64,000 nt of DNA from NCBI GenBank assembly GCA_030682795.1, contig JAUXNJ010000013.1:1-64000 (forward strand), in the 5' to 3' direction. Each line of letters opens with the position of its first letter. Position 1 is the first letter of the stretch. This document shows positions 1 through 64,000 of the stretch, piece by piece. The position numbers were made by a program, and so were the translations under genes. Below the pieces are notes generated by a model. The model was not told the origin of the DNA and made no database searches. It saw nothing but the letters and a program-made list of their open reading frames with translations. Origin of the DNA: Sphingobacteriaceae bacterium. Lineage in GTDB: Bacteria > Bacteroidota > Bacteroidia > UBA7662.

Positions 1-131
1 ATTTGCTCAACCAAGAGCGGATACCTGTTGCTAGTGGCGCGTACATCATTCACGTAAACGCTCCTGGCATTGGTGAAAAAGTGGTGAAGTGGTTTGGTGT
101 AATGCGTCCAATTGACCTTGATACTTTCTAA
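1..131 (+). CDS. C-terminal end of a large surface protein (partial)
   Basis: An open frame runs in from the left edge (first full codon at base 3) and stops with TAA at 129-131, giving about 42 residues. The tail contains IPVASGAYIIHVNAPGIGEK and then VVKWFGVMRPIDLDTF. I associate tails of this kind (small beta strands, then KWFG and RPxDLDxF) with the ends of very long Bacteroidota cell-surface proteins, but that is from memory. Only the C-terminus is visible, so the function cannot be given. No clear terminator follows. Confidence 0.6.
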   Translation, partial: LLNQERIPVASGAYIIHVNAPGIGEKVVKWFGVMRPIDLDTF

Positions 132-258
132 TCATAAATGATCATGATGACACCCTCCCTTTGCTTAGGGCGCTTTTGATTAAAGTTTTCAGGCATTTTT
201 CTCATGCAATTTAATAAATTCGTGGGGAGAATAATCATCCAAACTAAACCAACAACCC

Positions 259-810
259 ATAATCAAAGCCCTCGTTTTTGTTCTGCTGTGCAGCCTGGCG
301 CTAAATACCGCTGCGCAAGATTTTAAAGCCAATGTGTCGGCCTCCGTTGGTTTGACACTGCCACGTGTGCGCTTACAACTTGAATTGCCTATTAGAAGCA
401 GTGCAAGCTACGGTCTGAATACTACAGCCTACTTTGTTACTTGGTCTGGCTTGGTGTTCGAACCCTTTGTTCGATTTTACGAAGATGGCTACCGAAACGA
501 CAAAGGCTCGTTTGTTCAATTAAAAATGCTGTATGGCCTACTTTCGTCAGATAGATATGCCGAGTTTAGTTCAAATATTTTCAGAAATACTGACCCTCAC
601 TATGGGGCTGGTTTGGCTGCTGGAAGAAAGTATGTGATTTTGGAGCATTTTTCTATAGAGATCATCGGCGGCGTTCGTTTTCTCACCCAACCAAAATCCT
701 TGGATTTTAACAATGGAACGGGCAATTTCAATTTTTCAGATGGGTTTGTGTGGTATATCTCCAACGGTATGCCTATTGATTTTCAAGTTAAATTTGGTAT
801 TCAATTATAG
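259..810 (+). CDS. Secreted beta-rich (barrel-like) protein with apparent ATA start
   Basis: Unknown function. The first standard start codon in this frame is GTG at 334, but the frame is open back to 235. Codons from 259 encode a textbook signal peptide (IIKALVFVLLCSLALNTAAQ, Ala-X-Ala type cleavage before Asp). No ATG, GTG or TTG lies between the upstream TAA (232) and 334, so the natural start seems to be ATA at 259, or an ATG that mutated to ATA. The mature part (about 163 residues) alternates hydrophobic and polar residues with aromatic girdles and ends in an amphipathic strand (QVKFGIQL), as small outer-membrane barrels do. If GTG 334 were used, the export signal would be lost. Confidence 0.55.
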   Translation: MIKALVFVLLCSLALNTAAQDFKANVSASVGLTLPRVRLQLELPIRSSASYGLNTTAYFVTWSGLVFEPFVRFYEDGYRNDKGSFVQLKMLYGLLSSDRYAEFSSNIFRNTDPHYGAGLAAGRKYVILEHFSIEIIGGVRFLTQPKSLDFNNGTGNFNFSDGFVWYISNGMPIDFQVKFGIQL

Positions 811-1169
811 CGAGCAAGACGGCGGTAGCTGTCTTGAGCAGTATATTGCCAATAGTTAGACTTCCTTGCCAGGTACTTGCTAAATAGACACTTCATTCGA
901 TGCACCCTTCTGAAGTTGTGGCTCGCTGCTAATGAAAATCAGTAAGATCGACCTCTTAAATGTATAGGGATGCATTTTTTTAAACCGATTTTTATTAATT
1001 CGCTTCTCATGGAAGTTGTGATAGATTGCTTAAATTGCATTGAAAGCTGTCTGTAAACGCGAGTTAATATCAACTAAGCCCATGGCCTCTACCTATTTTT
1101 TACCCCAGGTTAGAAGTCTATTCATCTACCCCAATTACTATCCAAACTAAATGTAAACGCCTATTAGCT
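811..1169. other. Intergenic stretch without a gene
   Basis: These 359 bases contain no credible reading frame. The only structure I see is a short AT-rich hairpin followed by T residues near 958-981, listed separately. No consensus TAnnTTTG promoter is obvious before the gene at 1170. Confidence 0.6.
958..981 (+). terminator. Weak hairpin plus T-tract
   Basis: AAATGTAT (958-965), loop AGGG, ATGCATTT (970-977) with one G-T wobble, then more T residues. It lies about 150 bases after the stop at 810 and could end that transcript. The stem is AT-rich, so this is tentative. Confidence 0.3.
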
Positions 1170-2156
1170 ATGCGGATTTTTATCACCGGCATTACTGGTT
1201 TTTTAGGATTTCATGTAGCTAAGGCGTGTGCGCAAGCGGGACATGAGGTGGTGGCTTTGGTGCGTAGTCCAGCACAACTGTCCCTTCGGTTTCCCTTTCC
1301 TGTTGAATTACTCTGTGGGGAGTTGACGCAGCTGGAGGTACTACGAAAGGGACTGGCGTTGGTAGATGCTGTAATTCATTGTGCAGCAGATGCGCGTATG
1401 GGGGCATTCGAAAACGACGCGCAAAAGCAAACCAATATAGCAGGCTTGAAATGCCTGATGGTAGCATCCCAACTATGCGGCGTAAACCGTTTTATCTATA
1501 TCAGCACTGCCAATACCATCCAGCCGGGCACTGCAGAAAAGCCGGCCGATGAGACCGTGGCTTTGGACTGCTCTCGGCACTTGCTTCCTTATGTAAATTC
1601 CAAAATAGTTGCTGAGGCTATATTACGCCAAGCCTTTCAAAAAAGCGGTTTCCCAATGATCATTTTGAATCCCACTTTCATCCTTGGTCCGGAGGGAGTA
1701 GAAAAAAGCTCAGGGAAGTTGCTTTTGAAAGCTTTGGGCAGAAAGCTTTTATTTGTTCCAAGTGGTGGGAAGAATGTTGTTGATGTGCGAGATGTAGGGA
1801 CTGCCGTATTGCAAAGCTTGGCCCACGGGAAGCTCGGGGAGGCCTATTTGCTTAGTAATCAAAATATGAGTTATAAAGAGCTTTTTAATAGCTGTTGTGC
1901 AGTAGCTCAGTTTAAACCGGTTCAATGCGCTATTCCGAACCACCTATTGTGGCTATTAGGAGCCTTGGGAACAGCTTATGAACGACTCACCGGTAAGAGC
2001 TTTGCTGTTAATCATAAAACCATGGCTCTCGCTACTCAGCAACATTTTTACACCTCAGCAAAAGCAAAAAGGGAACTAGGGTTTGAGCCAAGAAATGTTC
2101 AAGAAACACTGGAAGACACTATAAAATACCTTAGAGATGGAGCGTTTTTTTCTTAA
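1170..2156 (+). CDS. NAD(P)-dependent epimerase/dehydratase, possible ceramide reductase
   Basis: Extended short-chain dehydrogenase, 328 residues, the usual length. The Rossmann motif GITGFLG is at residues 7-13. The catalytic Ser lies in ISTAN (S112), and Tyr141/Lys145 form YxxxK (YVNSK). It resembles dihydroflavonol-4-reductase-like SDRs acting on ketones or sugar derivatives. Its 3' end overlaps the next gene by 20 bases if that gene starts at 2137, or sits one base before it if the start is ATG 2158, so the two are surely co-transcribed. The partner is a YghO-like acyltransferase. A pair of such an SDR and such an acyltransferase recalls CerR and bCerS, the ceramide reductase and synthase described in Caulobacter. 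SDR membership is firm; the ceramide role is inference. Confidence 0.85.
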   Translation: MRIFITGITGFLGFHVAKACAQAGHEVVALVRSPAQLSLRFPFPVELLCGELTQLEVLRKGLALVDAVIHCAADARMGAFENDAQKQTNIAGLKCLMVASQLCGVNRFIYISTANTIQPGTAEKPADETVALDCSRHLLPYVNSKIVAEAILRQAFQKSGFPMIILNPTFILGPEGVEKSSGKLLLKALGRKLLFVPSGGKNVVDVRDVGTAVLQSLAHGKLGEAYLLSNQNMSYKELFNSCCAVAQFKPVQCAIPNHLLWLLGALGTAYERLTGKSFAVNHKTMALATQQHFYTSAKAKRELGFEPRNVQETLEDTIKYLRDGAFFS

Positions 2157-2157
2157 A

Positions 2158-3312
2158 ATGGTAAGTACTCGGCAGGATAAAGCGGCATTCCATCGTTTGC
2201 CGTTTCAGATTTATGCTGGGGATCCTAACTGGGTACCTCAAATCAGACAAGAGGTGGACGCGGTATTTGATCCAAAGCAGAATAAGTATTTTACACATGG
2301 CCGATGTGAACGCTGGTTGCTTTACAATGCGCACTCGCAAGTGATAGGAAGAATTGCGGCGTTTATTAATGATAAAAAGGCTAATACTTTTAAGCAACCA
2401 ACGGGTGGGATTGGTTTTTTTGAATGTATCAATGAGCAATTGGCTGCTAATTATTTGTTTGATCACGCCAAAAATTGGTTGAAGCAGCAGGGGATGGAGG
2501 CGATGGATGGACCTATTAATTTTGGGGAGAACAATAAATTTTGGGGATTGCTTATCTCTAATTATGACTTCCCGACTTATTTCGGTCAAAACTACAATCC
2601 ATCCTATTATAAAACACTCTTTGAGCAATACGGCTTTCAGGTATATTACAATCAACTAGTCAATTACCGGCGCATAAATGAACCTGTGCCCCTAAAATAC
2701 CGTCAAAAAGCGGAAATGGTGTTGGCCGATCCAGCCTATCGCATACAACCAATGGAGGTGAAAAAACTCACAAAATTTGCTGAGGATTTCAGGTCTGTAT
2801 ACAATGCTGCCTGGGTAACCCACGATAACTTTAAGCCCATGACAGCGGAAATGGCGAGGTCAATATTTAAAAAGATGAAGCCTATTATTGATGAACGCTT
2901 GGTTTGTTTTGTATATCATCATGAGCAACCAGTGGCCTTTTGTTTGGGTATTCCCGATTTAAATCCGGTATTCAAGCGGCTGTCGGGCAATCTCAATCTG
3001 CTGGGGAAATTGAAGTTTTTAATATTTAGGCAGCTGACAGCAATTAAAAGGGTCAATGGGGTAGCCATAGGTGTGCACCCTGATTTTCAAAGGCGTGGCA
3101 TTGAAGGAGCGATTTTTACCGATTTAGCTAACCGCCTTCAAGGCAAATCGAACTACCACGATGTTGTGGTTACTTGGGTGGGGGATTTTAATCCAAAAAT
3201 GCAATTCATATTTGAAGACCTAGGCTTTGTTGTAGCTGCTAGAATGGCAACATACCGATGTTTATTCGATCCTACAGCCGTATTTGAAAGAAGTCCGATC
3301 ATCGAAAAATGA
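2158..3312 (+). CDS. GNAT-fold acyltransferase, YghO-like (possible bacterial ceramide synthase)
   Basis: About 384 residues. The N-terminal part has the signature I associate with the YghO-like family: RLPFQIYAGDPNWVPQIRQE, a DPKQNKYF segment, then VIGRIAAFIND. The C-terminal half has a GNAT acyl-CoA-binding loop, VHPDFQRRGIEGAIF (Q-R-R-G-x-x motif). ATG 2158 follows the upstream stop by one base. An in-frame ATG at 2137 would add seven residues and create a 20-base overlap; either is possible. The family is usually annotated only as N-acetyltransferase. Because Bacteroidota make sphingolipids and the upstream gene is a reductase, N-acylation of a sphingoid base is a reasonable guess. No serine palmitoyltransferase lies in the window. 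Confidence 0.8.
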   Translation: MVSTRQDKAAFHRLPFQIYAGDPNWVPQIRQEVDAVFDPKQNKYFTHGRCERWLLYNAHSQVIGRIAAFINDKKANTFKQPTGGIGFFECINEQLAANYLFDHAKNWLKQQGMEAMDGPINFGENNKFWGLLISNYDFPTYFGQNYNPSYYKTLFEQYGFQVYYNQLVNYRRINEPVPLKYRQKAEMVLADPAYRIQPMEVKKLTKFAEDFRSVYNAAWVTHDNFKPMTAEMARSIFKKMKPIIDERLVCFVYHHEQPVAFCLGIPDLNPVFKRLSGNLNLLGKLKFLIFRQLTAIKRVNGVAIGVHPDFQRRGIEGAIFTDLANRLQGKSNYHDVVVTWVGDFNPKMQFIFEDLGFVVAARMATYRCLFDPTAVFERSPIIEK

Positions 3313-3417
3313 CTTGCTGCTGTTTTATGGGTGTTTAATTAGCGAGGCATACTTAAAGCTGTTGCAGAGCATAATGCCACTGGGACTAGCCCTGTTAAAT
3401 AGGACTTATAGGGTTGG

Positions 3418-3451
3418 AGGCAAGATCAAAAAAATCCTTCCTATCTTGCCT
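3418..3451. repeat. Inverted repeat upstream of the HNH nuclease gene
   Basis: AGGCAAGAT (3418-3426) and its exact complement ATCTTGCCT (3443-3451) flank a 16-base A/C/T-rich loop, ending 20 bases before the ATG at 3472. It could be an operator, or a leader hairpin if transcription starts upstream. The second arm contains TATCTTGC, which resembles a -7 element with one shift. Confidence 0.4.
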
Positions 3452-3471
3452 TGGCACAGAACAAAGCTTCA

Positions 3472-3885
3472 ATGAAAAAACTAGCCTTACTTCTTTTCCT
3501 ATTGCTACTGCATTTTTGTGCTTTTGCCCAGAGCAGATATGTTTCGGAAACAACCAAGAAGATTGTCTACGCACGCGATGGGGGTATTTGTAAGTGCTGC
3601 GGAAGTGCTTTGAATTTAGAATACGACCACATTACGCCTTTTTCATGCGGGGGAGGGAATGAAGCGGCGAACATCCAACTCCTTTGTCAAAAATGCAATC
3701 GCAGCAAATCAAACAGTTGCTATTGCAAGCTGCATAATAGAAAAGTGGGCACCAATTGTTGCGATGGCGCTACTACGTCCCAAAAGAAAAGTCCTGCCCG
3801 GCAGTGCTCAGGCATCACCAAAAAAGGGGCGGGTTGCAAAAACAGAACTACCAATGCAAATGGCCGTTGTCACTTACACCAATAA
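3472..3885 (+). CDS. Exported HNH endonuclease with C-terminal Cys/His motif
   Basis: 137 residues. The start is taken at ATG 3472 because it gives a classic signal peptide (KKLALLLFLLLLHFCAFAQ, cleavage near residue 20). The HNH fold is clear: C40/C43 and C72/C75 as the zinc clamp, D52-H53 as catalytic His, GGG then N64/N68, and LCQKCNRSKS closing the motif. A second Cys/His module, CSGITKKGAGC...GRCHLH (C112, C122, C133, H135/H137), follows; it resembles a small motif (DUF5763-like, from memory) seen at the ends of varied Bacteroidota proteins. A nuclease sent out of the cytoplasm could serve DNA scavenging, defence against incoming DNA or competition. No immunity gene is recognisable nearby. 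Exact role unknown. Confidence 0.75.
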   Translation: MKKLALLLFLLLLHFCAFAQSRYVSETTKKIVYARDGGICKCCGSALNLEYDHITPFSCGGGNEAANIQLLCQKCNRSKSNSCYCKLHNRKVGTNCCDGATTSQKKSPARQCSGITKKGAGCKNRTTNANGRCHLHQ

Positions 3886-3902
3886 TTACTTAAACCAGCG
3901 AT

Positions 3903-4139
3903 ATGAGTTTATTATTTGCCATTCATCCAACTGCTGAAGCAGTCATGATATCGGAATCTTTGAAAGGAAGCAATCAAATTACGTTCCTTGAGCAGATTGC
4001 ACGTCGTGAGAATGAAGCATTTTACCTGGCGGTTGAAACTTTAACGAGTCTCAGCAGGTCGCCTGACCTGGATGTTAAGATTTTTAAGGCGATGGACAAG
4101 GTTTGCCAAATGATGTACGAGCAGCACAAGGGACGGTGA
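3903..4139 (+). CDS. Small hypothetical protein
   Basis: 78 residues, not recognised. It starts 17 bases after the nuclease stop and may be co-transcribed with it. There is no signal peptide or membrane segment. The middle and end look helical (SNQITFLEQIARRENEAFYL, then DLDVKIFKAMDKVCQMMYEQ), as in a small soluble helical bundle. Its position suggests, but does not show, a link with the exported HNH nuclease. It could also be a chance frame. Confidence 0.45.
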   Translation: MSLLFAIHPTAEAVMISESLKGSNQITFLEQIARRENEAFYLAVETLTSLSRSPDLDVKIFKAMDKVCQMMYEQHKGR

Positions 4140-4242
4140 AATAGGAGGTGCTTAGTAAGCTGAGGAAATTAAGTTTCTGCCGCCCAGTATGTAGCTGGGT
4201 TTTAACTTCAGTACAAGCAAAATCAATTTGAAAGCCATTAAA

Positions 4243-4635
4243 ATGAATAGAATAGGCATCTTGTTTTTCGTTTTGATGCTGTGCGCTGGCCTGGCCGATG
4301 CCCAATCCATGTACGATGGGTCGGGCCGCCAAATAGGCAGGGTAGATGGCGAGCGCTATTACGACGGCAGTGGCAGGTTTATAGGCAGGGTAGCTGGCGA
4401 ACGCATTTATGATGGTGCGGGCAGGCTACTGGGCAGGATAGACGGGGAACGCATTTACGACGGACAAGGACGCCTGCTTGGGCGGGTAGATGGAGACAGG
4501 CTTTACAACAGCACCGGCAGCCGTTTGGGGAGGATTGATGGCGACAGGATTTACGATGCCTCAGGGCGTTTCATCGCCAGAGCAGATGGATTGCGTAGAA
4601 GGCAGGTCGTTTTATTCTTTTATTTTTATTGGTAG
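4243..4635 (+). CDS. Secreted protein of six 16-residue YDGSGRxIGRxDGER repeats
   Basis: 130 residues. ATG 4243 gives a signal peptide (MNRIGILFFVLMLCAGLADA). The mature protein is almost entirely six consecutive 16-residue units with consensus [IY]YDGSGRxIGRxDGER, followed by a short tail ending in aromatic residues (VVLFFYFYW). Such regular Tyr/Gly/Arg/Asp hairpins would close into a small beta-propeller or flower-like fold; related repeat proteins occur in Bacteroides, where I recall the label 5-fold beta-flower. Function is unknown. The TTG 15 bases upstream is an unlikely start. Confidence 0.7.
   Translation: MNRIGILFFVLMLCAGLADAQSMYDGSGRQIGRVDGERYYDGSGRFIGRVAGERIYDGAGRLLGRIDGERIYDGQGRLLGRVDGDRLYNSTGSRLGRIDGDRIYDASGRFIARADGLRRRQVVLFFYFYW
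4309..4596 (+). repeat. Six tandem 48-bp coding repeats
   Basis: Six in-frame units of 48 bases encode the repeats of the preceding gene. Units 1-4 are most alike. Unit 5 (LYNSTGSRLGRIDGDR) and unit 6 (IYDASGRFIARADGLR) have diverged, as expected for an old array with capped ends. Confidence 0.75.
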
Positions 4636-4704
4636 GGAGCTAAAAAAACACGACTTACTGTAATGTTTCCTTATTTGTTGGTGCCGCTCAGGTTATTACG
4701 CTTA

Positions 4705-4911
4705 TTAATCGGCTTGTTTTTGCTGAGGTACTGCCCCCACTTCATGCCCAAACATCTGCAACACCTGGTTTACCTTGTCGAGCCGTAAATTTTCTTTGCC
4801 TTGCTCGAGTTCACGCAAGAATCGTAAACCTACACCTGCTTTTATCGCAAATTCGGGCTGGGTGAGTTTTACAGCTTTTCTTTTGGTTTTAACAAAATCA
4901 GACAAGCTCAT
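4705..4911 (-). CDS. HipB/Y4mF-like XRE-family repressor, orphan antitoxin
   Basis: 68 residues, typical of Y4mF-type HipB antitoxins. The helix-turn-helix is TQPEFAIKAGVGLRFLRELE, followed by LDKVNQVLQMFGHEVGAV, a common ending of this family. The start is placed at the ATG complementary to 4909-4911 (MSLSDFVK), because the 26-residue upstream extension to 4989 runs through two operator palindromes. HipB proteins normally repress their own operon and neutralise the kinase HipA encoded just downstream. Here only 69 bases separate the stop from a convergent gene, so no hipA is present. The four operators upstream imply strong autoregulation and perhaps control of the divergent GH13 gene. Confidence 0.8.
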   Translation of the reverse strand: MSLSDFVKTKRKAVKLTQPEFAIKAGVGLRFLRELEQGKENLRLDKVNQVLQMFGHEVGAVPQQKQAD

Positions 4912-4913
4912 TT

Positions 4914-4931
4914 TATACCTTTTAGGGTGTA
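4914..4931. promoter_or_regulatory. Operator palindrome 1 (HipB-like)
   Basis: TATACC-N6-GGTGTA, an 18-bp near-perfect dyad. It begins two bases from the repressor start codon (4909-4911), so a bound repressor would block the transcript leader. Confidence 0.7.
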
Positions 4932-4943
4932 AAAATGCGTTTT

Positions 4944-4977
4944 TTTGTTTAAATACACCTCTTAAGGTATAATTTTG
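4944..4977 (+). promoter_or_regulatory. Possible rightward promoter inside the operator array
   Basis: TTTG (4944-4947), a 22-base spacer, then TAATTTTG (4970-4977), which matches the TAnnTTTG -7 consensus. The spacer is a little longer than the usual 19-20. Transcription would run toward the GH13 gene at 5199 and pass operators 3 and 4, so the repressor could control that gene. Confidence 0.35.
4954..4971. promoter_or_regulatory. Operator palindrome 2 (HipB-like)
   Basis: TACACC-N6-GGTATA, exactly 40 bases from site 1. Its right end overlaps a plus-strand TAATTTTG box at 4970-4977. Confidence 0.7.
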
Positions 4978-4993
4978 GATTTTTTGCATTAAT

Positions 4994-5011
4994 TATACCC
5001 TCTAGGGTGTT
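4994..5011. promoter_or_regulatory. Operator palindrome 3 (HipB-like)
   Basis: TATACC-N6-GGTGTT, exactly 40 bases from site 2. The last base departs from symmetry. Confidence 0.65.
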
Positions 5012-5032
5012 TTTTTGATAGTATTTTAGAAT

Positions 5033-5050
5033 TATACCTAAAAAGGTATA
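5033..5050. promoter_or_regulatory. Operator palindrome 4 (HipB-like)
   Basis: TATACC-TAAAAA-GGTATA, with perfect arms, 39 bases from site 3. The consensus of all four is TAYACC-N6-GGTRTA, close in design to the E. coli HipB operator TATCC-N8-GGATA. Confidence 0.7.
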
Positions 5051-5198
5051 AAATACTTGTTACTTCTTCAATCCTGAGTAGCCGTCAGCCTCCTAAAATA
5101 ACTTAATGCCATGCGCAACGCAACAAATGCTTTAGCCTCAAGTCAGGATTTTTTAGAATTGTGCGAATTACTTAGCTTGCAAGCTAATCCCCTTAAAA

Positions 5199-6611
5199 AT
5201 GCCCACTTTTTTTGCAACTCCATCCAAGTCGAAAAGCTTTTTGCAGCAATTTAGCAAGCTACAAGTTGGGCTGTTGTGCTTATTGCTAACCACAGCGGGC
5301 TGTAAAAAAGACGGGCCCAACAATCCTATCAACCCGGTAACGCCCTCTGTTCGCCCAGGATATGGCCAGCCCTTTACAGCTTTGCCGGCCATCGAAGACA
5401 TTGTGATGTACGAGGTCAACCTGCGGGCCTTTGGTCCAGGCAGCAATTTGCAAGCCGTCATCGCCAAGCTCGACCACATTAAAAGTCTAGGCACCAACGT
5501 CATTTGGCTTATGCCCATCCATCCCATTGGTACGCTGAAATCAGTAAATTCTCCCTATTCGGTACGCGATTACAAGGCCGTGGCCAGCGAATATGGCAGC
5601 TTGGCCGATCTGCGGCAATTGACCGACGCCGCCCACGCGCGCGGCATGGCCGTGATGCTTGATTGGGTGGCCAACCATACGGCTTGGGACCACCCTTGGC
5701 TCGACAGTACCAGTTGGTACACCCAAGACGCCAGTGGCACCATCATTCATCCGCCTCTAACCAATTGGTTGGATGTGGCAGATTTGAATTTTAACAACCA
5801 AAACATGCGCAAGGCCATGATCGAGGCCATGCACTACTGGATTTATGAGGCCAACATCGACGGTTTTCGGTGCGATTATGCCGATGGCGTACCCTTCGAT
5901 TTTTGGCAACAGGCCATTCAAAGCACCGATACCATGGCGCAGCGTAACATCATATTTTTTGCCGAGGGAAAGCGTAGCAATCATTTTGAGGCAGGATTTG
6001 ATTTGTGTTTTGGTTGGTCTTTCAACACGGCTTTGAAGAATATTTTCATTGCTGAACCTGCCTACAATTTGTACGCCGCCAGCAGCAATGAATATCGCAA
6101 TACCCCTCCAGGGAAGCATTGGGTGCGTTTCACTACCAATCACGATGCATCGGCCTGGGAAGCTACTCCCATTCAAATTTTTAATGGGCAGGCAGGTGCT
6201 ATGTCGGCTTGGGTCATTACCAATTTTTTGAATGGCGTTCCGCTTATTTACAGCAGTCAAGAAGTAGCCACGGTTAACACTGTGCCTTTTTTCAGTCGCT
6301 CCACCATCAATTGGAATGCAAACCCTGCTTTTTTAGCCGCCAAACAACGCATGCTGCAGTTTTATGCCAGCTCCGCAGCCGCAAAAAAGGGAACGATCAC
6401 CAGTTTTTCTCACTTTGATGTGGTTGCTTTTACCAAATCGCACGCAGCCGAAACAGTAGCCATTATAGCCAATGTGCGCAACAGCCAGCAATCGATGAGT
6501 TTGCCTGCCGAGCTGGCCAACAAAACCTGGTGGGATGTGATGGCGCAAGATTCGCTCAGCTTGGGTGCCGAATTAACCCTGGCGCCGTATCAGTATTATA
6601 TTTTAAGATGA
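5199..6611 (+). CDS. GH13 alpha-amylase family lipoprotein
   Basis: 470 residues. The N-terminus ends in a lipobox (LLLTTAGC), so the enzyme is a lipoprotein, probably outer-membrane anchored. The (beta/alpha)8 barrel motifs are in order: DWVANHTAWDHPW (region I), GFRCDYADG with nucleophile Asp226 (region II), FFAEGKR with acid/base Glu256 (region III), and TTNHD with Asp316 (region IV). A short C-terminal beta domain ends at ILR. It should cleave alpha-1,4-glucans such as starch, glycogen or maltodextrins. No SusC/D/E genes adjoin it. Upstream is the HipB-like operator array, 148 bases from the last site to the ATG. The start is the first ATG giving a lipoprotein signal; a later TTG is possible. 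Confidence 0.9.
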   Translation: MPTFFATPSKSKSFLQQFSKLQVGLLCLLLTTAGCKKDGPNNPINPVTPSVRPGYGQPFTALPAIEDIVMYEVNLRAFGPGSNLQAVIAKLDHIKSLGTNVIWLMPIHPIGTLKSVNSPYSVRDYKAVASEYGSLADLRQLTDAAHARGMAVMLDWVANHTAWDHPWLDSTSWYTQDASGTIIHPPLTNWLDVADLNFNNQNMRKAMIEAMHYWIYEANIDGFRCDYADGVPFDFWQQAIQSTDTMAQRNIIFFAEGKRSNHFEAGFDLCFGWSFNTALKNIFIAEPAYNLYAASSNEYRNTPPGKHWVRFTTNHDASAWEATPIQIFNGQAGAMSAWVITNFLNGVPLIYSSQEVATVNTVPFFSRSTINWNANPAFLAAKQRMLQFYASSAAAKKGTITSFSHFDVVAFTKSHAAETVAIIANVRNSQQSMSLPAELANKTWWDVMAQDSLSLGAELTLAPYQYYILR

Positions 6612-6831
6612 GGCAGTAACGCTGGTCTTGTAATCTTGTAAGCCAAAGAGGTGCTTTTTCTGGAAAAAGAAGGCAAGTTGTTAGCCTAAGTACAAAAGGC
6701 TTTGGCGAGAAAAATTGGCACCTCAAGCCTAAACCAAATCGAATAGTTATAAGCCATGTTAATGTGCTAATAGGTTTAATTTACGCACAGTTTTGTTGCG
6801 ATTTAACTTTTGGGAGGGTATACAGCTTCTT

Positions 6832-7467
6832 TTAAGACCATGTTTCTGGTTTTTTCAGGGTGTAGCCATCTTTTTTCTTGACTTTTTCGGGAAATTGGTT
6901 GTCCAATAATTTCTTGCGGCCGATTATTAACGATCCCTTGGCTACCAATTCAACAGAATTATTGTAGCGATTTGGTGGAAAGGCCACAAAGACTCGTTTT
7001 TGCTTGAAGTTTTCGTGAATGGCTTTTATCGGCGGTACCAAATCACTATCTCCCGAAATAAGCATCGCCATATCATATTTATCTTGGTAAGCATCTATGA
7101 GCATTTGGGTGGCGATATTTACGTCAGTCATCTTTTCGTTGTATTTAGGCCAAAAATGAGCGCAATGCTTGCATACAATGCTGTCTTTTTGATAATGGCC
7201 ATAAAACATATGAATGTCTTCAGTTTCTAAGGCTTCAATGTAGGCAGTCTGACGGCGCTGTTTGCTGGGGTTGTTGCTTACCCTGCTCGTAAAATAATTG
7301 ATGCTGTGGAGTTCTTGATTGGGTTTCAATAGTGACAATGCAAGCGCTTTTAAATTGAGCCATTTGCAATTGTGATAGCCAGCTTCTAGCATGCCAAAAT
7401 AAAGGTTAAAGCCATCAACATACACCGTCACGCGCTCTTTTTCGACATTTGGTATTGCCTCATTCAT
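6832..7467 (-). CDS. NYN domain protein (LabA/DUF88-like, PIN-related RNase fold)
   Basis: 211 residues. Acidic residues expected in a NYN/PIN active site are visible: D18 in YVDGFNLYFG, D115 in EKMTDVNIATQM, and D140/D142 in SGDSDLVP. A CKHC pair (C99, C102) may bind metal. The C-terminus is Lys-rich (EKVKKKDGYTLKKPE), which fits RNA binding. Proteins of this family cleave or process RNA or act in silencing; the substrate here is not knowable from sequence. It is cytoplasmic and monocistronic. On the minus strand a weak TATAGTTG box lies just upstream of the start, overlapping the candidate small-RNA promoter on the other strand. Confidence 0.85.
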   Translation of the reverse strand: MNEAIPNVEKERVTVYVDGFNLYFGMLEAGYHNCKWLNLKALALSLLKPNQELHSINYFTSRVSNNPSKQRRQTAYIEALETEDIHMFYGHYQKDSIVCKHCAHFWPKYNEKMTDVNIATQMLIDAYQDKYDMAMLISGDSDLVPPIKAIHENFKQKRVFVAFPPNRYNNSVELVAKGSLIIGRKKLLDNQFPEKVKKKDGYTLKKPETWS

Positions 7468-7484
7468 TTTTTTACGTAATTTTG
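7455..7484 (+). promoter_or_regulatory. Plus-strand promoter for a candidate small RNA
   Basis: TTG (7455-7457), a 19-base spacer, then TAATTTTG (7477-7484), a full match to TAnnTTTG. The predicted start is about ten bases downstream, just before two tandem hairpins. The -33 part overlaps the 5' end of the NYN gene on the other strand. Confidence 0.45.
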
Positions 7485-7490
7485 CAACTA

Positions 7491-7549
7491 TAACATCGTT
7501 GGAGATAGCATCTCCAGCCCGACGCTCCGCAAGGAGCGTTTCTTTTTCT
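7491..7549 (+). ncRNA. Candidate two-hairpin small RNA with its own terminator
   Basis: Two perfect hairpins follow the promoter. The first is TGGAGAT (7500-7506), loop AGC, ATCTCCA (7510-7516). The second is ACGCTCC (7522-7528), a GNRA-type loop GCAA, GGAGCGT (7533-7539), followed by a T-rich run (TTTCTTTTTCT). Together they would give a stable transcript of about 50-60 nt with an intrinsic terminator. No reading frame is involved. The alternative is that the hairpins form the 5' leader of the NYN mRNA on the minus strand. Confidence 0.4.
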
Positions 7550-7784
7550 AGGCAATCTCAACGCGAGTAACCTTTCATGAATATGCTGAAGCTGCGCTCA
7601 GACATACAAAAATAACAAATAAAACAATCCGAGCTAGGTTTGCGACATTGCTAAGCGCCTTTTCCGTCTCTACTAGCTTGACGTTTTTCAGGCCATGCTC
7701 TTCAAAACTGATTTGAGAGATATCCAAACTCAAAGTAAAATACCTTGTTACCAGCATTAGCCGTAAAGGCCAAAAAGCAGGGGC

Positions 7785-7949
7785 ATGGGCAAAAGAACTT
7801 CGGTGAAAGACGTAAACGAGCTCGAAGATTTGAATGATTTGAGCAGTTTGGTAAAAGACAAGCGGCAACACAAAAGGGCCAGCGCAAAAAAGGAGCGCCG
7901 CAATCGGCATTATGTGAAGTTGTTGATCCGGCAGCAGCTGCAAGAATAA
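7785..7949 (+). CDS. 54-residue highly charged small protein
   Basis: ATG 7785 to TAA 7947-7949. The N-terminal half has acidic/hydrophobic spacing (VNELEDLNDLSSLVKD). The C-terminal half is strongly basic (KRQHKRASAKKERRNRHYVK), ending LLIRQQLQE. This looks like a helical nucleic-acid- or ribosome-associated peptide. Two longer minus-strand frames over the same bases have no protein-like composition, so I prefer this one. Function unknown. Confidence 0.55.
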   Translation: MGKRTSVKDVNELEDLNDLSSLVKDKRQHKRASAKKERRNRHYVKLLIRQQLQE

Positions 7950-8155
7950 AGCATTTTTTGCTAAACAAAGCTGGAGTTACACCTCTAAAACCAGTAGGGT
8001 TCCAAGTATTTCACATGTTGATTACATAAATTTCATACAGGTGCGATTTTGGGCATATCGATTCACACAAGCTTAATTTAGCCACAGGCTTAATTTACTT
8101 GGGCGTAAAATTCTAATAACATAGGTGGCGGACTTTTGGAGTTCAAACCATCGTT

Positions 8156-11100
8156 ATGAGAATCGATTTACGCACACTTCTTTTGACCCTTTTGTTGCTC
8201 GTTAGCAGTGAAGGAATGCAAGCCCAGGTCTTGCGGCATTATTGGAACTTTAATAACTCTGCAACCGAGGCTGAATTATTGGCCCCAACGTTGGGTACTG
8301 GAACCATTCAACACATTGTAGGAGGCACCAGTGTTATTCAAACCACCAGCAATACTGGGCAGGGTTTCGAAATCACCAATCCCAATGCACGTAACAACGA
8401 CGCTTCGGGTACCCATCTGCGCTTCAATAATCCTATTGGCGGCACCTTAGAATTTTCGCTGCCAACCGTTGGTTTACAGCAAATTACGATTAAGTACGCA
8501 ACACGCCGTTCAGGATCTGGCGCAGGGGTTCAATATATTCACTACAGTACCGATGGCAGCAATTTTGCTTTGTTCGATAGTATTTTTCCTGTCGACGGCA
8601 ATCCGACCATGCAAACGCTCAACTTTAGCGCTTTACCAGCTGTGAATAATAATGGCAATTTTAAACTAAGGTTAACCTTTGCCGCCGGTGCAGCTGGTAC
8701 CGTAGGTAACAATCGATTTGATAATTTTACCTTGGAAGGAAATGCGCTTCCAAGCTTGGTGCATTACTGGAATTTCAACAATTCAAGCAGTGAGTCGACC
8801 CTCTTAACACCCAATATAGGTAACGGCAGCATTCAGCACTTGCAAGGTGGCATCAGCGCTATTGCCATTACCAGCAATACTACCGGACAAGGTTTTGAAA
8901 TTACCAATCCCAATGCCCGCAATGGTGACCCAGCTGGCAGCCATCTGCGATTTAACGATCCCATTGGAGGCGCTTTGGTATTCAGTTTACCAACCCCAGG
9001 CGTGCAACAGGTTGTGATTAAGTATGCCACCCGCCGATCTGGTTCAGGTGCAGGTACTCAATTTGTGCACTATACCACAGATGGTACAAATTTTCAGTTT
9101 TTTGATAGCATTTTACCTGTGAATGGTGACCCAAGCTTACAAACCCTCAATTTTAGCAGCCTCACCGCAGTTGAAAACAATGCTAACTTCAAAATCCGAT
9201 TTACCTTTGCAGCAGGTGCTGGTGGCACCGTGGGTAATAATCGCTTTGATAACTTTACCTTAGAAGGGGTTACCGCCAATGCCGCTGTAGATACCTTTGC
9301 CCCAATCGCATTGCTGTTCCCTGCAAACAATAGCAGCGGTCAAGCAGTCAATATTCGTCCACGGATAACTTTTAACGAAAGTGTGCGCTTGGCTAGTGGA
9401 CAAAGCCTCACTACTGCCATTGCCGACACGGTTCTTCGTTTGTTCGCAACGGCTTCGAACCAAACGGTAGCCTTTGGCACACAACTTTCGGGCGATACCA
9501 TCACCGTTATCCCCGCTTCAAATTTACAGCCAGGCACCAGCTATACGCTCCAAATTCGCGATGGATTGTTAAGCGATTTGGCAGGCAATGCACTGGCAGC
9601 AGGCTATCAAAGCACTTTCAGCACCTTGGCCTTGCAAACGCAATTCCAGCCAGGTGATTTGCTACCAGTAGCCTATCGCATGAACGCAACAGGGACTCCT
9701 GATGCCGCCGCTTTTTTGACTTTTGTAGATATTTTACCTGGTACCATCATTAACGTTACGGATGCCAAGTACACCGATAATACACCTGCACAGTGCCCGG
9801 GTGGTTTGGTTTGGACAGCTCCAAGCACTGGCGTGAGTCGTGGTACGGTGATAGTTTTAGGCACCGATGCAGGTACAGCCTCTATAGGCACCCTCACGGG
9901 CAGCACTTTTGGTTTGAGCTCCGGTGGCGACCAGGTGATTTTATATACCGGTAGCAATACCCAACCTGCCTTTGTTTCTGCCTTGAGTGCCAACGCATGG
10001 GTGGCTAACAACACCAGCTGTGGTGGTAGTTTTAGCAAATTGCCAGCAGGTTTGGTAGATGGAGTTTCTGCTCTAAATTTAAGCACTGCACCAGGAAATG
10101 CCGCTGGATTGTCGGTGAATGCCTATTACAATGGACCTCAAATAGGTCCGGCTTTCCGCGACAGCATTTTATTGCCTGCCTATTGGGTAGTGGCTGGTAG
10201 CGGTACTCCAGCTCAAACGTGGCCAAATTGGTCGTTCCCCGGCCCACCTGCAGTAGCTTCGGCTAGGGTACTCACCAACAATACGTTGCAGGTTGCTTTT
10301 AACCAGGATATTTTATTCTCGTCCTTGACAGATACTGCCAATTATACCAATATTCCCGGATTGGTATCGATAAGCGGCACGAACAATGGCAGCTTACCAG
10401 ATACAGCTGTGCTGACTTTCAACCCAGGCTTTGTAAATGGCAGCAATTATACCTTGGTTGTGAACAATGTTCGTAACAGCAGCAACTTGGCCATGTCGCA
10501 GCCTTTCCAATTCAATTTTGCCTACAACACCACCATTTCTTTTGCCAGCAGATACTTGGTGGTAGATGAAAACGTGGGTACAGTGAGTTTGCCAATTAAT
10601 TTACAATTCCCTTCTGCAGCTAGTTTCCGCATTCGTTTGCGTTCGCAACTCACAGCAAACGCACAAGATCATGGCTTCGTAGCACAAACTGTGCAAATTA
10701 CCGGAAGCAGTCAGGGCAACCAATTGGTGCAGTTTACCATCAATGACGATATTTTGGTAGAAGATGACGAATACCTCATTTTTGAAATCGACAGTCTGCA
10801 AGGCGTTCAGCTGCAAGGCCCGAACTACTTCACACTATATATCCGCGATAACGACCGCAGCATGCCTGTACGAGATTCAGCGGTTACCATGACTTTAGTA
10901 AGCAGCTTCGACCCGTCTCCAACCGGCAGTACGACCGAAGTAGTGGTGTACGATAAATTGAGCCGCAGGTTGTTTGCCACCAGCTCCATCGAAAACCGCT
11001 TCGACATCATCAACTTTAACAACCCAGCCAACCCAACAACCATCAGCAGCGTGTCGATGGCGCCCTATGGTGGTCTTACCAGCATCGCAGTGAAGCCAGG

Positions 11101-14100
11101 CTTGGTGGCAGTAGCATCTCCCAACATCAACGAGCAATTACCAGGCAAAGTCGTGTTTTTTGATACTTTAGGTAATTACATCAGTCAAGTTACCGTAGGA
11201 TCCTTGCCCGATATGTTGGTGTTTAGTCCCGATGGCAACCGCCTCCTCGTAGCCAACGAAGGTCAACCCAATACAACCTTTACCGTCGATCCCGAAGGCT
11301 CTGTGAGCATCATCAATACTTCTGGAAGCACCATTACCCAATCCAATGTAACTACCCTCGATTTCACTGCTTTTAATGCGCAAGAAGCTAGCTTGATTGC
11401 AGCCGGGGTGAGAAAAGGTTCAACCATCGGCACCTTATCGCAAAATTTGGAGCCAGAATATATCGCGGTTTCAGATGACAATACCAAAGCTTGGGTTACC
11501 CTCCAGGAAAACAACAGCATTGCAGAAATCAATTTGCTGAACAATACCATCACCAGCATCAGAGGTTTGGGGCTGAAAGACAACAGCGTGCCAGGTAATG
11601 GCTTCGATGCATCCGACAATATCCCAGAAGTGTTGCTGGTAGCTTGGCCTACTAAAATGTACTATATGCCCGATGCCTTGGGACAGTTTACCGTAGGTGG
11701 CAATACCTATCTGGTTTCTGCCAATGAAGGCGATGAGCGCGAGTATAGTGCCTTAAATGAGCGTACTACCGTAGGTGCTGCTTCTACAGTGCTCGATCCA
11801 ATGGCTTTCCCGAATGGCGATATGCTCAAGGAGAACCATGCCATTGGTCGTTTACGCATTACTAATTTGAACGGCGACAACGATTCGGATGGCGATTACG
11901 ACAACCTCATTAACGTAGGCGCTCGTTCCTTCAGCATTTGGAACAGCCAAACAGGCACCCAAGTGTGGGATAGTAAAAACCAATTGGAAGTAATTACTCA
12001 ACTCGACCCTGTATTCGGCGCCTTGTTTAATGCCGATCACGAAAGCAATACGCGCAAAAACCGCAGCCGCTCTAAAGGTCCTGAGCCAGAAGGATTGGCA
12101 ATGGCCAAAGTTGGTAACAGGCACTTTGCCTTTATCGGCTTAGAGCGTATTGGTGGTGTAGTGGCTTATGAAGTAACCGACCCGACCGCACCTGTATTCA
12201 ATGGCTACCTCAACCCACGCAGTGTAAGCAGCGTAGCGGGCGACCGTGGTGCCGAAACCATGATTTACATTGCTGCAAATGAGAGTGCTAATGGCAAGCC
12301 TTACCTCGTCGTGGCCAATGAAATCAGCGGGACTTTAAGCATCATTGAGCTGAGCTTTAATGTGCAGCCACAAAACAACAGCTATACCCTCCAGATTTTG
12401 CATGCATCCGATATGGAAGGTGGATTGGATGCTCCGAAAGATGCTCCGAATTTTGCTGCGGTGATTGATAAATTGGAAGATGAGTTTGCCAATACGGTGA
12501 TTTTATCGAGTGGCGACAACTTCATTCCAAGTCCGTTTTTGAGCGCGGGTGAAGACCCAAGCTTGCAAACGCCTTTGCGCAATGCTACCAATTTGTTCTA
12601 CCCGGGCCAGCACTTGGTGCGTCCGGCGATTGGTCGCCCCGACATTGCCATCATGAACCTCATTGGTTTCAATGCAAGTGTGTTTGGTAACCACGAATTT
12701 GATTTGGGTACCGGGGAGCTCAACAGCATGATTGGTGTCGACATCCGTAACAATGGCGCCGACAAGCGTTGGGTGGGAGCACAGTTCCCGTACTTGAGCG
12801 CGAACTTGAACTTCTCGGCAGACGTGAACTTAAACTACTTGGTTACGGCCGATGGACAATTAGACACGGCCTTCCGTACCCCTGCCAACATCACCAACAA
12901 CAACCAAAAGAAGGGCATTGCCCGTTCAGCGGTCATTGAGCGTGGTGGTCAAAAAATCGGTATTGTAGGCGCCACTACCCAGGTATTGGCCACCATCAGC
13001 TCACCGGGTGCAACCACCATGGTTGGTCCATCTGTAAACGATATGCCTGCTTTGGCAGCGATTTTGCAGCCGGTAATCGACAGCCTGCGTTTTGGTCAGG
13101 GCATCAACAAAATCATCGTGCTCTCACACCTGCAGCAGTTGAGCTTGGAGCAAGCTTTAGCCCCATTGTTAACTGGTGTAGACGTAATCATTGCAGGTGG
13201 CTCGCACAGTTTGTTGGCCGATGCCAATGATATTTTGCGCCCTGGCGATGTAGCCGTAGGCACTTATCCGCAAATCCGCACGGGTGCCAACGGTCAGCCT
13301 ACCTTGTTGGTGAACACCGAGAGCGAATACAAATATGTTGGTCGCTTGGTGTTAGCATTTGATAGCCTGGGTGTAATTGATACCACGGCATTAAATCCAT
13401 TGATCAACGGCGCTTATGCCACCGACTCAGCTGGTGTAGCCCGCGTTTGGGGATCTTATGCAGCTGGCTTCCTGCCTGGCAGCAAGGGTGCAAACGTAAA
13501 AGCACTTACCGATGCGGTTCGGACGGTGATTGTAGCCAAGGATGGCAATGTGTTTGGTAAGTCAACGGTGTTCTTAGAAGGCCGTCGCGAGTTAACCCGC
13601 ACCGAAGAAACCAACTTGGGTAATTTGAGTTCCGATGCCAACTTGTGGCAGGCACGCCAGGTAGATCCAACCGTGACGCTTTCATTGAAGAATGGTGGTG
13701 GTATCCGTCAGGCGATGGGAACGGTGAATGCTGTAGGCAGCACCGTAACCTTGCAGCCAACGGCAGCCAACCCGGCAGCGGGCAAGCAACAGGGCGATAT
13801 TAGTCAATTAGACATTGAAAACGCCTTGCGCTTCAACAACCGTTTGAGTGTATTGACCATTCCTGTTACAGGTATCAAGGCGCTACTTGAGCATGGCTTG
13901 GCGCAAACAGCGCCTGGTGCAACACCTGGTCGCTTCCCACAAGTTGGTGGTATGGCCTTCAGCTATGACCCAACCTTGCCTGTAAACAGCCGCATCCGTT
14001 CGTTGGTGCGCATCGACTCAGCGGGCAATACGGTAGATACATTGGTGCGCAATGGACAGATCCACGGCAACCCGGCCCGTACCTACAAAATGGTTACCTT

Positions 14101-15697
14101 GAATTTCTTAGCAGGTGGTGGCGACGGTTATCCGTTTGCACCATATGCTGCCACGCGTGTTGATTTGGATACGGTGCTAACTGCTGCAGGCGGAGCAACT
14201 TTTACGGTGCCGGGCTCTGAGCAAGATGCCTTTGCAGAGTATATGTTGGTGAAGCATCCAGCCGCTACACCTTATGCTGTAGCCGACCGGCCAGCTGCGT
14301 TGGATACCCGTATTCAAGACTTGAGTCGTAGAAATGACAGCTTGTTGCCATTCGACATCGCAACCTTGTTAACGCCGGCCAACAACAGCCGCTTGGTTAC
14401 CAATCCAGGTAACACTACTGCAGTTCAAATCAGCTGGCTGCGTGCCCTCAATGCGCAATCGTACAAATGGTCACTGACCACCGCTGCCGGCAATTTTGCA
14501 CCAGGCTTGGTAAATCTGCTTTCAAACAACAACGGTACCGATACCGTGCTTACACTCACAGTAGGTGCGATTGATAATTTATTGGCCTCTTTAGGGGTGG
14601 CTGCAGGCGACTCAATCGATACTCGCTGGACGGTAAAAGCCTTCTACCGCAATGGAAGCGACAGTACCTTGGCCATGCCATTTAATTTGCGCTTGGTTCG
14701 TCAGCCAGTGCAATTGGGTGCGTTTAATTTGGTAGGTCCTGCCAACAATAGTCGTGTATTTACAGAGCCAACCAACAACACACCAATTGTGATCAACTGG
14801 CAGCAATCAGCAAACGCCCTCACATATGAGTGGTTGGTAGATTTCCCAACAGGAAACTTCAGTGCGCCAATTTTGACCTTGCCAGCTGCCAATGCAGGTG
14901 CCGATAGCTTCTTGGTCTTGTTGAATCGCTCGGTTGACTCCTTGTTGCAAAGTTTCTTAGTAAATCCAGGCGATTCATCCGAGTTAATTTGGACGGTACG
15001 CGCTACCAACGGCAATGTGAGTCGCTTGGCCAGTGCTCCTTTCAACATTCGCTTGGTGCGCAGTGCTCAAATTGCAGCCTTTAGTTTGATTGGACCAGCC
15101 AATAACGCTAGGGTAGAAGTGCGAGGACCAGCCAGCACGCCAGTGATCATTACTTGGCAAGCAGCTACCAGTCTTGCAACCGCCCCAATTCGCTACACCT
15201 GGTTGGCCGACCCTGCTGCTAATTTCAACTCGCCTTTGTTAAATTTCAGTTCCGACAATGCGGGCGCAGCCACCCAGTTGAGCCTCACCACAGGTGCCAT
15301 CGATACCATCTTAGCCAACGCAGGCATAGTAATTGGCGACAGTGTTACCTTGCAGTGGACCGTAGAAGCCCGCACGGGTGTAAGTTCAAGATTGGCAAGC
15401 AGCACTTTCAGCGTTCGCCTCATTCGCGTTGGACTCACCAGCAGTGTAGAGGCCCTCAATCAGGTACAACTGAAGCTGTACCCGAATCCAGCAACCGACC
15501 GTGTACACATCCGCACGGCTGGCGTTATCATGGAAACCATTACAGTTTACAGTCTCAACGGCAGTGAAATGTTGAAATTGCAGCCGCAAACCAATGAGGC
15601 AGCTATCGAGCTGGCTCATTTTGCAGCCGGCACCTATTTGGTGCGCATTCAAACGCCGGTAGGAGTTATCAACCGCCGCTTGGTGATCAATCGCTAA
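8156..15697 (+). CDS. Giant T9SS-secreted protein: choice-of-anchor I propeller, 5'-nucleotidase and SusE-like domains
   Basis: 2513 residues. In order: signal peptide (1-24); two tandem domains of about 170 residues beginning HYWNFNNS (about 28-196 and 202-370); Ig-like Big_5 domain (about 375-490); lamin-tail-like beta domain (about 495-690); Calx-beta-like domain (about 790-900); a choice-of-anchor-I-type propeller (about 910-1400); a metallophosphatase/5'-nucleotidase (about 1409-2050) with ILHASDMEGG, SGDN, GNHEFD near 1511, GGSHS near 1681 and NGGGIRQ near 1846; three SusE-like repeats (about 2065, 2189, 2309) each starting with PANN(S/A)R; and a C-terminal T9SS type A sorting domain (about 2434-2513, YPNPATDRVHI...RRLVINR). 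It is exported and probably surface-attached. The nucleotidase would release phosphate or nucleosides; its first motif is DxE rather than the usual DxH. A terminator follows directly. Confidence 0.9.
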   Translation: MRIDLRTLLLTLLLLVSSEGMQAQVLRHYWNFNNSATEAELLAPTLGTGTIQHIVGGTSVIQTTSNTGQGFEITNPNARNNDASGTHLRFNNPIGGTLEFSLPTVGLQQITIKYATRRSGSGAGVQYIHYSTDGSNFALFDSIFPVDGNPTMQTLNFSALPAVNNNGNFKLRLTFAAGAAGTVGNNRFDNFTLEGNALPSLVHYWNFNNSSSESTLLTPNIGNGSIQHLQGGISAIAITSNTTGQGFEITNPNARNGDPAGSHLRFNDPIGGALVFSLPTPGVQQVVIKYATRRSGSGAGTQFVHYTTDGTNFQFFDSILPVNGDPSLQTLNFSSLTAVENNANFKIRFTFAAGAGGTVGNNRFDNFTLEGVTANAAVDTFAPIALLFPANNSSGQAVNIRPRITFNESVRLASGQSLTTAIADTVLRLFATASNQTVAFGTQLSGDTITVIPASNLQPGTSYTLQIRDGLLSDLAGNALAAGYQSTFSTLALQTQFQPGDLLPVAYRMNATGTPDAAAFLTFVDILPGTIINVTDAKYTDNTPAQCPGGLVWTAPSTGVSRGTVIVLGTDAGTASIGTLTGSTFGLSSGGDQVILYTGSNTQPAFVSALSANAWVANNTSCGGSFSKLPAGLVDGVSALNLSTAPGNAAGLSVNAYYNGPQIGPAFRDSILLPAYWVVAGSGTPAQTWPNWSFPGPPAVASARVLTNNTLQVAFNQDILFSSLTDTANYTNIPGLVSISGTNNGSLPDTAVLTFNPGFVNGSNYTLVVNNVRNSSNLAMSQPFQFNFAYNTTISFASRYLVVDENVGTVSLPINLQFPSAASFRIRLRSQLTANAQDHGFVAQTVQITGSSQGNQLVQFTINDDILVEDDEYLIFEIDSLQGVQLQGPNYFTLYIRDNDRSMPVRDSAVTMTLVSSFDPSPTGSTTEVVVYDKLSRRLFATSSIENRFDIINFNNPANPTTISSVSMAPYGGLTSIAVKPGLVAVASPNINEQLPGKVVFFDTLGNYISQVTVGSLPDMLVFSPDGNRLLVANEGQPNTTFTVDPEGSVSIINTSGSTITQSNVTTLDFTAFNAQEASLIAAGVRKGSTIGTLSQNLEPEYIAVSDDNTKAWVTLQENNSIAEINLLNNTITSIRGLGLKDNSVPGNGFDASDNIPEVLLVAWPTKMYYMPDALGQFTVGGNTYLVSANEGDEREYSALNERTTVGAASTVLDPMAFPNGDMLKENHAIGRLRITNLNGDNDSDGDYDNLINVGARSFSIWNSQTGTQVWDSKNQLEVITQLDPVFGALFNADHESNTRKNRSRSKGPEPEGLAMAKVGNRHFAFIGLERIGGVVAYEVTDPTAPVFNGYLNPRSVSSVAGDRGAETMIYIAANESANGKPYLVVANEISGTLSIIELSFNVQPQNNSYTLQILHASDMEGGLDAPKDAPNFAAVIDKLEDEFANTVILSSGDNFIPSPFLSAGEDPSLQTPLRNATNLFYPGQHLVRPAIGRPDIAIMNLIGFNASVFGNHEFDLGTGELNSMIGVDIRNNGADKRWVGAQFPYLSANLNFSADVNLNYLVTADGQLDTAFRTPANITNNNQKKGIARSAVIERGGQKIGIVGATTQVLATISSPGATTMVGPSVNDMPALAAILQPVIDSLRFGQGINKIIVLSHLQQLSLEQALAPLLTGVDVIIAGGSHSLLADANDILRPGDVAVGTYPQIRTGANGQPTLLVNTESEYKYVGRLVLAFDSLGVIDTTALNPLINGAYATDSAGVARVWGSYAAGFLPGSKGANVKALTDAVRTVIVAKDGNVFGKSTVFLEGRRELTRTEETNLGNLSSDANLWQARQVDPTVTLSLKNGGGIRQAMGTVNAVGSTVTLQPTAANPAAGKQQGDISQLDIENALRFNNRLSVLTIPVTGIKALLEHGLAQTAPGATPGRFPQVGGMAFSYDPTLPVNSRIRSLVRIDSAGNTVDTLVRNGQIHGNPARTYKMVTLNFLAGGGDGYPFAPYAATRVDLDTVLTAAGGATFTVPGSEQDAFAEYMLVKHPAATPYAVADRPAALDTRIQDLSRRNDSLLPFDIATLLTPANNSRLVTNPGNTTAVQISWLRALNAQSYKWSLTTAAGNFAPGLVNLLSNNNGTDTVLTLTVGAIDNLLASLGVAAGDSIDTRWTVKAFYRNGSDSTLAMPFNLRLVRQPVQLGAFNLVGPANNSRVFTEPTNNTPIVINWQQSANALTYEWLVDFPTGNFSAPILTLPAANAGADSFLVLLNRSVDSLLQSFLVNPGDSSELIWTVRATNGNVSRLASAPFNIRLVRSAQIAAFSLIGPANNARVEVRGPASTPVIITWQAATSLATAPIRYTWLADPAANFNSPLLNFSSDNAGAATQLSLTTGAIDTILANAGIVIGDSVTLQWTVEARTGVSSRLASSTFSVRLIRVGLTSSVEALNQVQLKLYPNPATDRVHIRTAGVIMETITVYSLNGSEMLKLQPQTNEAAIELAHFAAGTYLVRIQTPVGVINRRLVINR
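8229..9270 (+). repeat. Intragenic tandem duplication (two domains of about 170 residues)
   Basis: The segments 8229-8752 and 8754-9270 encode two closely similar beta-rich domains. Both contain HYWNFNNS, GQGFEITNPNARN, HLRFN(N/D)PIGG, IKYATRRSGSGAG and GTVGNNRFDNFTLEG. DNA similarity is also evident by eye, so the duplication is fairly recent or kept by selection. Confidence 0.8.
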
Positions 15698-15718
15698 GCT
15701 GTTTCTAACCAATAAATA

Positions 15719-15751
15719 AGCCCCTGTCTGCAAAGGCAGGGGCTTTTTTTT
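15719..15751 (+). terminator. Rho-independent terminator of the giant T9SS gene
   Basis: AGCCCCTG (15719-15726) pairs with CAGGGGCT (15737-15744), followed by eight T residues ending at 15751. It begins 21 bases after the stop codon at 15697. Confidence 0.85.
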
Positions 15752-15903
15752 CAGGGAAAATTAATTTTGAATGTCCGATTTTCGGGTGGGAGAGGATGCT
15801 AGTTTATGGTTGAAATGACTAGGATAACTCGTGATTTTTTTTCTTCCTTTATTTAAATTGTAAAAAATACTATAACTTGTCCTTTCAAATTAAGAAATCT
15901 GTA

Positions 15904-17223
15904 ATGACCTGTTGTAGAAGCTTAATCATTCTCACGCTTACTTGGCTGTTGCTGCAGTCTGCCAAGGCGCAGCCCATCCATACCGAAGTAGGCAAAAACG
16001 CGGCAGGCGAGTACACCTTGCTCCGAAATGGCGAGCCCTACTACGTAAAAGGCGCGGGCGGCTCGGTTTACTTAAAAGAAGTGGTGGCCGCAGGGGGCAA
16101 TTCCATCCGCACCTGGGGCACCGAAAATGCCAAAGCCATCTTAGACGAAGCCCACAAACACGGACTCACGGTAATGATGGGACTTTGGCTGCAGCACGAG
16201 CGGCATGGCTTCGATTACGACGATTCCGTGGCGGTGCGCCGGCAAAAAGAAGCCTTCCGCAAAGAGGTGATGGCGCTGAAAGACCATCCGGCCTTGTTGG
16301 CTTGGGGCGTGGGCAACGAGGTAGACCTCAATTACAGCAATACCAATGTGTGGTACGCGGTGGAAGACATCGCCCGCATGATCAAAGAAATAGATCCGCA
16401 CCATCCTACAACTACCATTACCGCTGGCCTCGACTCGGTAGAGGTGCAGCTGATCAAAGCCCGCTGTCCGAGCCTCGATTTTTACAGCATCAACACCTAT
16501 GGCGACCTCGACAAACTGCCGAGTCAGATACAGCGCTTCGGCTGGACCGGTCCTTATATGATTACCGAATGGGGCCCCAATGGCCACTGGGAGGTGAAAC
16601 GCAGTCCTTGGGGCGCACCACTCGAACAAACATCCGCCCAAAAGGCCGAAAGCTACACCCGCCGCTATCAGGATAAAATTTGGGCCGAAAAGTCGCATTG
16701 CATGGGTTCTTACGTGTTTTTGTGGGGACAAAAACAGGAAACCACACCTACCTGGTACGGCATTTTTACCGAATACAAAGAAAAAACCGAAACCCTTTGG
16801 GCCATCAAACAGGCCTGGATGGGCACCCAAGAGGCCGCACCGGTATCGCTGCTTGCCTTTGACCAGCCGTATATCTTAACCAAAGCCGGGGGAAAGGTAG
16901 AAGTAAAGCTCCATATGAAAAAAACCAGCAGCAAAAAGGGCACGCTACGCTATGAAATCATTCCCGAGAGTCAGGACATTAAAGCTGGTGGAGACGTAGA
17001 AAACCGCCCCCCAAGCGTGAGCCGTAAAAAGTTGCGGTCGCTCGATTGGGACTTTTTGTCAGTGAAGATGCCCATGGTAGAAGGGGCCTACCGCATTTTT
17101 ATATATGCAGAAGCCGAAGGATGGGTGGCTTATGGCAATGTGCCCGTTTTTGTGCAGCCCCTGCCCGCCGGCGATCGGCCTCGCAAAGCCATTCAGTTCG
17201 AAACCTTTAGTCAGCTGCCATGA
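15904..17223 (+). CDS. Exported clan GH-A glycoside hydrolase (GH2-TIM or GH158-like)
   Basis: 439 residues from ATG 15904, which gives a signal peptide (SLIILTLTWLLLQSAKAQ). The TTG at 15877 is a less likely start. A TIM barrel carries the two clan GH-A glutamates: acid/base in GVGNEVD (Glu139) and nucleophile in MITEWGPNG (Glu222). Conserved features include NSIRTWG near the start and a Trp-rich end of the barrel (GSYVFLWGQKQE). A beta-sandwich of about 110 residues follows. Such enzymes cut beta-glucans or beta-glucosides. First gene of a tightly packed operon; its TGA overlaps the next ATG by four bases. Proposed role: endo-cleavage or trimming of a beta-glucan outside the cytoplasm. The exact family cannot be fixed by eye. 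Confidence 0.8.
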   Translation: MTCCRSLIILTLTWLLLQSAKAQPIHTEVGKNAAGEYTLLRNGEPYYVKGAGGSVYLKEVVAAGGNSIRTWGTENAKAILDEAHKHGLTVMMGLWLQHERHGFDYDDSVAVRRQKEAFRKEVMALKDHPALLAWGVGNEVDLNYSNTNVWYAVEDIARMIKEIDPHHPTTTITAGLDSVEVQLIKARCPSLDFYSINTYGDLDKLPSQIQRFGWTGPYMITEWGPNGHWEVKRSPWGAPLEQTSAQKAESYTRRYQDKIWAEKSHCMGSYVFLWGQKQETTPTWYGIFTEYKEKTETLWAIKQAWMGTQEAAPVSLLAFDQPYILTKAGGKVEVKLHMKKTSSKKGTLRYEIIPESQDIKAGGDVENRPPSVSRKKLRSLDWDFLSVKMPMVEGAYRIFIYAEAEGWVAYGNVPVFVQPLPAGDRPRKAIQFETFSQLP

Positions 17224-19265
17224 AGTGTATGAAGTTGTTTTTCCTCCTTGGGGGGATGTGGCTTGGAGGAGCGACAGCAGCTCTGGCCCAAATGCAGCAA
17301 GCTGGCGAGCTGGCGCCAGTGCCGGTAACCGACAGCAGTCTGCAAGTCGCCAAAGTGGTTCCAAAAAGCGAGTTGCGCGCGCGATTGTTGCGATTGCTGG
17401 TCGACAGCACCCAAGCCAACAGCGGCCTGGCGACAACCGATTGGGGCAATTTCCCGAAGCAGGAGCCAAGCCGCCTGCGCTCGCTCAACGTAAATGGATT
17501 TTACCGCTTTTTTGGCACCTACCGCAATATGCCGGGAGATTATGCCTTTGTAACGGGTGGCACCTTGCCACAGCGTGAGATTTTTATTGGAGATGACACC
17601 CAGCTGCCAAATTTGATGTTCAACATCAGCGGCAAATCGCGGCCGGGCATGAGTTGGGGAATGGATATTTTTGCCTTCCAATTCCTCGATCGGCCGGGTT
17701 TAACGGCATACAGTCCGAGCACCCCCGACACCGCGCGGCCCAACATCGACCGCCCGCTCGAAAGTCCGCGCCTCGGTCAAAGTCTGCTCCTCAACCTCGG
17801 TCTCAACCTCTATTCCACCATCCAAACCTCCCTGGGTCCGCTCAGCATCAAGCTCGGGGGCATTCACTGGGTGCAAATGACCGACCTCACCATGGGCGCA
17901 TACACCGCCTATGAACGCTATATGTTGTTCGACCGCAACCCTTGGGATCCCATTGGTGCCAATGTTTTTGAGCGCTATAATCGGTATGTTGACCAAGGTC
18001 AAGTAGACCAAGAAGAACGTTGGGGCCAGCGTGCTTTTGCTGGGATAGTGGTCGACATGGCGCAGCTGCCGCACAACCAGTCGCTCAAAGTGATGTTTGG
18101 CAAAAACGAGCAAAACGGTGGCTTCGACCTGCGTCCCAATACCGCCTACGGAGGTCAATATGCCTACGCCCCCAATGCCGAGTGGAAGCTCAGCTTGCAA
18201 ACCATGAACCAGTTGGCGTATCAAGACAGCCTGTTGCTCAAGCCTTTTGGCTCGATGATCCACACCTTAAAGGTTGACCACCGCCTGTCGAAACTACATT
18301 GGCAGCTCGAAACGGGCTATTCGGGCTACCAATCGCAGCAAACCGGCCAACTCGGCGGCTGGCTGGCACAAGCCAAATACGACTACCGCTTCAACAAAAC
18401 CTGGAAACTCTTTGGTCAGGCTTATGCCATCGATCCTTCAGCAGTAAACAACGTAGGCGCCTTTGTAAATACCAGTGTGAGAGAAGCCACCACCACCGAT
18501 ATCCCAGCAGGACAAGCAGGCAGCGGGGCTTTGCTCTTCCCCACCAATTCATCGCTGCTCGGCTTTGGTCAGCTGGCCAACAACCGCATGGGTTTCGACG
18601 CCAACCTTTCCTACAAACCCACCAACATTCACTTCACCCTCGGCTACAGCCTGAGTCGCGAAATCAATACCGGTGCTACCAGTTTGTCGTTTGGCCGCCC
18701 AGTGAACGCCCTCACCCGTTCGCGCTTCTGGCGCTGGGGTTTTCCGCAAAATGTGGGTCCTTACGGCCGCACCAATTTGCTGTACCGCAACACCTTCGAC
18801 AAAGTAGCCTTTACCGACACCCTCCAGTCGCATTTGCACTTCTCCCAAATCGAGTTCCAGGCGCTGTATCGGGTACGGGTGTGGGACAAAGTGCTGGTGT
18901 TTAACCATTTTTTACGCACCCAGTCGGTGCAAGATGCCGCCAGCTTCCTCAACACCAGTCCCCAAGCCATTCTCCGCCAATACGCCTCCGAAAACGAACT
19001 CTATTTGCAGTGGAACGACCGCTTTACGCTGGTATTCCTCGGCAGTGCCGATGTAACGCTGGGCGGCGTACTCACCGGCGTAAATGCCATCGGTCGTCCC
19101 TTAGAGCAATACGGCAGTGCCTACGGCTTTGGCTTTGATATTTGGGCCGCCGACAACGTTTGCCTGTATTTCCGCCAGCGTTATTTTAATTTTGAAGACC
19201 GCAGTTTTACCCTCGACACCTACCGCGGCGTTGAATCCACCCTTGAACTTAAGCTCATTTTCTAA
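17220..19265 (+). CDS. Large outer-membrane beta-barrel-like protein of the glucan locus
   Basis: 681 residues, no named family recognised. Signal peptide (LFFLLGGMWLGGATAALA), then about 60 linker residues, then a long run of amphipathic beta strands rich in Tyr, Phe, Trp, Asn and Gly, ending in a barrel-closing strand with terminal Phe (STLELKLIF). There is no TonB box, plug domain or SusD partner, so it is not SusC. The ATG overlaps the upstream GH stop (ATGA), and its own TAA overlaps the next ATG by one base, so translation is coupled on both sides. Likely a porin or scaffold for the locus's glycan, but that rests on context. Confidence 0.7.
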   Translation: MKCMKLFFLLGGMWLGGATAALAQMQQAGELAPVPVTDSSLQVAKVVPKSELRARLLRLLVDSTQANSGLATTDWGNFPKQEPSRLRSLNVNGFYRFFGTYRNMPGDYAFVTGGTLPQREIFIGDDTQLPNLMFNISGKSRPGMSWGMDIFAFQFLDRPGLTAYSPSTPDTARPNIDRPLESPRLGQSLLLNLGLNLYSTIQTSLGPLSIKLGGIHWVQMTDLTMGAYTAYERYMLFDRNPWDPIGANVFERYNRYVDQGQVDQEERWGQRAFAGIVVDMAQLPHNQSLKVMFGKNEQNGGFDLRPNTAYGGQYAYAPNAEWKLSLQTMNQLAYQDSLLLKPFGSMIHTLKVDHRLSKLHWQLETGYSGYQSQQTGQLGGWLAQAKYDYRFNKTWKLFGQAYAIDPSAVNNVGAFVNTSVREATTTDIPAGQAGSGALLFPTNSSLLGFGQLANNRMGFDANLSYKPTNIHFTLGYSLSREINTGATSLSFGRPVNALTRSRFWRWGFPQNVGPYGRTNLLYRNTFDKVAFTDTLQSHLHFSQIEFQALYRVRVWDKVLVFNHFLRTQSVQDAASFLNTSPQAILRQYASENELYLQWNDRFTLVFLGSADVTLGGVLTGVNAIGRPLEQYGSAYGFGFDIWAADNVCLYFRQRYFNFEDRSFTLDTYRGVESTLELKLIF

Positions 19266-20920
19266 TGAAGAAGTTATTATACCTGCCGCTGCTCTTGGCC
19301 AGTCAAATGCTTTTGGCGCAGTCGCCACCCCCCAAATACGCCATCAACGGCGGGGCGCGGGCGGTGTATTTCGCCGATCAGTTTAACAAGACGGGCGACA
19401 GCACCACTTTGCCGCGTGAAAATTCGGGCCATGTGCTGGCCGATTTGGGCGTGAATGTGCGGCCAAATGCAGCCACTGAAATACAAGCCATGGTGCGCAT
19501 CCGCAACGATTATGGCGGATTTTGGGGCTCTGGCGTGAGCTTCGACATTCGGCAGTTGCAGGTCAAAGGCCTCATCCAAAATAAATTCCGCTATACTTTG
19601 GGGGATATGGACTATGCCCTTACCCCATTTACCATGCATCGAACAGCGCCTGTGCTGGAGGCAACCACGCATTTGCCTGCTTTGGCACTCTTTCAGCAAC
19701 AAATGGCTGGCTACGATGTGTTTATGAATCCAGATGGCACCTGGCGTACCCAGGGCGGTTCGTTGGATTTTAATTTTTTGTTCCGCAAAGGACCAGAACG
19801 CATGAAAAACTCACTTTTTGCCATGCGTTTACGGCCGAGTTTCGGCGGTGCAGCCACTGAGCAATGGTCGTTTGGCGGCCGAACCGAGTTTTTGTGGAAG
19901 ACTTTCCCGCTGCGTATCGGTGGCACGGCCGTCTCCATCCGCGATTTGGCCGGTACCAGCGCCGATACCAACTTATATGCCAGCAATGTATTTACTACCG
20001 ACGGCGGCTTGGGCAACGGCTTCCTACAGTTGAACTGGGAAACCGGCATTGCCAATGCCAGTTTTAGGGATGTAAACGCTACCCAAAAGACCGACTATTT
20101 TTACACCCTCGGCCTTAAAGTGGGTAAAAGCCTACATTTTAGTTACCGCGACGTAGGTCCCGATTTCTTCAGTCCCGCCGCCCAAACCACCGCCTACAAT
20201 CCTACAGGAGCCCCGCGCTCGTTCCGCACCATTGGCAACGACCGCGCCATTCGCCAGGCCAGCATCTACGACTTCACCCGCGAGGCCGGTTTGTACCGAT
20301 CTACTTGGAACAGCACCTTGGGCAACGACCAATCGACCTACCTCTTGCTCGACCCCTTCGGTGAAGCCACCCCCAATCGCCGTGGCCTCTCTGCCAGCTG
20401 GCAGCCAAAAATGGGGATAGAGGCCCTAACGCTAGCCCTCAAAGTAGACCGTTTTTCTGAGATCAGAGGCAGCGGCACCAATGCCCTTACCCAGTTTTCA
20501 AGGGCAGAGTTAACGGCAGTTTACACGCTCAAAGACTGGATTTTTAGCGGGATGTACCGCGACCAACGTGCCTGGCGTGCCGATAACGAGGCCGAGGTGC
20601 CCGATTTGCAACTCCAGCAACCTTGGATCAGTGTGAATGTTGGCCGTCAATTTGGCGACAACCTCCGCCTCGATGCCGGTGTGCTGCAACTCCAAAGCAG
20701 AGGTTTTGTGCACGATGCCCAGCGCAATGCGCAAAACGAGATTGTTAATTATGTTGGAAGGGACGTAGATTATAGCGAACTTTTACCTGCTTTTTCGTTG
20801 AGCTACAAGGCCTTCGGTAAATCCACCCTGCAGTTGGGCTTTATCTCCAGCAGCATTACCAATGCCGGCAGCTTCTTTAACATACGTTCTGGATTTTTAG
20901 CTTACTTCATTCAATTTTAA
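19265..20920 (+). CDS. Second outer-membrane beta-barrel-like protein of the glucan locus
   Basis: 551 residues. Signal peptide (KKLLYLPLLLASQMLLA), then repeated amphipathic strands ending in SGFLAYFIQF with the terminal Phe typical of barrel insertion. It shares architecture with the preceding protein but no obvious sequence identity. Segments such as GARAVYFADQF, RIRNDYGGFWGSGVSFDIRQ and GLSASWQPKMGIEALTLALK look like strand-turn-strand units. There is no plug and no enzyme motif. It starts inside the stop of its neighbour and ends one base before the next gene. Together the two barrels stand where SusC/SusD would sit in a canonical polysaccharide locus. Confidence 0.7.
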   Translation: MKKLLYLPLLLASQMLLAQSPPPKYAINGGARAVYFADQFNKTGDSTTLPRENSGHVLADLGVNVRPNAATEIQAMVRIRNDYGGFWGSGVSFDIRQLQVKGLIQNKFRYTLGDMDYALTPFTMHRTAPVLEATTHLPALALFQQQMAGYDVFMNPDGTWRTQGGSLDFNFLFRKGPERMKNSLFAMRLRPSFGGAATEQWSFGGRTEFLWKTFPLRIGGTAVSIRDLAGTSADTNLYASNVFTTDGGLGNGFLQLNWETGIANASFRDVNATQKTDYFYTLGLKVGKSLHFSYRDVGPDFFSPAAQTTAYNPTGAPRSFRTIGNDRAIRQASIYDFTREAGLYRSTWNSTLGNDQSTYLLLDPFGEATPNRRGLSASWQPKMGIEALTLALKVDRFSEIRGSGTNALTQFSRAELTAVYTLKDWIFSGMYRDQRAWRADNEAEVPDLQLQQPWISVNVGRQFGDNLRLDAGVLQLQSRGFVHDAQRNAQNEIVNYVGRDVDYSELLPAFSLSYKAFGKSTLQLGFISSSITNAGSFFNIRSGFLAYFIQF

Positions 20921-20921
20921 G

Positions 20922-21917
20922 ATGCGTAAATCACTTCTTTTCGGACTTTGTTTGCTGGGTTTACTGGCTTGTAAGCGCGATTTAGATCCCGCCGGGCCTT
21001 TACTCACTGATCTTTATGGGGACTTTAGAGTGCTAGAACCACTGTCCCGCTCGGCTGGGCAAATCGACTTCAGTACAGGCCAAAGAGCCCATTTTACGGC
21101 ACGGGTAAGTGTGCTTTCCGACTGGGAAATTCAAATTACTGGCCGCAACTCGGGAGCCGTAAAGGTCATCACCGGCCGCTCGCGCGAAATTGATGTTACC
21201 AATGCCAGTTGGGGAGGTGAAACCACCCGTTTTCCAACCTTCCAAACCGAAGCCTGCGATGTGCAGCTTACTTTTCCTGGCAGAACCGACACCTTGCGTT
21301 CTAGCATCGAAGTTACAGGCCTCCGTGCCATCGACGCCATTATACTGGATGATTTTGAAACGGGCTTGTCGACCGCCTGGACCACCTTTGTGCAAACCGG
21401 CGCCGATATGAAGTTCCTGGGCGCCACCACGCCACCACTGGCCGAAGGCTTGCAGTATTACCGCATGGGTGGCACGGTGGGCTGGGACTGGCTTAAAGGC
21501 CTCCTCACCCTCAATGCTTCAGCCTATAACAGTACCACTGGTTTTGGTTTGCCTAACAATGCAACTCAAGTGCATTTTAACGGCATTTTCCGTCAACGTA
21601 GCGACCTTACCAACGGCATTGTGCTTTTTCAGTTTAGAGAAGATGAAAATGGAGATGGTGTTTTTACGCCTGCTACAGAAGATATGTGGGCCATCGAAAT
21701 AAGACCAGGCGCCAATTGGAAGCTTGAAAGCATTCGTTATGCCGATTTAACGGCTTTGGAGAACGGCGCACCCACGGCACCTAAAGGCAATGGGGTGCAT
21801 GAACCACAAAAACTGTTGCGGGTAGATGTGCTTTTCTTGGCCAACCCTACCAGCGGTTATTCGGAATGCGATATGGATTTATTGGCCTTTTCACTCAACG
21901 GACCCGTTCAACCATGA
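20922..21917 (+). CDS. Surface lipoprotein, candidate glycan-binding protein
   Basis: 331 residues. The lipobox LLAC at about residues 14-17 makes it a lipoprotein. The first 130 residues look Ig-like, with alternating beta strands (HFTARVSVLSDWEIQITGRN). The second part starts AIILDDFETG and continues as a jelly-roll typical of carbohydrate-binding modules, with exposed aromatics (EGLQYYRMGG, GWDWLKGLL, DMWAIEIRPGANWKLESIRY). By position it matches the surface glycan-binding proteins of polysaccharide loci. It starts one base after the previous stop, and its TGA overlaps the next ATG. Binding specificity cannot be read from sequence. Confidence 0.65.
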   Translation: MRKSLLFGLCLLGLLACKRDLDPAGPLLTDLYGDFRVLEPLSRSAGQIDFSTGQRAHFTARVSVLSDWEIQITGRNSGAVKVITGRSREIDVTNASWGGETTRFPTFQTEACDVQLTFPGRTDTLRSSIEVTGLRAIDAIILDDFETGLSTAWTTFVQTGADMKFLGATTPPLAEGLQYYRMGGTVGWDWLKGLLTLNASAYNSTTGFGLPNNATQVHFNGIFRQRSDLTNGIVLFQFREDENGDGVFTPATEDMWAIEIRPGANWKLESIRYADLTALENGAPTAPKGNGVHEPQKLLRVDVLFLANPTSGYSECDMDLLAFSLNGPVQP

Positions 21918-23173
21918 GTTTAAGAAGCTGTGTTTTCGTCCTGCTCCTGCTTGGAAGCATGCCGCTGCTGGCACAAACCAGCGATAGCATGCGCACCATC
22001 GACCTTCAACCCGTGGAGGTGGAGGGCAAGCGTAGTTGGCTCAAGGCGGTACCCATTTCGATGTACGAATACAGCAATCCCGACAACGATTACGAACAAA
22101 TTGCAGGCTTTGCTTCTCTGGTGATTTTAGAAGGCGCCAGCGGGGATGAGCTTTGGAGCGATAGTAAAAAAGGCTGCATGAGTTTGCGGCTGCAGCAGGA
22201 TACGGCTTATCGGGTGCGGTGGGACAAACCCGGCGGCGGCTGTACTTGGGTGGGGATGGGTGTGGGCTGGGACCAATGGTCGGGCAAAAACCTCGCACCG
22301 CTGCTCGACAGTGCGGCCATCGAGCTCCGTGTGCGCATCCCTGAAGGTCGTGCCGTGCAAACCCTACCGCTGGCTTTTGGCCTCGAAGACTACAGCAACC
22401 GCCAAGCCTGGATGGGCATGTCGGCCAAATGGGTGGTTGATGGTCCGATTGGGCAACAATACGCCAACATCCGCCTGCCTTTGCAGCAGTTTAACTGGGA
22501 TGAACAACGCGCAGATCCCTCCAACGTTAAACAATTTATCATCCAGTTTGAAGCCTCTGGGGAAGTCGATTTGCGGCACATCAAAATAGTGCGCCACCAA
22601 GCAGCTAGCCGAAACCAAGCCGTGGCCCTTTATGCAAACAGCCTATGGAGCACACCTTGGCAGGCCGTTGGCGCCGACTCGGTGCGTTTGCGTTGGGATG
22701 AAAAGCATTTGTACGTACAAGCCATGTTGGCCGATACGCAAGCGCTTGTGAATACCCGAACCGGTGCGGATTTGTGGCAAGGCGACGCCCTCGAACTGGC
22801 TTTTGCAGCCCAACCCGAGCTCAGCAGCCGTCCCCGCGCCCGCATGCTTTTCAGCGACATCCACCTGGGCATCTCCCTGGGCGAAAAGGCTGAAGCCATG
22901 GAGTTCCGCACCCAAACCAATTTGCCGCTGCAACGCGAACTCAAAGCCTTGCCGGATGGGGGTTATTGGTTAGAAGTGGCCATCAAATGGTCGGATTTAG
23001 GTCGCGATCCCTGGGCCTTAACCGGTCGTTACCTGCTCGAAATAGCCCGCGACCAAGGCAATGCCAGCGGTCGCCAGGCACAAATACGTTGGAACAGTCC
23101 CGAATCTGAAGGCTTCCACACTTCGCCCTCCTATTGGGGAGAGCTGGTGGTGCCTGGTAAAATCAATAACTGA
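21914..23173 (+). CDS. Exported carbohydrate-binding protein (jelly-roll plus CBM9-like domain)
   Basis: 419 residues from ATG 21914, chosen because it gives a signal peptide (CVFVLLLLGSMPLLAQ) and the ATGA overlap usual in this operon; an earlier in-frame ATG at 21866 would not. Residues about 30-220 form a beta-sandwich ending in QFIIQFEASGEVDLRHIKIV, a complex-I or CBM11-like signature. Residues about 240-415 resemble CBM9/DOMON: VRLRWDEKHLYVQAMLADTQ, LWQGDALELAF, WLEVAIKWSDLG and YLLEIARDQGNASGRQAQIRW. No catalytic motif is present. It probably holds the glycan near the cell-surface enzymes. The next gene starts within its stop (TGATG). Confidence 0.7.
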   Translation: MSLRSCVFVLLLLGSMPLLAQTSDSMRTIDLQPVEVEGKRSWLKAVPISMYEYSNPDNDYEQIAGFASLVILEGASGDELWSDSKKGCMSLRLQQDTAYRVRWDKPGGGCTWVGMGVGWDQWSGKNLAPLLDSAAIELRVRIPEGRAVQTLPLAFGLEDYSNRQAWMGMSAKWVVDGPIGQQYANIRLPLQQFNWDEQRADPSNVKQFIIQFEASGEVDLRHIKIVRHQAASRNQAVALYANSLWSTPWQAVGADSVRLRWDEKHLYVQAMLADTQALVNTRTGADLWQGDALELAFAAQPELSSRPRARMLFSDIHLGISLGEKAEAMEFRTQTNLPLQRELKALPDGGYWLEVAIKWSDLGRDPWALTGRYLLEIARDQGNASGRQAQIRWNSPESEGFHTSPSYWGELVVPGKINN

Positions 23174-24003
23174 TGAAAACATTCCGTCACCTGGCAGCAG
23201 CGAGCCTGCTTTTTATACTGATGGCCTGTGAATTGGCCACCTTGCCTGCACCCCAAGGCCGCTCAGGCGATCAGCTGAACTTCAGCGGCCGTATCTGGAC
23301 AGTCAAAGGCGGGGAGCAGCTGTTTGGTCCCGGCCCCAATTACTTCAGCAAAGATTTGTATGCCGCTTATACCGACTCCAACGGCTACCTGCACCTCAAC
23401 ATCCGCAAACTGGCCGACGGCAACTGGCACTGCTCCGAAATCATCTCCAACGACGTGGTCGGCTACGGCCGCTATGTTTGGGTGGTAGAGTCCGACATGG
23501 TGAACATTCCCGACAATACCGTGCTGGGGCTTTTTACTTGGGACAACAACACCCTCATGACCCAAGCCAACAGCGAAGTCGATATCGAATTCAGTCGCTG
23601 GGGCATAGCCGGCGACCCCAAAACCCTGCACATGTCGGTGCAACCGGTGTGGTTCGGTCCCTTCAAACCCGAGCGCACCCGCGGCTACCAAATGCCTGCC
23701 GCTGCCGCCAATTCGCATACCACCCACGAGTTTATCTGGACCGACAGCCTCATCACTTGGAAAAGCTGGCTGGGCGATAAAAGCAATGAGCCCCCCATGG
23801 CCAGCTGGGAATTTAACCTCAACAATCCTGCGCGGGTAAAAGAAGAAGGGGGCATGATCAGCGCGCCCATCATCATCCCAGCGCCAGGGCCCACCACCAA
23901 CGCCCGCATCAACCTCTGGCTGGTGAACAACCAGGCAACAGGACCAAGCACCGGCCGCAATTATGAAATTGTGATCCGCTCTTTCCAATACGACCCGCTT
24001 TAA
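23173..24003 (+). CDS. GH16 family beta-glucanase lipoprotein
   Basis: 276 residues. Lipobox LMAC (residues 16-19). The GH16 active-site strand is SEVDIEFSRWG, with Glu135 (nucleophile), Asp137 and Glu139 (acid/base). This is the short ExDxE form found in lichenase- and xyloglucanase-type members rather than the ExDxxE form of typical laminarinases. The rest is a beta-jelly-roll (YLHLNIRKL, YVWVVESDMVNIPDN, ARINLWLVNN, NYEIVIRSFQYD). It should cut internal linkages of a beta-glucan at the cell surface, supplying oligosaccharides to the GH3 enzyme encoded next. Start codon overlaps the upstream stop; 11 bases separate it from GH3. Confidence 0.85.
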   Translation: MKTFRHLAAASLLFILMACELATLPAPQGRSGDQLNFSGRIWTVKGGEQLFGPGPNYFSKDLYAAYTDSNGYLHLNIRKLADGNWHCSEIISNDVVGYGRYVWVVESDMVNIPDNTVLGLFTWDNNTLMTQANSEVDIEFSRWGIAGDPKTLHMSVQPVWFGPFKPERTRGYQMPAAAANSHTTHEFIWTDSLITWKSWLGDKSNEPPMASWEFNLNNPARVKEEGGMISAPIIIPAPGPTTNARINLWLVNNQATGPSTGRNYEIVIRSFQYDPL

Positions 24004-24014
24004 ACAGCCTCCGC

Positions 24015-26258
24015 ATGTCTTTTCGCAGCCTTTTTTTTGTTCTGCTCAGCAGCCTGCTGTCAGCCGCCACCACCGCCCAAAGCATCGAGCAGCGCGTTGA
24101 TTCGGTGCTTCGCCTCATGACCCTCGACGAAAAAATAGGGCAGATGAACCAGTTCAATGGCTTTTGGAATGCTACTGGGCCGGTGCCTGCCGAAGGCAAC
24201 TCCCTAGAGCGCTATGAGCTTTTGCGCAAGGGCGGGGTAGGAGCCGTATTAAATGTGCAGGGCGTAAAAGAAGTGCGGGCTTTGCAAAAAATAGCCGTGG
24301 AGCAAACCCGCTTGGGCATCCCGCTGCTATTCGGTTGCGACGTAATTCATGGTTATAAAACCCTCACGCCTATTCCTTTGGCGGAGGCAGCCAGCTGGGA
24401 CCTGCAGGCCATCGAAACCTCGGCGCGCAATGCGGCCATCGAAGCTACGGCGGCGGGCATCAACTGGACTTTCGCGCCTATGGTAGACATTTCGCGCGAC
24501 CCACGCTGGGGTCGGGTGATGGAAGGTGCTGGGGAAGACCATTTTTTGGGCGCCAAAATTGCCACCGCCCGGGTCAAAGGCTTTCAGGGCACCGACTTAA
24601 GCGCCCCCAACACCCTCGCGGCTTGCGCCAAACACTTTGCCGGCTACGGCTTTGTGCAGGCCGGTCGCGATTACCACCATACCGACTTTAGCGCCTACAC
24701 CCTCTACAACACCATTCTTCCGCCCTTCAAAGCTGCGCAAGAGGCTGGTGTAGCCACTTTTATGAACGCCTTTACCGCTTACAATGGCATTCCTTCGTCG
24801 GCCGACTCCTTTTTGATGCGCCAGGTGCTCAAAAAAGACTGGGCTTTTGAGGGGATGGTGGTGTCGGATTGGGGCTCGATCCAGGAAATGATGGCCCACG
24901 GTTATGCAGCTTCTTTGCAAGAAGTGGCGGAGCTGGCGGCTTTGGCAGGTTGCGATATGGACATGGAATCGAGCGCCTACGTGAAGCATTTGGCCGAGGC
25001 AGTACTGCAAAAGCGAGTGCCAGAAGCGCGCATCAACGAAGCCGTGCGACGCATCCTGCGTTTGAAATTCCAGTTGGGCCTGTTCGACGATCCTTACCGC
25101 TATTGCGACGAAAAACGGGAGGCAGCCACCATTGGCAGCGCCACTTTGCACAAAGATGCCCTCGACATGGCCAAAAAATCGATGGTATTACTCGAAAACA
25201 AAGGGGTGCTTCCCCTTCAAGCCAAGGATGAGGTAGTGCTATTAGGTGCCATCGCCAACGATCGTACCGCGCCCTTGGGTAATTGGCGCGTATCGGCCGA
25301 TAACGGTACCGCCATTCCGTTGACCGAAGGCTTGCAGGCCTATTTCCCCAACTTACGCTGGGCAACCGGTCCAATGGCCTGGAGCGGTCCCGAAGCTTTT
25401 CACGCCCCCATTCAAGTAAACGAAACCGATACTTCGGGCTGGGCGGCGGCCATGCAGCTGGCTGCAACTTCCAAAACGGTGGTGGTGGCCCTCGGTGAAC
25501 ACGGCTACCAATCGGGAGAGGGGCGCAGTCGCAGCTCCATTCGTCTGCCAGGCTTGCAAGAGGCTTTCCTCCGTGAACTGGTGCAGCAGCACCCCCGGGT
25601 AGTGCTGGTGCTTTTCGCTGGCCGGCCGCTCATCATCCCCGAGGACATCCGAAGCAAACTAGGCGCACTGCTTTTGGCTTGGCAGCCGGGCACCCATACC
25701 GGCGATGCCGTGGCTGCTGTATTGATGGGCCAGCACAATCCTTCGGGCCGCCTGCCCATGACCTTCCCACGCCACGAAGGCCAAATTCCCATGGCCTACA
25801 ACGACCCCACTGGTGGCAGGCCTGGTCCTTCCAGCGATGTGTTTTGGTCGCAGTACAACGACCTGCCCAATAGTCCCGCCTATCCCTTCGGCTATGGCCT
25901 CAGCTACAGCAAAATCAGCTACAGCAAGCCCAAAATGCAGGCGCTACCCGATGGTCGCAAAGTGCTCAGCGTTGAAATTACCAATAACTCGGCACGCCCC
26001 GCCACCGAAACCGTGCAGCTGTATGTAAAACTGCATGCCAACAAAGCAGGCATTCCGGCAGGCAAGCAACTCGCTGGTTTCCAGCAGCTGCAACTAGGTC
26101 CTGGCGCCAAGCAGTCAGCCATTTTTGTGCTCACTGCCGAAAGCCTTGCGCTGTTCGATGCCAACGGCCGTAAACATCCCGCCAAAGGCAAAGTCACCGC
26201 CTGGATTGTGCCCAATAGCGCGGATGAAACCGATTCTATTAACTTTGTACTCGACTAA
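24015..26258 (+). CDS. bglX: Periplasmic GH3 beta-glucosidase (BglX-like)
   Basis: 747 residues, the usual BglX length. Signal peptide (FRSLFFVLLSSLLSAATTAQ). The N-terminal TIM barrel has LDEKIGQMNQ, FAPMVDISRDPRWGR, CAKHFAGYG and the nucleophile Asp285 in GMVVSDWGS. The alpha/beta sandwich has EHGYQSGEGRSRSSIRLPG, which supplies the acid/base loop, and the C-terminal fibronectin-like domain begins near NDLPNSPAYPFGYGLSYSKI. It removes glucose from the non-reducing ends of beta-linked gluco-oligosaccharides in the periplasm. Member of the glucan operon, 10 bases before the regulator gene. Confidence 0.92.
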   Translation: MSFRSLFFVLLSSLLSAATTAQSIEQRVDSVLRLMTLDEKIGQMNQFNGFWNATGPVPAEGNSLERYELLRKGGVGAVLNVQGVKEVRALQKIAVEQTRLGIPLLFGCDVIHGYKTLTPIPLAEAASWDLQAIETSARNAAIEATAAGINWTFAPMVDISRDPRWGRVMEGAGEDHFLGAKIATARVKGFQGTDLSAPNTLAACAKHFAGYGFVQAGRDYHHTDFSAYTLYNTILPPFKAAQEAGVATFMNAFTAYNGIPSSADSFLMRQVLKKDWAFEGMVVSDWGSIQEMMAHGYAASLQEVAELAALAGCDMDMESSAYVKHLAEAVLQKRVPEARINEAVRRILRLKFQLGLFDDPYRYCDEKREAATIGSATLHKDALDMAKKSMVLLENKGVLPLQAKDEVVLLGAIANDRTAPLGNWRVSADNGTAIPLTEGLQAYFPNLRWATGPMAWSGPEAFHAPIQVNETDTSGWAAAMQLAATSKTVVVALGEHGYQSGEGRSRSSIRLPGLQEAFLRELVQQHPRVVLVLFAGRPLIIPEDIRSKLGALLLAWQPGTHTGDAVAAVLMGQHNPSGRLPMTFPRHEGQIPMAYNDPTGGRPGPSSDVFWSQYNDLPNSPAYPFGYGLSYSKISYSKPKMQALPDGRKVLSVEITNNSARPATETVQLYVKLHANKAGIPAGKQLAGFQQLQLGPGAKQSAIFVLTAESLALFDANGRKHPAKGKVTAWIVPNSADETDSINFVLD

Positions 26259-26268
26259 CGCAAAACCC

Positions 26269-26997
26269 ATGATGCAAGTCAATACCAGCTCCGACCTCCA
26301 AGAGGAACGCCAACGTCTCGATGCCTTTTTTCGTTTTGGCATCTCGGTCGACTGTGTGGTTTTTGGCTACGATGGCGAAAACCTCCAAGTGCTGCTCATC
26401 GAACGCGGCGCAGAACCCTACAAAGGCTTTGAGGCCATTCCCGGTGATTTGGTGAGTTTAAATGAAGACATTGACCAAGCCACCAAACGTGTTTTGAATG
26501 ATTTAACAGGACTGCCCGACATCTACCTCGAACAACTCAGTACGTTTGGGGCCGTGGAGCGACATCCCATGGGACGTGTAGTTACCGTGGTGTATTATGC
26601 CCTGCTCGATAAAAACTTGTATAACCCACACCCAGCCTCCTGGGCCAGCGAGGCTTATTGGAAAAATTTAGACGAAATAGGGGAGATGGCCTTTGACCAC
26701 CGCCAAATTCTGGAGGCAGCAGTGCAGCACTTACACCACAAAGTGCAGCATCAACCCATTGGCTTTGAGCTTTTGCCTGAAGAATTTACACTCGCACAAT
26801 TGCAGCACCTGTACGAAACCATCCTCAATACCTCTTTTGATAAAGGGAACTTTAGGAAGAAGATGTTGTCGATGAATGTGCTCATTCCCCTCGATAAAAT
26901 GCAAAAGGAAGTGCGCCATCGGCCTGCGCGGCTTTACCGATTCGACCAACAACGCTACGAGCAGTTGGTGCAAAAGGGCTATCTATTCGAGCTGTAA
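26269..26997 (+). CDS. Nudix-type transcriptional regulator (NrtR/AraR-like), degenerate Nudix box
   Basis: 242 residues from ATG 26269; an adjacent ATG at 26272 is equivalent, and the longer upstream frame lies inside the GH3 gene. Residues about 20-150 are a Nudix fold (SVDCVVFGYDGENLQVLLIE). The Nudix box reads GDLVSLNEDIDQATKRVLND, where the REUxEE catalytic acids are replaced (RVLNDL), so hydrolysis is unlikely and ligand sensing is expected. The C-terminal part (about 155-242) is a winged-helix domain (FTLAQLQHLYETIL, DKGNFRKKMLSMNVLI, RPARLYRFD). In Bacteroidota, regulators of this type such as AraR sense sugars. As the last gene of the glucan operon it probably controls that operon and the facing permease gene. 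Confidence 0.85.
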   Translation: MMQVNTSSDLQEERQRLDAFFRFGISVDCVVFGYDGENLQVLLIERGAEPYKGFEAIPGDLVSLNEDIDQATKRVLNDLTGLPDIYLEQLSTFGAVERHPMGRVVTVVYYALLDKNLYNPHPASWASEAYWKNLDEIGEMAFDHRQILEAAVQHLHHKVQHQPIGFELLPEEFTLAQLQHLYETILNTSFDKGNFRKKMLSMNVLIPLDKMQKEVRHRPARLYRFDQQRYEQLVQKGYLFEL

Positions 26998-27003
26998 CAG
27001 CCG

Positions 27004-28422
27004 TTAGTGCGCTGCTGCAGCCGCTTCTTCCAATACAATACCCCGTTTGCGCAATACCACTTGCATGCGGTAAGCGTAAAAGGCCAAGTAAGCAAAACAA
27101 ACCACACCTACCCAGTAGGAAGCTCGGATGCCCAACATTTCGTCGGAGCCCAACCAGCCTTGAAACACACTTACAAAGCCACCGCCCATGATCATCATGA
27201 TCAAGGCGTTTGATACCTGCGAGGTGCGGGTGCCCATGCCTGCAATGGCTAAGGTAAAGATGCAAGGCCAGAGGGTAGAGCAAAACAAACCCACCGCAAT
27301 AAAGGAGTAGATGGCCAAAGGACCTTCGGCATACATGCCCATCAAGGTAGCTACAATTCCCAGACTGGCGTAGAGGAAGAGCTGCTTCACAGGATTGCCT
27401 TTTACCAACCAATCAGCCACTACCAACAGCAATACGGCCGCTACAAAGGGCAAAAACTGACTTACGTCGTAGCCGCCCAGGGTGTTTACGAACATAAAGA
27501 TGCCAAATGCTACCAAAGGCAAAGCCCAGCGCAGCAGTTGACGCTGGCTACCTTTCGCACCCAAAGCTCCCGAAGCAGCGGTCCAGCGGCCAATCATTAA
27601 ACTGGCCCAAAACAGCGAGATGTATGGCGCCATCTGATCAAGCGCTATGCCATGGTACTTGATGAGATACTCGGGCAAGTTGCTGGCGGTGCTCACTTCT
27701 ACCCCTACATATAAAAAGATGGCAATCATGCCCATCCATACCTGGGGCGATTTAAAAATGCTTTCGGCGGGGAGGGCGTCGGGACTTTCATCCAAAACTG
27801 CTTCCTCGGGTTTGCCAAGCTCCATGCGCCAAAACATCAGGCCAAAAAGCACAAAAAAGGCACCCAGAATGAGGTAAGGGATTTTAACTGCGGCGATGTC
27901 GAGTGTGGGCGCAGCACCGGTACCCGCTTGTCCGAATATGGCAAAACTCAGCAGCAAAGGACCAAGGGTAGTGCCCAGGTTGTTAATGCCCCCCGCCATG
28001 CTGAGGCGCTGGGAGCCGGTTTCGGGACTTCCCAGGGAGATGGCCAAAGGGTTTGCCACCGTTTGTTGCAAACTAAATCCGATGCCCACTACAATCAAAC
28101 CCATCAGCAACAAAGGGAAGGAAGCATTGTTGGCCGCAGGAATGAACAACAAAGTGCCCGCCGCCGATATAAACAGGCCGATGGCCAAAGATTTGCCGTA
28201 GCCCCAACTCGATACTAAATCACGTCCCCGCATCCTCGAAATGGCCAAATAGCTCAGCGAACCCAAGGTATAGGCCACATAAAAAGCAAAGGCAATCATC
28301 TGACTTTGCCACTGCTCAAGTTGGAGTTTTTCTTTGAAAACAGGGATGAGGATGTCGTTACTGGCAGCCACAAAGCCCCAAAAGAAAAACACCGAGACGA
28401 TAAATATGAGTGATTTACGCAT
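27004..28422 (-). CDS. MFS sugar permease (FucP/GluP glucose-galactose type)
   Basis: 472 residues with 12 predicted membrane helices. The N-terminus (FIVSVFFFWGFVAASNDILI) has the FFxWGF...ND motif of the fucose and glucose/galactose permease family, and SLQQTVANPLAISLG followed by GGINNLGTTLGPLLL is characteristic of it. It is a proton-coupled inner-membrane importer. It is convergent to the glucan operon, six bases from the regulator stop, and is the expected route for glucose released by the GH3 enzyme. A terminator of the upstream minus-strand gene separates it from 28485, so it probably has its own promoter in the 62-base gap or is read through. Confidence 0.9.
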   Translation of the reverse strand: MRKSLIFIVSVFFFWGFVAASNDILIPVFKEKLQLEQWQSQMIAFAFYVAYTLGSLSYLAISRMRGRDLVSSWGYGKSLAIGLFISAAGTLLFIPAANNASFPLLLMGLIVVGIGFSLQQTVANPLAISLGSPETGSQRLSMAGGINNLGTTLGPLLLSFAIFGQAGTGAAPTLDIAAVKIPYLILGAFFVLFGLMFWRMELGKPEEAVLDESPDALPAESIFKSPQVWMGMIAIFLYVGVEVSTASNLPEYLIKYHGIALDQMAPYISLFWASLMIGRWTAASGALGAKGSQRQLLRWALPLVAFGIFMFVNTLGGYDVSQFLPFVAAVLLLVVADWLVKGNPVKQLFLYASLGIVATLMGMYAEGPLAIYSFIAVGLFCSTLWPCIFTLAIAGMGTRTSQVSNALIMMIMGGGFVSVFQGWLGSDEMLGIRASYWVGVVCFAYLAFYAYRMQVVLRKRGIVLEEAAAAAH

Positions 28423-28437
28423 AAGTTGGTTTTAGGC

Positions 28438-28467
28438 AAAAAAAAGCCCTCTACAGGGAGAGGGCTC
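28438..28467 (-). terminator. Rho-independent terminator (minus strand)
   Basis: On the minus strand AGCCCTCT, loop CCCTGT, AGAGGGCT, then a run of nine T. The plus-strand arms are 28446-28453 and 28460-28467. It ends the transcript of the T9SS two-repeat gene. Confidence 0.85.
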
Positions 28468-28484
28468 TAAGATAAGGGAGAATT

Positions 28485-29477
28485 TTATTGTACAATGAGG
28501 CGGAGGCTTTGCGTCGATTTTTGTCCTTGCCATTGTGCCACATACAAGCCAGCCTTGAGGCCCTCAAGGGAAATGTTTTGCGTGCCGATTTCAAGTGTCG
28601 TTTGAAGTACCAAGCGACCAGTCAAGTCGAATAATTGTAAAGCACCAGCTTCTTCACTTTCAAATGTTACATTTCCTTGGGCGGGATTCGGGAACATACG
28701 TAACGCAGCGGCCGTGGTGGTTTCTTTCACATTGCTGCTCAAACCACATGGCAAGCAGCTTCCCCAACAAACGGCAGGCAATAAGGCGTTGCCAGTAACT
28801 ACCAATACACGATTGGTGAATTGAAGGTTACCGTTGGTGCAGGCGCCGGCTGGATTGTTGGTTTCTTGTCCTGCCCAATTGTCGTGCGAGAATTTGTATT
28901 CCAAAGTGTCGCCAATTGGCAAATTGATGGTGATTTCCCAAATATCGTCGTTGTTGGCATCGGTCATGGGCGCACAATTGCCACACCAGTTGTTGAAAGT
29001 GCCATTGATTTCAGGGGTAGTGAACGTTCCTGTGAATTCATTCATGTCAACCCGGAAGGTAATGTTGGCAGTGGTTGGGGATGCTGCACATGGCAGGCAT
29101 GAACCCCAACAAACCACACCAAGGGTGGTGTCAGCGGTAGGTACAACCAAAACGCGATTTGTGAATTGGGTGTTTCCGTTGGTGCAGGGGGCGCTCGGAC
29201 TGTTCATTTCCTGGCCAGCCCAGTTATCGTACGAGTATTTGAACTCAACCGTTGCTCCTGTAGGAAGGGGGAGCGTTACTGTCCATACACCGTCATTGTT
29301 TGGATCGGCCATGGGGTTGCAATTGCCACACCAACTGTTCCAGGTGCCATTCACCTCGGGTGTGGTAAAATTGCCAGTAAAGGTATTCATATCAAGCTGG
29401 AAGGTAACGTTCGTGGTTTGCGCTTGAACGAAATATCCAAAGGTTGTGAACACCAATAGGAGTAGTGCTTTTTTCAT
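28485..29477 (-). CDS. T9SS-secreted protein with two tandem starch-binding-like domains
   Basis: 330 residues from the ATG complementary to 29475-29477, giving a signal peptide (KKALLLLVFTTFGYFVQAQ). Two repeats of about 105 residues follow, each with VTF(Q)(L)DMN, TF(T)GNFTTPEVNGT, W-CGNC, DGVWTVTLPLP, KYSYDNWAGQE and VCWGSCLPC. The fold resembles CBM20/CBM48-type glycan-binding domains, stabilised here by conserved cysteines. The last 75 residues are a T9SS sorting domain (MFPNPAQGNVTF...LRLIVQ). No catalytic residues are seen. The location beside the glucan locus suggests a secreted glycan-binding protein. Its own terminator shows it is a separate unit. Confidence 0.8.
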   Translation of the reverse strand: MKKALLLLVFTTFGYFVQAQTTNVTFQLDMNTFTGNFTTPEVNGTWNSWCGNCNPMADPNNDGVWTVTLPLPTGATVEFKYSYDNWAGQEMNSPSAPCTNGNTQFTNRVLVVPTADTTLGVVCWGSCLPCAASPTTANITFRVDMNEFTGTFTTPEINGTFNNWCGNCAPMTDANNDDIWEITINLPIGDTLEYKFSHDNWAGQETNNPAGACTNGNLQFTNRVLVVTGNALLPAVCWGSCLPCGLSSNVKETTTAAALRMFPNPAQGNVTFESEEAGALQLFDLTGRLVLQTTLEIGTQNISLEGLKAGLYVAQWQGQKSTQSLRLIVQ

Positions 29478-29756
29478 ATAAATGTTTTTGTTTTGAGTGT
29501 TAAGGTGTTGAAATCGTGACCAAAATAATAAGAAATTGTTAATTGTACTATAAGTCTCCGCTTTTTTTTCAACTTTTCGTTGAAGCAGCAGTGCAAAAGG
29601 CATTTAAAAGCATGCCTAGCCGCACTTCTAGAGTCGTTTTCCAATGACCATACTTGCTTTTCGAGCTCGGCTACACGGGTTGACAACCTTAAATAGCGTT
29701 AATTTTCTCCCATCTACCATCCTTTTGGTATCTTGTGCGTTACCAAAATAAAAAAG

Positions 29757-30731
29757 ATGGCTGAAGATTTTAACTGGAAATACTACGAATACATATTGCG
29801 TAAATACGCCATGAGGATTGTATACGGCTTGTTGATTGTGATTGGTTTGGCCACTTCTATCCGCACCATAGGCCCTGAAGAAGAGGGAGTGGTCATCAAT
29901 CTCGGCAAATTTAGCCGCACCCTGCCGCCTGGACTTAATTTTATCTTGCCATTTGGCGTTGAAAAAATGTATAAGATACCAGTGCAACGGCAACTGAAGC
30001 ACGAATTTGGCTTCAGAACTGCCAATGCTGCTACTCGCAGCGAGTATGGTACAGGTAGCTATGTCGACGAATCGAGCATGCTCAGCGGCGACCTCAATAT
30101 GGCCGACGTAGAGTGGGTGGTGCAGTACCGCATTGTTGATTCTTACAAATACCTTTTCAAAGTGCGTGATGCGGAGCAATCGTTGCGCGACATGGCAGAA
30201 TCGGCCATGCGCAAAACCGTAGGCGATCGAACGGTGAACGAAGTGCTCACTGTGGGGCGCCAGGAAGTGGCCTCTAATGTGGAGGTTTTGCTGCAGAAGT
30301 TGTGTGATGAGTACGAAAACGGTATCCGCATCGATCAAGTAGTGCTGCAGGATGTAAATCCCCCTGAACCAGTACGAGCCAGCTTTAATGCGGTAAACCA
30401 GGCGCAGCAAGAGCGTGAAACACTCATAAATAAGGCAGAATCGGAATATAATCGCGTAGTACCTCGTGCCAAAGGGGAAGCACAAGAAACCGTGCAGCTC
30501 GCCGAAGCCTATGCACTCACCCGGGTCAATGGTGCCCGAGGCGAAGCCGCGCGTTTTAATTCGCTCTACACCGAGTATATGAAAGCGCCCGAAGTGACCA
30601 AAAAGCGCATCTACCTCGAAACCATGGAGCGCATCTTGCCGAAACTAGGCAACAAAGTAATTGTAGACGAAAAGGGCAACAACGTTTTGCCACTCTTGAA
30701 TTTGGAGCAAATTAAAAAGACCAGCAAATGA
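29757..30731 (+). CDS. hflK: HflK, SPFH membrane protease modulator
   Basis: 324 residues from ATG 29757; the TTG eight codons earlier is rejected. One N-terminal membrane helix (IVYGLLIVIGLATSI), then an SPFH domain (VVINLGKFSRTLPPGLNFIL, VEWVVQYRI, SLRDMAESAMRKTVGDRT) and a coiled coil (AQQERETLINKAESEYNRVV, AKGEAQETVQLAEAY). With HflC it forms a large membrane cage that modulates the FtsH protease. It overlaps hflC by four bases (ATGA). Confidence 0.95.
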   Translation: MAEDFNWKYYEYILRKYAMRIVYGLLIVIGLATSIRTIGPEEEGVVINLGKFSRTLPPGLNFILPFGVEKMYKIPVQRQLKHEFGFRTANAATRSEYGTGSYVDESSMLSGDLNMADVEWVVQYRIVDSYKYLFKVRDAEQSLRDMAESAMRKTVGDRTVNEVLTVGRQEVASNVEVLLQKLCDEYENGIRIDQVVLQDVNPPEPVRASFNAVNQAQQERETLINKAESEYNRVVPRAKGEAQETVQLAEAYALTRVNGARGEAARFNSLYTEYMKAPEVTKKRIYLETMERILPKLGNKVIVDEKGNNVLPLLNLEQIKKTSK

Positions 30732-31666
30732 ACCGTTCTTATCTATACATGTTGATTCCGATAGCCATTGCGCTTATCGTAGGTTTTGGAAGCATATTTG
30801 TGCTCAGCGAAACCCAACAAGCCATTGTTACCCAATTTGGTAAGCCGGTAGGAGCGCCTCGCACCGAGCCAGGCATTCACTTTAAAGTGCCTTTTGTACA
30901 AAAAGTACAGTACTTCGATAAGCGTTTTCTGGCTTGGGATGGAGACCCTAATCAGGTGCCTACCAAAGACAAAAAATTCATCTTCGTAGATACCTATGCC
31001 CGCTGGCAGATTACCGACCCGCTGCAGTTTTTCATCCGCCTGCGTGACGAACGCTCGGCACAGTCGCGCCTCGATGATATCCTCGATGGCGAAACACGCA
31101 ACGCTGTGGCTTCTAATGAATTACTCGACATAGTGCGCTCCACCAACCGGGCGCCACAAATATCAGAGGCCTTCATGAAAGAACTCGAAAACCTCGACAG
31201 TGTTGGGGTAGGTCGTGATAAAATTGAAGCCGCCATCTTGGCCAAAGCCAATGCCAGATGCGCCGATCTTGGCGTTCGAATCCTTGATTTTCGTTTTAAA
31301 AGGGTGAATTATGTGGAGGAGGTAAGACGACGCGTTTACGACCGGATGATATCTGAACGGAATCGCATCGCTGACCAGTTCCGCTCGGAAGGGGAAGGCG
31401 AAGCCCGCAAAATTGAAGGCGATAAAGAACGCGACCTGGCACAAATACAATCTACCGCTGTACGTGATGCAGCCATCATCAGAGGTAAAGCCGACGCTGA
31501 AGCCACCGCGATTTATGCCTCGGCATACAATAAATCGCCCCAAGCACGCGACTTATATACCTTCCTTAAGTCGATGGAGACCCTCGAAAAATCACTCGAT
31601 GGTCAAACCAGCATCATTCTCACTACCGATAGCGAGTTGTTTCGTTATCTTAAAAAAACATATTAA
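30728..31666 (+). CDS. hflC: HflC, SPFH membrane protease modulator
   Basis: 312 residues. N-terminal membrane helix (LIPIAIALIVGFGSIFVL), SPFH domain (SETQQAIVTQFGKPVG, GIHFKVPFVQKVQYFDKR), the family motif RMISERNRIADQFRSEGEGE, then a charged coiled coil and KSPQARDLYTFLKSMETLEK. Partner of HflK in the cage around FtsH. Translation is coupled to hflK by the ATGA overlap. Confidence 0.95.
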   Translation: MNRSYLYMLIPIAIALIVGFGSIFVLSETQQAIVTQFGKPVGAPRTEPGIHFKVPFVQKVQYFDKRFLAWDGDPNQVPTKDKKFIFVDTYARWQITDPLQFFIRLRDERSAQSRLDDILDGETRNAVASNELLDIVRSTNRAPQISEAFMKELENLDSVGVGRDKIEAAILAKANARCADLGVRILDFRFKRVNYVEEVRRRVYDRMISERNRIADQFRSEGEGEARKIEGDKERDLAQIQSTAVRDAAIIRGKADAEATAIYASAYNKSPQARDLYTFLKSMETLEKSLDGQTSIILTTDSELFRYLKKTY

Positions 31667-31755
31667 TAATTTCACTTTGCTGATTTGAGGAGGAAGCGGC
31701 TGGAGCACTGTTGCATTCCAACGGAACTTGTATATTTGACCCATATTTGAAGCAG

Positions 31756-32865
31756 ATGTTAGTAGGATTACTCAAAGAACCCGACTTCGAAACACGGGTA
31801 GCGCTAACGCCCGAGGTAGTGAAAACCTTGATCGACAAAGGCGCGAAAGTTTTGGTAGAAACAGATGCTGGCTTAGCGGCTTCCTTTCGCAATAGCGATT
31901 ATGAAGCTGTTGGGGCCGAAATCAGCAGCCGTTCCGCTGTCTTAGCCGCCGAGCTGTTGGTGGCTATTCAGCCACTAGCAACCGAATTCTTCGAACAACT
32001 CAAGGCGGGGCAGCTGCTGTTTGGCATGTACCAGCCCTTGGTTAATGGCTTCCGCATGCAAAAGCTGGCCGAAAAAGGGGTGAGTTGCATCAGCATGGAT
32101 GCCATTCCCCGCATCACTCGTGCCCAAAGCATGGATGTGCTCTCGAGCCAAGCTTCTTTAGCAGGCTACCAGGCTGTACTGCGGGCCGCTGGCCTATTGC
32201 CACGTTTGTTTCCAATGATGATGACTGCAGCAGGCACCATTGCACCAGCTAAAGTGCTGGTGATAGGTGCTGGCGTAGCAGGGTTGCAGGCCATTGCCAC
32301 AGCCAAACGCTTGGGTGCGGTGGTAGAAGCCTTTGATACCCGGCCGTCAGTGAAGGAACAAGTAGAAAGTTTGGGTGGCCGTTTTGTAGAAGTGCCAGGC
32401 GCGGTGGAAGACAAAGGCGCCGGAGGCTATGCGGTGGAGCAGAGCGCCGAATACAAACAAAAACAATCTGAAGAGCTCGAAAAACGTATTGTTGCTGCAG
32501 ATGTGGTGATTACCACGGCCTTGATTCCAGGCCGACCAGCACCCGTGCTCATCACTGCTTCGATGGTAGAGCGCATGCGGGCAGGCAGTGTAATCATCGA
32601 CATGGCCGCGGCGGCAGGAGGCAACTGCGAACTCACTAAAAACAACGAAATATGCACCATACACGAGGTGCAAATTGTTGGAAACGGTAATTTGCCAGCA
32701 GAAAAGCCACAAGACGCAAGTCGCATGTATGCTAAAAACATGCTCAATTACCTGATGCCTTGCCTGAAAGACGGTAAGTTTACGCTCAATTTCGAAGACG
32801 AAATCATCAAAGGCAGTGTCATTACCCATGGGGGCGCTGTGGTTTGGGGACCGCTAAATAAATAA
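31756..32865 (+). CDS. pntAA: NAD(P) transhydrogenase subunit alpha part 1 (soluble NAD-binding domain)
   Basis: 369 residues from ATG 31756; the upstream TTG start at 31711 adds no conserved sequence. The N-terminus MLVGLLKEPDFETRVALTPE and the Rossmann segment VLVIGAGVAGLQAIATAKRL with EAFDTRPS are typical of PntA domain I, which binds NAD(H). The membrane part is encoded separately, as in the three-subunit form of the enzyme. It works with pntAB and pntB to drive hydride transfer from NADH to NADP+ using the proton gradient. Confidence 0.95.
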   Translation: MLVGLLKEPDFETRVALTPEVVKTLIDKGAKVLVETDAGLAASFRNSDYEAVGAEISSRSAVLAAELLVAIQPLATEFFEQLKAGQLLFGMYQPLVNGFRMQKLAEKGVSCISMDAIPRITRAQSMDVLSSQASLAGYQAVLRAAGLLPRLFPMMMTAAGTIAPAKVLVIGAGVAGLQAIATAKRLGAVVEAFDTRPSVKEQVESLGGRFVEVPGAVEDKGAGGYAVEQSAEYKQKQSEELEKRIVAADVVITTALIPGRPAPVLITASMVERMRAGSVIIDMAAAAGGNCELTKNNEICTIHEVQIVGNGNLPAEKPQDASRMYAKNMLNYLMPCLKDGKFTLNFEDEIIKGSVITHGGAVVWGPLNK

Positions 32866-32867
32866 GA

Positions 32868-33179
32868 ATGGAAAATTTACTTGCACTCATTTCCGAGAAC
32901 CTGCAGCTGATTTATGTGCTGGTACTGGCGGTCTTTGTAGGCGTTGAGGTCATCAGCAAAGTGCCTCAAGTGCTGCACACCCCCTTGATGTCGGGTTCCA
33001 ATGCACTTTCTGGCGTGGTGATCATCGGCTCTATTTTGGTGATGGGCAAAACCGATGCAGACAATTACCTCGCCCTTGCCTTGGGCTTTTTGGCCGTGGT
33101 ACTGGCCACCCTCAATGTGGTGGGCGGCTTTGCGGTAACCGATCGTATGTTAGACATGTTTCGTAAAAAGAAGAAGTAA
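32868..33179 (+). CDS. pntAB: NAD(P) transhydrogenase subunit alpha part 2 (membrane)
   Basis: 103 residues, about three to four membrane helices (LQLIYVLVLAVFVGVEVI, ALSGVVIIGSILVMG, ALALGFLAVVLATLNVVGGF) with the conserved VPQVLHTPLMSGSNA loop. It forms part of the proton channel. It starts two bases after pntAA, and its last base is the first base of pntB. Confidence 0.95.
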   Translation: MENLLALISENLQLIYVLVLAVFVGVEVISKVPQVLHTPLMSGSNALSGVVIIGSILVMGKTDADNYLALALGFLAVVLATLNVVGGFAVTDRMLDMFRKKKK

Positions 33180-34600
33180 TGCTGAGTCAACTCATTGATA
33201 TAAGTTACCTGGTTGCCGTGGTGCTCTTTGTGCTGGGCATCAAATACATGGGCCACCCCGACAGTGCTCGCAAGGGCAATCTGATGGCGGCAGGCGGTAT
33301 GGCCTTGGCCGTTTTAGCTACCTTTTTTACGCCAGGCTTGAACAACATCGGGCTGAGCATTGCCGGCATTGCCATTGGCAGTGTGGTCGGCTGGTTAATG
33401 TCGAACCGCATCAAAATGACCGATATGCCGCAAATGGTGTCGTTTTTTAACGGCATGGGTGGTGCTGCAGCGGCTTTAATTGCCATTGCTGAGGTGTATG
33501 GCATTTACCATGGCTCCGACATTGGCATGGCGACACTGATGCTGAATCCGAACAGCACATTTTACTTTTACTTCGCTGCTTTACTGGTAAGTTTGGTTGT
33601 GGGAGGGGTGTCGTTTACTGGCTCCATCATTGCCATGGGTAAACTACAAGGCTTCGTGAGTGGTAAATCGGTGCGCTGGCCCATGCAAAAGCTTACCAAC
33701 AACGGCTTGCTGGTGGTCATTGCCGCTTTGTCGGTGCTGTTTTTCTTCTTGGGAGAAGGTAATGAAATGGTGATTTACATCATTTTGGCCTTATCGCTGT
33801 TGTTTGGGGTGCTGTTCGTGATGCCAATTGGTGGAGCGGATATGCCGGTGGTGATTTCATTGTTAAACTCCTTCACCGGACTTACAGCTGCTACTACCGG
33901 TTTGCTTTTCGATAATAAAGTGATGTTGATGGGGGGAGTATTGGTGGGTTCTGCGGGCTTTTTGCTCACTGTGCTCATGTGTAAGGCCATGAACCGCTCG
34001 CTCACGGCAGTGTTGTTAGGGGCATTCAATAGTGGCACAGGCGCCGCTTCTGACCGCGAAATCGATACCACCTACCGCGAAATCAATTTAAGTGATGCGT
34101 CCATTCTGTTGGCCTATGCCCGCAAAGTGGTTATCATTCCCGGTTATGGTTTGGCCGTTGCCCAAGCCCAACACGTGGTGCACGAGCTCGAAAAACTGCT
34201 CGAAGCCAAAGGGGTAGAGGTAAAGTATGGCATCCACCCGGTAGCGGGCCGCATGCCTGGGCACATGAACGTACTATTGGCCGAGTCAGACGTATCGTAC
34301 GACAAGCTCATTGAGATGGAGAAAATCAACGATGAGTTTCCACAAACCGATGTGGTGGTGGTCATCGGCGCTAACGACGTAGTGAATCCAGCCGCAGAAC
34401 TCGATCCTGCCAGTCCCATCTATGGCATGCCAATTTTACAAGCCGATCGCGCCCAAAACATCATCGTTATCAAACGTTCCATGAGCGCGGGTTATGCGGG
34501 TATCGAAAACGAACTGTTCTACAATCCTAAAACCAGAATGCTCTTTGGCGATGCCAAATCTGCACTCAGTAGTTTGGTAGAGGCCGTGAAGGCACTGTAA
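33179..34600 (+). CDS. pntB: NAD(P) transhydrogenase subunit beta
   Basis: 473 residues. The N-terminal half has eight or nine membrane helices with DMPQMVSFFNGMGGAAAALI and ADMPVVISLLNSFTGLTAAT. The C-terminal half is the NADP-binding domain III: VVIIPGYGLAVAQAQHVVHE, GIHPVAGRMPGHMNVLLAE and VVVIGANDVVNPAA. It completes the proton-translocating transhydrogenase. A convergent gene begins nine bases after the stop. Confidence 0.95.
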   Translation: MLSQLIDISYLVAVVLFVLGIKYMGHPDSARKGNLMAAGGMALAVLATFFTPGLNNIGLSIAGIAIGSVVGWLMSNRIKMTDMPQMVSFFNGMGGAAAALIAIAEVYGIYHGSDIGMATLMLNPNSTFYFYFAALLVSLVVGGVSFTGSIIAMGKLQGFVSGKSVRWPMQKLTNNGLLVVIAALSVLFFFLGEGNEMVIYIILALSLLFGVLFVMPIGGADMPVVISLLNSFTGLTAATTGLLFDNKVMLMGGVLVGSAGFLLTVLMCKAMNRSLTAVLLGAFNSGTGAASDREIDTTYREINLSDASILLAYARKVVIIPGYGLAVAQAQHVVHELEKLLEAKGVEVKYGIHPVAGRMPGHMNVLLAESDVSYDKLIEMEKINDEFPQTDVVVVIGANDVVNPAAELDPASPIYGMPILQADRAQNIIVIKRSMSAGYAGIENELFYNPKTRMLFGDAKSALSSLVEAVKAL

Positions 34601-34609
34601 ACGGCTTTA

Positions 34610-34897
34610 CTACAGTATCTCGTTGATGGCAGCAGCCATTTGCGCATCCAAGGCGGTTACCCCGCCCCGATCGTGAGTGCTGAGCTGTATCTCAACTTGG
34701 TTGTATACATTGCTCCAGTGCGGGTGGTGGTCGAGCTTTTCAGCTAGTAATGCAACCCGGTTCAAAAAGGCCCAAGCTTCGCTGAAATTGACGAAATTGA
34801 GCTTTCTCTCTAGGGATTTAGCACTAACTTTCCAGTCTTTTAGTTGCAGCTGCAACATTTCTAAGGCTTCGGGTGTAAGGAGTTGGCGTGTTGACAT
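34610..34897 (-). CDS. 4a-hydroxytetrahydrobiopterin dehydratase (PCD/DCoH family)
   Basis: 95 residues, the usual PCD length. The motif EKLDHHPHWSNVYNQVEIQL, followed by STHDRGGVTALD, contains the active-site His-His and the later His of pterin-4a-carbinolamine dehydratases. The enzyme recycles the pterin cofactor after aromatic amino-acid hydroxylation, or supports moco/pterin metabolism. It stands alone on the minus strand between pntB and gltA; no phenylalanine hydroxylase is in the window. Confidence 0.93.
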   Translation of the reverse strand: MSTRQLLTPEALEMLQLQLKDWKVSAKSLERKLNFVNFSEAWAFLNRVALLAEKLDHHPHWSNVYNQVEIQLSTHDRGGVTALDAQMAAAINEIL

Positions 34898-35064
34898 GTT
34901 TTTTCTTGTAATAGAAACTTTTTTCTGCTTTATGCGCTTTGTGAGAGAACGGATTAAAAAAAAGCCGATATAGCTGTGAAAAATCCTCCTTTTTGTGGAT
35001 TTTTACGCTGTCAAGCGCTCCCAGGCCGCAATCAGCTCTAAAACACTAAAATTACAACATATAT

Positions 35065-36351
35065 ATGTCTCAATTTGCAGAAATACATTACGGCGACAAA
35101 TCTTATAAACTTCCAGTAATCGTTGGTACTGAAAACGAAACAGCCATCGATATCTCTAAGTTACGCGATGATTCTGGTCTCATAACCCTCGATATTGGTT
35201 ATAAAAATACGGGCGCTACCAAAAGTGCCATCACTTTTATTGATGGTGACGAAGGCATTCTGAGCTACCGCGGTTACTCCATCGAACAGTTGGCCGAAAA
35301 CTCCACCTTCATGGAGGTAAGTTATTTGTTAATCAACGGCGAATTGCCAACAGCGGCACAACTTGAAAATTTCAATTATTCGATCTCGCGGCGCACCCTC
35401 GTACACGAGAACATCAAAAAATTCCTAGATGCTTATCCCGGAGGCACCCATCCAATGGGTGTGCTCATGTGTACCGTCGCTTCTTTGTCGAGCTTCTACC
35501 CAAACTCACTTAATCCAAATCGCTCTGCTGAAGAAGTAGACCGCACCATTCACCGCCTCATTGCTAAAATGGGTACGATTGCGGCTTGGACTTACAAAAA
35601 GTCGACCGGTCACCCTTATATGTATCCAAATAATAAATTGGATTATGTGAGCAACTTCTTGCAAATGATGTTTGGTCACCGCACCGAAGAGTACATGCCA
35701 GATCCAGTGGTTGTAGATGCATTGAATAAATTATTGATTCTACATGCCGATCATGAGCAAAATTGCTCCACTTCAACAGTGCGTATCGTGGGGTCGTCAC
35801 AAGCAAATATTTATGCTTCAGTAGCGGCGGGTATTGGTGCTTTGTGGGGACCACTGCATGGTGGCGCTAACCAAGCGGTGATAGAAATGCTTGAGCAAAT
35901 CAAAGCAGATGGTGGCGATGCCATGAAGTACATCAACAAGGCAAAAGATAAGAATGATCCGTTCCGCCTCATGGGCTTCGGACACCGGGTTTACAAGAAC
36001 TTCGACCCACGCGCCAAAATCATCAAAGTTGCATGCGATCAGGTATTGAACAAACTGGGCATCAACGACCCAATCCTCGATATTGCCAAACAACTCGAAA
36101 CAGTGGCGTTAAGCGATCCTTATTTCATTGAGCGCAAGTTGTACCCGAACGTCGATTTCTACTCAGGTATCATTTACCGGGCAATTGGCATTCCAACCGA
36201 TATGTTCACCGTGATGTTTGCCTTGGGCCGCCTCCCAGGTTGGATAGCGCAGTGGAAAGAGATGCGTGAAGGCAACGAGCCAATCGGTCGCCCACGTCAG
36301 GTGTACATCGGTCACCCTAAGCGCGAATATGTACCCATTACCAAGCGATAA
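35065..36351 (+). CDS. gltA: Citrate synthase
   Basis: 428 residues, type II hexameric length. Active-site motifs: LHADHEQNCSTSTVR, GPLHGGANQAVIEML, MGFGHRVYKNFDPRAK and DFYSGIIYRAIGIPTDMFT, holding the two catalytic His and the Asp. It condenses oxaloacetate and acetyl-CoA in the TCA cycle. Monocistronic, with a strong terminator directly behind. Confidence 0.97.
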   Translation: MSQFAEIHYGDKSYKLPVIVGTENETAIDISKLRDDSGLITLDIGYKNTGATKSAITFIDGDEGILSYRGYSIEQLAENSTFMEVSYLLINGELPTAAQLENFNYSISRRTLVHENIKKFLDAYPGGTHPMGVLMCTVASLSSFYPNSLNPNRSAEEVDRTIHRLIAKMGTIAAWTYKKSTGHPYMYPNNKLDYVSNFLQMMFGHRTEEYMPDPVVVDALNKLLILHADHEQNCSTSTVRIVGSSQANIYASVAAGIGALWGPLHGGANQAVIEMLEQIKADGGDAMKYINKAKDKNDPFRLMGFGHRVYKNFDPRAKIIKVACDQVLNKLGINDPILDIAKQLETVALSDPYFIERKLYPNVDFYSGIIYRAIGIPTDMFTVMFALGRLPGWIAQWKEMREGNEPIGRPRQVYIGHPKREYVPITKR

Positions 36352-36370
36352 TCCGCTTACAAATGATAAA

Positions 36371-36396
36371 AATGAGGCTTCGGCCTCATTTTTTTT
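36371..36396 (+). terminator. Rho-independent terminator of gltA
   Basis: AATGAGGC (36371-36378), a UUCG-type tetraloop, GCCTCATT (36383-36390), then T residues to 36396. The reverse complement also gives A/T flanks, so it may serve the convergent gene at 36428 too. Confidence 0.9.
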
Positions 36397-36427
36397 GCCC
36401 GAACTTTTGGTAGAGGGAGGGGCTTGA

Positions 36428-37111
36428 TCAATGGTGCAGGGGCCTGTCTTCCTGCAAAACCATAGCGGCTCCTTTGTAAAAGTACCAGGCAGCAAGGGCC
36501 ATGAGTGTGTGACTGATGTCGAGGTGATTAAACCAGCGGTGTAGACCGAGTTCGAACAAATGAACCCCAGCCGCCGCTGTTGCAACGCCTATGGCAATCA
36601 GGAATTGCTGACTGCCTAGCGATGTGGTTTTTCGGTAGATGTACAGTTCCAACGAGAGTACCACCACCAGCATCCCATAAGCAGCATGTGCTTCTACAAA
36701 GAAGAAGTTTTGGGTGTAGGCTACGATGGCACATAAACTAAACAGCTCCACCAGGTTCAGCCGCGCAAACCACCGTCCTGTATTTTTAGAAAGCAGGGGT
36801 TGGGCGTGAAAAATGGCAGCACGCTCTAACAAGGCTACCGAAAACATGGAAACATACCAGCCCGGCATCTTCCAAACAAAACCCAATTGCACTATAAAGC
36901 CGTGACCAATGATGCCGCCGTAAGCCGTGGCGAGTCCCATGGTTAAAAAATAGGCTCTAAATAGCCACCGGAGTTGGCCTGCAGGTGCGTTTTTCAATTG
37001 ATAAAAGGCGTACCAGCATACTGCCGTCACCAATAAATCGGTGAGTACGGTTACAGGCTCATACAGTACAAAGTTGCCAAAATCCCAGGAGGTATCAGGA
37101 AGAGTTAACAT
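36428..37111 (-). CDS. Seven-helix membrane protein of unknown function
   Basis: 227 residues. About seven hydrophobic helices can be read, for example TVLTDLLVTAVCWYAFYQL, FLTMGLATAYGGIIGHGFIV, WYVSMFSVALLERAAIF, FLIAIGVATAAAGVHLFELG and ISHTLMALAAWYFYKGAAMV. Polar residues cluster in and beside the last helices (HLFELGLHRWFNHLDISH), a pattern that recalls the CREST superfamily (alkaline ceramidase, PAQR, TraB-linked hydrolases), but the match is loose. A TAATTTTG box ends five bases before the start codon, so the message may be leaderless. Function is not assignable from sequence. Confidence 0.7.
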   Translation of the reverse strand: MLTLPDTSWDFGNFVLYEPVTVLTDLLVTAVCWYAFYQLKNAPAGQLRWLFRAYFLTMGLATAYGGIIGHGFIVQLGFVWKMPGWYVSMFSVALLERAAIFHAQPLLSKNTGRWFARLNLVELFSLCAIVAYTQNFFFVEAHAAYGMLVVVLSLELYIYRKTTSLGSQQFLIAIGVATAAAGVHLFELGLHRWFNHLDISHTLMALAAWYFYKGAAMVLQEDRPLHH

Positions 37112-37115
37112 GCTG

Positions 37116-37123
37116 CAAAATTA
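37116..37123 (-). promoter_or_regulatory. -7 promoter element, possibly leaderless
   Basis: On the minus strand TAATTTTG fits TAnnTTTG and is followed by CAGC and then the ATG of the membrane protein. A TTG 23 bases upstream may be a poor -33 element. Confidence 0.4.
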
Positions 37124-37357
37124 GCTGATTTTCGGACGTTTTGCGCCAATGCCGCTTCTATAGCTGAAGCCAGTTAGGGACATGTGTTTTGGTATTTCCA
37201 AGCCATTCAAAGGCTCGGGAAACAGGCGTACACCTGCCAGCAGTATTCCTTAATAATCAGGGCCAAGGTAGCCTTTCAACAAAAACGGATGCTGTTCCTT
37301 TTTAGCCATATACAGCCATAAACTTAGGCTGATTCGGCTGACTATGCAAGCTGAATA

Positions 37358-37384
37358 ACGCATTTTGCGTATTGCAAAATGCGT
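37358..37384. repeat. Perfect 11-bp inverted repeat with 5-base loop
   Basis: ACGCATTTTGC (37358-37368), GTATT, GCAAAATGCGT (37374-37384). It lies 33 bases past the stop of the aminopeptidase gene. No T-run follows on the minus strand, so it is either an mRNA 3' stem or a protein-binding dyad rather than a classic terminator. Confidence 0.65.
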
Positions 37385-37416
37385 AATATATACTGCAAAG
37401 TATCGATTCAATTCCC

Positions 37417-38712
37417 TTATTTCCCTGCCAGCATTACCTCTTCAATTTCTTCGGTTTCAATAGGAATGCCAGCCATTAGATTAACCGGTCCGTTTTTGGT
37501 AATCAGGATGTCGTTTTCGATGCGAATGCCCAGGCCTTCTTCAGCAATGTATATGCCCGGTTCGCAGGTAATCACCATGCCTTCGTCGAGCTTGCCATAG
37601 CGCGCACCAATGTCGTGTACGTCGATGCCCAAAAAGTGACCCGTTCCATGTGGGAAGTACTTTTTATAAGCGGGCCAATGAGGATTTTCCTTGGCAATAT
37701 CGTCGCGGGTAATGAGCCCTAGACTGAGTAACTCATCTTGCATGATCAAGGCCGCCTCGCGGTTGTACTCGTCGAGGGTGCGACCCGGCACCAGCAGCTT
37801 GGTGGCAGCGTAATTTACCCGCAGTACGGCATCGTACACTTCTTTTTGGCGCTTGCTAAAGCGACCGTTTACCGGAAAGCAGCGCGTCATATCGCCGGCA
37901 TAATTGGCATAGTCGGCACCAAAGTCGAGCAACATCAAATCGCCGTCTTTACACTGCTTGTCGTTTTTTACATAATGCAGCACACAAGCACTCGCCCCGC
38001 TGGCAATGATGGGCTCAAAAGAGAAGCCATTGGCGCGGTTACTGAGGAAGTGCTTGAGGATGGTGCCTTCAATTTCAAATTCCCAGGTGCCGGACTTTAC
38101 CATTTTCAGTACTTCATGGAAACCGCCAGCCGTAATATGGATAGCGCGTTTAATGAGCTCCACTTCGAGTGCATGTTTGCGCGAGCGGTGTTGCTCCATG
38201 ATTTTGGCAGCACGCTTATAAGTATGTAGGGGGAATTGCTGCTGCAACTCACGGGCAAAACGCAGTTCGGCCGTGGCCAAAGGATTGCTGGCGCGGTCGT
38301 TTTCATTGGTGTTGAGGTAGCACACATCGGCATACTTCATATAGGTGTTGAGGGTGCTGCGAAACTCCTTGTTCCAAAGTACGGTGGTGATGCCCGACAT
38401 GGCAGCGGCTTCGGCTTGCGAATATTTATGACCTTCCCAAACGGCAATGTGGTCGTTGGTTTCTAATATAAATAGGACTTCCCGGAAACGTGGGTTCGGA
38501 CAATCGGGGTAGAGCATTAAAAAGGTGTCTTCCTGATCGATGCCCGTGAGCCAAAAAAGCTCGCTGTTTTGCCGGAAATAAAAATTGGCATCGGCATTGC
38601 GCGGAAATTGGTCGTTCGACACAAAAAAGGCAACGCTATTGGGCTGCATATCGGCCGTAAAACGGGCGCGGTTGTGGATAAAGAGCTGGGGATCGATGGG
38701 TTCGTAACGCAT
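37417..38712 (-). CDS. pepP: Xaa-Pro aminopeptidase (M24B, aminopeptidase P)
   Basis: 431 residues. The N-terminal AMP_N domain (about 1-150) includes FFVSNDQFPRNADANFYFRQ and FWLTGID. The pita-bread catalytic domain holds the two-metal site: DFGADYANYAGDMTR (two Asp), HGTGHFLGIDVHD (His), TCEPGIY (Glu) and RIENDILIT (Glu). It removes N-terminal residues preceding proline in the cytoplasm. Monocistronic on the minus strand; the ribosomal superoperon starts divergently. Confidence 0.93.
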   Translation of the reverse strand: MRYEPIDPQLFIHNRARFTADMQPNSVAFFVSNDQFPRNADANFYFRQNSELFWLTGIDQEDTFLMLYPDCPNPRFREVLFILETNDHIAVWEGHKYSQAEAAAMSGITTVLWNKEFRSTLNTYMKYADVCYLNTNENDRASNPLATAELRFARELQQQFPLHTYKRAAKIMEQHRSRKHALEVELIKRAIHITAGGFHEVLKMVKSGTWEFEIEGTILKHFLSNRANGFSFEPIIASGASACVLHYVKNDKQCKDGDLMLLDFGADYANYAGDMTRCFPVNGRFSKRQKEVYDAVLRVNYAATKLLVPGRTLDEYNREAALIMQDELLSLGLITRDDIAKENPHWPAYKKYFPHGTGHFLGIDVHDIGARYGKLDEGMVITCEPGIYIAEEGLGIRIENDILITKNGPVNLMAGIPIETEEIEEVMLAGK

Positions 38713-38908
38713 GCTTTTGAATTAAGAGCACCAAATTAGGAGTTTTCCACGGTTTTTTCGGGGCAAATACACTTTATCAAACTTATCTTGAAAATAGTAT
38801 GAGGGGGTGAATATGGCGAATGGAGCGCATTAGAGGCTTTTTTGACTGCTTTGAGGGCTGGCTTATCCACATATAACCCGCTCGATTCCAAAAATTTGGA
38901 CGAGTCGT

Positions 38909-38939
38909 TTTGCAATTATTCAGGAATTAAATACCTTTG
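38909..38939 (+). promoter_or_regulatory. Promoter of the ribosomal superoperon
   Basis: TTTG (38909-38912), exactly 19 bases, TACCTTTG (38932-38939): a complete match to the Bacteroidota housekeeping consensus. Transcription should start about 38946, leaving a leader of about 50 bases before rpsL. Confidence 0.8.
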
Positions 38940-38996
38940 CAGTCCCTTGAAGATAGGGAGTAGTGTGTTTATTAGAATAGCGTATTAAATTATAGC

Positions 38997-39401
38997 ATGC
39001 CAACCATACAGCAACTCGTAAGAAAAGGCCGTGAGCATAAGGCTGATAAGAGCAAATCACCGGCATTGGATGCTTGCCCGCAACGTCGCGGTGTTTGCAC
39101 CCGGGTGTATACAACTACACCTAAAAAACCAAACTCCGCCATGCGTAAAGTGGCGCGTGTTAGATTGACCAACCAGAAAGAAGTGAATGCTTACATTCCA
39201 GGTGAAGGTCACAACCTCCAGGAGCACTCTATTGTGTTGATCCGTGGCGGTCGTGTGAAAGACCTTCCAGGTGTACGTTACCACATCATTCGTGGTGCAC
39301 TTGACACCGCTGGTGTTAACGGTCGCAAACAAGGACGTTCAAAGTACGGTGCAAAAGCCAAGCAGGTTGCAGCACCAGCAAAAGGCGCAAAAAAGAAGTA
39401 A
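38997..39401 (+). CDS. rpsL: Ribosomal protein S12
   Basis: 134 residues. Conserved decoding-centre loops [19 protein letters not shown] and [18 protein letters not shown] are intact; the lysines and proline where streptomycin resistance arises have the usual wild-type residues (PKKPNS). The tail is Lys/Ala-rich. First gene of the str-S10-spc-alpha superoperon, 10 bases before rpsG. Confidence 0.98.
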
Positions 39402-39411
39402 TATTTAAGCG

Positions 39412-39879
39412 ATGAGAAAGACTCGTGCGAAAAAACGGATCATAGAGCAGGATCCAAAGTTTCAGGACATTGTGGTGACCAAGTTCATCAACAACATGAT
39501 GCTCGACGGTAAGAAGAGTACCGCTTCAGAGATTTTCTATGAAGCCATGGCTGTTATTGAAAAGCGTACTACGGAGCCAGGCATCGAAGTTTGGCGTCGT
39601 GCGTTGAATAACGTAATGCCGAACGTGGAAGTAAAAAGCCGCCGTGTTGGTGGTGCTACTTTCCAGGTGCCTATCGAAGTAAATCCTTTCCGTAAGCAAG
39701 CCTTGGGCATGCGTTGGTTGATTGGTTATGCTCGCAAGCGTAACGAAAAAACTATGGTAGACCGTCTCGCTGGTGAAGTGATCGCGGCTGCTAAAGGTGA
39801 AGGCGCTGCTGTAAAGAAGAAAGAAGATACATATAAGATGGCGGAAGCCAACAAGGCGTTCTCGCATTTCAGATTCTAA
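39412..39879 (+). CDS. rpsG: Ribosomal protein S7
   Basis: 155 residues, standard length. Family landmarks are [50 protein letters not shown] and the C-terminal [11 protein letters not shown]. Binds the 3' domain of 16S rRNA in the small-subunit head. Two bases separate it from fusA. Confidence 0.98.
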
Positions 39880-39881
39880 TC

Positions 39882-42014
39882 ATGGCACAGAAAGATTTAA
39901 AGTTTACACGCAATATTGGCATCGCTGCTCACATCGATGCTGGTAAAACCACTACTACTGAGCGTATTCTTTATTACACCGGTATGACTCACAAAATTGG
40001 TGAGGTACACGACGGTGCAGCTACCATGGACTGGATGGCACAAGAGCAAGAGCGTGGTATTACCATTACCTCTGCGGCCACCAAGACTACCTGGAAATGG
40101 CATGATAACGAATATGCTGTAAACATCATTGATACCCCAGGTCACGTTGACTTTACCGTAGAAGTGAACCGTTCACTCCGCGTACTCGACGGCTTGGTAT
40201 TTTTGTTTTCTGCCGTTGACGGTGTGGAGCCTCAGTCTGAGACCAACTGGCGTTTGGCCGATAATTATAATGTTCCCCGCATTGGATTCGTGAACAAGAT
40301 GGACCGTCAAGGTGCCGACTTTTTCAAGGTGTGCAAGCAGGTTAAAGATATGTTGGGTTCAACAGCTATTCCATTGCAAGTTCCAATCGGCAACGAAGAA
40401 ACTTTCAAAGGTGTAGTTGATTTGATCGCAAACAAAGCCATCATTTGGGATGAGGAATCGAAGGGTATGACGTATACTGAAATCGAAATCCCTGCTGATT
40501 TGGTAGAACAAGTGCAAGAGTTTCGTCAGCAATTGATCGAAATCACTGCCGAATATGATGATGTATTGATGGAGAAGTTTTTCGACGATCCAGACAGCAT
40601 CACTGAAGCTGAAATGCGTGTAGCCATCCGCCAAGCGGTAATCGACGGTAAGTTTGTGCCGATGATGTGTGGTTCATCATTCAAAAACAAAGGTGTACAG
40701 GCCGTATTAGACGCAGTTTGCGCCTTCTTGCCTTCACCCATGGATACAGAAGCCGTAACAGGTACCAACCCTAAAACCGATGAGCCTACTTCACGTAAGC
40801 CTTCAGTAGACGAGCCTTTCTGTGCCCTTGCCTTCAAAGTAGCTACCGACCCATTCGTAGGTCGCCTTGTATTCTTCCGTGTATATTCTGGTCGTCTCGA
40901 CGCTGGTTCATACATCTCCAAGGTGCGCAGCGATCCAGACAAAGGTGTTACCATCGACAAAGAGCGTATTTCGCGTTTGTTCCAGATGCACGCCAACGAC
41001 CGTAAGTCGATTGACTTTGTAGAAGCTGGTGACATTTGCGCGGCGGTAGGTTTCAAAGACATCAAAACTGGTGATACTTTGTGCGACGAGAAGCACCTCA
41101 TCATCCTCGAGGCGATGAACTTCCCAGAGCCGGTAATCGGTTTGGCGATTGAGCCTAAGACCCAAGCGGATTCTGACAAATTAGGCAACGCCTTGGCGAA
41201 GCTTTCTGAAGAGGATCCTACCTTCCGTGTTCACACGGACGAAGATTCAGGTCAAACCATCATCCAAGGTATGGGTGAGTTGCACCTCGAAATCATTGTA
41301 GACCGCTTGCGTCGTGAATTTAAAGTAGAGTGTAACCAGGGGGCTCCTCAGGTTACTTACAAAGAAGCGATCACTACGCCAGTTACACACCGCGAAACTT
41401 ACAAGAAGCAAACCGGTGGTCGTGGTAAGTTTGCCGATATCCAGGTAGAAGTAATGCCAGGAGATCCAGACAAGCCAGGTTTAGAGTTCATCAATGAGGT
41501 TGTGGGTGGATCAATTCCACGTGAATTCATCCCATCGGTAGAAAAAGGTTTTGCATCAGCCATGTCAAATGGTGTGTTAGCCGGCTTCGCCATCGATAAC
41601 CTCAAAGTACGTTTGTTCGACGGTTCATTCCACGCAGTTGACTCCGACTCACTTTCATTCGAAATTGCAGCTCGTTCAGCTTTCCGTGAAGCTTGTCGCA
41701 AAGCCAACCCGATCCTCCTTGAGCCAATCATGAAGGTTGAGGTAATCACCCCAGAAGATTATATGGGTGATGTAATTGGTGACTTGAACAAGCGTCGTGG
41801 TCAGATGCAAGGTATGGACTCTCGTAATGGAGCCCAAGTAATCAAAGCATTGGTGCCTTTGGCCGAGATGTTCGGTTACGTAACCATCTTGCGTACCCTC
41901 ACTTCGGGTCGTGCAACTTCTACCATGGAGTTCTCACACTTCGCTGAAACCCCTAGAAACATCGCGGACGACGTACTTGCTAAGTACAAGGCCATGAAAG
42001 CTGAAAAAGATTAA
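39882..42014 (+). CDS. fusA: Elongation factor G
   Basis: 710 residues. GTPase motifs: [17 protein letters not shown] (P-loop), RGITITSAA (switch I), DTPGHVDF (switch II), NKMDRQGAD (G4). Domain IV has [11 protein letters not shown] and the tip region; the C-terminus has the [15 protein letters not shown] segment. Catalyses translocation. In this genome fusA is followed directly by rpsJ, with no tuf gene between, as is usual in Bacteroidota. Confidence 0.98.
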
Positions 42015-42025
42015 TAATAACGGAA

Positions 42026-42331
42026 ATGAGTCATCGTATTCGCATAAAATTGAAGTCTTACGACCACAATCTCGTTGACAAGTCAGCAGAGAAAATCGTG
42101 AAGACAGTGAAAACTACCGGTGCAGTGGTTAGTGGTCCTATCCCATTGCCTACCGAGAAGCGCATCTTCACAGTGTTGAAGTCGCCTCACGTAAACAAAA
42201 AAGCCCGTGAGCAATTCCAGTTGTGCTCTTACAAGCGCATTTTGGATATCTACAGCTCTTCTTCGAAGACAGTAGATGCCCTGATGAAATTGGAGCTCCC
42301 GAGCGGTGTAGATGTAGAAATTAAAGTTTGA
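42026..42331 (+). CDS. rpsJ: Ribosomal protein S10
   Basis: 101 residues. [40 protein letters not shown] and KKAREQFQL are diagnostic. S10 also acts as NusE in transcription antitermination. Eleven bases after fusA, 12 before rplC. Confidence 0.98.
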
Positions 42332-42343
42332 TAACCGACAATC

Positions 42344-42958
42344 ATGTCAGGAATAATTGGTAAAAAAGTTGGAATGACCAGCATTTTCAGTGCCGATGGT
42401 AAAAATGTACCATGCACAGTTTTGGAAGCTGGTCCTTGCGTAATTACGCAAGTGAAGACCGTTGAAACAGACGGTTATGACGCCTACCAGCTTGCTTATG
42501 GTGATAAGAAGGAGAAATCCACCACCAAGGCAATGCTAGGACACTTCAAGAAAGCCGGAACTACTCCTAAGCGCAAGCTTACAGAGCTCACCTTCGAACA
42601 GGAGTTGGGTTTGGGAGATACCGTAACGGTGGATATTTTTTCAGAAGGCGAATTTGTTGACGTCGTTGGCGTGAGCAAAGGTAAAGGCTTCCAGGGCGTT
42701 GTAAAGCGTCACGGATTCAGCGGTGTGGGTGGACAAACCCACGGTCAGCATAACCGCTTACGTGCACCAGGTTCATTGGGTGCGTCGTCATGGCCTTCAA
42801 GAGTTTTCAAAGGCATGCGCATGGGTGGTCAAACAGGTAATGTACGCGTTAAGGCGTTAAACCTCGAGATCCTGAAAGTGTTTCCTGAGCAAAACCTGCT
42901 GGTAGTTAAAGGTTCCGTTCCTGGAGCCAAGGGTTCATTCGTAATCGTGGAGAAATAA
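42344..42958 (+). CDS. rplC: Ribosomal protein L3
   Basis: 204 residues. [13 protein letters not shown] at the N-terminus and [37 protein letters not shown] in the loop that reaches the peptidyl transferase centre. Early 50S assembly protein. One base before rplD. Confidence 0.98.
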
Positions 42959-42959
42959 G

Positions 42960-43589
42960 ATGCAACTACCTGTATTTAATATCGAAGGTCAGGAGACCAA
43001 AGCAAAAGTTACGCTTCCCGAAGGAGTTTTCGGAATCGAGCCTAACGATCATGCGATCTACCTAGACGTAAAGCAGTACTTGGCCAATCAGCGTCAAGGC
43101 ACGCACAAATCAAAAGAGCGTTGGGAAATTGCGGGTTCTACTCGTAAGCTCCACAAGCAAAAAGGAACCGGTGGCGCTCGTAAGGGTGATATCAACAGCC
43201 CACTCCTCAAAGGTGGTGCCCGTGTATTCGGTCCTCAGCCGCGCGACTACAGCTTCAAGCTGAATAAAAAAGTGAAGGTATTGGCTCGTAAGTCAGCATT
43301 GGCTTACAAAGCTCAAGGCAACAACATCACCGTTGTAGAAGACTTTACATTTGATGCTCCTAAAACAAAAGCGTTTGCAGCCATGCTCAAGAGCTTTAAT
43401 GTTACTGGACAGCGTGTATTGCTCGTTACTGGTGAGAAGAACGACAACATCGTATTGTCAGGTCGTAACCTGCAAAAGACGAAGATTGTGGTTGCTGGTG
43501 ACCTAAACACATACGATGTGATGAACGCCTCTAAGGTGTTGTTGTTAAACAGCGCGATCGTTAAGATCGAGGAAACTTTAAACAAGTAA
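42960..43589 (+). CDS. rplD: Ribosomal protein L4
   Basis: 209 residues. The long exit-tunnel loop is seen as [40 protein letters not shown] and [20 protein letters not shown]. The globular part ends INK/NK-like (VKIEETLNK). In Proteobacteria L4 autoregulates the S10 operon; no such leader hairpin is visible here. Confidence 0.97.
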
Positions 43590-43594
43590 GCCAC

Positions 43595-43885
43595 ATGGAG
43601 ATTTTAAAGAAGCCGATCATCACAGAGAAGATGACCATGTTAGGCGAAAAGCGCAATCAATTTGCTTTTCGTGTAGATAAAAGAGCCAACAAAATTCAAA
43701 TCCGCAAGGCTATTGAAGAGATGTATGGCGTAACCATAGAAGCCATCAACACCATGGTGTATGCTGGTAAAACGAAGAGCCGCAATACAAAAGGCGGTGT
43801 TGTAACAGGTAGAACCGACAGTTTCAAAAAAGCTATCGTTACCCTCAAGGACGGTGAAACAATCGATTTCTACAGTAACATTTAA
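43595..43885 (+). CDS. rplW: Ribosomal protein L23
   Basis: 96 residues. [20 protein letters not shown] and [20 protein letters not shown] are the family signature; it lines the tunnel exit and docks trigger factor and SRP. Five bases from each neighbour. Confidence 0.97.
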
Positions 43886-43890
43886 GGAAA

Positions 43891-44715
<825 letters not shown>

Positions 44716-44718
44716 GCA

Positions 44719-44997
44719 ATGGCGCGTTCACTAAAAAAAGGCCCATTCGTAGAGTATACCCTTGAAAAGAAGGTGCTTACCATGAATGAGGGTGTAAAAA
44801 AGTCAGTAATCAAAACTTGGTCGAGAAGATCAATGATTACTCCGGATTTCGTAGGTCATACTTTTGCTGTGCACAATGGCAATAAGTTTATCCCTGTGTA
44901 TGTAACGGAAAACATGGTAGGTCACAAACTGGGAGAGTTTGCTCCAACCCGTAACTTCCGTGGTCACGCAGCTAAAAAAGATAAAGGAAGAAAGTAA
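44719..44997 (+). CDS. rpsS: Ribosomal protein S19
   Basis: 92 residues. [37 protein letters not shown] and [18 protein letters not shown] are diagnostic. Small-subunit head protein. Its last base is the first base of rplV. Confidence 0.98.
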
Positions 44998-45353
44998 TGG
45001 AAGCAGTAGCCGTATTACGTAATTGCCCTACTTCTCCACGCAAAATGCGTTTGGTAGTGGATTTGATCCGCGGTCAGAAAGTAGATCACGCAGCAAATAT
45101 CTTGAAGTTCTCTAAGCAAGAAGCTTCAATCCGTTTAGAAAAACTGTTGCTTTCAGCAGTTTCTAACTGGGAAAAGAAAAACGAAGAGTTGAGCCTCGAA
45201 GAAGCCAACCTCTATGTAAAAAGTATACAGGTTGATGGCGGTCGCATGTTGAAGCGTCTGCGTCCTGCTCCGCAGGGTCGTGGGCACCGTATTCGCAAGC
45301 GGTCAAATCACGTGACCATCGTAGTTGACAGCTTACCAACCGTAACCGAATAA
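44997..45353 (+). CDS. rplV: Ribosomal protein L22
   Basis: 118 residues. [20 protein letters not shown] at the N-terminus; the beta-hairpin that lines the exit tunnel is [20 protein letters not shown]. Translation is coupled to rpsS by a one-base overlap. Confidence 0.98.
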
Positions 45354-45358
45354 TCAGC

Positions 45359-46159
45359 ATGGGACAGAAAATCAATCCAATTAGCTTTCGTTTAGGTTAC
45401 ATCAAAGGTTGGGATTCCAACTGGTTCGGTGGTAACAACTACGCAGACAAGCTCGTAGAAGACGACAAAATCCGCAAATACTTAGCTGCTCGTATCAATA
45501 ACGGTGGCATTTCTAAAGTAGTAATTGAGCGCACGCTCAAGCGGATCATCATCACTGTACACACCAGCCGTCCGGGTATCGTGATTGGTAAAGGTGGTTC
45601 AGAGGTGGATCGCATCAAAGAAGAAATCAAGAAGCTCACCAACACAGACGTTCAGATCAATATTTTTGAGATCAAGCGTCCGGAATTGGATGCGGCGCTG
45701 GTAGCAGAGGGCATCGCCCGTCAGCTCGAGGCACGTGTATCTTTCCGTCGTGCCATGAAAACCTCTATTGCCTCTACCATGCGTATGGGTGCTGAAGGTA
45801 TCAAAGTAATGGTATCTGGTCGTTTAGGTGGTGCTGAAATTGCCCGCTCTGAGCAGTACAAAGAAGGACGTATTCCTTTGCACACCATTCGTGCAGATAT
45901 TGACTACGCACTCAAGGAAGCTCAAACCGTTTACGGTAAGATCGGTGTAAAAGTATGGATCTGTAAAGGTGAAGTTTTCGGTAAGCGCGACTTGTCGCCG
46001 AACGTTGGTGCAGCTGCACAAGGACGTACAGGTGGTCCAGGAAGCAATGATCGTCCGGCCGGTGGTCGTGATTGTGATCGCAAAGGTGGCGGTCGTGGTG
46101 AGCGCCGTAGTGGCGGAGGCGGTGGTCCCCGTAACGAAGGCAGACCAAGGAAGTCATAA
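45359..46159 (+). CDS. rpsC: Ribosomal protein S3 with Gly/Arg-rich tail
   Basis: 266 residues, longer than the usual 210-240. The core has [20 protein letters not shown], the KH motif [19 protein letters not shown] and [20 protein letters not shown], plus the mRNA-entry residues. After about residue 218 the chain becomes a low-complexity tail of Gly, Arg and Asp with RGG-like units ([20 protein letters not shown]). Such tails occur on S3 in some Bacteroidota and may add RNA contacts near the mRNA entry site. Confidence 0.97.
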
Positions 46160-46179
46160 TTAGCTAAAGAGAACAGAAG

Positions 46180-46602
46180 ATGTTACAGCCAAAAAGAACG
46201 AAATTTAGAAAGATGCACAAGGGCCGTGTCAAAGGCATGGCAACCCGTGGCAGTGAGCTCGCTTTCGGCAGCTTCGGTCTCAAAACACTCGAGGCCAAGT
46301 GGATTACCTCGCGCCAGATTGAAGCGGCTCGTATTGCGGTTACCCGTTTTATGAAACGTGAAGGTCAAGTGTGGATCCGGATTTTCCCAGATAAACCCGT
46401 AACCAAGAAGCCTGCAGAGGTTCGTATGGGTAAAGGTAAGGGTGCTCCGGAATATTGGGTGGCAGTAGTTAAGCCTGGCACTTTGATATTTGAAGCAGAA
46501 GGTGTACCTTTGCCGGTCGCAAAAGAGGCCATGCGCCTTGCCGCTCAAAAATTGCCGGTGAGCACCTCGTTTGTAGTTAGAAGAGATTACGTAGAACAAT
46601 AA
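46180..46602 (+). CDS. rplP: Ribosomal protein L16
   Basis: 140 residues. [38 protein letters not shown] and [20 protein letters not shown] are typical. Binds near the A-site tRNA of the 50S subunit. The 20-base gap before it is among the widest in the superoperon. Confidence 0.98.
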
Positions 46603-46607
46603 GAAAT

Positions 46608-46820
46608 ATGAAGTACTCCGAAATAAAAGAACTTTCCACAGCAGAGATTGCTGAGCGGATCAAGGAGGAAAAGCTTCAGCTTACCAAGTTGAAGTTCAGC
46701 CACGCTGTGTCGGCAGTAGATAACCCGACAAAGCTTCGTGAAACGCGCAAGGTGATCGCACGACTGTTGACTGAGCTCGGCCAGCGTAGCAGCGAAGCAA
46801 CTGTTGCAAATAATCAATAA
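46608..46820 (+). CDS. rpmC: Ribosomal protein L29
   Basis: 70 residues. A two-helix protein: [20 protein letters not shown], then [20 protein letters not shown] and [11 protein letters not shown]. Sits beside L23 at the tunnel exit. Confidence 0.95.
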
Positions 46821-46828
46821 TTGCAGTG

Positions 46829-47089
46829 ATGGAAGAAGTTAGAAACGCAAGAAAAGAAAGAGTCGGTAGTGTGGTTAGCAATAAAATGCAGAAGACCATC
46901 ACTGTAGCTGTGGAACGTAAAGTGAAGCACCCGATCTATGGTAAGTTCGTTAAGAGCACGAAGAAATTCACTGCTCATGACGAAAACAACGATTGTAACA
47001 TTGGGGACGTTGTCCGTATTATGGAAACCCGTCCTCTCAGTAAGAACAAGCGTTGGAGATTGGTAGAAATTGTTGAAAGGGCTAAGTAA
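46829..47089 (+). CDS. rpsQ: Ribosomal protein S17
   Basis: 86 residues from ATG 46829; the GTG three bases earlier is less likely. [40 protein letters not shown] and [20 protein letters not shown] are diagnostic. Primary 16S binder. Its last base is the first base of rplN. Confidence 0.98.
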
Positions 47090-47457
47090 TGGTACAACAA
47101 GAAAGCAGATTAGCTGTTGCAGATAACAGCGGCGCCAAAGAAGTTCTCTGTATCCGCGTTTTGGGCGGTACAGGTAAGCGTTATGCCTCGGTAGGTGACA
47201 AGATTGTAGTTACAATCAAGTCGGCCATCCCGTCTGGCAACGCCAAAAAAGGAACCGTATCCAAGGCTGTGGTAGTACGTACCCGCAAAGAAGTTCGTCG
47301 CAGAGATGGTTCATACATCCGCTTCGGTGACAATGCAGTGGTATTGCTCAACAACCAAGATGAGCCCCGTGGCACCCGTATCTTCGGACCGGTTGCCCGC
47401 GAACTTCGTGAGAAGTCGTTTATGAAGATTGTTTCACTAGCTCCAGAAGTGCTTTAA
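47089..47457 (+). CDS. rplN: Ribosomal protein L14
   Basis: 122 residues, the canonical length. [20 protein letters not shown], the signature [20 protein letters not shown] and [20 protein letters not shown] are present. Forms an intersubunit bridge. Confidence 0.98.
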
Positions 47458-47467
47458 TAAAAGAACC

Positions 47468-47788
47468 ATGGGTAACGTAAAACTGAAAATCAAAAAGGGA
47501 GACATCGTTCGTGTGATTGCGGGTGATGATAAAGGCAAAGAAGGCCGTGTGCTCGAGATTCGTCGCGAAGATAACCGCGCGTTTGTAGAAGGTGTGAACA
47601 TGATCACCAAGCACAGCAAGCCGAATGCAGCTAATCCGAATGGAGGCATCGTTAAGAAAGAGGCTCCTGTACAAATATCAAACCTGATGGTGGTTGTTGG
47701 CGGTGTTGCTAGCAAAATCGGCAGGAAGCAAGATGAGAATGGTAAACTGGTCCGTTTCGCTAAGAAAACGGGTGAAATAATTAAGTGA
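47468..47788 (+). CDS. rplX: Ribosomal protein L24
   Basis: 106 residues. [20 protein letters not shown] is the KOW motif, followed by [20 protein letters not shown] and [15 protein letters not shown]. Early assembly initiator of the 50S. Its stop overlaps the L5 start (TGATG). Confidence 0.97.
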
Positions 47789-48345
47789 TGTCATACAGCG
47801 TACGACTCAAGACAAAATACAAAGAGGAGGTAATTCCTGCTCTCCAGACGAAATTTGGTTACAAAAATGTAATGCAAATTCCTCGCCTGACGAAAATCGC
47901 TATCAACCAGGGTGTTGGTGCGGCTGTTTCGGATAAGAAGCTGGTTGATTCAGCTGTAAACGAGATGACGATGATCGCTGGTCAAAAGGCAGTGCCTACC
48001 AAGTCGAAAAAAGCCATCTCTAACTTCAAACTCCGGGAAGAAATGCCAATTGGTGCTCGTGTAACTTTACGCGATAACCAGATGTATGAATTCCTCGATC
48101 GTTTGGTATCCATTGCATTGCCACGTGTACGTGACTTCAAAGGCATCAATCCTAAAGGATTTGACGGTCGTGGAAACTACACATTGGGTGTAACAGAGCA
48201 CATCATTTTCCCTGAGATCAACATCGACAAGGTGGCTAAAATCACCGGTATGGATATAACCTTCGTGACTACTGCCAAAACGGATGAAGAAGCCTTGGCA
48301 CTGCTCACAGAGTTGGGTCTTCCGTTTAAAACGAATAAAAACTAA
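47788..48345 (+). CDS. rplE: Ribosomal protein L5
   Basis: 185 residues from ATG 47788; the GTG at 47785 is ignored because ATG gives the TGATG coupling seen elsewhere in the operon. [35 protein letters not shown] and [20 protein letters not shown] are conserved. Binds 5S rRNA. Confidence 0.98.
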
Positions 48346-48348
48346 TCC

Positions 48349-48618
48349 ATGGCTAAGGAAGGAATAAAGGCTAGAGGACGTAAGCGCGAAGCAACTGTTG
48401 CTAAGTATGCTGCGAAGCGTGCTGCGTTGAAAGAGGCAGGTGACTATTTGGGTCTCCAGAAGTTGCCAAGAAATGCTTCACCTGTAAGGTTGCACAACCG
48501 TTGTAAAATCACTGGTCGTCCGCGTGGTTACATGCGTCAATTCGGTATCTCACGGGTACTGTTTCGTAAGATGGCTTCAGAGGGAAAAATCCCGGGTGTA
48601 ACTAAAGGTAGCTGGTAA
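48349..48618 (+). CDS. rpsN: Ribosomal protein S14, zinc-free form
   Basis: 89 residues, long form. The C-terminal signature is [20 protein letters not shown], then [17 protein letters not shown]. Only one cysteine remains, so the CxxC-CxxC zinc site of the short form is absent. Confidence 0.98.
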
Positions 48619-48627
48619 TAATAATTT

Positions 48628-48634
48628 AAAGGAG
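48628..48634 (+). promoter_or_regulatory. Unusual strong Shine-Dalgarno before rpsH
   Basis: AAAGGAG ends seven bases before the ATG of rpsH at 48642. Other genes in the superoperon show only A-rich leaders, as expected in Bacteroidota, so this site stands out. Confidence 0.6.
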
Positions 48635-48641
48635 TAGAGAA

Positions 48642-49037
48642 ATGACTGATCCTATAGCAGATTACCTCACCAGGTTGCGTAACGCCCTGAAGGCTAACCA
48701 CCGTGTGGTAGAGATTCCGGCTTCAAACTTGAAGAAGGAAATCACAAAGGTTTTATTTGAAAAAGGTTATATAACCAATTATAAGTTCGAAGACGAAGGT
48801 CCTCAAGGCACTATCAAAATTGCATTGAAGTATCTCCCTGGAAGCAACGAGCCCGCGATCCGCAATTTGCGTCGTGTGAGCCGTCCAGGTCTTCGTAAAT
48901 ACTCAGGCGCCGGTGAGTTGCCACGTGTAATCAACGGTTTGGGTATTGCGATTGTTTCGACTTCAAGAGGGGTTATGACAGATAAGGAAGCTCGTCAGCA
49001 GCACGTTGGTGGCGAAGTATTGTGCTACGTTTATTAA
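48642..49037 (+). CDS. rpsH: Ribosomal protein S8
   Basis: 131 residues. [20 protein letters not shown] and the C-terminal signature [20 protein letters not shown] are intact. It follows the widest gap in the operon (23 bases) and is the one gene with a strong Shine-Dalgarno sequence. In Proteobacteria S8 represses the spc operon. Confidence 0.98.
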
Positions 49038-49047
49038 GAAGTAAGAA

Positions 49048-49605
49048 ATGTCACGAATAGGAAAACTTCCCGTTGTAATACCAGCAGGCGTAACGATCAC
49101 CGTAAGTGATAAGAACGTGGTGACTGTAAAGGGACCAAAAGGACAACTTGATCGTTGGGTTGATACCGATATCAAGATTGAGATTGAGGGTAATGAGCTG
49201 AGAGTAGTTCGTCCCACTGAGAGCAAGCGTCACCGTGCACTCCACGGTTTGTACCGCTCGTTGATCAACAATATGGTTAAAGGTGTGAGCGAAGGCTATA
49301 CTTTGAGCCAGGAATTAGTAGGTGTAGGTTACCGCGCCAATGCCAACGGACAACTGTTGGAGCTTTCACTTGGATATTCACACGACATCGTGATGCAGAT
49401 TCCAGCTGAAGTAAGTTTGAAAACCGAGACCCTCAAGGGTAAGAATCCGGTGATCACTTTGGAGAGCATCGATAATGAATTGATTGGGCAGGTAGCTGCG
49501 AAAATCCGTTCACTCCGTAAGCCTGAGCCTTACAAAGGAAAAGGTATTAAGTTTGTTGGCGAAGTACTTCGTCGCAAAGCTGGTAAGTCAGCAGGTAAAA
49601 AATAA
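49048..49605 (+). CDS. rplF: Ribosomal protein L6
   Basis: 185 residues. SRIGKLPVVIPAGVTITV at the N-terminus and the C-terminal signature PEPYKGKGIKFVGEVLRRKA. Binds near the sarcin-ricin loop. Ten bases after rpsH, nine before rplR. Confidence 0.98.
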   Translation: MSRIGKLPVVIPAGVTITVSDKNVVTVKGPKGQLDRWVDTDIKIEIEGNELRVVRPTESKRHRALHGLYRSLINNMVKGVSEGYTLSQELVGVGYRANANGQLLELSLGYSHDIVMQIPAEVSLKTETLKGKNPVITLESIDNELIGQVAAKIRSLRKPEPYKGKGIKFVGEVLRRKAGKSAGKK

Positions 49606-49614
49606 GAACAGAAA

Positions 49615-49971
49615 ATGGCAAATAATAAGATTTCACGTCGTACTCGCATTAAGAGAGGAATTCGTAAGCGGATTACGGGCACTGCAGAGCGCCCACGCCT
49701 TTCTGTATACAGAAGTAATAAAGAGATTTACGCACAGCTCATCGATGATGTAGCGGGTCGTACCCTGGCAGCTGCTTCTTCTACAGAAAAAGAAGTGAGC
49801 ACCGAGGTAGCTAACAAAGTAGACTCATCTATGAAAGTAGGTAAGGCTTTGGCAGCAAAGGCTATCGCAGCTGGCATTAGCAGTGTTGTATTCGATCGTA
49901 ATGGTTACCTCTACCATGGCCGTGTGAAGGCTTTGGCTGAAGGTGCTCGTGAAGGTGGTTTGAATTTTTAA
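49615..49971 (+). CDS. rplR: Ribosomal protein L18
   Basis: 118 residues. [40 protein letters not shown] and [20 protein letters not shown] are diagnostic; binds 5S rRNA with L5. Confidence 0.98.
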
Positions 49972-49983
49972 GAATTAAGCGAA

Positions 49984-50502
49984 ATGTCAACATCGAACAT
50001 AAGAAGAGTTAAGGCTAGTGAGATTGAGTTGAAGGACCGTCTCGTTAGTGTTCAGCGTGTGGCCAAGGTAACCAAGGGTGGTCGTACTTTCAGTTTCTCT
50101 GCTATCGTAGTGGTAGGTGATGAGAACGGTATTGTAGGCTACGGTTTGGGCAAAGCCAAAGAAGTTTCTGAAGCCATTGCTAAGGGAATCGACGACGCGA
50201 AGAAGTCATTGATTAAAGTGCCTATCATGAAAGGTACCATTCCACACGAGGCAGACGGTAAATTCGGCGGTGGTCGCGTTTACATCAAGCCAGCTTCACA
50301 CGGTACAGGCGTTATCGCCGGTGGTGCGATGCGTGCGGTATTGGAGAGCGCTGGTATCACCGACGTATTGGCAAAGTCAAAAGGTTCTTCTAACCCACAC
50401 AACGTGGTAAAAGCAACCATCGACGCTTTGGCGCAATTGCGTGATCCTTTCACGGTATCACAGCATCGTAACATCAAGATGTCTAACGTTTTTAACGGAT
50501 AA
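49984..50502 (+). CDS. rpsE: Ribosomal protein S5
   Basis: 172 residues. The N-terminal double-stranded RNA domain has [20 protein letters not shown] and [20 protein letters not shown]; the C-terminal part has [20 protein letters not shown] and [19 protein letters not shown]. Contributes to decoding fidelity. Three bases before rpmD. Confidence 0.98.
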
Positions 50503-50505
50503 GTC

Positions 50506-50685
50506 ATGGCTAGAGTTAGAGTTACACAAATCAAAAGTGGTATTGGCCGTCCAGAACGTCAGAAGCGCACTTTATTGGCATTGGGCCTTCGCAAGCCGCA
50601 TGCTACAGTAGAACATGAAGGTACAGCACAGGTTCTTGGCATGATCAAGAAGGTATTGCACCTGGTTAAAGTAGAGGAAATTTAA
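50506..50685 (+). CDS. rpmD: Ribosomal protein L30
   Basis: 59 residues, ATG 50506 to TAA 50683-50685. MARVRVTQIKSGIGRPERQK, RTLLALGLRKPHATVEHEGT and a helical end (GMIKKVLHLVKVEEI) match L30 over its full length. Located between rpsE and rplO as expected, three bases from each. Confidence 0.97.
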   Translation: MARVRVTQIKSGIGRPERQKRTLLALGLRKPHATVEHEGTAQVLGMIKKVLHLVKVEEI

Positions 50686-50688
50686 GAT

Positions 50689-51138
50689 ATGGAACTTAGC
50701 AATTTAAAGCCTGCAGCAGGTAGTATCAAAACGCGTAAGCGGATTGGTCGTGGCCAAGGTTCAGGTCGTGGTGGTACTTCTACCAAAGGTCACAAAGGTG
50801 CCCAAAGCCGTGCTGGTTTCAGCACCAAGCGTGGTTTCGAAGGCGGTCAGATGCCGTTGAAACTTCGTGTTCCAAAATTCGGATTTAAAAACCACAATCG
50901 CGTTGAATATAATGCTGTGAACTTGGACGTGCTTCAGGAAATGGCTACGAACTACAAGGTTGAATTGGTTGATCCAGCTTTCTTGGCTGCGCATGGCTTG
51001 ATTGGCAATGCTAGCAAAAAAGTAAAGATTTTGGGTCGTGGCGAATTGACAGTGAAGTTAACCGTGAAAGCACATGCCTTCAGTGCATCTGCTAAGCAAA
51101 TCATTGAAGCCGCTGGCGGCGTAGCTGAAGTTATCTAA
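50689..51138 (+). CDS. rplO: Ribosomal protein L15
   Basis: 149 residues. The Gly/Arg-rich extension KTRKRIGRGQGSGRGGTSTK, then GHKGAQSRAGFSTKRGFEGG and the end LTVKAHAFSASAKQIIEAAG are diagnostic. Late 50S assembly protein, five bases before secY. Confidence 0.98.
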   Translation: MELSNLKPAAGSIKTRKRIGRGQGSGRGGTSTKGHKGAQSRAGFSTKRGFEGGQMPLKLRVPKFGFKNHNRVEYNAVNLDVLQEMATNYKVELVDPAFLAAHGLIGNASKKVKILGRGELTVKLTVKAHAFSASAKQIIEAAGGVAEVI

Positions 51139-51143
51139 GCAAC

Positions 51144-52502
51144 ATGAAGAATTTTATCAATACGATAAGGAATATCTTCAAGATCGAAGAGCTCAAGTCG
51201 AGGATCATCATGACCCTCGGCCTGTTGCTTATTTATCGCTTGGGTTCATACGTGGTATTGCCAGGTATTGATCCAGTGATTTTAGAGGATTTAACTCCAA
51301 AAGGTGGGGGTGCTGGCTTGACTGGTCTTATTGACTTGTTTGCCGGGGGTGCCTTCTCCAGAGCCTCTGTCTTCGCCTTGGGTATAATGCCTTACATCTC
51401 AGCCTCGATTGTGGTGCAATTGATGGGCATGGTGGTTCCCAGCTTCCAGAAAATGATGAAAGAGGGTGAAAGTGGTCGTAATAAGATCAACCAAATCACC
51501 CGTTACTTAACCATCGTAATCACCGGAGCGCAGGCCATTGGCTTTTTGATTAACCTCAAAGCGCAGTTTTTACCTGCTATCATTTTGCGTACAGGTGAGT
51601 CGCTAGACTTCTCGTTTGTGCTCTCTACAGTGGTGGTATTGACTGCAGGAACCATGTTTGTAATGTGGTTGGGTGAAAAAATCACCGACCGTGGCTTAGG
51701 TAATGGTATCTCTTTAATCATCATGGTGGGCATCATTGCTCGCCTCCCAGACGCTTTATTTGCTGAATTCCAATTCCGCGTTGGTTCTGGTGGTGGTGGT
51801 TTAGTGCCCTTCCTTATCGAAATAGTGATGTTGGCTGTAGTGGTTGGTTTAACCATCCTCTTGGTGCAAGGCACACGTAAAATTCCGATTCAGGTAGCCA
51901 AGCGTGTAGTAGGCAATCGCATGTATGGTGGTACCCGTCAGTACATTCCCCTCAAGGTGAATGCCGCTGGTGTAATGCCAATCATCTTTGCACAAGCCAT
52001 CATGTTTTTACCAGCTACAGTAGCTCAGTTTTTCCCGAACAGTGACTTTAGTCAGGGTGTAGTATCAGCTTTCGTTGATTTTACATCGGTAACTTATAAC
52101 GTGACCTTAGCAGTATTGATCATCGTGTTCACATACTTCTACACGTCTTTATCAGTAAATTCTAATCAAATGTCGGAAGACCTCAAGCGCAACGGTGCTT
52201 TCATCCCTGGGGTGAAGCCTGGTCGCAAGACCGCTGAGTTCCTCGACGATATCCTGGCAAGGATTACCCTGCCTGGTTCGATCTTCCTGGCTGCAGTAGC
52301 CATACTGCCTGCGATTGCAACAATTGCAGGTGTGAATTCTCAATTCGCCCAGTTTTATGGCGGTACCTCTTTGTTGATCATGGTAGGGGTTATCCTCGAT
52401 ACCTTGCAACAAATTGAAAGCCACTTGCTGATGCGTCACTATGATGGTTTAATGAAAACCGGTCGTATCAAGGGCCGGGCTGCTGTAGGTGCTGCTATCT
52501 AA
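51144..52502 (+). CDS. secY: Preprotein translocase channel SecY
   Basis: 452 residues with ten membrane helices. Signatures include GAFSRASVFALGIMPYISAS, IVVQLMGMVVPSFQKMMKEG and the cytoplasmic loop VQGTRKIPIQVAKRVVGNRM; the end HYDGLMKTGRIKGR is usual. The Sec channel exports the many signal-peptide proteins in this window. infA follows after seven bases; adk and map, often inserted here, are absent. Confidence 0.97.
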   Translation: MKNFINTIRNIFKIEELKSRIIMTLGLLLIYRLGSYVVLPGIDPVILEDLTPKGGGAGLTGLIDLFAGGAFSRASVFALGIMPYISASIVVQLMGMVVPSFQKMMKEGESGRNKINQITRYLTIVITGAQAIGFLINLKAQFLPAIILRTGESLDFSFVLSTVVVLTAGTMFVMWLGEKITDRGLGNGISLIIMVGIIARLPDALFAEFQFRVGSGGGGLVPFLIEIVMLAVVVGLTILLVQGTRKIPIQVAKRVVGNRMYGGTRQYIPLKVNAAGVMPIIFAQAIMFLPATVAQFFPNSDFSQGVVSAFVDFTSVTYNVTLAVLIIVFTYFYTSLSVNSNQMSEDLKRNGAFIPGVKPGRKTAEFLDDILARITLPGSIFLAAVAILPAIATIAGVNSQFAQFYGGTSLLIMVGVILDTLQQIESHLLMRHYDGLMKTGRIKGRAAVGAAI

Positions 52503-52509
52503 TTAAAAA

Positions 52510-52725
52510 ATGGCAAAACAGACCTCCATCAAGCAAGACGGAACCATTCTCGAGGCACTTTCAAATGCTATGTTTCGGGTTGAATTGGAAAACGGTCACC
52601 AGATCGTTGCCCATATCTCTGGAAAAATGCGAATGAATTACATCAAAATCCTGCCGGGCGACCGGGTACAGGTGGAGATGTCGCCTTACGACTTGACAAA
52701 AGGAAGAATCTCATATAGATATTAA
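52510..52725 (+). CDS. infA: Translation initiation factor IF-1
   Basis: 71 residues, a single S1-like OB fold: [40 protein letters not shown] and [20 protein letters not shown]. Occupies the A site during initiation. Four bases before rpmJ. Confidence 0.98.
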
Positions 52726-52729
52726 TACC

Positions 52730-52846
52730 ATGAAAGTAAGAACCTCAATCAAGAAGCGTAGCGTTGATTGTAAGATCGTACGTAGAAACGGAAAGCTCTA
52801 CGTGATCAACAAGAAGAACCCTAAGTACAAACAAAGACAAGGATAA
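52730..52846 (+). CDS. rpmJ: Ribosomal protein L36, zinc-free form
   Basis: 38 residues, ATG 52730 to TAA 52844-52846. [20 protein letters not shown] and [18 protein letters not shown] match L36. Of the C-C-C-H zinc ligands of the canonical form only one Cys remains, with the others replaced by S, N and Y, so zinc is not needed. Confidence 0.96.
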
Positions 52847-52855
52847 ACCATCATT

Positions 52856-53233
52856 ATGGCAAGGATAGCAGGTATTGACCTACCTAAGAACAAGAGGGGC
52901 GAAATCGGCCTTACCTACATCTACGGAGTAGGTCGCTCAGCAGCCCGTGAAATTCTGGAGCGCTGCGAAATTGACGTGAATGTCAAAGTTGGCGAGTGGA
53001 CTGACGAACAGGCCAATCAGATTCGTACCATCATCACTGAGGAGTACAAAACTGAAGGCGAACTTCGATCAGAAGTTCAGCTGAACATCAAGCGATTGAT
53101 GGACATCGGCTGCTACCGTGGATTGCGTCATCGTAAAGGTTTGCCTGTGAGAGGCCAGCGTACGAAGAACAACACACGTACACGTAAGGGTAAGCGTAAA
53201 ACTGTGGCGAACAAGAAAAAAGCCACTAAGTAA
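52856..53233 (+). CDS. rpsM: Ribosomal protein S13
   Basis: 125 residues. [33 protein letters not shown] and the C-terminal [20 protein letters not shown] followed by [12 protein letters not shown] are diagnostic. Contacts the P-site tRNA and L5. Confidence 0.98.
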
Positions 53234-53245
53234 TAAATAGTAGCA

Positions 53246-53635
53246 ATGGCTAAGAATACTAAAGTTGTAAAGAAGCGGGTAGTGAAAGTGGAGGCCATCG
53301 GTCAGATCCACATCAGTTCTACCTTCAATAACATCATCATCTCTATCACCAATAATGAGGGGCAGGTGATTTCATGGGCTTCTGCTGGTAAAGCAGGCTT
53401 CCGTGGTTCGAAGAAAAATACTCCTTACGCTGCTCAGGTAGCTGCTCAGGATTGCGGCAAGGTAGCCTATGATTTAGGTTTCCGTCGTGCAGAGGTTTTT
53501 GTAAAGGGCCCAGGTGCCGGTCGTGAATCAGCTATCCGTGCCTTAGGTGGTCTGGGTATCGAAATCACAACCATTACCGACGTGACTCCAATTCCTCACA
53601 ATGGTTGTCGTCCTCCGAAGAGAAGAAGGGTTTAA
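53246..53635 (+). CDS. rpsK: Ribosomal protein S11
   Basis: 129 residues. [40 protein letters not shown] and the end [18 protein letters not shown] are typical. Platform protein near the Shine-Dalgarno helix. Confidence 0.98.
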
Positions 53636-53653
53636 TTTTTAAAGAAAGAAGAA

Positions 53654-54262
53654 ATGGCAAGATATACAGGCCCCAAAAGCAAAATCGCTCGTAAGTTCAA
53701 AGAGGCGATTTTCGGTCCGGACAAAGCGCTTCAGCGCAAGAACTACGGTCCAGGACAGCATGGCCCCGGCAAGCGTGCTCCGAAGAAGTCGGAATATGCG
53801 GTGCAGTTGATGGAGAAGCAGAAGGCGAAATACACTTACGGTGTATTGGAGCGCCAGTTCCGCAAAACCTTCGACAAGGCAAACCGCAAAAAAGGTACAA
53901 CAGGTGAGAACCTCTTGAAATTCCTCGAAGCCCGTTTAGACAATACCGTTTACCGTTTGGGCATTGCGCCTACGCGTGATGGTGGCCGTCAGTTGGTTTC
54001 ACACCGTCATATCACTGTAAATGGTGAAGTAGTAAATATCCCCTCTTACGAATTGCGTCCTGGTGATGTAGTTGCGGTACGTGAGAAGTCTAAGAGTCTT
54101 GAAACCATCACCAATTCATTGAGTGGTAAGCAAGGTTCTAAGTTCTCTTGGTTGGAGTGGGACAAAGAAAAGATGGAAGGTCGTTTCCTAGCCCTTCCTG
54201 AGCGTGATCAGATTCCTGAGAACATCAAGGAGCAGCTGATCGTAGAATTGTACTCTAAGTAA
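53654..54262 (+). CDS. rpsD: Ribosomal protein S4
   Basis: 202 residues. [40 protein letters not shown] and the S4 RNA-binding motif [20 protein letters not shown] with [20 protein letters not shown]. Primary 16S binder; the Cys zinc knuckle of some S4 proteins is absent. Confidence 0.98.
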
Positions 54263-54283
54263 TATTAACTAATCTGATAATCA

Positions 54284-55276
54284 ATGTCGATCCTAGCTTT
54301 TCAGAAGCCCGATAAAGTATTAATGCAGAAGGCTACCGACTTCGAAGGCAGCTTCGAATTCAAGCCTTTGGAGCCCGGATTCGGGGTAACCATCGGTAAT
54401 GCGCTTCGCAGGATCCTGCTTTCATCATTAGAAGGATATGCGATTACATCTATCCGTGTTCCTGGTGTAGACCACGAATTCACCACTGTTAAAGGTGTGG
54501 TAGAAGATGTTATCGAAATTGTTCTCAACCTCAAGCAAGTGCGTTTCAAAGCTAAATTTGAAAATGCAGATGCAGAGAAAGTATACGTAACCGTTAAAGG
54601 CAAGGACCAGTTTGTTGCCGGCGACATCGAGAAGTTCTCGTCGAACTTCGAAGTGCTCAACCCTGAGCTCCTCATTTGTACCATGGACAGTGGTGTGAAT
54701 TTTGAGATCGAGTTGACCATTGAAAAAGGTCGTGGTTATGTTGCTGCTGATGAAAACAAGCAGGCTGATGCCGCCATAGGTGTAATTCCTATCGATAGCA
54801 TTTTTACTCCTATTAAGAATGTAAAATATGCCGTAGAAAACACTCGTGTGGAGCAAAAGACCGACTATGAGAAGTTGATTATCGACCTCAAAACCGACGG
54901 TTCAATCCACCCAGAAGAGGCCCTCAAAGAAGCTGCGAAGATTTTGATCCAGCACTTCATGTTGTTCTCTGATGAGTCGATTACACTCGAGTCAAAGCCT
55001 AAGGATATTGCAAGTGAAGTGGACGAGAACATCCTCCACATGCGTAAAATCCTGAAGACCCCGTTGAGCGATTTGGACCTTTCAGTACGTGCCTACAACT
55101 GTTTGAAGGCTGCTGAAATCAAGTCACTTGGCGACCTGGTAAAATATGATATTGCCGACCTTTTAAAGTTCCGCAACTTCGGTAAGAAGTCGTTGACAGA
55201 GTTAGAAGAGTTAGTGAGGGAAAAAGGTCTCACTTTCGGTATGGAAATCACAAAGTATAAACTTGACGAGGAATAA
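54284..55276 (+). CDS. rpoA: RNA polymerase alpha subunit
   Basis: 330 residues. The N-terminal dimerisation domain has [40 protein letters not shown] and [18 protein letters not shown]. The C-terminal domain has [40 protein letters not shown] and [17 protein letters not shown]. Five bases before rplQ, as in most bacteria. Confidence 0.98.
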
Positions 55277-55281
55277 GTCAT

Positions 55282-55806
55282 ATGCGTCACGGAAAGACAT
55301 TTAACCATTTAGGCCGCACCACGCCACATCGCAAGGCGATGTTGCAAAACATGGCCGTATCTCTTATCATGAATAAGAGAATCAATACAACCGTAGCAAA
55401 AGCCAAGGCTTTGCGCAAGTTGATTGATCCGATCATCACCCGCTCTAAGGACGATAGCATGCACAGCCGTCGTATGACCTTTACTTATCTTCAGGATAAG
55501 GAAGCGGTGAAAGAATTGTTTGGCACCATCAGTGCTAAAGTTGCTGACCGTCCGGGTGGCTACACCCGCATCATCAAAACAGGTTTCCGTTTAGGTGACG
55601 CTGCTGAGATGTGCATGATGGAGTTGGTTGACTTCAACGAATTGATGTTGAACGATAGCAAAACCAAGAAGGCTAAGAACACCCGTCGCGGTCGTTCTGG
55701 TGCGAAGAAGGCTGCTCCTGCAGCTGTTGCAGCACCAGCCGAAGCACCAGTTGCTGAAGCCCCCGCGGTAGAAGCTGCTGCTGAAGAAGCACCTAAGGGG
55801 GAGTAA
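55282..55806 (+). CDS. rplQ: Ribosomal protein L17 with Ala/Glu/Pro-rich tail
   Basis: 174 residues. The core (about 1-120) carries [20 protein letters not shown] and [20 protein letters not shown]. After the basic segment [19 protein letters not shown] comes a low-complexity tail of Ala, Pro, Val and Glu (about 35 residues), longer than most L17. Last gene of the ribosomal superoperon, 18 bases before its terminator. Confidence 0.97.
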
Positions 55807-55824
55807 TATCATCCCGCAAATAGG

Positions 55825-55852
55825 AGCCCTGAGATTTTCTCGGGGCTTTTTT
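55825..55852 (+). terminator. Terminator of the ribosomal superoperon
   Basis: AGCCCTGAG (55825-55833) pairs with CTCGGGGCT (55839-55847, one G-T wobble) around a short T-rich loop, then T residues to 55852. It separates rplQ from carA, which has its own promoter. Confidence 0.85.
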
Positions 55853-55973
55853 GCGTTTAAGGAGGTGGTTTGGTAGGACTGTTTTACAGCAGTTTGGTAC
55901 TGCATGGGGCTCCTAATTGTGGTGTTTTCCTTGGCGATTGTGGAAGGCTGTGGATTTCTACCTGCCTTTTACC

Positions 55974-56004
55974 TTGTTTGGCGACGCATATATGAGTAAA
56001 TTTG
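55974..56004 (+). promoter_or_regulatory. Promoter of carA-eno-divIC
   Basis: TTG (55974-55976), a 20-base spacer, TAAATTTG (55997-56004), a full match to TAnnTTTG. The next start codon is ATG 56019, so the leader is very short. The position also rules out the longer frame beginning at 55917 as the true carA start. Confidence 0.7.
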
Positions 56005-56018
56005 TGAAACATTATTTT

Positions 56019-58416
<2,398 letters not shown>

Positions 58417-58417
58417 G

Positions 58418-58717
58418 ATGCAGCGCCTGAAAGTCTTGTTGCCCTTGCTCAAAAATCGCTTTGTGCTAGTGGGACTCGTCTTTTTGGTTTGGATGGTTTT
58501 TTTCGATAGCAACGACCTGATTTCGCAGTATAAATACAAGCGAAAGCTAAGGCAACTCGAAGAGAATAAGAACTTTTATCTAGAGCAAATAGAGCTTGTA
58601 AAAAAGGATAAAGAAGAACTCTTTACCAATTTAGAAAAGCTGGAGAAGTTTGCCCGGGAAAAGTATAAAATGAAGAAGGATGATGAAGATTTATTCATCG
58701 TTTTAAAAGAAGATTGA
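58418..58717 (+). CDS. DivIC/FtsB-like septum formation initiator
   Basis: 99 residues from ATG 58418. A short basic N-terminus, one membrane helix (FVLVGLVFLVWMVFF), then a coiled coil (KRKLRQLEENKNFYLEQIEL, EELFTNLEKLEKFAREKYKM) ending in KKDDEDLFIVLKED. The REKY-K pattern and DE-D-LF-V ending are the DivIC/FtsB signature. It belongs to the divisome complex with FtsL and FtsQ. Follows eno, as in many Bacteroidota. Confidence 0.9.
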   Translation: MQRLKVLLPLLKNRFVLVGLVFLVWMVFFDSNDLISQYKYKRKLRQLEENKNFYLEQIELVKKDKEELFTNLEKLEKFAREKYKMKKDDEDLFIVLKED

Positions 58718-58720
58718 TGG

Positions 58721-58749
58721 ACAGGCACCCCCAACGGGTGCCTGTTTTT
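58721..58749 (+). terminator. Terminator of carA-eno-divIC
   Basis: ACAGGCACCC (58721-58730), loop CCAAC, GGGTGCCTGT (58736-58745), then T residues to 58749. A perfect ten-base stem starting four bases after the stop. Confidence 0.92.
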
Positions 58750-58846
58750 GTTAGGAGGCAGCCATGCTCCTTATCACTTGATTAATACCGCGTATAATCT
58801 GGTATAAAAGCAACTTGAATTGTTTATCTGGGTCAGGCACAAATGC

Positions 58847-60946
58847 TTAATAGCTACCTGCGTAGCGGCGCAAGAACCACTCCAGTGCCAACAAAAGCCC
58901 TAAGAGGATAAGAATTGCTTCAAAACTAATCAGCTCGCGTATTCGTGTTTCGTAATACACAACAGGACGAACACTTTCATTGGCTTGAAGCAGCTCAAAG
59001 AGCCGTTCCTTTTCTGACAATGGTAGCATATGGCCACCTGAGCGAGCCGATAAACTAGCAAGCATTTCATGATTAGCAACCGTATTGGTTTTTTCTAAAT
59101 CAAGAACAGTAACTACAAAATTACCATTGGCTTGATAATTTATTCCACCAAGAGAGGTTGTTGCTGTATATGTGTAGGTTCCAGGCGGTAAAGCACCGGC
59201 ATTAAAAAAATATTGTTGCTGGGTACGTCCCATGCTGAAAATATACCGCTGTTTATTTTCATCGAGCACAACCAAACGCACTTCGGGTTCATTTACAGGT
59301 TCGTAATTTTGATTGTATAACTCTGCTTCAAACAGAATGCTCTCCTGCTCGGGATAAAGCTTACGGTTGGTTCGGACTTGGAAGGGACGTTTATCTTGTT
59401 TCACCGCCAAAAACTGGATGGTTTTGCGAATCAACTCTGAGGTAATGTCGGTGGGGTATCTGCTTTCTGCTTGTGCTAGTTTCCATCGCCAGAGTCCTTC
59501 CGCAGTTAAAATAGCTTGGCGGGGGATGCTATTAGGTGCAAAGGCCCACAAGGGCATATCGGTATTCAGGCTGCCAATGCGCTGAAATAGCAATGGGGTT
59601 GCTTGGGGGCTCAGTCTAAAATCTCCAAAAGGAGCATCCATGGGGGGGAGTGTTCCTACTTTTTCTTGGATTGCGTTTTCTATAGTAAAGGCACGAAAGG
59701 CACTGTTAAAATCGGCTTGTATTTTTTGAATGCCTCCAGACCGACTACTGATTTGTAAAAGGCTTTGTGCTTTGTTGAACTGTGCAATATTGGTTTGGCT
59801 TCCCAGTATGTGCCAACTCGGTACTTGGAGTTGTTCTACGGCTTGTAACCACTGGCTGGAATAGGTGGCGGTACTTGGAAGCTGGTGTAAAATTACCACA
59901 TCGGGCTTTTCCTTGATTTGAACTGCTTGACTGGCAAGCATTATGTCTACGCGGTACTGAGGATTTACCTCCAGTGCTTGGCGAATCGCACTCAAGTCGG
60001 GATGTGGTGCATGTGCCACCATCAAAATTTGTGTACGTTGATCCATCACCTCTACAAAGAGGTCTTTGCTGTTATTGCCCGCTTGTTCCTTTGCTTCAGC
60101 AGTAATATCTGCTGAAATACGGTAGCGATTAATTCCTGCTTTTTCTGCACTGGCAATAAATTGAATGGTTGTAAAAAAACGTTCTTTATCAATTACCACC
60201 TCTTGTTTGCTAATCAGCTTGCTACCATTGGGTCCAATCGATTCTAATTTAATGCTCGCCTTGCGACCGTTAAGGCGGTTAATTTCAAGATCTGCGAGAA
60301 TTGTGAAATCAGAATTAATGTACACTACCTGATTGGCGCGAACAGCTTTTACAATCAAGTCTTGTCGCAGGGTGGTATCTCCTAAGGGGATGGTGTAAAT
60401 GGGTACGCCGATGTTTTCACCCAAATTAATGGGCTCGAAGCCACGATTATAGATGCCGTCGCTCAGCAAAACTATCGCAGCCAGTTGTTGGCCACTGTAA
60501 CGGTCTTCAATGCCTTGAAGCAAGCCGCTTATGTTGGTAGCTTTGGCTGTAAAGTCCCTTTTTAAACTGTCATCAATGCCCGCGCCAAAACTAAGAAGTC
60601 GTAGCTCGTGCTGTTGGGATAGGACGCCAGCGGCCTGATTAGCAAAATCATCTAAGCTTGCATGCAAAGTTGCACTGTCGGTTTCATGCAGCAGCGACTG
60701 ACTGTTGTCGAAGGCAACGACTATCAGAGGCTTTTCAGTTACTTTTTGTTCTGATTTGAGGTAAGGATTAAAGAGCAAGAGTACCACCAAGGCCACAACG
60801 CTCCCGCGCAGCACGGCCAATGGATAACGCAACCAAGCCTGACTAAACTGGCTTCCACTGCGATAATACAGCAAAAGCGCGTAAAGCAAGCCAATCAGGA
60901 TGCATCCCAAAAGGTACCAGGAAGAAACGGCTGTTAGTAGACTCAT
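58847..60946 (-). CDS. BatA-like VWA-domain membrane protein
   Basis: 699 residues from the ATG complementary to 60944-60946, 14 bases after fabG; a longer frame from 60982 overlaps fabG and is rejected. Two N-terminal membrane helices (YLLGCILIGLLYALLLYY; LAVLRGSVVALVVLLLF), then a von Willebrand A domain with a complete MIDAS start, DNSQS (D80, S82, S84), and AAIVLLSDGIYNRG. Beta-rich extracytoplasmic regions follow, and a last membrane helix (FEAILILLGLLLALEWFL). It resembles the Bat/aerotolerance and DUF4159-type proteins of Bacteroidota. Substrate unknown; the neighbour fabG gives no clear hint. Confidence 0.8.
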   Translation of the reverse strand: MSLLTAVSSWYLLGCILIGLLYALLLYYRSGSQFSQAWLRYPLAVLRGSVVALVVLLLFNPYLKSEQKVTEKPLIVVAFDNSQSLLHETDSATLHASLDDFANQAAGVLSQQHELRLLSFGAGIDDSLKRDFTAKATNISGLLQGIEDRYSGQQLAAIVLLSDGIYNRGFEPINLGENIGVPIYTIPLGDTTLRQDLIVKAVRANQVVYINSDFTILADLEINRLNGRKASIKLESIGPNGSKLISKQEVVIDKERFFTTIQFIASAEKAGINRYRISADITAEAKEQAGNNSKDLFVEVMDQRTQILMVAHAPHPDLSAIRQALEVNPQYRVDIMLASQAVQIKEKPDVVILHQLPSTATYSSQWLQAVEQLQVPSWHILGSQTNIAQFNKAQSLLQISSRSGGIQKIQADFNSAFRAFTIENAIQEKVGTLPPMDAPFGDFRLSPQATPLLFQRIGSLNTDMPLWAFAPNSIPRQAILTAEGLWRWKLAQAESRYPTDITSELIRKTIQFLAVKQDKRPFQVRTNRKLYPEQESILFEAELYNQNYEPVNEPEVRLVVLDENKQRYIFSMGRTQQQYFFNAGALPPGTYTYTATTSLGGINYQANGNFVVTVLDLEKTNTVANHEMLASLSARSGGHMLPLSEKERLFELLQANESVRPVVYYETRIRELISFEAILILLGLLLALEWFLRRYAGSY

Positions 60947-60960
60947 GCTGCTGGCCGCCT

Positions 60961-61707
60961 TTACATTTGCAAGCCGCCACACACATTAATCACCTGGCCA
61001 GTAATGTAGCCACTCGCGTCAGAAGCTAAAAACACGGTGAGATTGGCTACATCTTCGGTGCTTCCCGGACGCCCAAGGGGAATCATTTTGTTCCATTCTT
61101 CAACTACCTTCGGATCGAGTGCTTCAGTCATTTCAGTTTGTATAAACCCAGGTGCGATGGCATTACAGCGGATGTTGCGTGAGCCTAATTCTTTGGCGAT
61201 GCTCTGGGTGAACCCAATCACACCTGCTTTTGAAGCTGAATAATTGGCTTGTCCAGCGTTTCCGTCGCGACCAACCACAGAGCTCATATTGATGATGCTA
61301 CCTTTGCGGGCCTTCATCATATGGCGAGAAGCATGCTTGGTGATGTTGTAAACCGATTTGAGGTTGGTGTCAATCACCGCGTCCCATTGCTCTTCGCTCA
61401 TGCGCATGAGCAAGCCGTCTTTGGTAATGCCTGCGTTGTTAACGATGATTTCAAGTGCTCCAAAATCAGCCATGATGTTGTTGATGAGCGCTTCAGCCTC
61501 GGCATAATTGCCGGCATCCGACTTATATCCTTTGGCACGAACGCCAGCCGCCTGAAGTTCGGCTTCGAGGGCGCGTGCTTTTTCTTCTGATGAAAGGTAC
61601 GTAAAGGCAACATCTGCGCCTTCTTCGGCAAATTTTCGGGCAATGCCCAGGCCAATTCCTCTTGATGCGCCAGTGATTAACGCTACTTTTCCTTGCAATG
61701 CTTTCAT
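60961..61707 (-). CDS. fabG: 3-oxoacyl-ACP reductase FabG
   Basis: 248 residues from the ATG complementary to 61705-61707 (MKALQGKVALITG). Classical SDR: TGASRGIGLGIA (cofactor site), NNAG near 88-91, catalytic Ser in MSSVVG, YSASKAG (YxxxK), and NAIAPGFIQTEMTEAL. Reduces 3-ketoacyl-ACP in fatty-acid synthesis. A consensus -7 box lies upstream. The VWA gene follows on the same strand. Confidence 0.95.
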   Translation of the reverse strand: MKALQGKVALITGASRGIGLGIARKFAEEGADVAFTYLSSEEKARALEAELQAAGVRAKGYKSDAGNYAEAEALINNIMADFGALEIIVNNAGITKDGLLMRMSEEQWDAVIDTNLKSVYNITKHASRHMMKARKGSIINMSSVVGRDGNAGQANYSASKAGVIGFTQSIAKELGSRNIRCNAIAPGFIQTEMTEALDPKVVEEWNKMIPLGRPGSTEDVANLTVFLASDASGYITGQVINVCGGLQM

Positions 61708-61728
61708 TTCATTCGATTTGATATCTGG

Positions 61729-61736
61729 CAAAGATA
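61729..61736 (-). promoter_or_regulatory. -7 element of fabG
   Basis: On the minus strand TATCTTTG matches TAnnTTTG exactly, 21 bases before the fabG start codon. A good -33 partner is not evident at 19-20 bases. Confidence 0.5.
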
Positions 61737-61848
61737 AACGATAGTCCTATTCAAAGGTGGTTCCTTGTTATTGTTCAGGCGCTGAAGCTAGAATTAGTTT
61801 GCATTTTATTACATTTTATGTTTTTATATTTATTTGTACGGTCGCTGT

Positions 61849-61856
61849 TATTTTTG
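61849..61856 (+). promoter_or_regulatory. -7 element of the PAS kinase gene
   Basis: TATTTTTG fits TAnnTTTG. It lies 62 bases before ATG 61919; no matching -33 element is seen at the usual distance, so this is tentative. Confidence 0.35.
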
Positions 61857-61918
61857 GCTTGAGAGATTGAAAAACACTTTATCTTGTGAAGGTATTGGTT
61901 TGGTATTATTCGTCTGAA

Positions 61919-62989
61919 ATGGAACCTACGTCTTATAAGTATGAGCGTTTTTTTGAGTTATCTCCTGATTTGCTTTGCATAGCAGGTTTTGATGGGTACT
62001 TCAAAAAGGTGAATTGTGCTGTTACGCAACTTTTAGGCTATGATGAGGAAGAGATGTATGCACGTCCTATTAACGACTTCATCCATCCAGACGATCAGGA
62101 GATCACTTATCGTCATAGAACTGAATTATTCAACCTAAAGCCGTTATTCAATTTTGAAAATAGGTACCTAAAAAAGTCTGGCGAAGTCGTGTGGCTTTCG
62201 TGGACGTCTTTACCCGTAGAAACGGAGCAGTTGATTTTTGGTGTTGCCAAGGATGTTACTTACAAGATACAGCTGGAAACAGAGCGGAATTTAATGATGA
62301 CGCAACTCTTGCAGATGAATCATGATCTGAAGCAATTACATTATACTACCACCCATAATTTGCGGTCACCCATCAATAATTTCATTGGAATTGTTGAATT
62401 ATTATTGATGGAAAAACATTCGGCTGCCACGCAAGAACTACTGGTAGTGCTTAACCAAGCTGGTTTAAATTTGAAAAATACTTTAGAGGGCTATGTAGAC
62501 GATTTGGGGATGCATGAGAATTCTAAACAGGGCTTTGAACCAGTGTCCGTGACAGAAACAATCCATGCGGTTACGAATTCTATTCACGAGCTCATAAGGA
62601 AGTCTAAAGCCAAAATCAATATCCAAATGCCAGAAAACACGATGTTTTTTGGTCGAAAGACCTATTTGCATAGCATCTTTTTGAATCTCATCACCAATGC
62701 TATTAAATACGCAAGGCCAGAGCTGCCTCCAATCATCGATATTGAAGCCAGTGCACATCAAACAAATTTTGTTATTAAAGTGAGCGACAACGGTCAAGGA
62801 TTTGATGTGCAGGCCAACGAAGGCAAGCTTTTTGGTTTTCAACAAAAATTCCATAGTCATGCCGATAGCAAGGGTATAGGCTTGTTTTTAGTTTATCACC
62901 ATGTGCAACGCATGAACGGACAGATTCAGCTGGAAAGCAAGCTCAATGAAGGCACGACCTTTATTATGACGTTTTTAAATCCAAATTAA
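61919..62989 (+). CDS. PAS-domain histidine kinase (orphan)
   Basis: 356 residues from ATG 61919; GTG 61886 is a possible earlier start. PAS/PAC sensor (about 8-120): RFFELSPDLLCIAGFDGYFK, FIHPDDQE and FENRYLKKSGEVVWLSW. Then a dimerisation helix with the phospho-acceptor His146 in THNLRSPINNFIG, and an ATPase domain with the N box (LNLITNAIKYA), G1 (VSDNGQGFD) and G2 (SKGIGLFLVYHHVQRMNG). No membrane helix, so it is cytoplasmic. No response regulator is adjacent; the partner is unknown. This PAS-kinase type is often expanded in Bacteroidota. Confidence 0.92.
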   Translation: MEPTSYKYERFFELSPDLLCIAGFDGYFKKVNCAVTQLLGYDEEEMYARPINDFIHPDDQEITYRHRTELFNLKPLFNFENRYLKKSGEVVWLSWTSLPVETEQLIFGVAKDVTYKIQLETERNLMMTQLLQMNHDLKQLHYTTTHNLRSPINNFIGIVELLLMEKHSAATQELLVVLNQAGLNLKNTLEGYVDDLGMHENSKQGFEPVSVTETIHAVTNSIHELIRKSKAKINIQMPENTMFFGRKTYLHSIFLNLITNAIKYARPELPPIIDIEASAHQTNFVIKVSDNGQGFDVQANEGKLFGFQQKFHSHADSKGIGLFLVYHHVQRMNGQIQLESKLNEGTTFIMTFLNPN

Positions 62990-63051
62990 ATTTTAAGTGC
63001 ATTTTGGCACTTTGCTCAAATCGGTTTATCATTACCACCTCAACTTATTGT

Positions 63052-64000
63052 ATGAAGACATTATGGTTCATGCTGTTCCTAATGGCAGCAAGCAGCGCAT
63101 CTCATGCGCAAATTACCCAAGAAGGCCGCATGGAATTAGAGTCTAAAGAAGGGGGGATAGGTTCGACCGCCGCTTTGGGGGAGAGGGGTGTACTCGTTTT
63201 TGGTAATTCTGAAAAGGCAAGTGATGGCATTTGGGAAGTTACGCGGTACGACACCAAGTTTGAGATGGTTTCTAAATCAGCCGTTAAACACAACAAGCGC
63301 ACCAGCTTTTTAACGCATTTGTTCACAAACGATGGTAAAGAGGTGCTTTTTGTATTTGCAAATGCTTCCTTGGTTGAAGTAGTGAGGTATAATATCGAAT
63401 CTAGCAATACCACCGAATTTCAATCGAAGCTAAGGTTCAAGCCTATTAATGCGTATTTGCTCAACAATACCTTGTTCTTAGAAGGTGTTGTGAAGAGTAA
63501 GCCTGTGGTGATGCAATTAAACCTGTTGACGGGCAATAGTAAAATGGTGATGGTGCCTGGTCCTGGTAAAAACACAATCATAAAAGACATTGCAATTGAC
63601 CATGAACAACAAATTGTAGCCATTTCGGTAAGATATGGTTCTAAGAAAGACATGCGTAAGTGGAAGTTTGAGATTGGTATGTTTGATGAAAACGGTAGCC
63701 GGATTAGTGACCCCATTATCATCGAAAATGACCCGGATCGCTATACATTGGATGCCGATATTACTTGGTTAGGCAAAGACGAGTACCTCTTGTCGGGCAA
63801 TTATTCCTCTGATACAAGGCCTTTGTCGAATGGCATCTTCATGGCAGCCTTTAAAAATGGCCGGCAGCAGTTTATCCGTTACCATAATTTTGCCGATATG
63901 AACAATTTCTTCCAGTACCTATCTGCAAAAAACAAAAGTAAGGTAGAAAAGAAGGTGGCTAAAAAGAAAGAAAAGGGTAAGGACAATGCCATTCAAGTGC
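63052..64000 (+). CDS. Secreted protein of unknown function (partial, cut by window edge)
   Basis: At least 316 residues from ATG 63052; the frame is still open at base 64000. Signal peptide MKTLWFMLFLMAASSASHAQ. The mature part has repeated short beta-strand blocks (GVLVFGNSEKA, VLFVFANASLVEVVRYNIES, YLLNNTLFLEGVVKSKPVVM, EYLLSGNYSSD), which look like blades of a beta-propeller. Near the end a Lys-rich stretch (KNKSKVEKKVAKKKEKGK) interrupts the fold. No family is recognised. Confidence 0.7.
   Translation, partial: MKTLWFMLFLMAASSASHAQITQEGRMELESKEGGIGSTAALGERGVLVFGNSEKASDGIWEVTRYDTKFEMVSKSAVKHNKRTSFLTHLFTNDGKEVLFVFANASLVEVVRYNIESSNTTEFQSKLRFKPINAYLLNNTLFLEGVVKSKPVVMQLNLLTGNSKMVMVPGPGKNTIIKDIAIDHEQQIVAISVRYGSKKDMRKWKFEIGMFDENGSRISDPIIIENDPDRYTLDADITWLGKDEYLLSGNYSSDTRPLSNGIFMAAFKNGRQQFIRYHNFADMNNFFQYLSAKNKSKVEKKVAKKKEKGKDNAIQV

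Follow-up and report, generated by a model that had tools for sequence, protein, structure and literature searches.

The 64,000-nt stretch of DNA analyzed here (the window) encodes an apparent beta-1,3-glucan utilization operon in which the outer-membrane step is probably carried out by three proteins, BarA, BarB, and LipX, instead of by SusC and SusD. The genes for these proteins form a fixed three-gene module that is widespread in Bacteroidota and accompanied by exchangeable enzymes. In the Bacteroidota, a susC/susD pair is the usual mark of a polysaccharide locus, and genomes relying on the module can therefore be mistaken for poor glycan users or for carriers of broken loci.

A predicted beta-glucan operon without SusC or SusD

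The plus-strand operon (15904 to 26997) consists of eight genes, each of which overlaps the next or lies at most 11 bases away, and two minus-strand genes face it. The features of the locus are as follows.

15858..15880, plus strand: candidate promoter/operator upstream of the operon, a 23-base element (TTGTAAAAAATACTATAACTTGT)
15904..17223, plus strand: GH158 endo-beta-1,3-glucanase that has a signal peptide but lacks a T9SS tail
17220..19265, plus strand: BarA, predicted 681-residue outer-membrane barrel-like protein without a plug
19265..20920, plus strand: BarB, second barrel-like protein, 551 residues
20922..21917, plus strand: LipX, 331-residue lipoprotein, putative surface glycan-binding protein
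21914..23173, plus strand: CBM9-like carbohydrate-binding protein (Pfam CBM9_1, 1.5e-10; weak match to CBM9 structure 1i82)
23173..24003, plus strand: GH16 lipoprotein glucanase (weak Pfam GH16 and weak NCBIfam beta-glucanase matches; catalytic motif EVDIE intact)
24015..26258, plus strand: GH3 beta-glucosidase, BglX-like, with a signal peptide (Pfam and NCBIfam; PDB matches down to 9.2e-167)
26269..26997, plus strand: NrtR/AraR-type Nudix transcriptional regulator (NrtR_WHD, 7.7e-29; AraR_C, 4.2e-15; NUDIX, 2.3e-6)
27004..28422, minus strand: MFS permease of the gluP/fucP group (TIGR01272, 2.7e-50, under the curated cut-off)
28485..29480, minus strand: T9SS-secreted protein with two CBM48-like domains (Pfam CBM_48 in two stretches, plus Por_Secre_tail)

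Successive stop and start positions on the plus strand are 17223/17220 (GH158/BarA), 19265/19265 (BarA/BarB), 20920/20922 (BarB/LipX), 21917/21914 (LipX/CBM9, an ATGA overlap, with the CBM9 start refined to 21914), 23173/23173 (CBM9/GH16), 24003/24015 (GH16/GH3), and 26258/26269 (GH3/Nudix regulator, with the regulator start refined to 26269). All ten open frames of the locus lay where a first-pass annotation had placed them, and its description of eight tightly packed plus-strand genes faced by MFS and T9SS genes was reproduced in frames, lengths, and junctions, including the 681 and 551 residues of the two barrel-like proteins.

Scans with Pfam and NCBIfam models returned zero matches to SusC, SusD, plug, or TonB-receptor families within the operon, in agreement with the absence of SusC/SusD and of a plug reported earlier. 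The susC/susD pair of a canonical PUL is missing from the locus, and the other elements of such a locus are present: co-located glycoside hydrolases (GH158, GH16, and GH3), putative surface glycan-binding proteins (LipX and CBM9), and a regulator of the Nudix type. The single canonical SusC/SusD pair of this genome is located on contig C23, away from the operon.

The first enzyme of the operon, originally described as a clan GH-A hydrolase, could be assigned more precisely to GH158. A profile built from 8 orthologues matched the GH158 structures 9oro (1.3e-111) and 6pal (1e-79), and both catalytic glutamates, including an Asn-Glu acid/base, were found as invariant residues among orthologues (N147, E148 as acid/base, and E231 as nucleophile). 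The 83 residues between the two glutamates equal the spacing from E137 to E220 in BuGH158 (PMC7157763). Because GH158 is a family of endo-beta-1,3-glucanases, and because GH16_3, GH158, and GH3 make up the enzyme set of a Bacteroides uniformis beta-1,3-glucan PUL (PMC7157763), the substrate predicted for the operon is most likely a beta-1,3- or mixed-linkage glucan. That PUL (BACUNI_01484-01490) shares with the window the GH16, GH158, and GH3 trio and a glycan-binding protein that is not SusD, but it encodes SusC, SusD, and an HTCS regulator where the window has BarA-BarB-LipX and a Nudix regulator (PMC7157763).

Among the remaining genes, the GH16 lipoprotein has orthologues of 48 to 81% identity in the same cassette elsewhere, the CBM9-like protein carries an additional N-terminal domain without a family match, relatives of the T9SS protein adjoin the cassette in other genera, and the MFS permease is a probable glucose importer.

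Two plugless barrel-like proteins and a lipoprotein

Neither BarA (33 diverse members) nor BarB (31 diverse members) had a confident relative in Pfam or in a profile search of the PDB. LipX, searched with diverse members, had no Pfam family of its own and nothing credible in a PDB profile search; one member matches CBM_11, and the lipobox cysteine (Cys17) is invariant in 24 of 24 diverse members. BarA weakly resembled BBP2 (PF07642, OmpL-like putative beta-barrel porin-2) over 115 residues only, at 0.0012 and 18.6 bits. BBP2 was rejected as the BarA family, as this score falls short of the 26.2 bits set as curated cut-off and 1 of the 33 members matched.

BarA and BarB have signal-like N-termini and a C-terminal barrel-insertion signal, the latter evaluated over all 33 BarA and 31 BarB members. 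Nearly all BarA members end in E-x-x-x-E-[LIF]-K-x-x-F, and BarB members end in an alternating hydrophobic stretch with F or L as the last residue. Such C-termini are expected of barrels inserted by the BAM machinery. Counts of amphipathic strands were 22 in BarA (12.6 ± 2.8 in shuffled sequences) and 21 in BarB (12.3 ± 2.7), compared with no excess in the GH3 control (27 versus 23.9 ± 3.7) and a mild excess in the GH158 control (18 versus 13.4 ± 2.5). On the basis of these sequence features, we infer a membrane location for both proteins. Models predicted from shallow alignments had unusably low pLDDT values of 29 for BarA alone and 27 for BarB with one relative, and a scan of viral_contigs supplied no further rows for the structure-prediction alignment. 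The first-pass view of a beta-glucan locus with two uncharacterized barrel-like proteins is well supported by the GH158, GH16, and GH3 enzymes, by the failure of both barrels to match any Pfam or PDB entry with confidence, and by their barrel-type C-termini and excess of amphipathic strands.

TonB-dependent transporters are marked by an N-terminal plug, which was seen in neither BarA nor BarB: none of the 33 BarA or 31 BarB members matched plug, STN, CarboxypepD_reg, or TonB-receptor models in HMM scans, which could miss a very divergent TonB-dependent barrel. In the shortest BarA members, barrel-like strands begin straight after the signal peptide, with no space for an N-terminal plug. Both observations argue against BarA being a divergent TonB-dependent transporter with a plug that is unrecognized or provided by another protein, which would make the module a far relative of SusC. 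The length of BarA would suffice for a large barrel, and a report on Cytophaga hutchinsonii describes a predicted structure for the outer-membrane protein CHU_1276 that resembles TonB-dependent transporters (PMC12016534). Taken together, we consider a hidden TonB-dependent transporter very unlikely, and plugless barrels are the preferred reading.

The BarA-BarB-LipX module is conserved across Bacteroidota

A search for the same gene order in other genomes, as the first-pass annotation had proposed, recovered the entire operon at 65 to 90% identity from L001, a MAG contig whose deposited name is Chitinophaga pinensis; it represents a sister species and was the closest relative found. Two further genera of the family encode a cassette at 26 to 54% identity in the order T9SS protein-Nudix-GH158-BarA-BarB-LipX-CBM9-GH3-GH16, in which GH3 and GH16 are swapped and some copies are split over contigs. 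Conservation in L001 and two other genera shows that these frames do not lie side by side by accident.

When BarA and LipX profiles were searched over 395 sampled Bacteroidia genomes, BarA was detected in 48, LipX in 51, and both in 47. Examination of the neighborhoods of 46 distinct BarA genes revealed BarB directly after BarA in every locus with a continuing contig, and the order BarA-BarB-LipX in 42 of 43 loci where the position of LipX was readable. The sole exception (L121, genome G104) retains BarA, BarB, and CBM9, whereas its LipX is reduced to a remnant that contains five in-frame stops. Beyond the class Bacteroidia, four genomes carried full-length BarA with BarB and LipX adjoining. 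Pairwise distances of BarA and BarB were correlated (0.87), a value not reached in any of 500 permutations and to which genome relatedness contributes.

The carriers also differed in their SusD content, as measured with PF07980, a model that misses some SusD-like proteins. Among the 48 BarA carriers, 16 had no PF07980 match, 27 had one, 2 had two, and 3 had three or more. Three or more matches were present in 3 of 48 carriers versus 75 of 347 noncarriers (Fisher P = 0.011, kinship ignored). Zero PF07980 matches were found in three genomes (G031, G111, and G173) that each encode the module three or four times.

These data bear on whether the operon could be the remnant of an ordinary PUL, with SusC/SusD acting from another genomic location and with the barrels as accessories. 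One SusC/SusD pair does exist on contig C23, and a PULDB survey that counted 2,533 susC/D-less GH/PL loci suggested that most were fragments or poor predictions (PMC6499787). Against a remnant, the module keeps a fixed gene order across many families, 16 of 48 carriers have no detectable SusD, including some genomes with three or four module copies, and SusC/SusD are dispensable for cellulose use in C. hutchinsonii (PMC12016534). This explanation appears highly improbable, and action of the lone SusC/SusD pair in trans was also considered and judged unlikely in view of the SusD-free carriers. A complete module that replaces SusC/SusD remains the better account.

Enzymes, regulators, and transporters change beside the module

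Most BarA loci contain GH158, GH16, and GH3, the order of which varies. Within a single family (f14), the same module is found beside GH9 (L125, L128, and L131), beside GH97 that may be accompanied by a GH13 amylase (L124 and L129), or beside GH18 with NagB and NagB/PIG-L genes (L132, L134, L146, and L147). Judging from these enzyme families, the three groups would be cellulose, starch, and chitin loci, respectively. GH16 labels of L129, L146, and L147 were left out as evidence, as they probably reflect a T9SS tail in the profile. On a BarA tree, each of these three sets of loci formed a single starred group, or one clade, and the substrate labels required 5 changes, compared to 12.6 in shuffles. 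The first-pass interpretation was largely right for the locus at 15904 to 26997 but understated its breadth, since the module occurs beyond this locus and beyond one substrate.

Inner-membrane transporters beside the module varied among MFS, SSF, and Sugar_tr families, and regulators were either Nudix or Reg_prop-LuxR proteins. The latter, of about 960 residues, take the place of the Nudix regulator in loci of other families (L113, L115 to L119, L121, L122, and L149). In the chitin-type BarA clade (L132, L134, L146, L147, and L151), two tandem LipX genes are present rather than one. GH97 in starch-type locus L124 (4182-6361) occupies two frames, of 241 and 487 residues, where L129 has a single 731-residue frame, which suggests a frameshift or assembly error. 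Among the subset of large neighboring frames that was scanned, the sole TonB receptor was at L142:628-3186, with a plug, about 5 kb upstream of BarA; L142 belongs to a genome outside the class, and no SusD was seen at this locus.

Probable relationship to the cellulose system of Cytophaga hutchinsonii

The closest known system is chu_1276-chu_1280 of C. hutchinsonii. Its products are a pair of outer-membrane proteins (CHU_1276 and CHU_1277), a pair of SGBP-like proteins (CHU_1278 and CHU_1279), and an endoglucanase; the cluster was termed an "atypical PUL" and is also reported to occur in two further, closely related cellulolytic bacteria (PMC12016534). This report, citing Zhou 2016 and Ji 2014, indicates from deletions that chu_1276, chu_1277, chu_1279, and chu_1280 matter for cellulose use. 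Like the window locus, it combines two outer-membrane proteins, one or more SGBP-like proteins, and a glycoside hydrolase with no SusC/SusD; unlike the window locus, it targets cellulose (GH9) rather than beta-1,3-glucan (GH158, GH16, GH3, and CBM9), and it has an ECF sigma factor rather than a Nudix regulator.

The GH9 loci link the two systems. L125, L128, and L131 scored 226 to 234 bits (BarA), 249 to 277 bits (BarB), and 119 to 138 bits (LipX) against profiles of the window family. Gene order was of the chu_1276-1280 type in both cases, with BarA-BarB-LipX-CBM9-GH16-GH3 in the window and BarA-BarB-LipX-tandem CBM-like-GH9 in L125, L128, and L131. The tandem protein of these GH9 loci has 380 residues, compared to the 375 residues of CHU_1279 (PMC12016534), and its aromatics match W89, F92, F180, Y253, F256, and F343 of CHU_1279, with small offsets allowed. 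The window locus is probably homologous to chu_1276-1280 with a different substrate, as judged by gene order, sizes, and the aromatic positions of the GH9 loci rather than by the CHU sequences. The term "uncharacterized" in the first-pass annotation holds for the barrels in that they have no confident family, yet a probable relative has been studied experimentally in C. hutchinsonii (PMC12016534).

Work on C. hutchinsonii also informs a reading of BarA and BarB as an outer-membrane scaffold that displays enzymes and binding proteins while oligosaccharides enter via general porins. Such a platform would fit the use of two barrels instead of one, the lipoprotein that always adjoins them, and the finding that the presence of CHU_1279 counts more than its cellulose binding (PMC12016534). 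It would not explain why, in the same report, growth on low glucose is affected once chu_1276 is lost and CHU_1276 is described as a protein of glucose uptake (PMC12016534), or why module loci always have inner-membrane sugar transporters or periplasmic-type exo-enzymes, and not solely secreted enzymes. We view a pure scaffold as rather unlikely, and favor a role for the barrels in uptake.

Proposed route of glucan use

BarA-BarB-LipX would be an outer-membrane module analogous to SusCD and responsible for the uptake step. At the surface, the GH16 lipoprotein and binding proteins (LipX, and perhaps CBM9 and the T9SS protein) may cleave and retain the glucan. Oligosaccharides would pass through BarA and BarB, as plugless barrels complexed with LipX, and could then be degraded by GH158 and the GH3 glucosidase, most probably within the periplasm. 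The resulting glucose would be taken up by the MFS permease encoded opposite the operon, and the Nudix regulator would control the operon.

A broader and more tentative proposal, to which we assign slightly less than an even chance, is that BarA-BarB-LipX represents a second system for general glycan import in Bacteroidota. Such a system would work without SusC/SusD, and probably without TonB, and its members would have come to serve different glycans, namely beta-1,3-glucan, cellulose, starch, and chitin. If true, this would explain part of the susC/D-less CAZyme loci that have been set aside as fragments, and the module is a reason to reexamine the 2,533 loci of the PULDB survey (PMC6499787). 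Three protein families that lack confident Pfam or PDB relatives can now be tested as an outer-membrane import system, and the unexplained cellulose system of Cytophaga would become a branch within a broader family whose members differ in substrate. Members that act on soluble glucan offer an easier model for the Cytophaga system.

Upstream region and sequence composition

The candidate element at 15858 to 15880 has a single match within the 64,000-nt window and differs by one mismatch from an element at the corresponding upstream position in the L001 operon; its function as a promoter or operator is putative. When a shared operator was sought between the upstream regions of GH158 and of the MFS/T9SS genes, the matches were T-rich terminator tails only.

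Between window positions 16001 and 28000, G+C content is 54% in the operon versus 43 to 51% in the flanks, and GC skew flips sign across the operon. This may reflect horizontal acquisition or an effect of expression. Directly upstream of the operon (8156 to 15697) is a gene for a 2,513-residue T9SS protein with choice-of-anchor I, 5'-nucleotidase C-terminal, and SusE-like domains, which has no counterpart upstream of the operon in L001. An alpha-amylase gene is located at 5199 to 6608 in the window, and in L001 a close relative (86% identity) is the immediate upstream neighbor of the operon.
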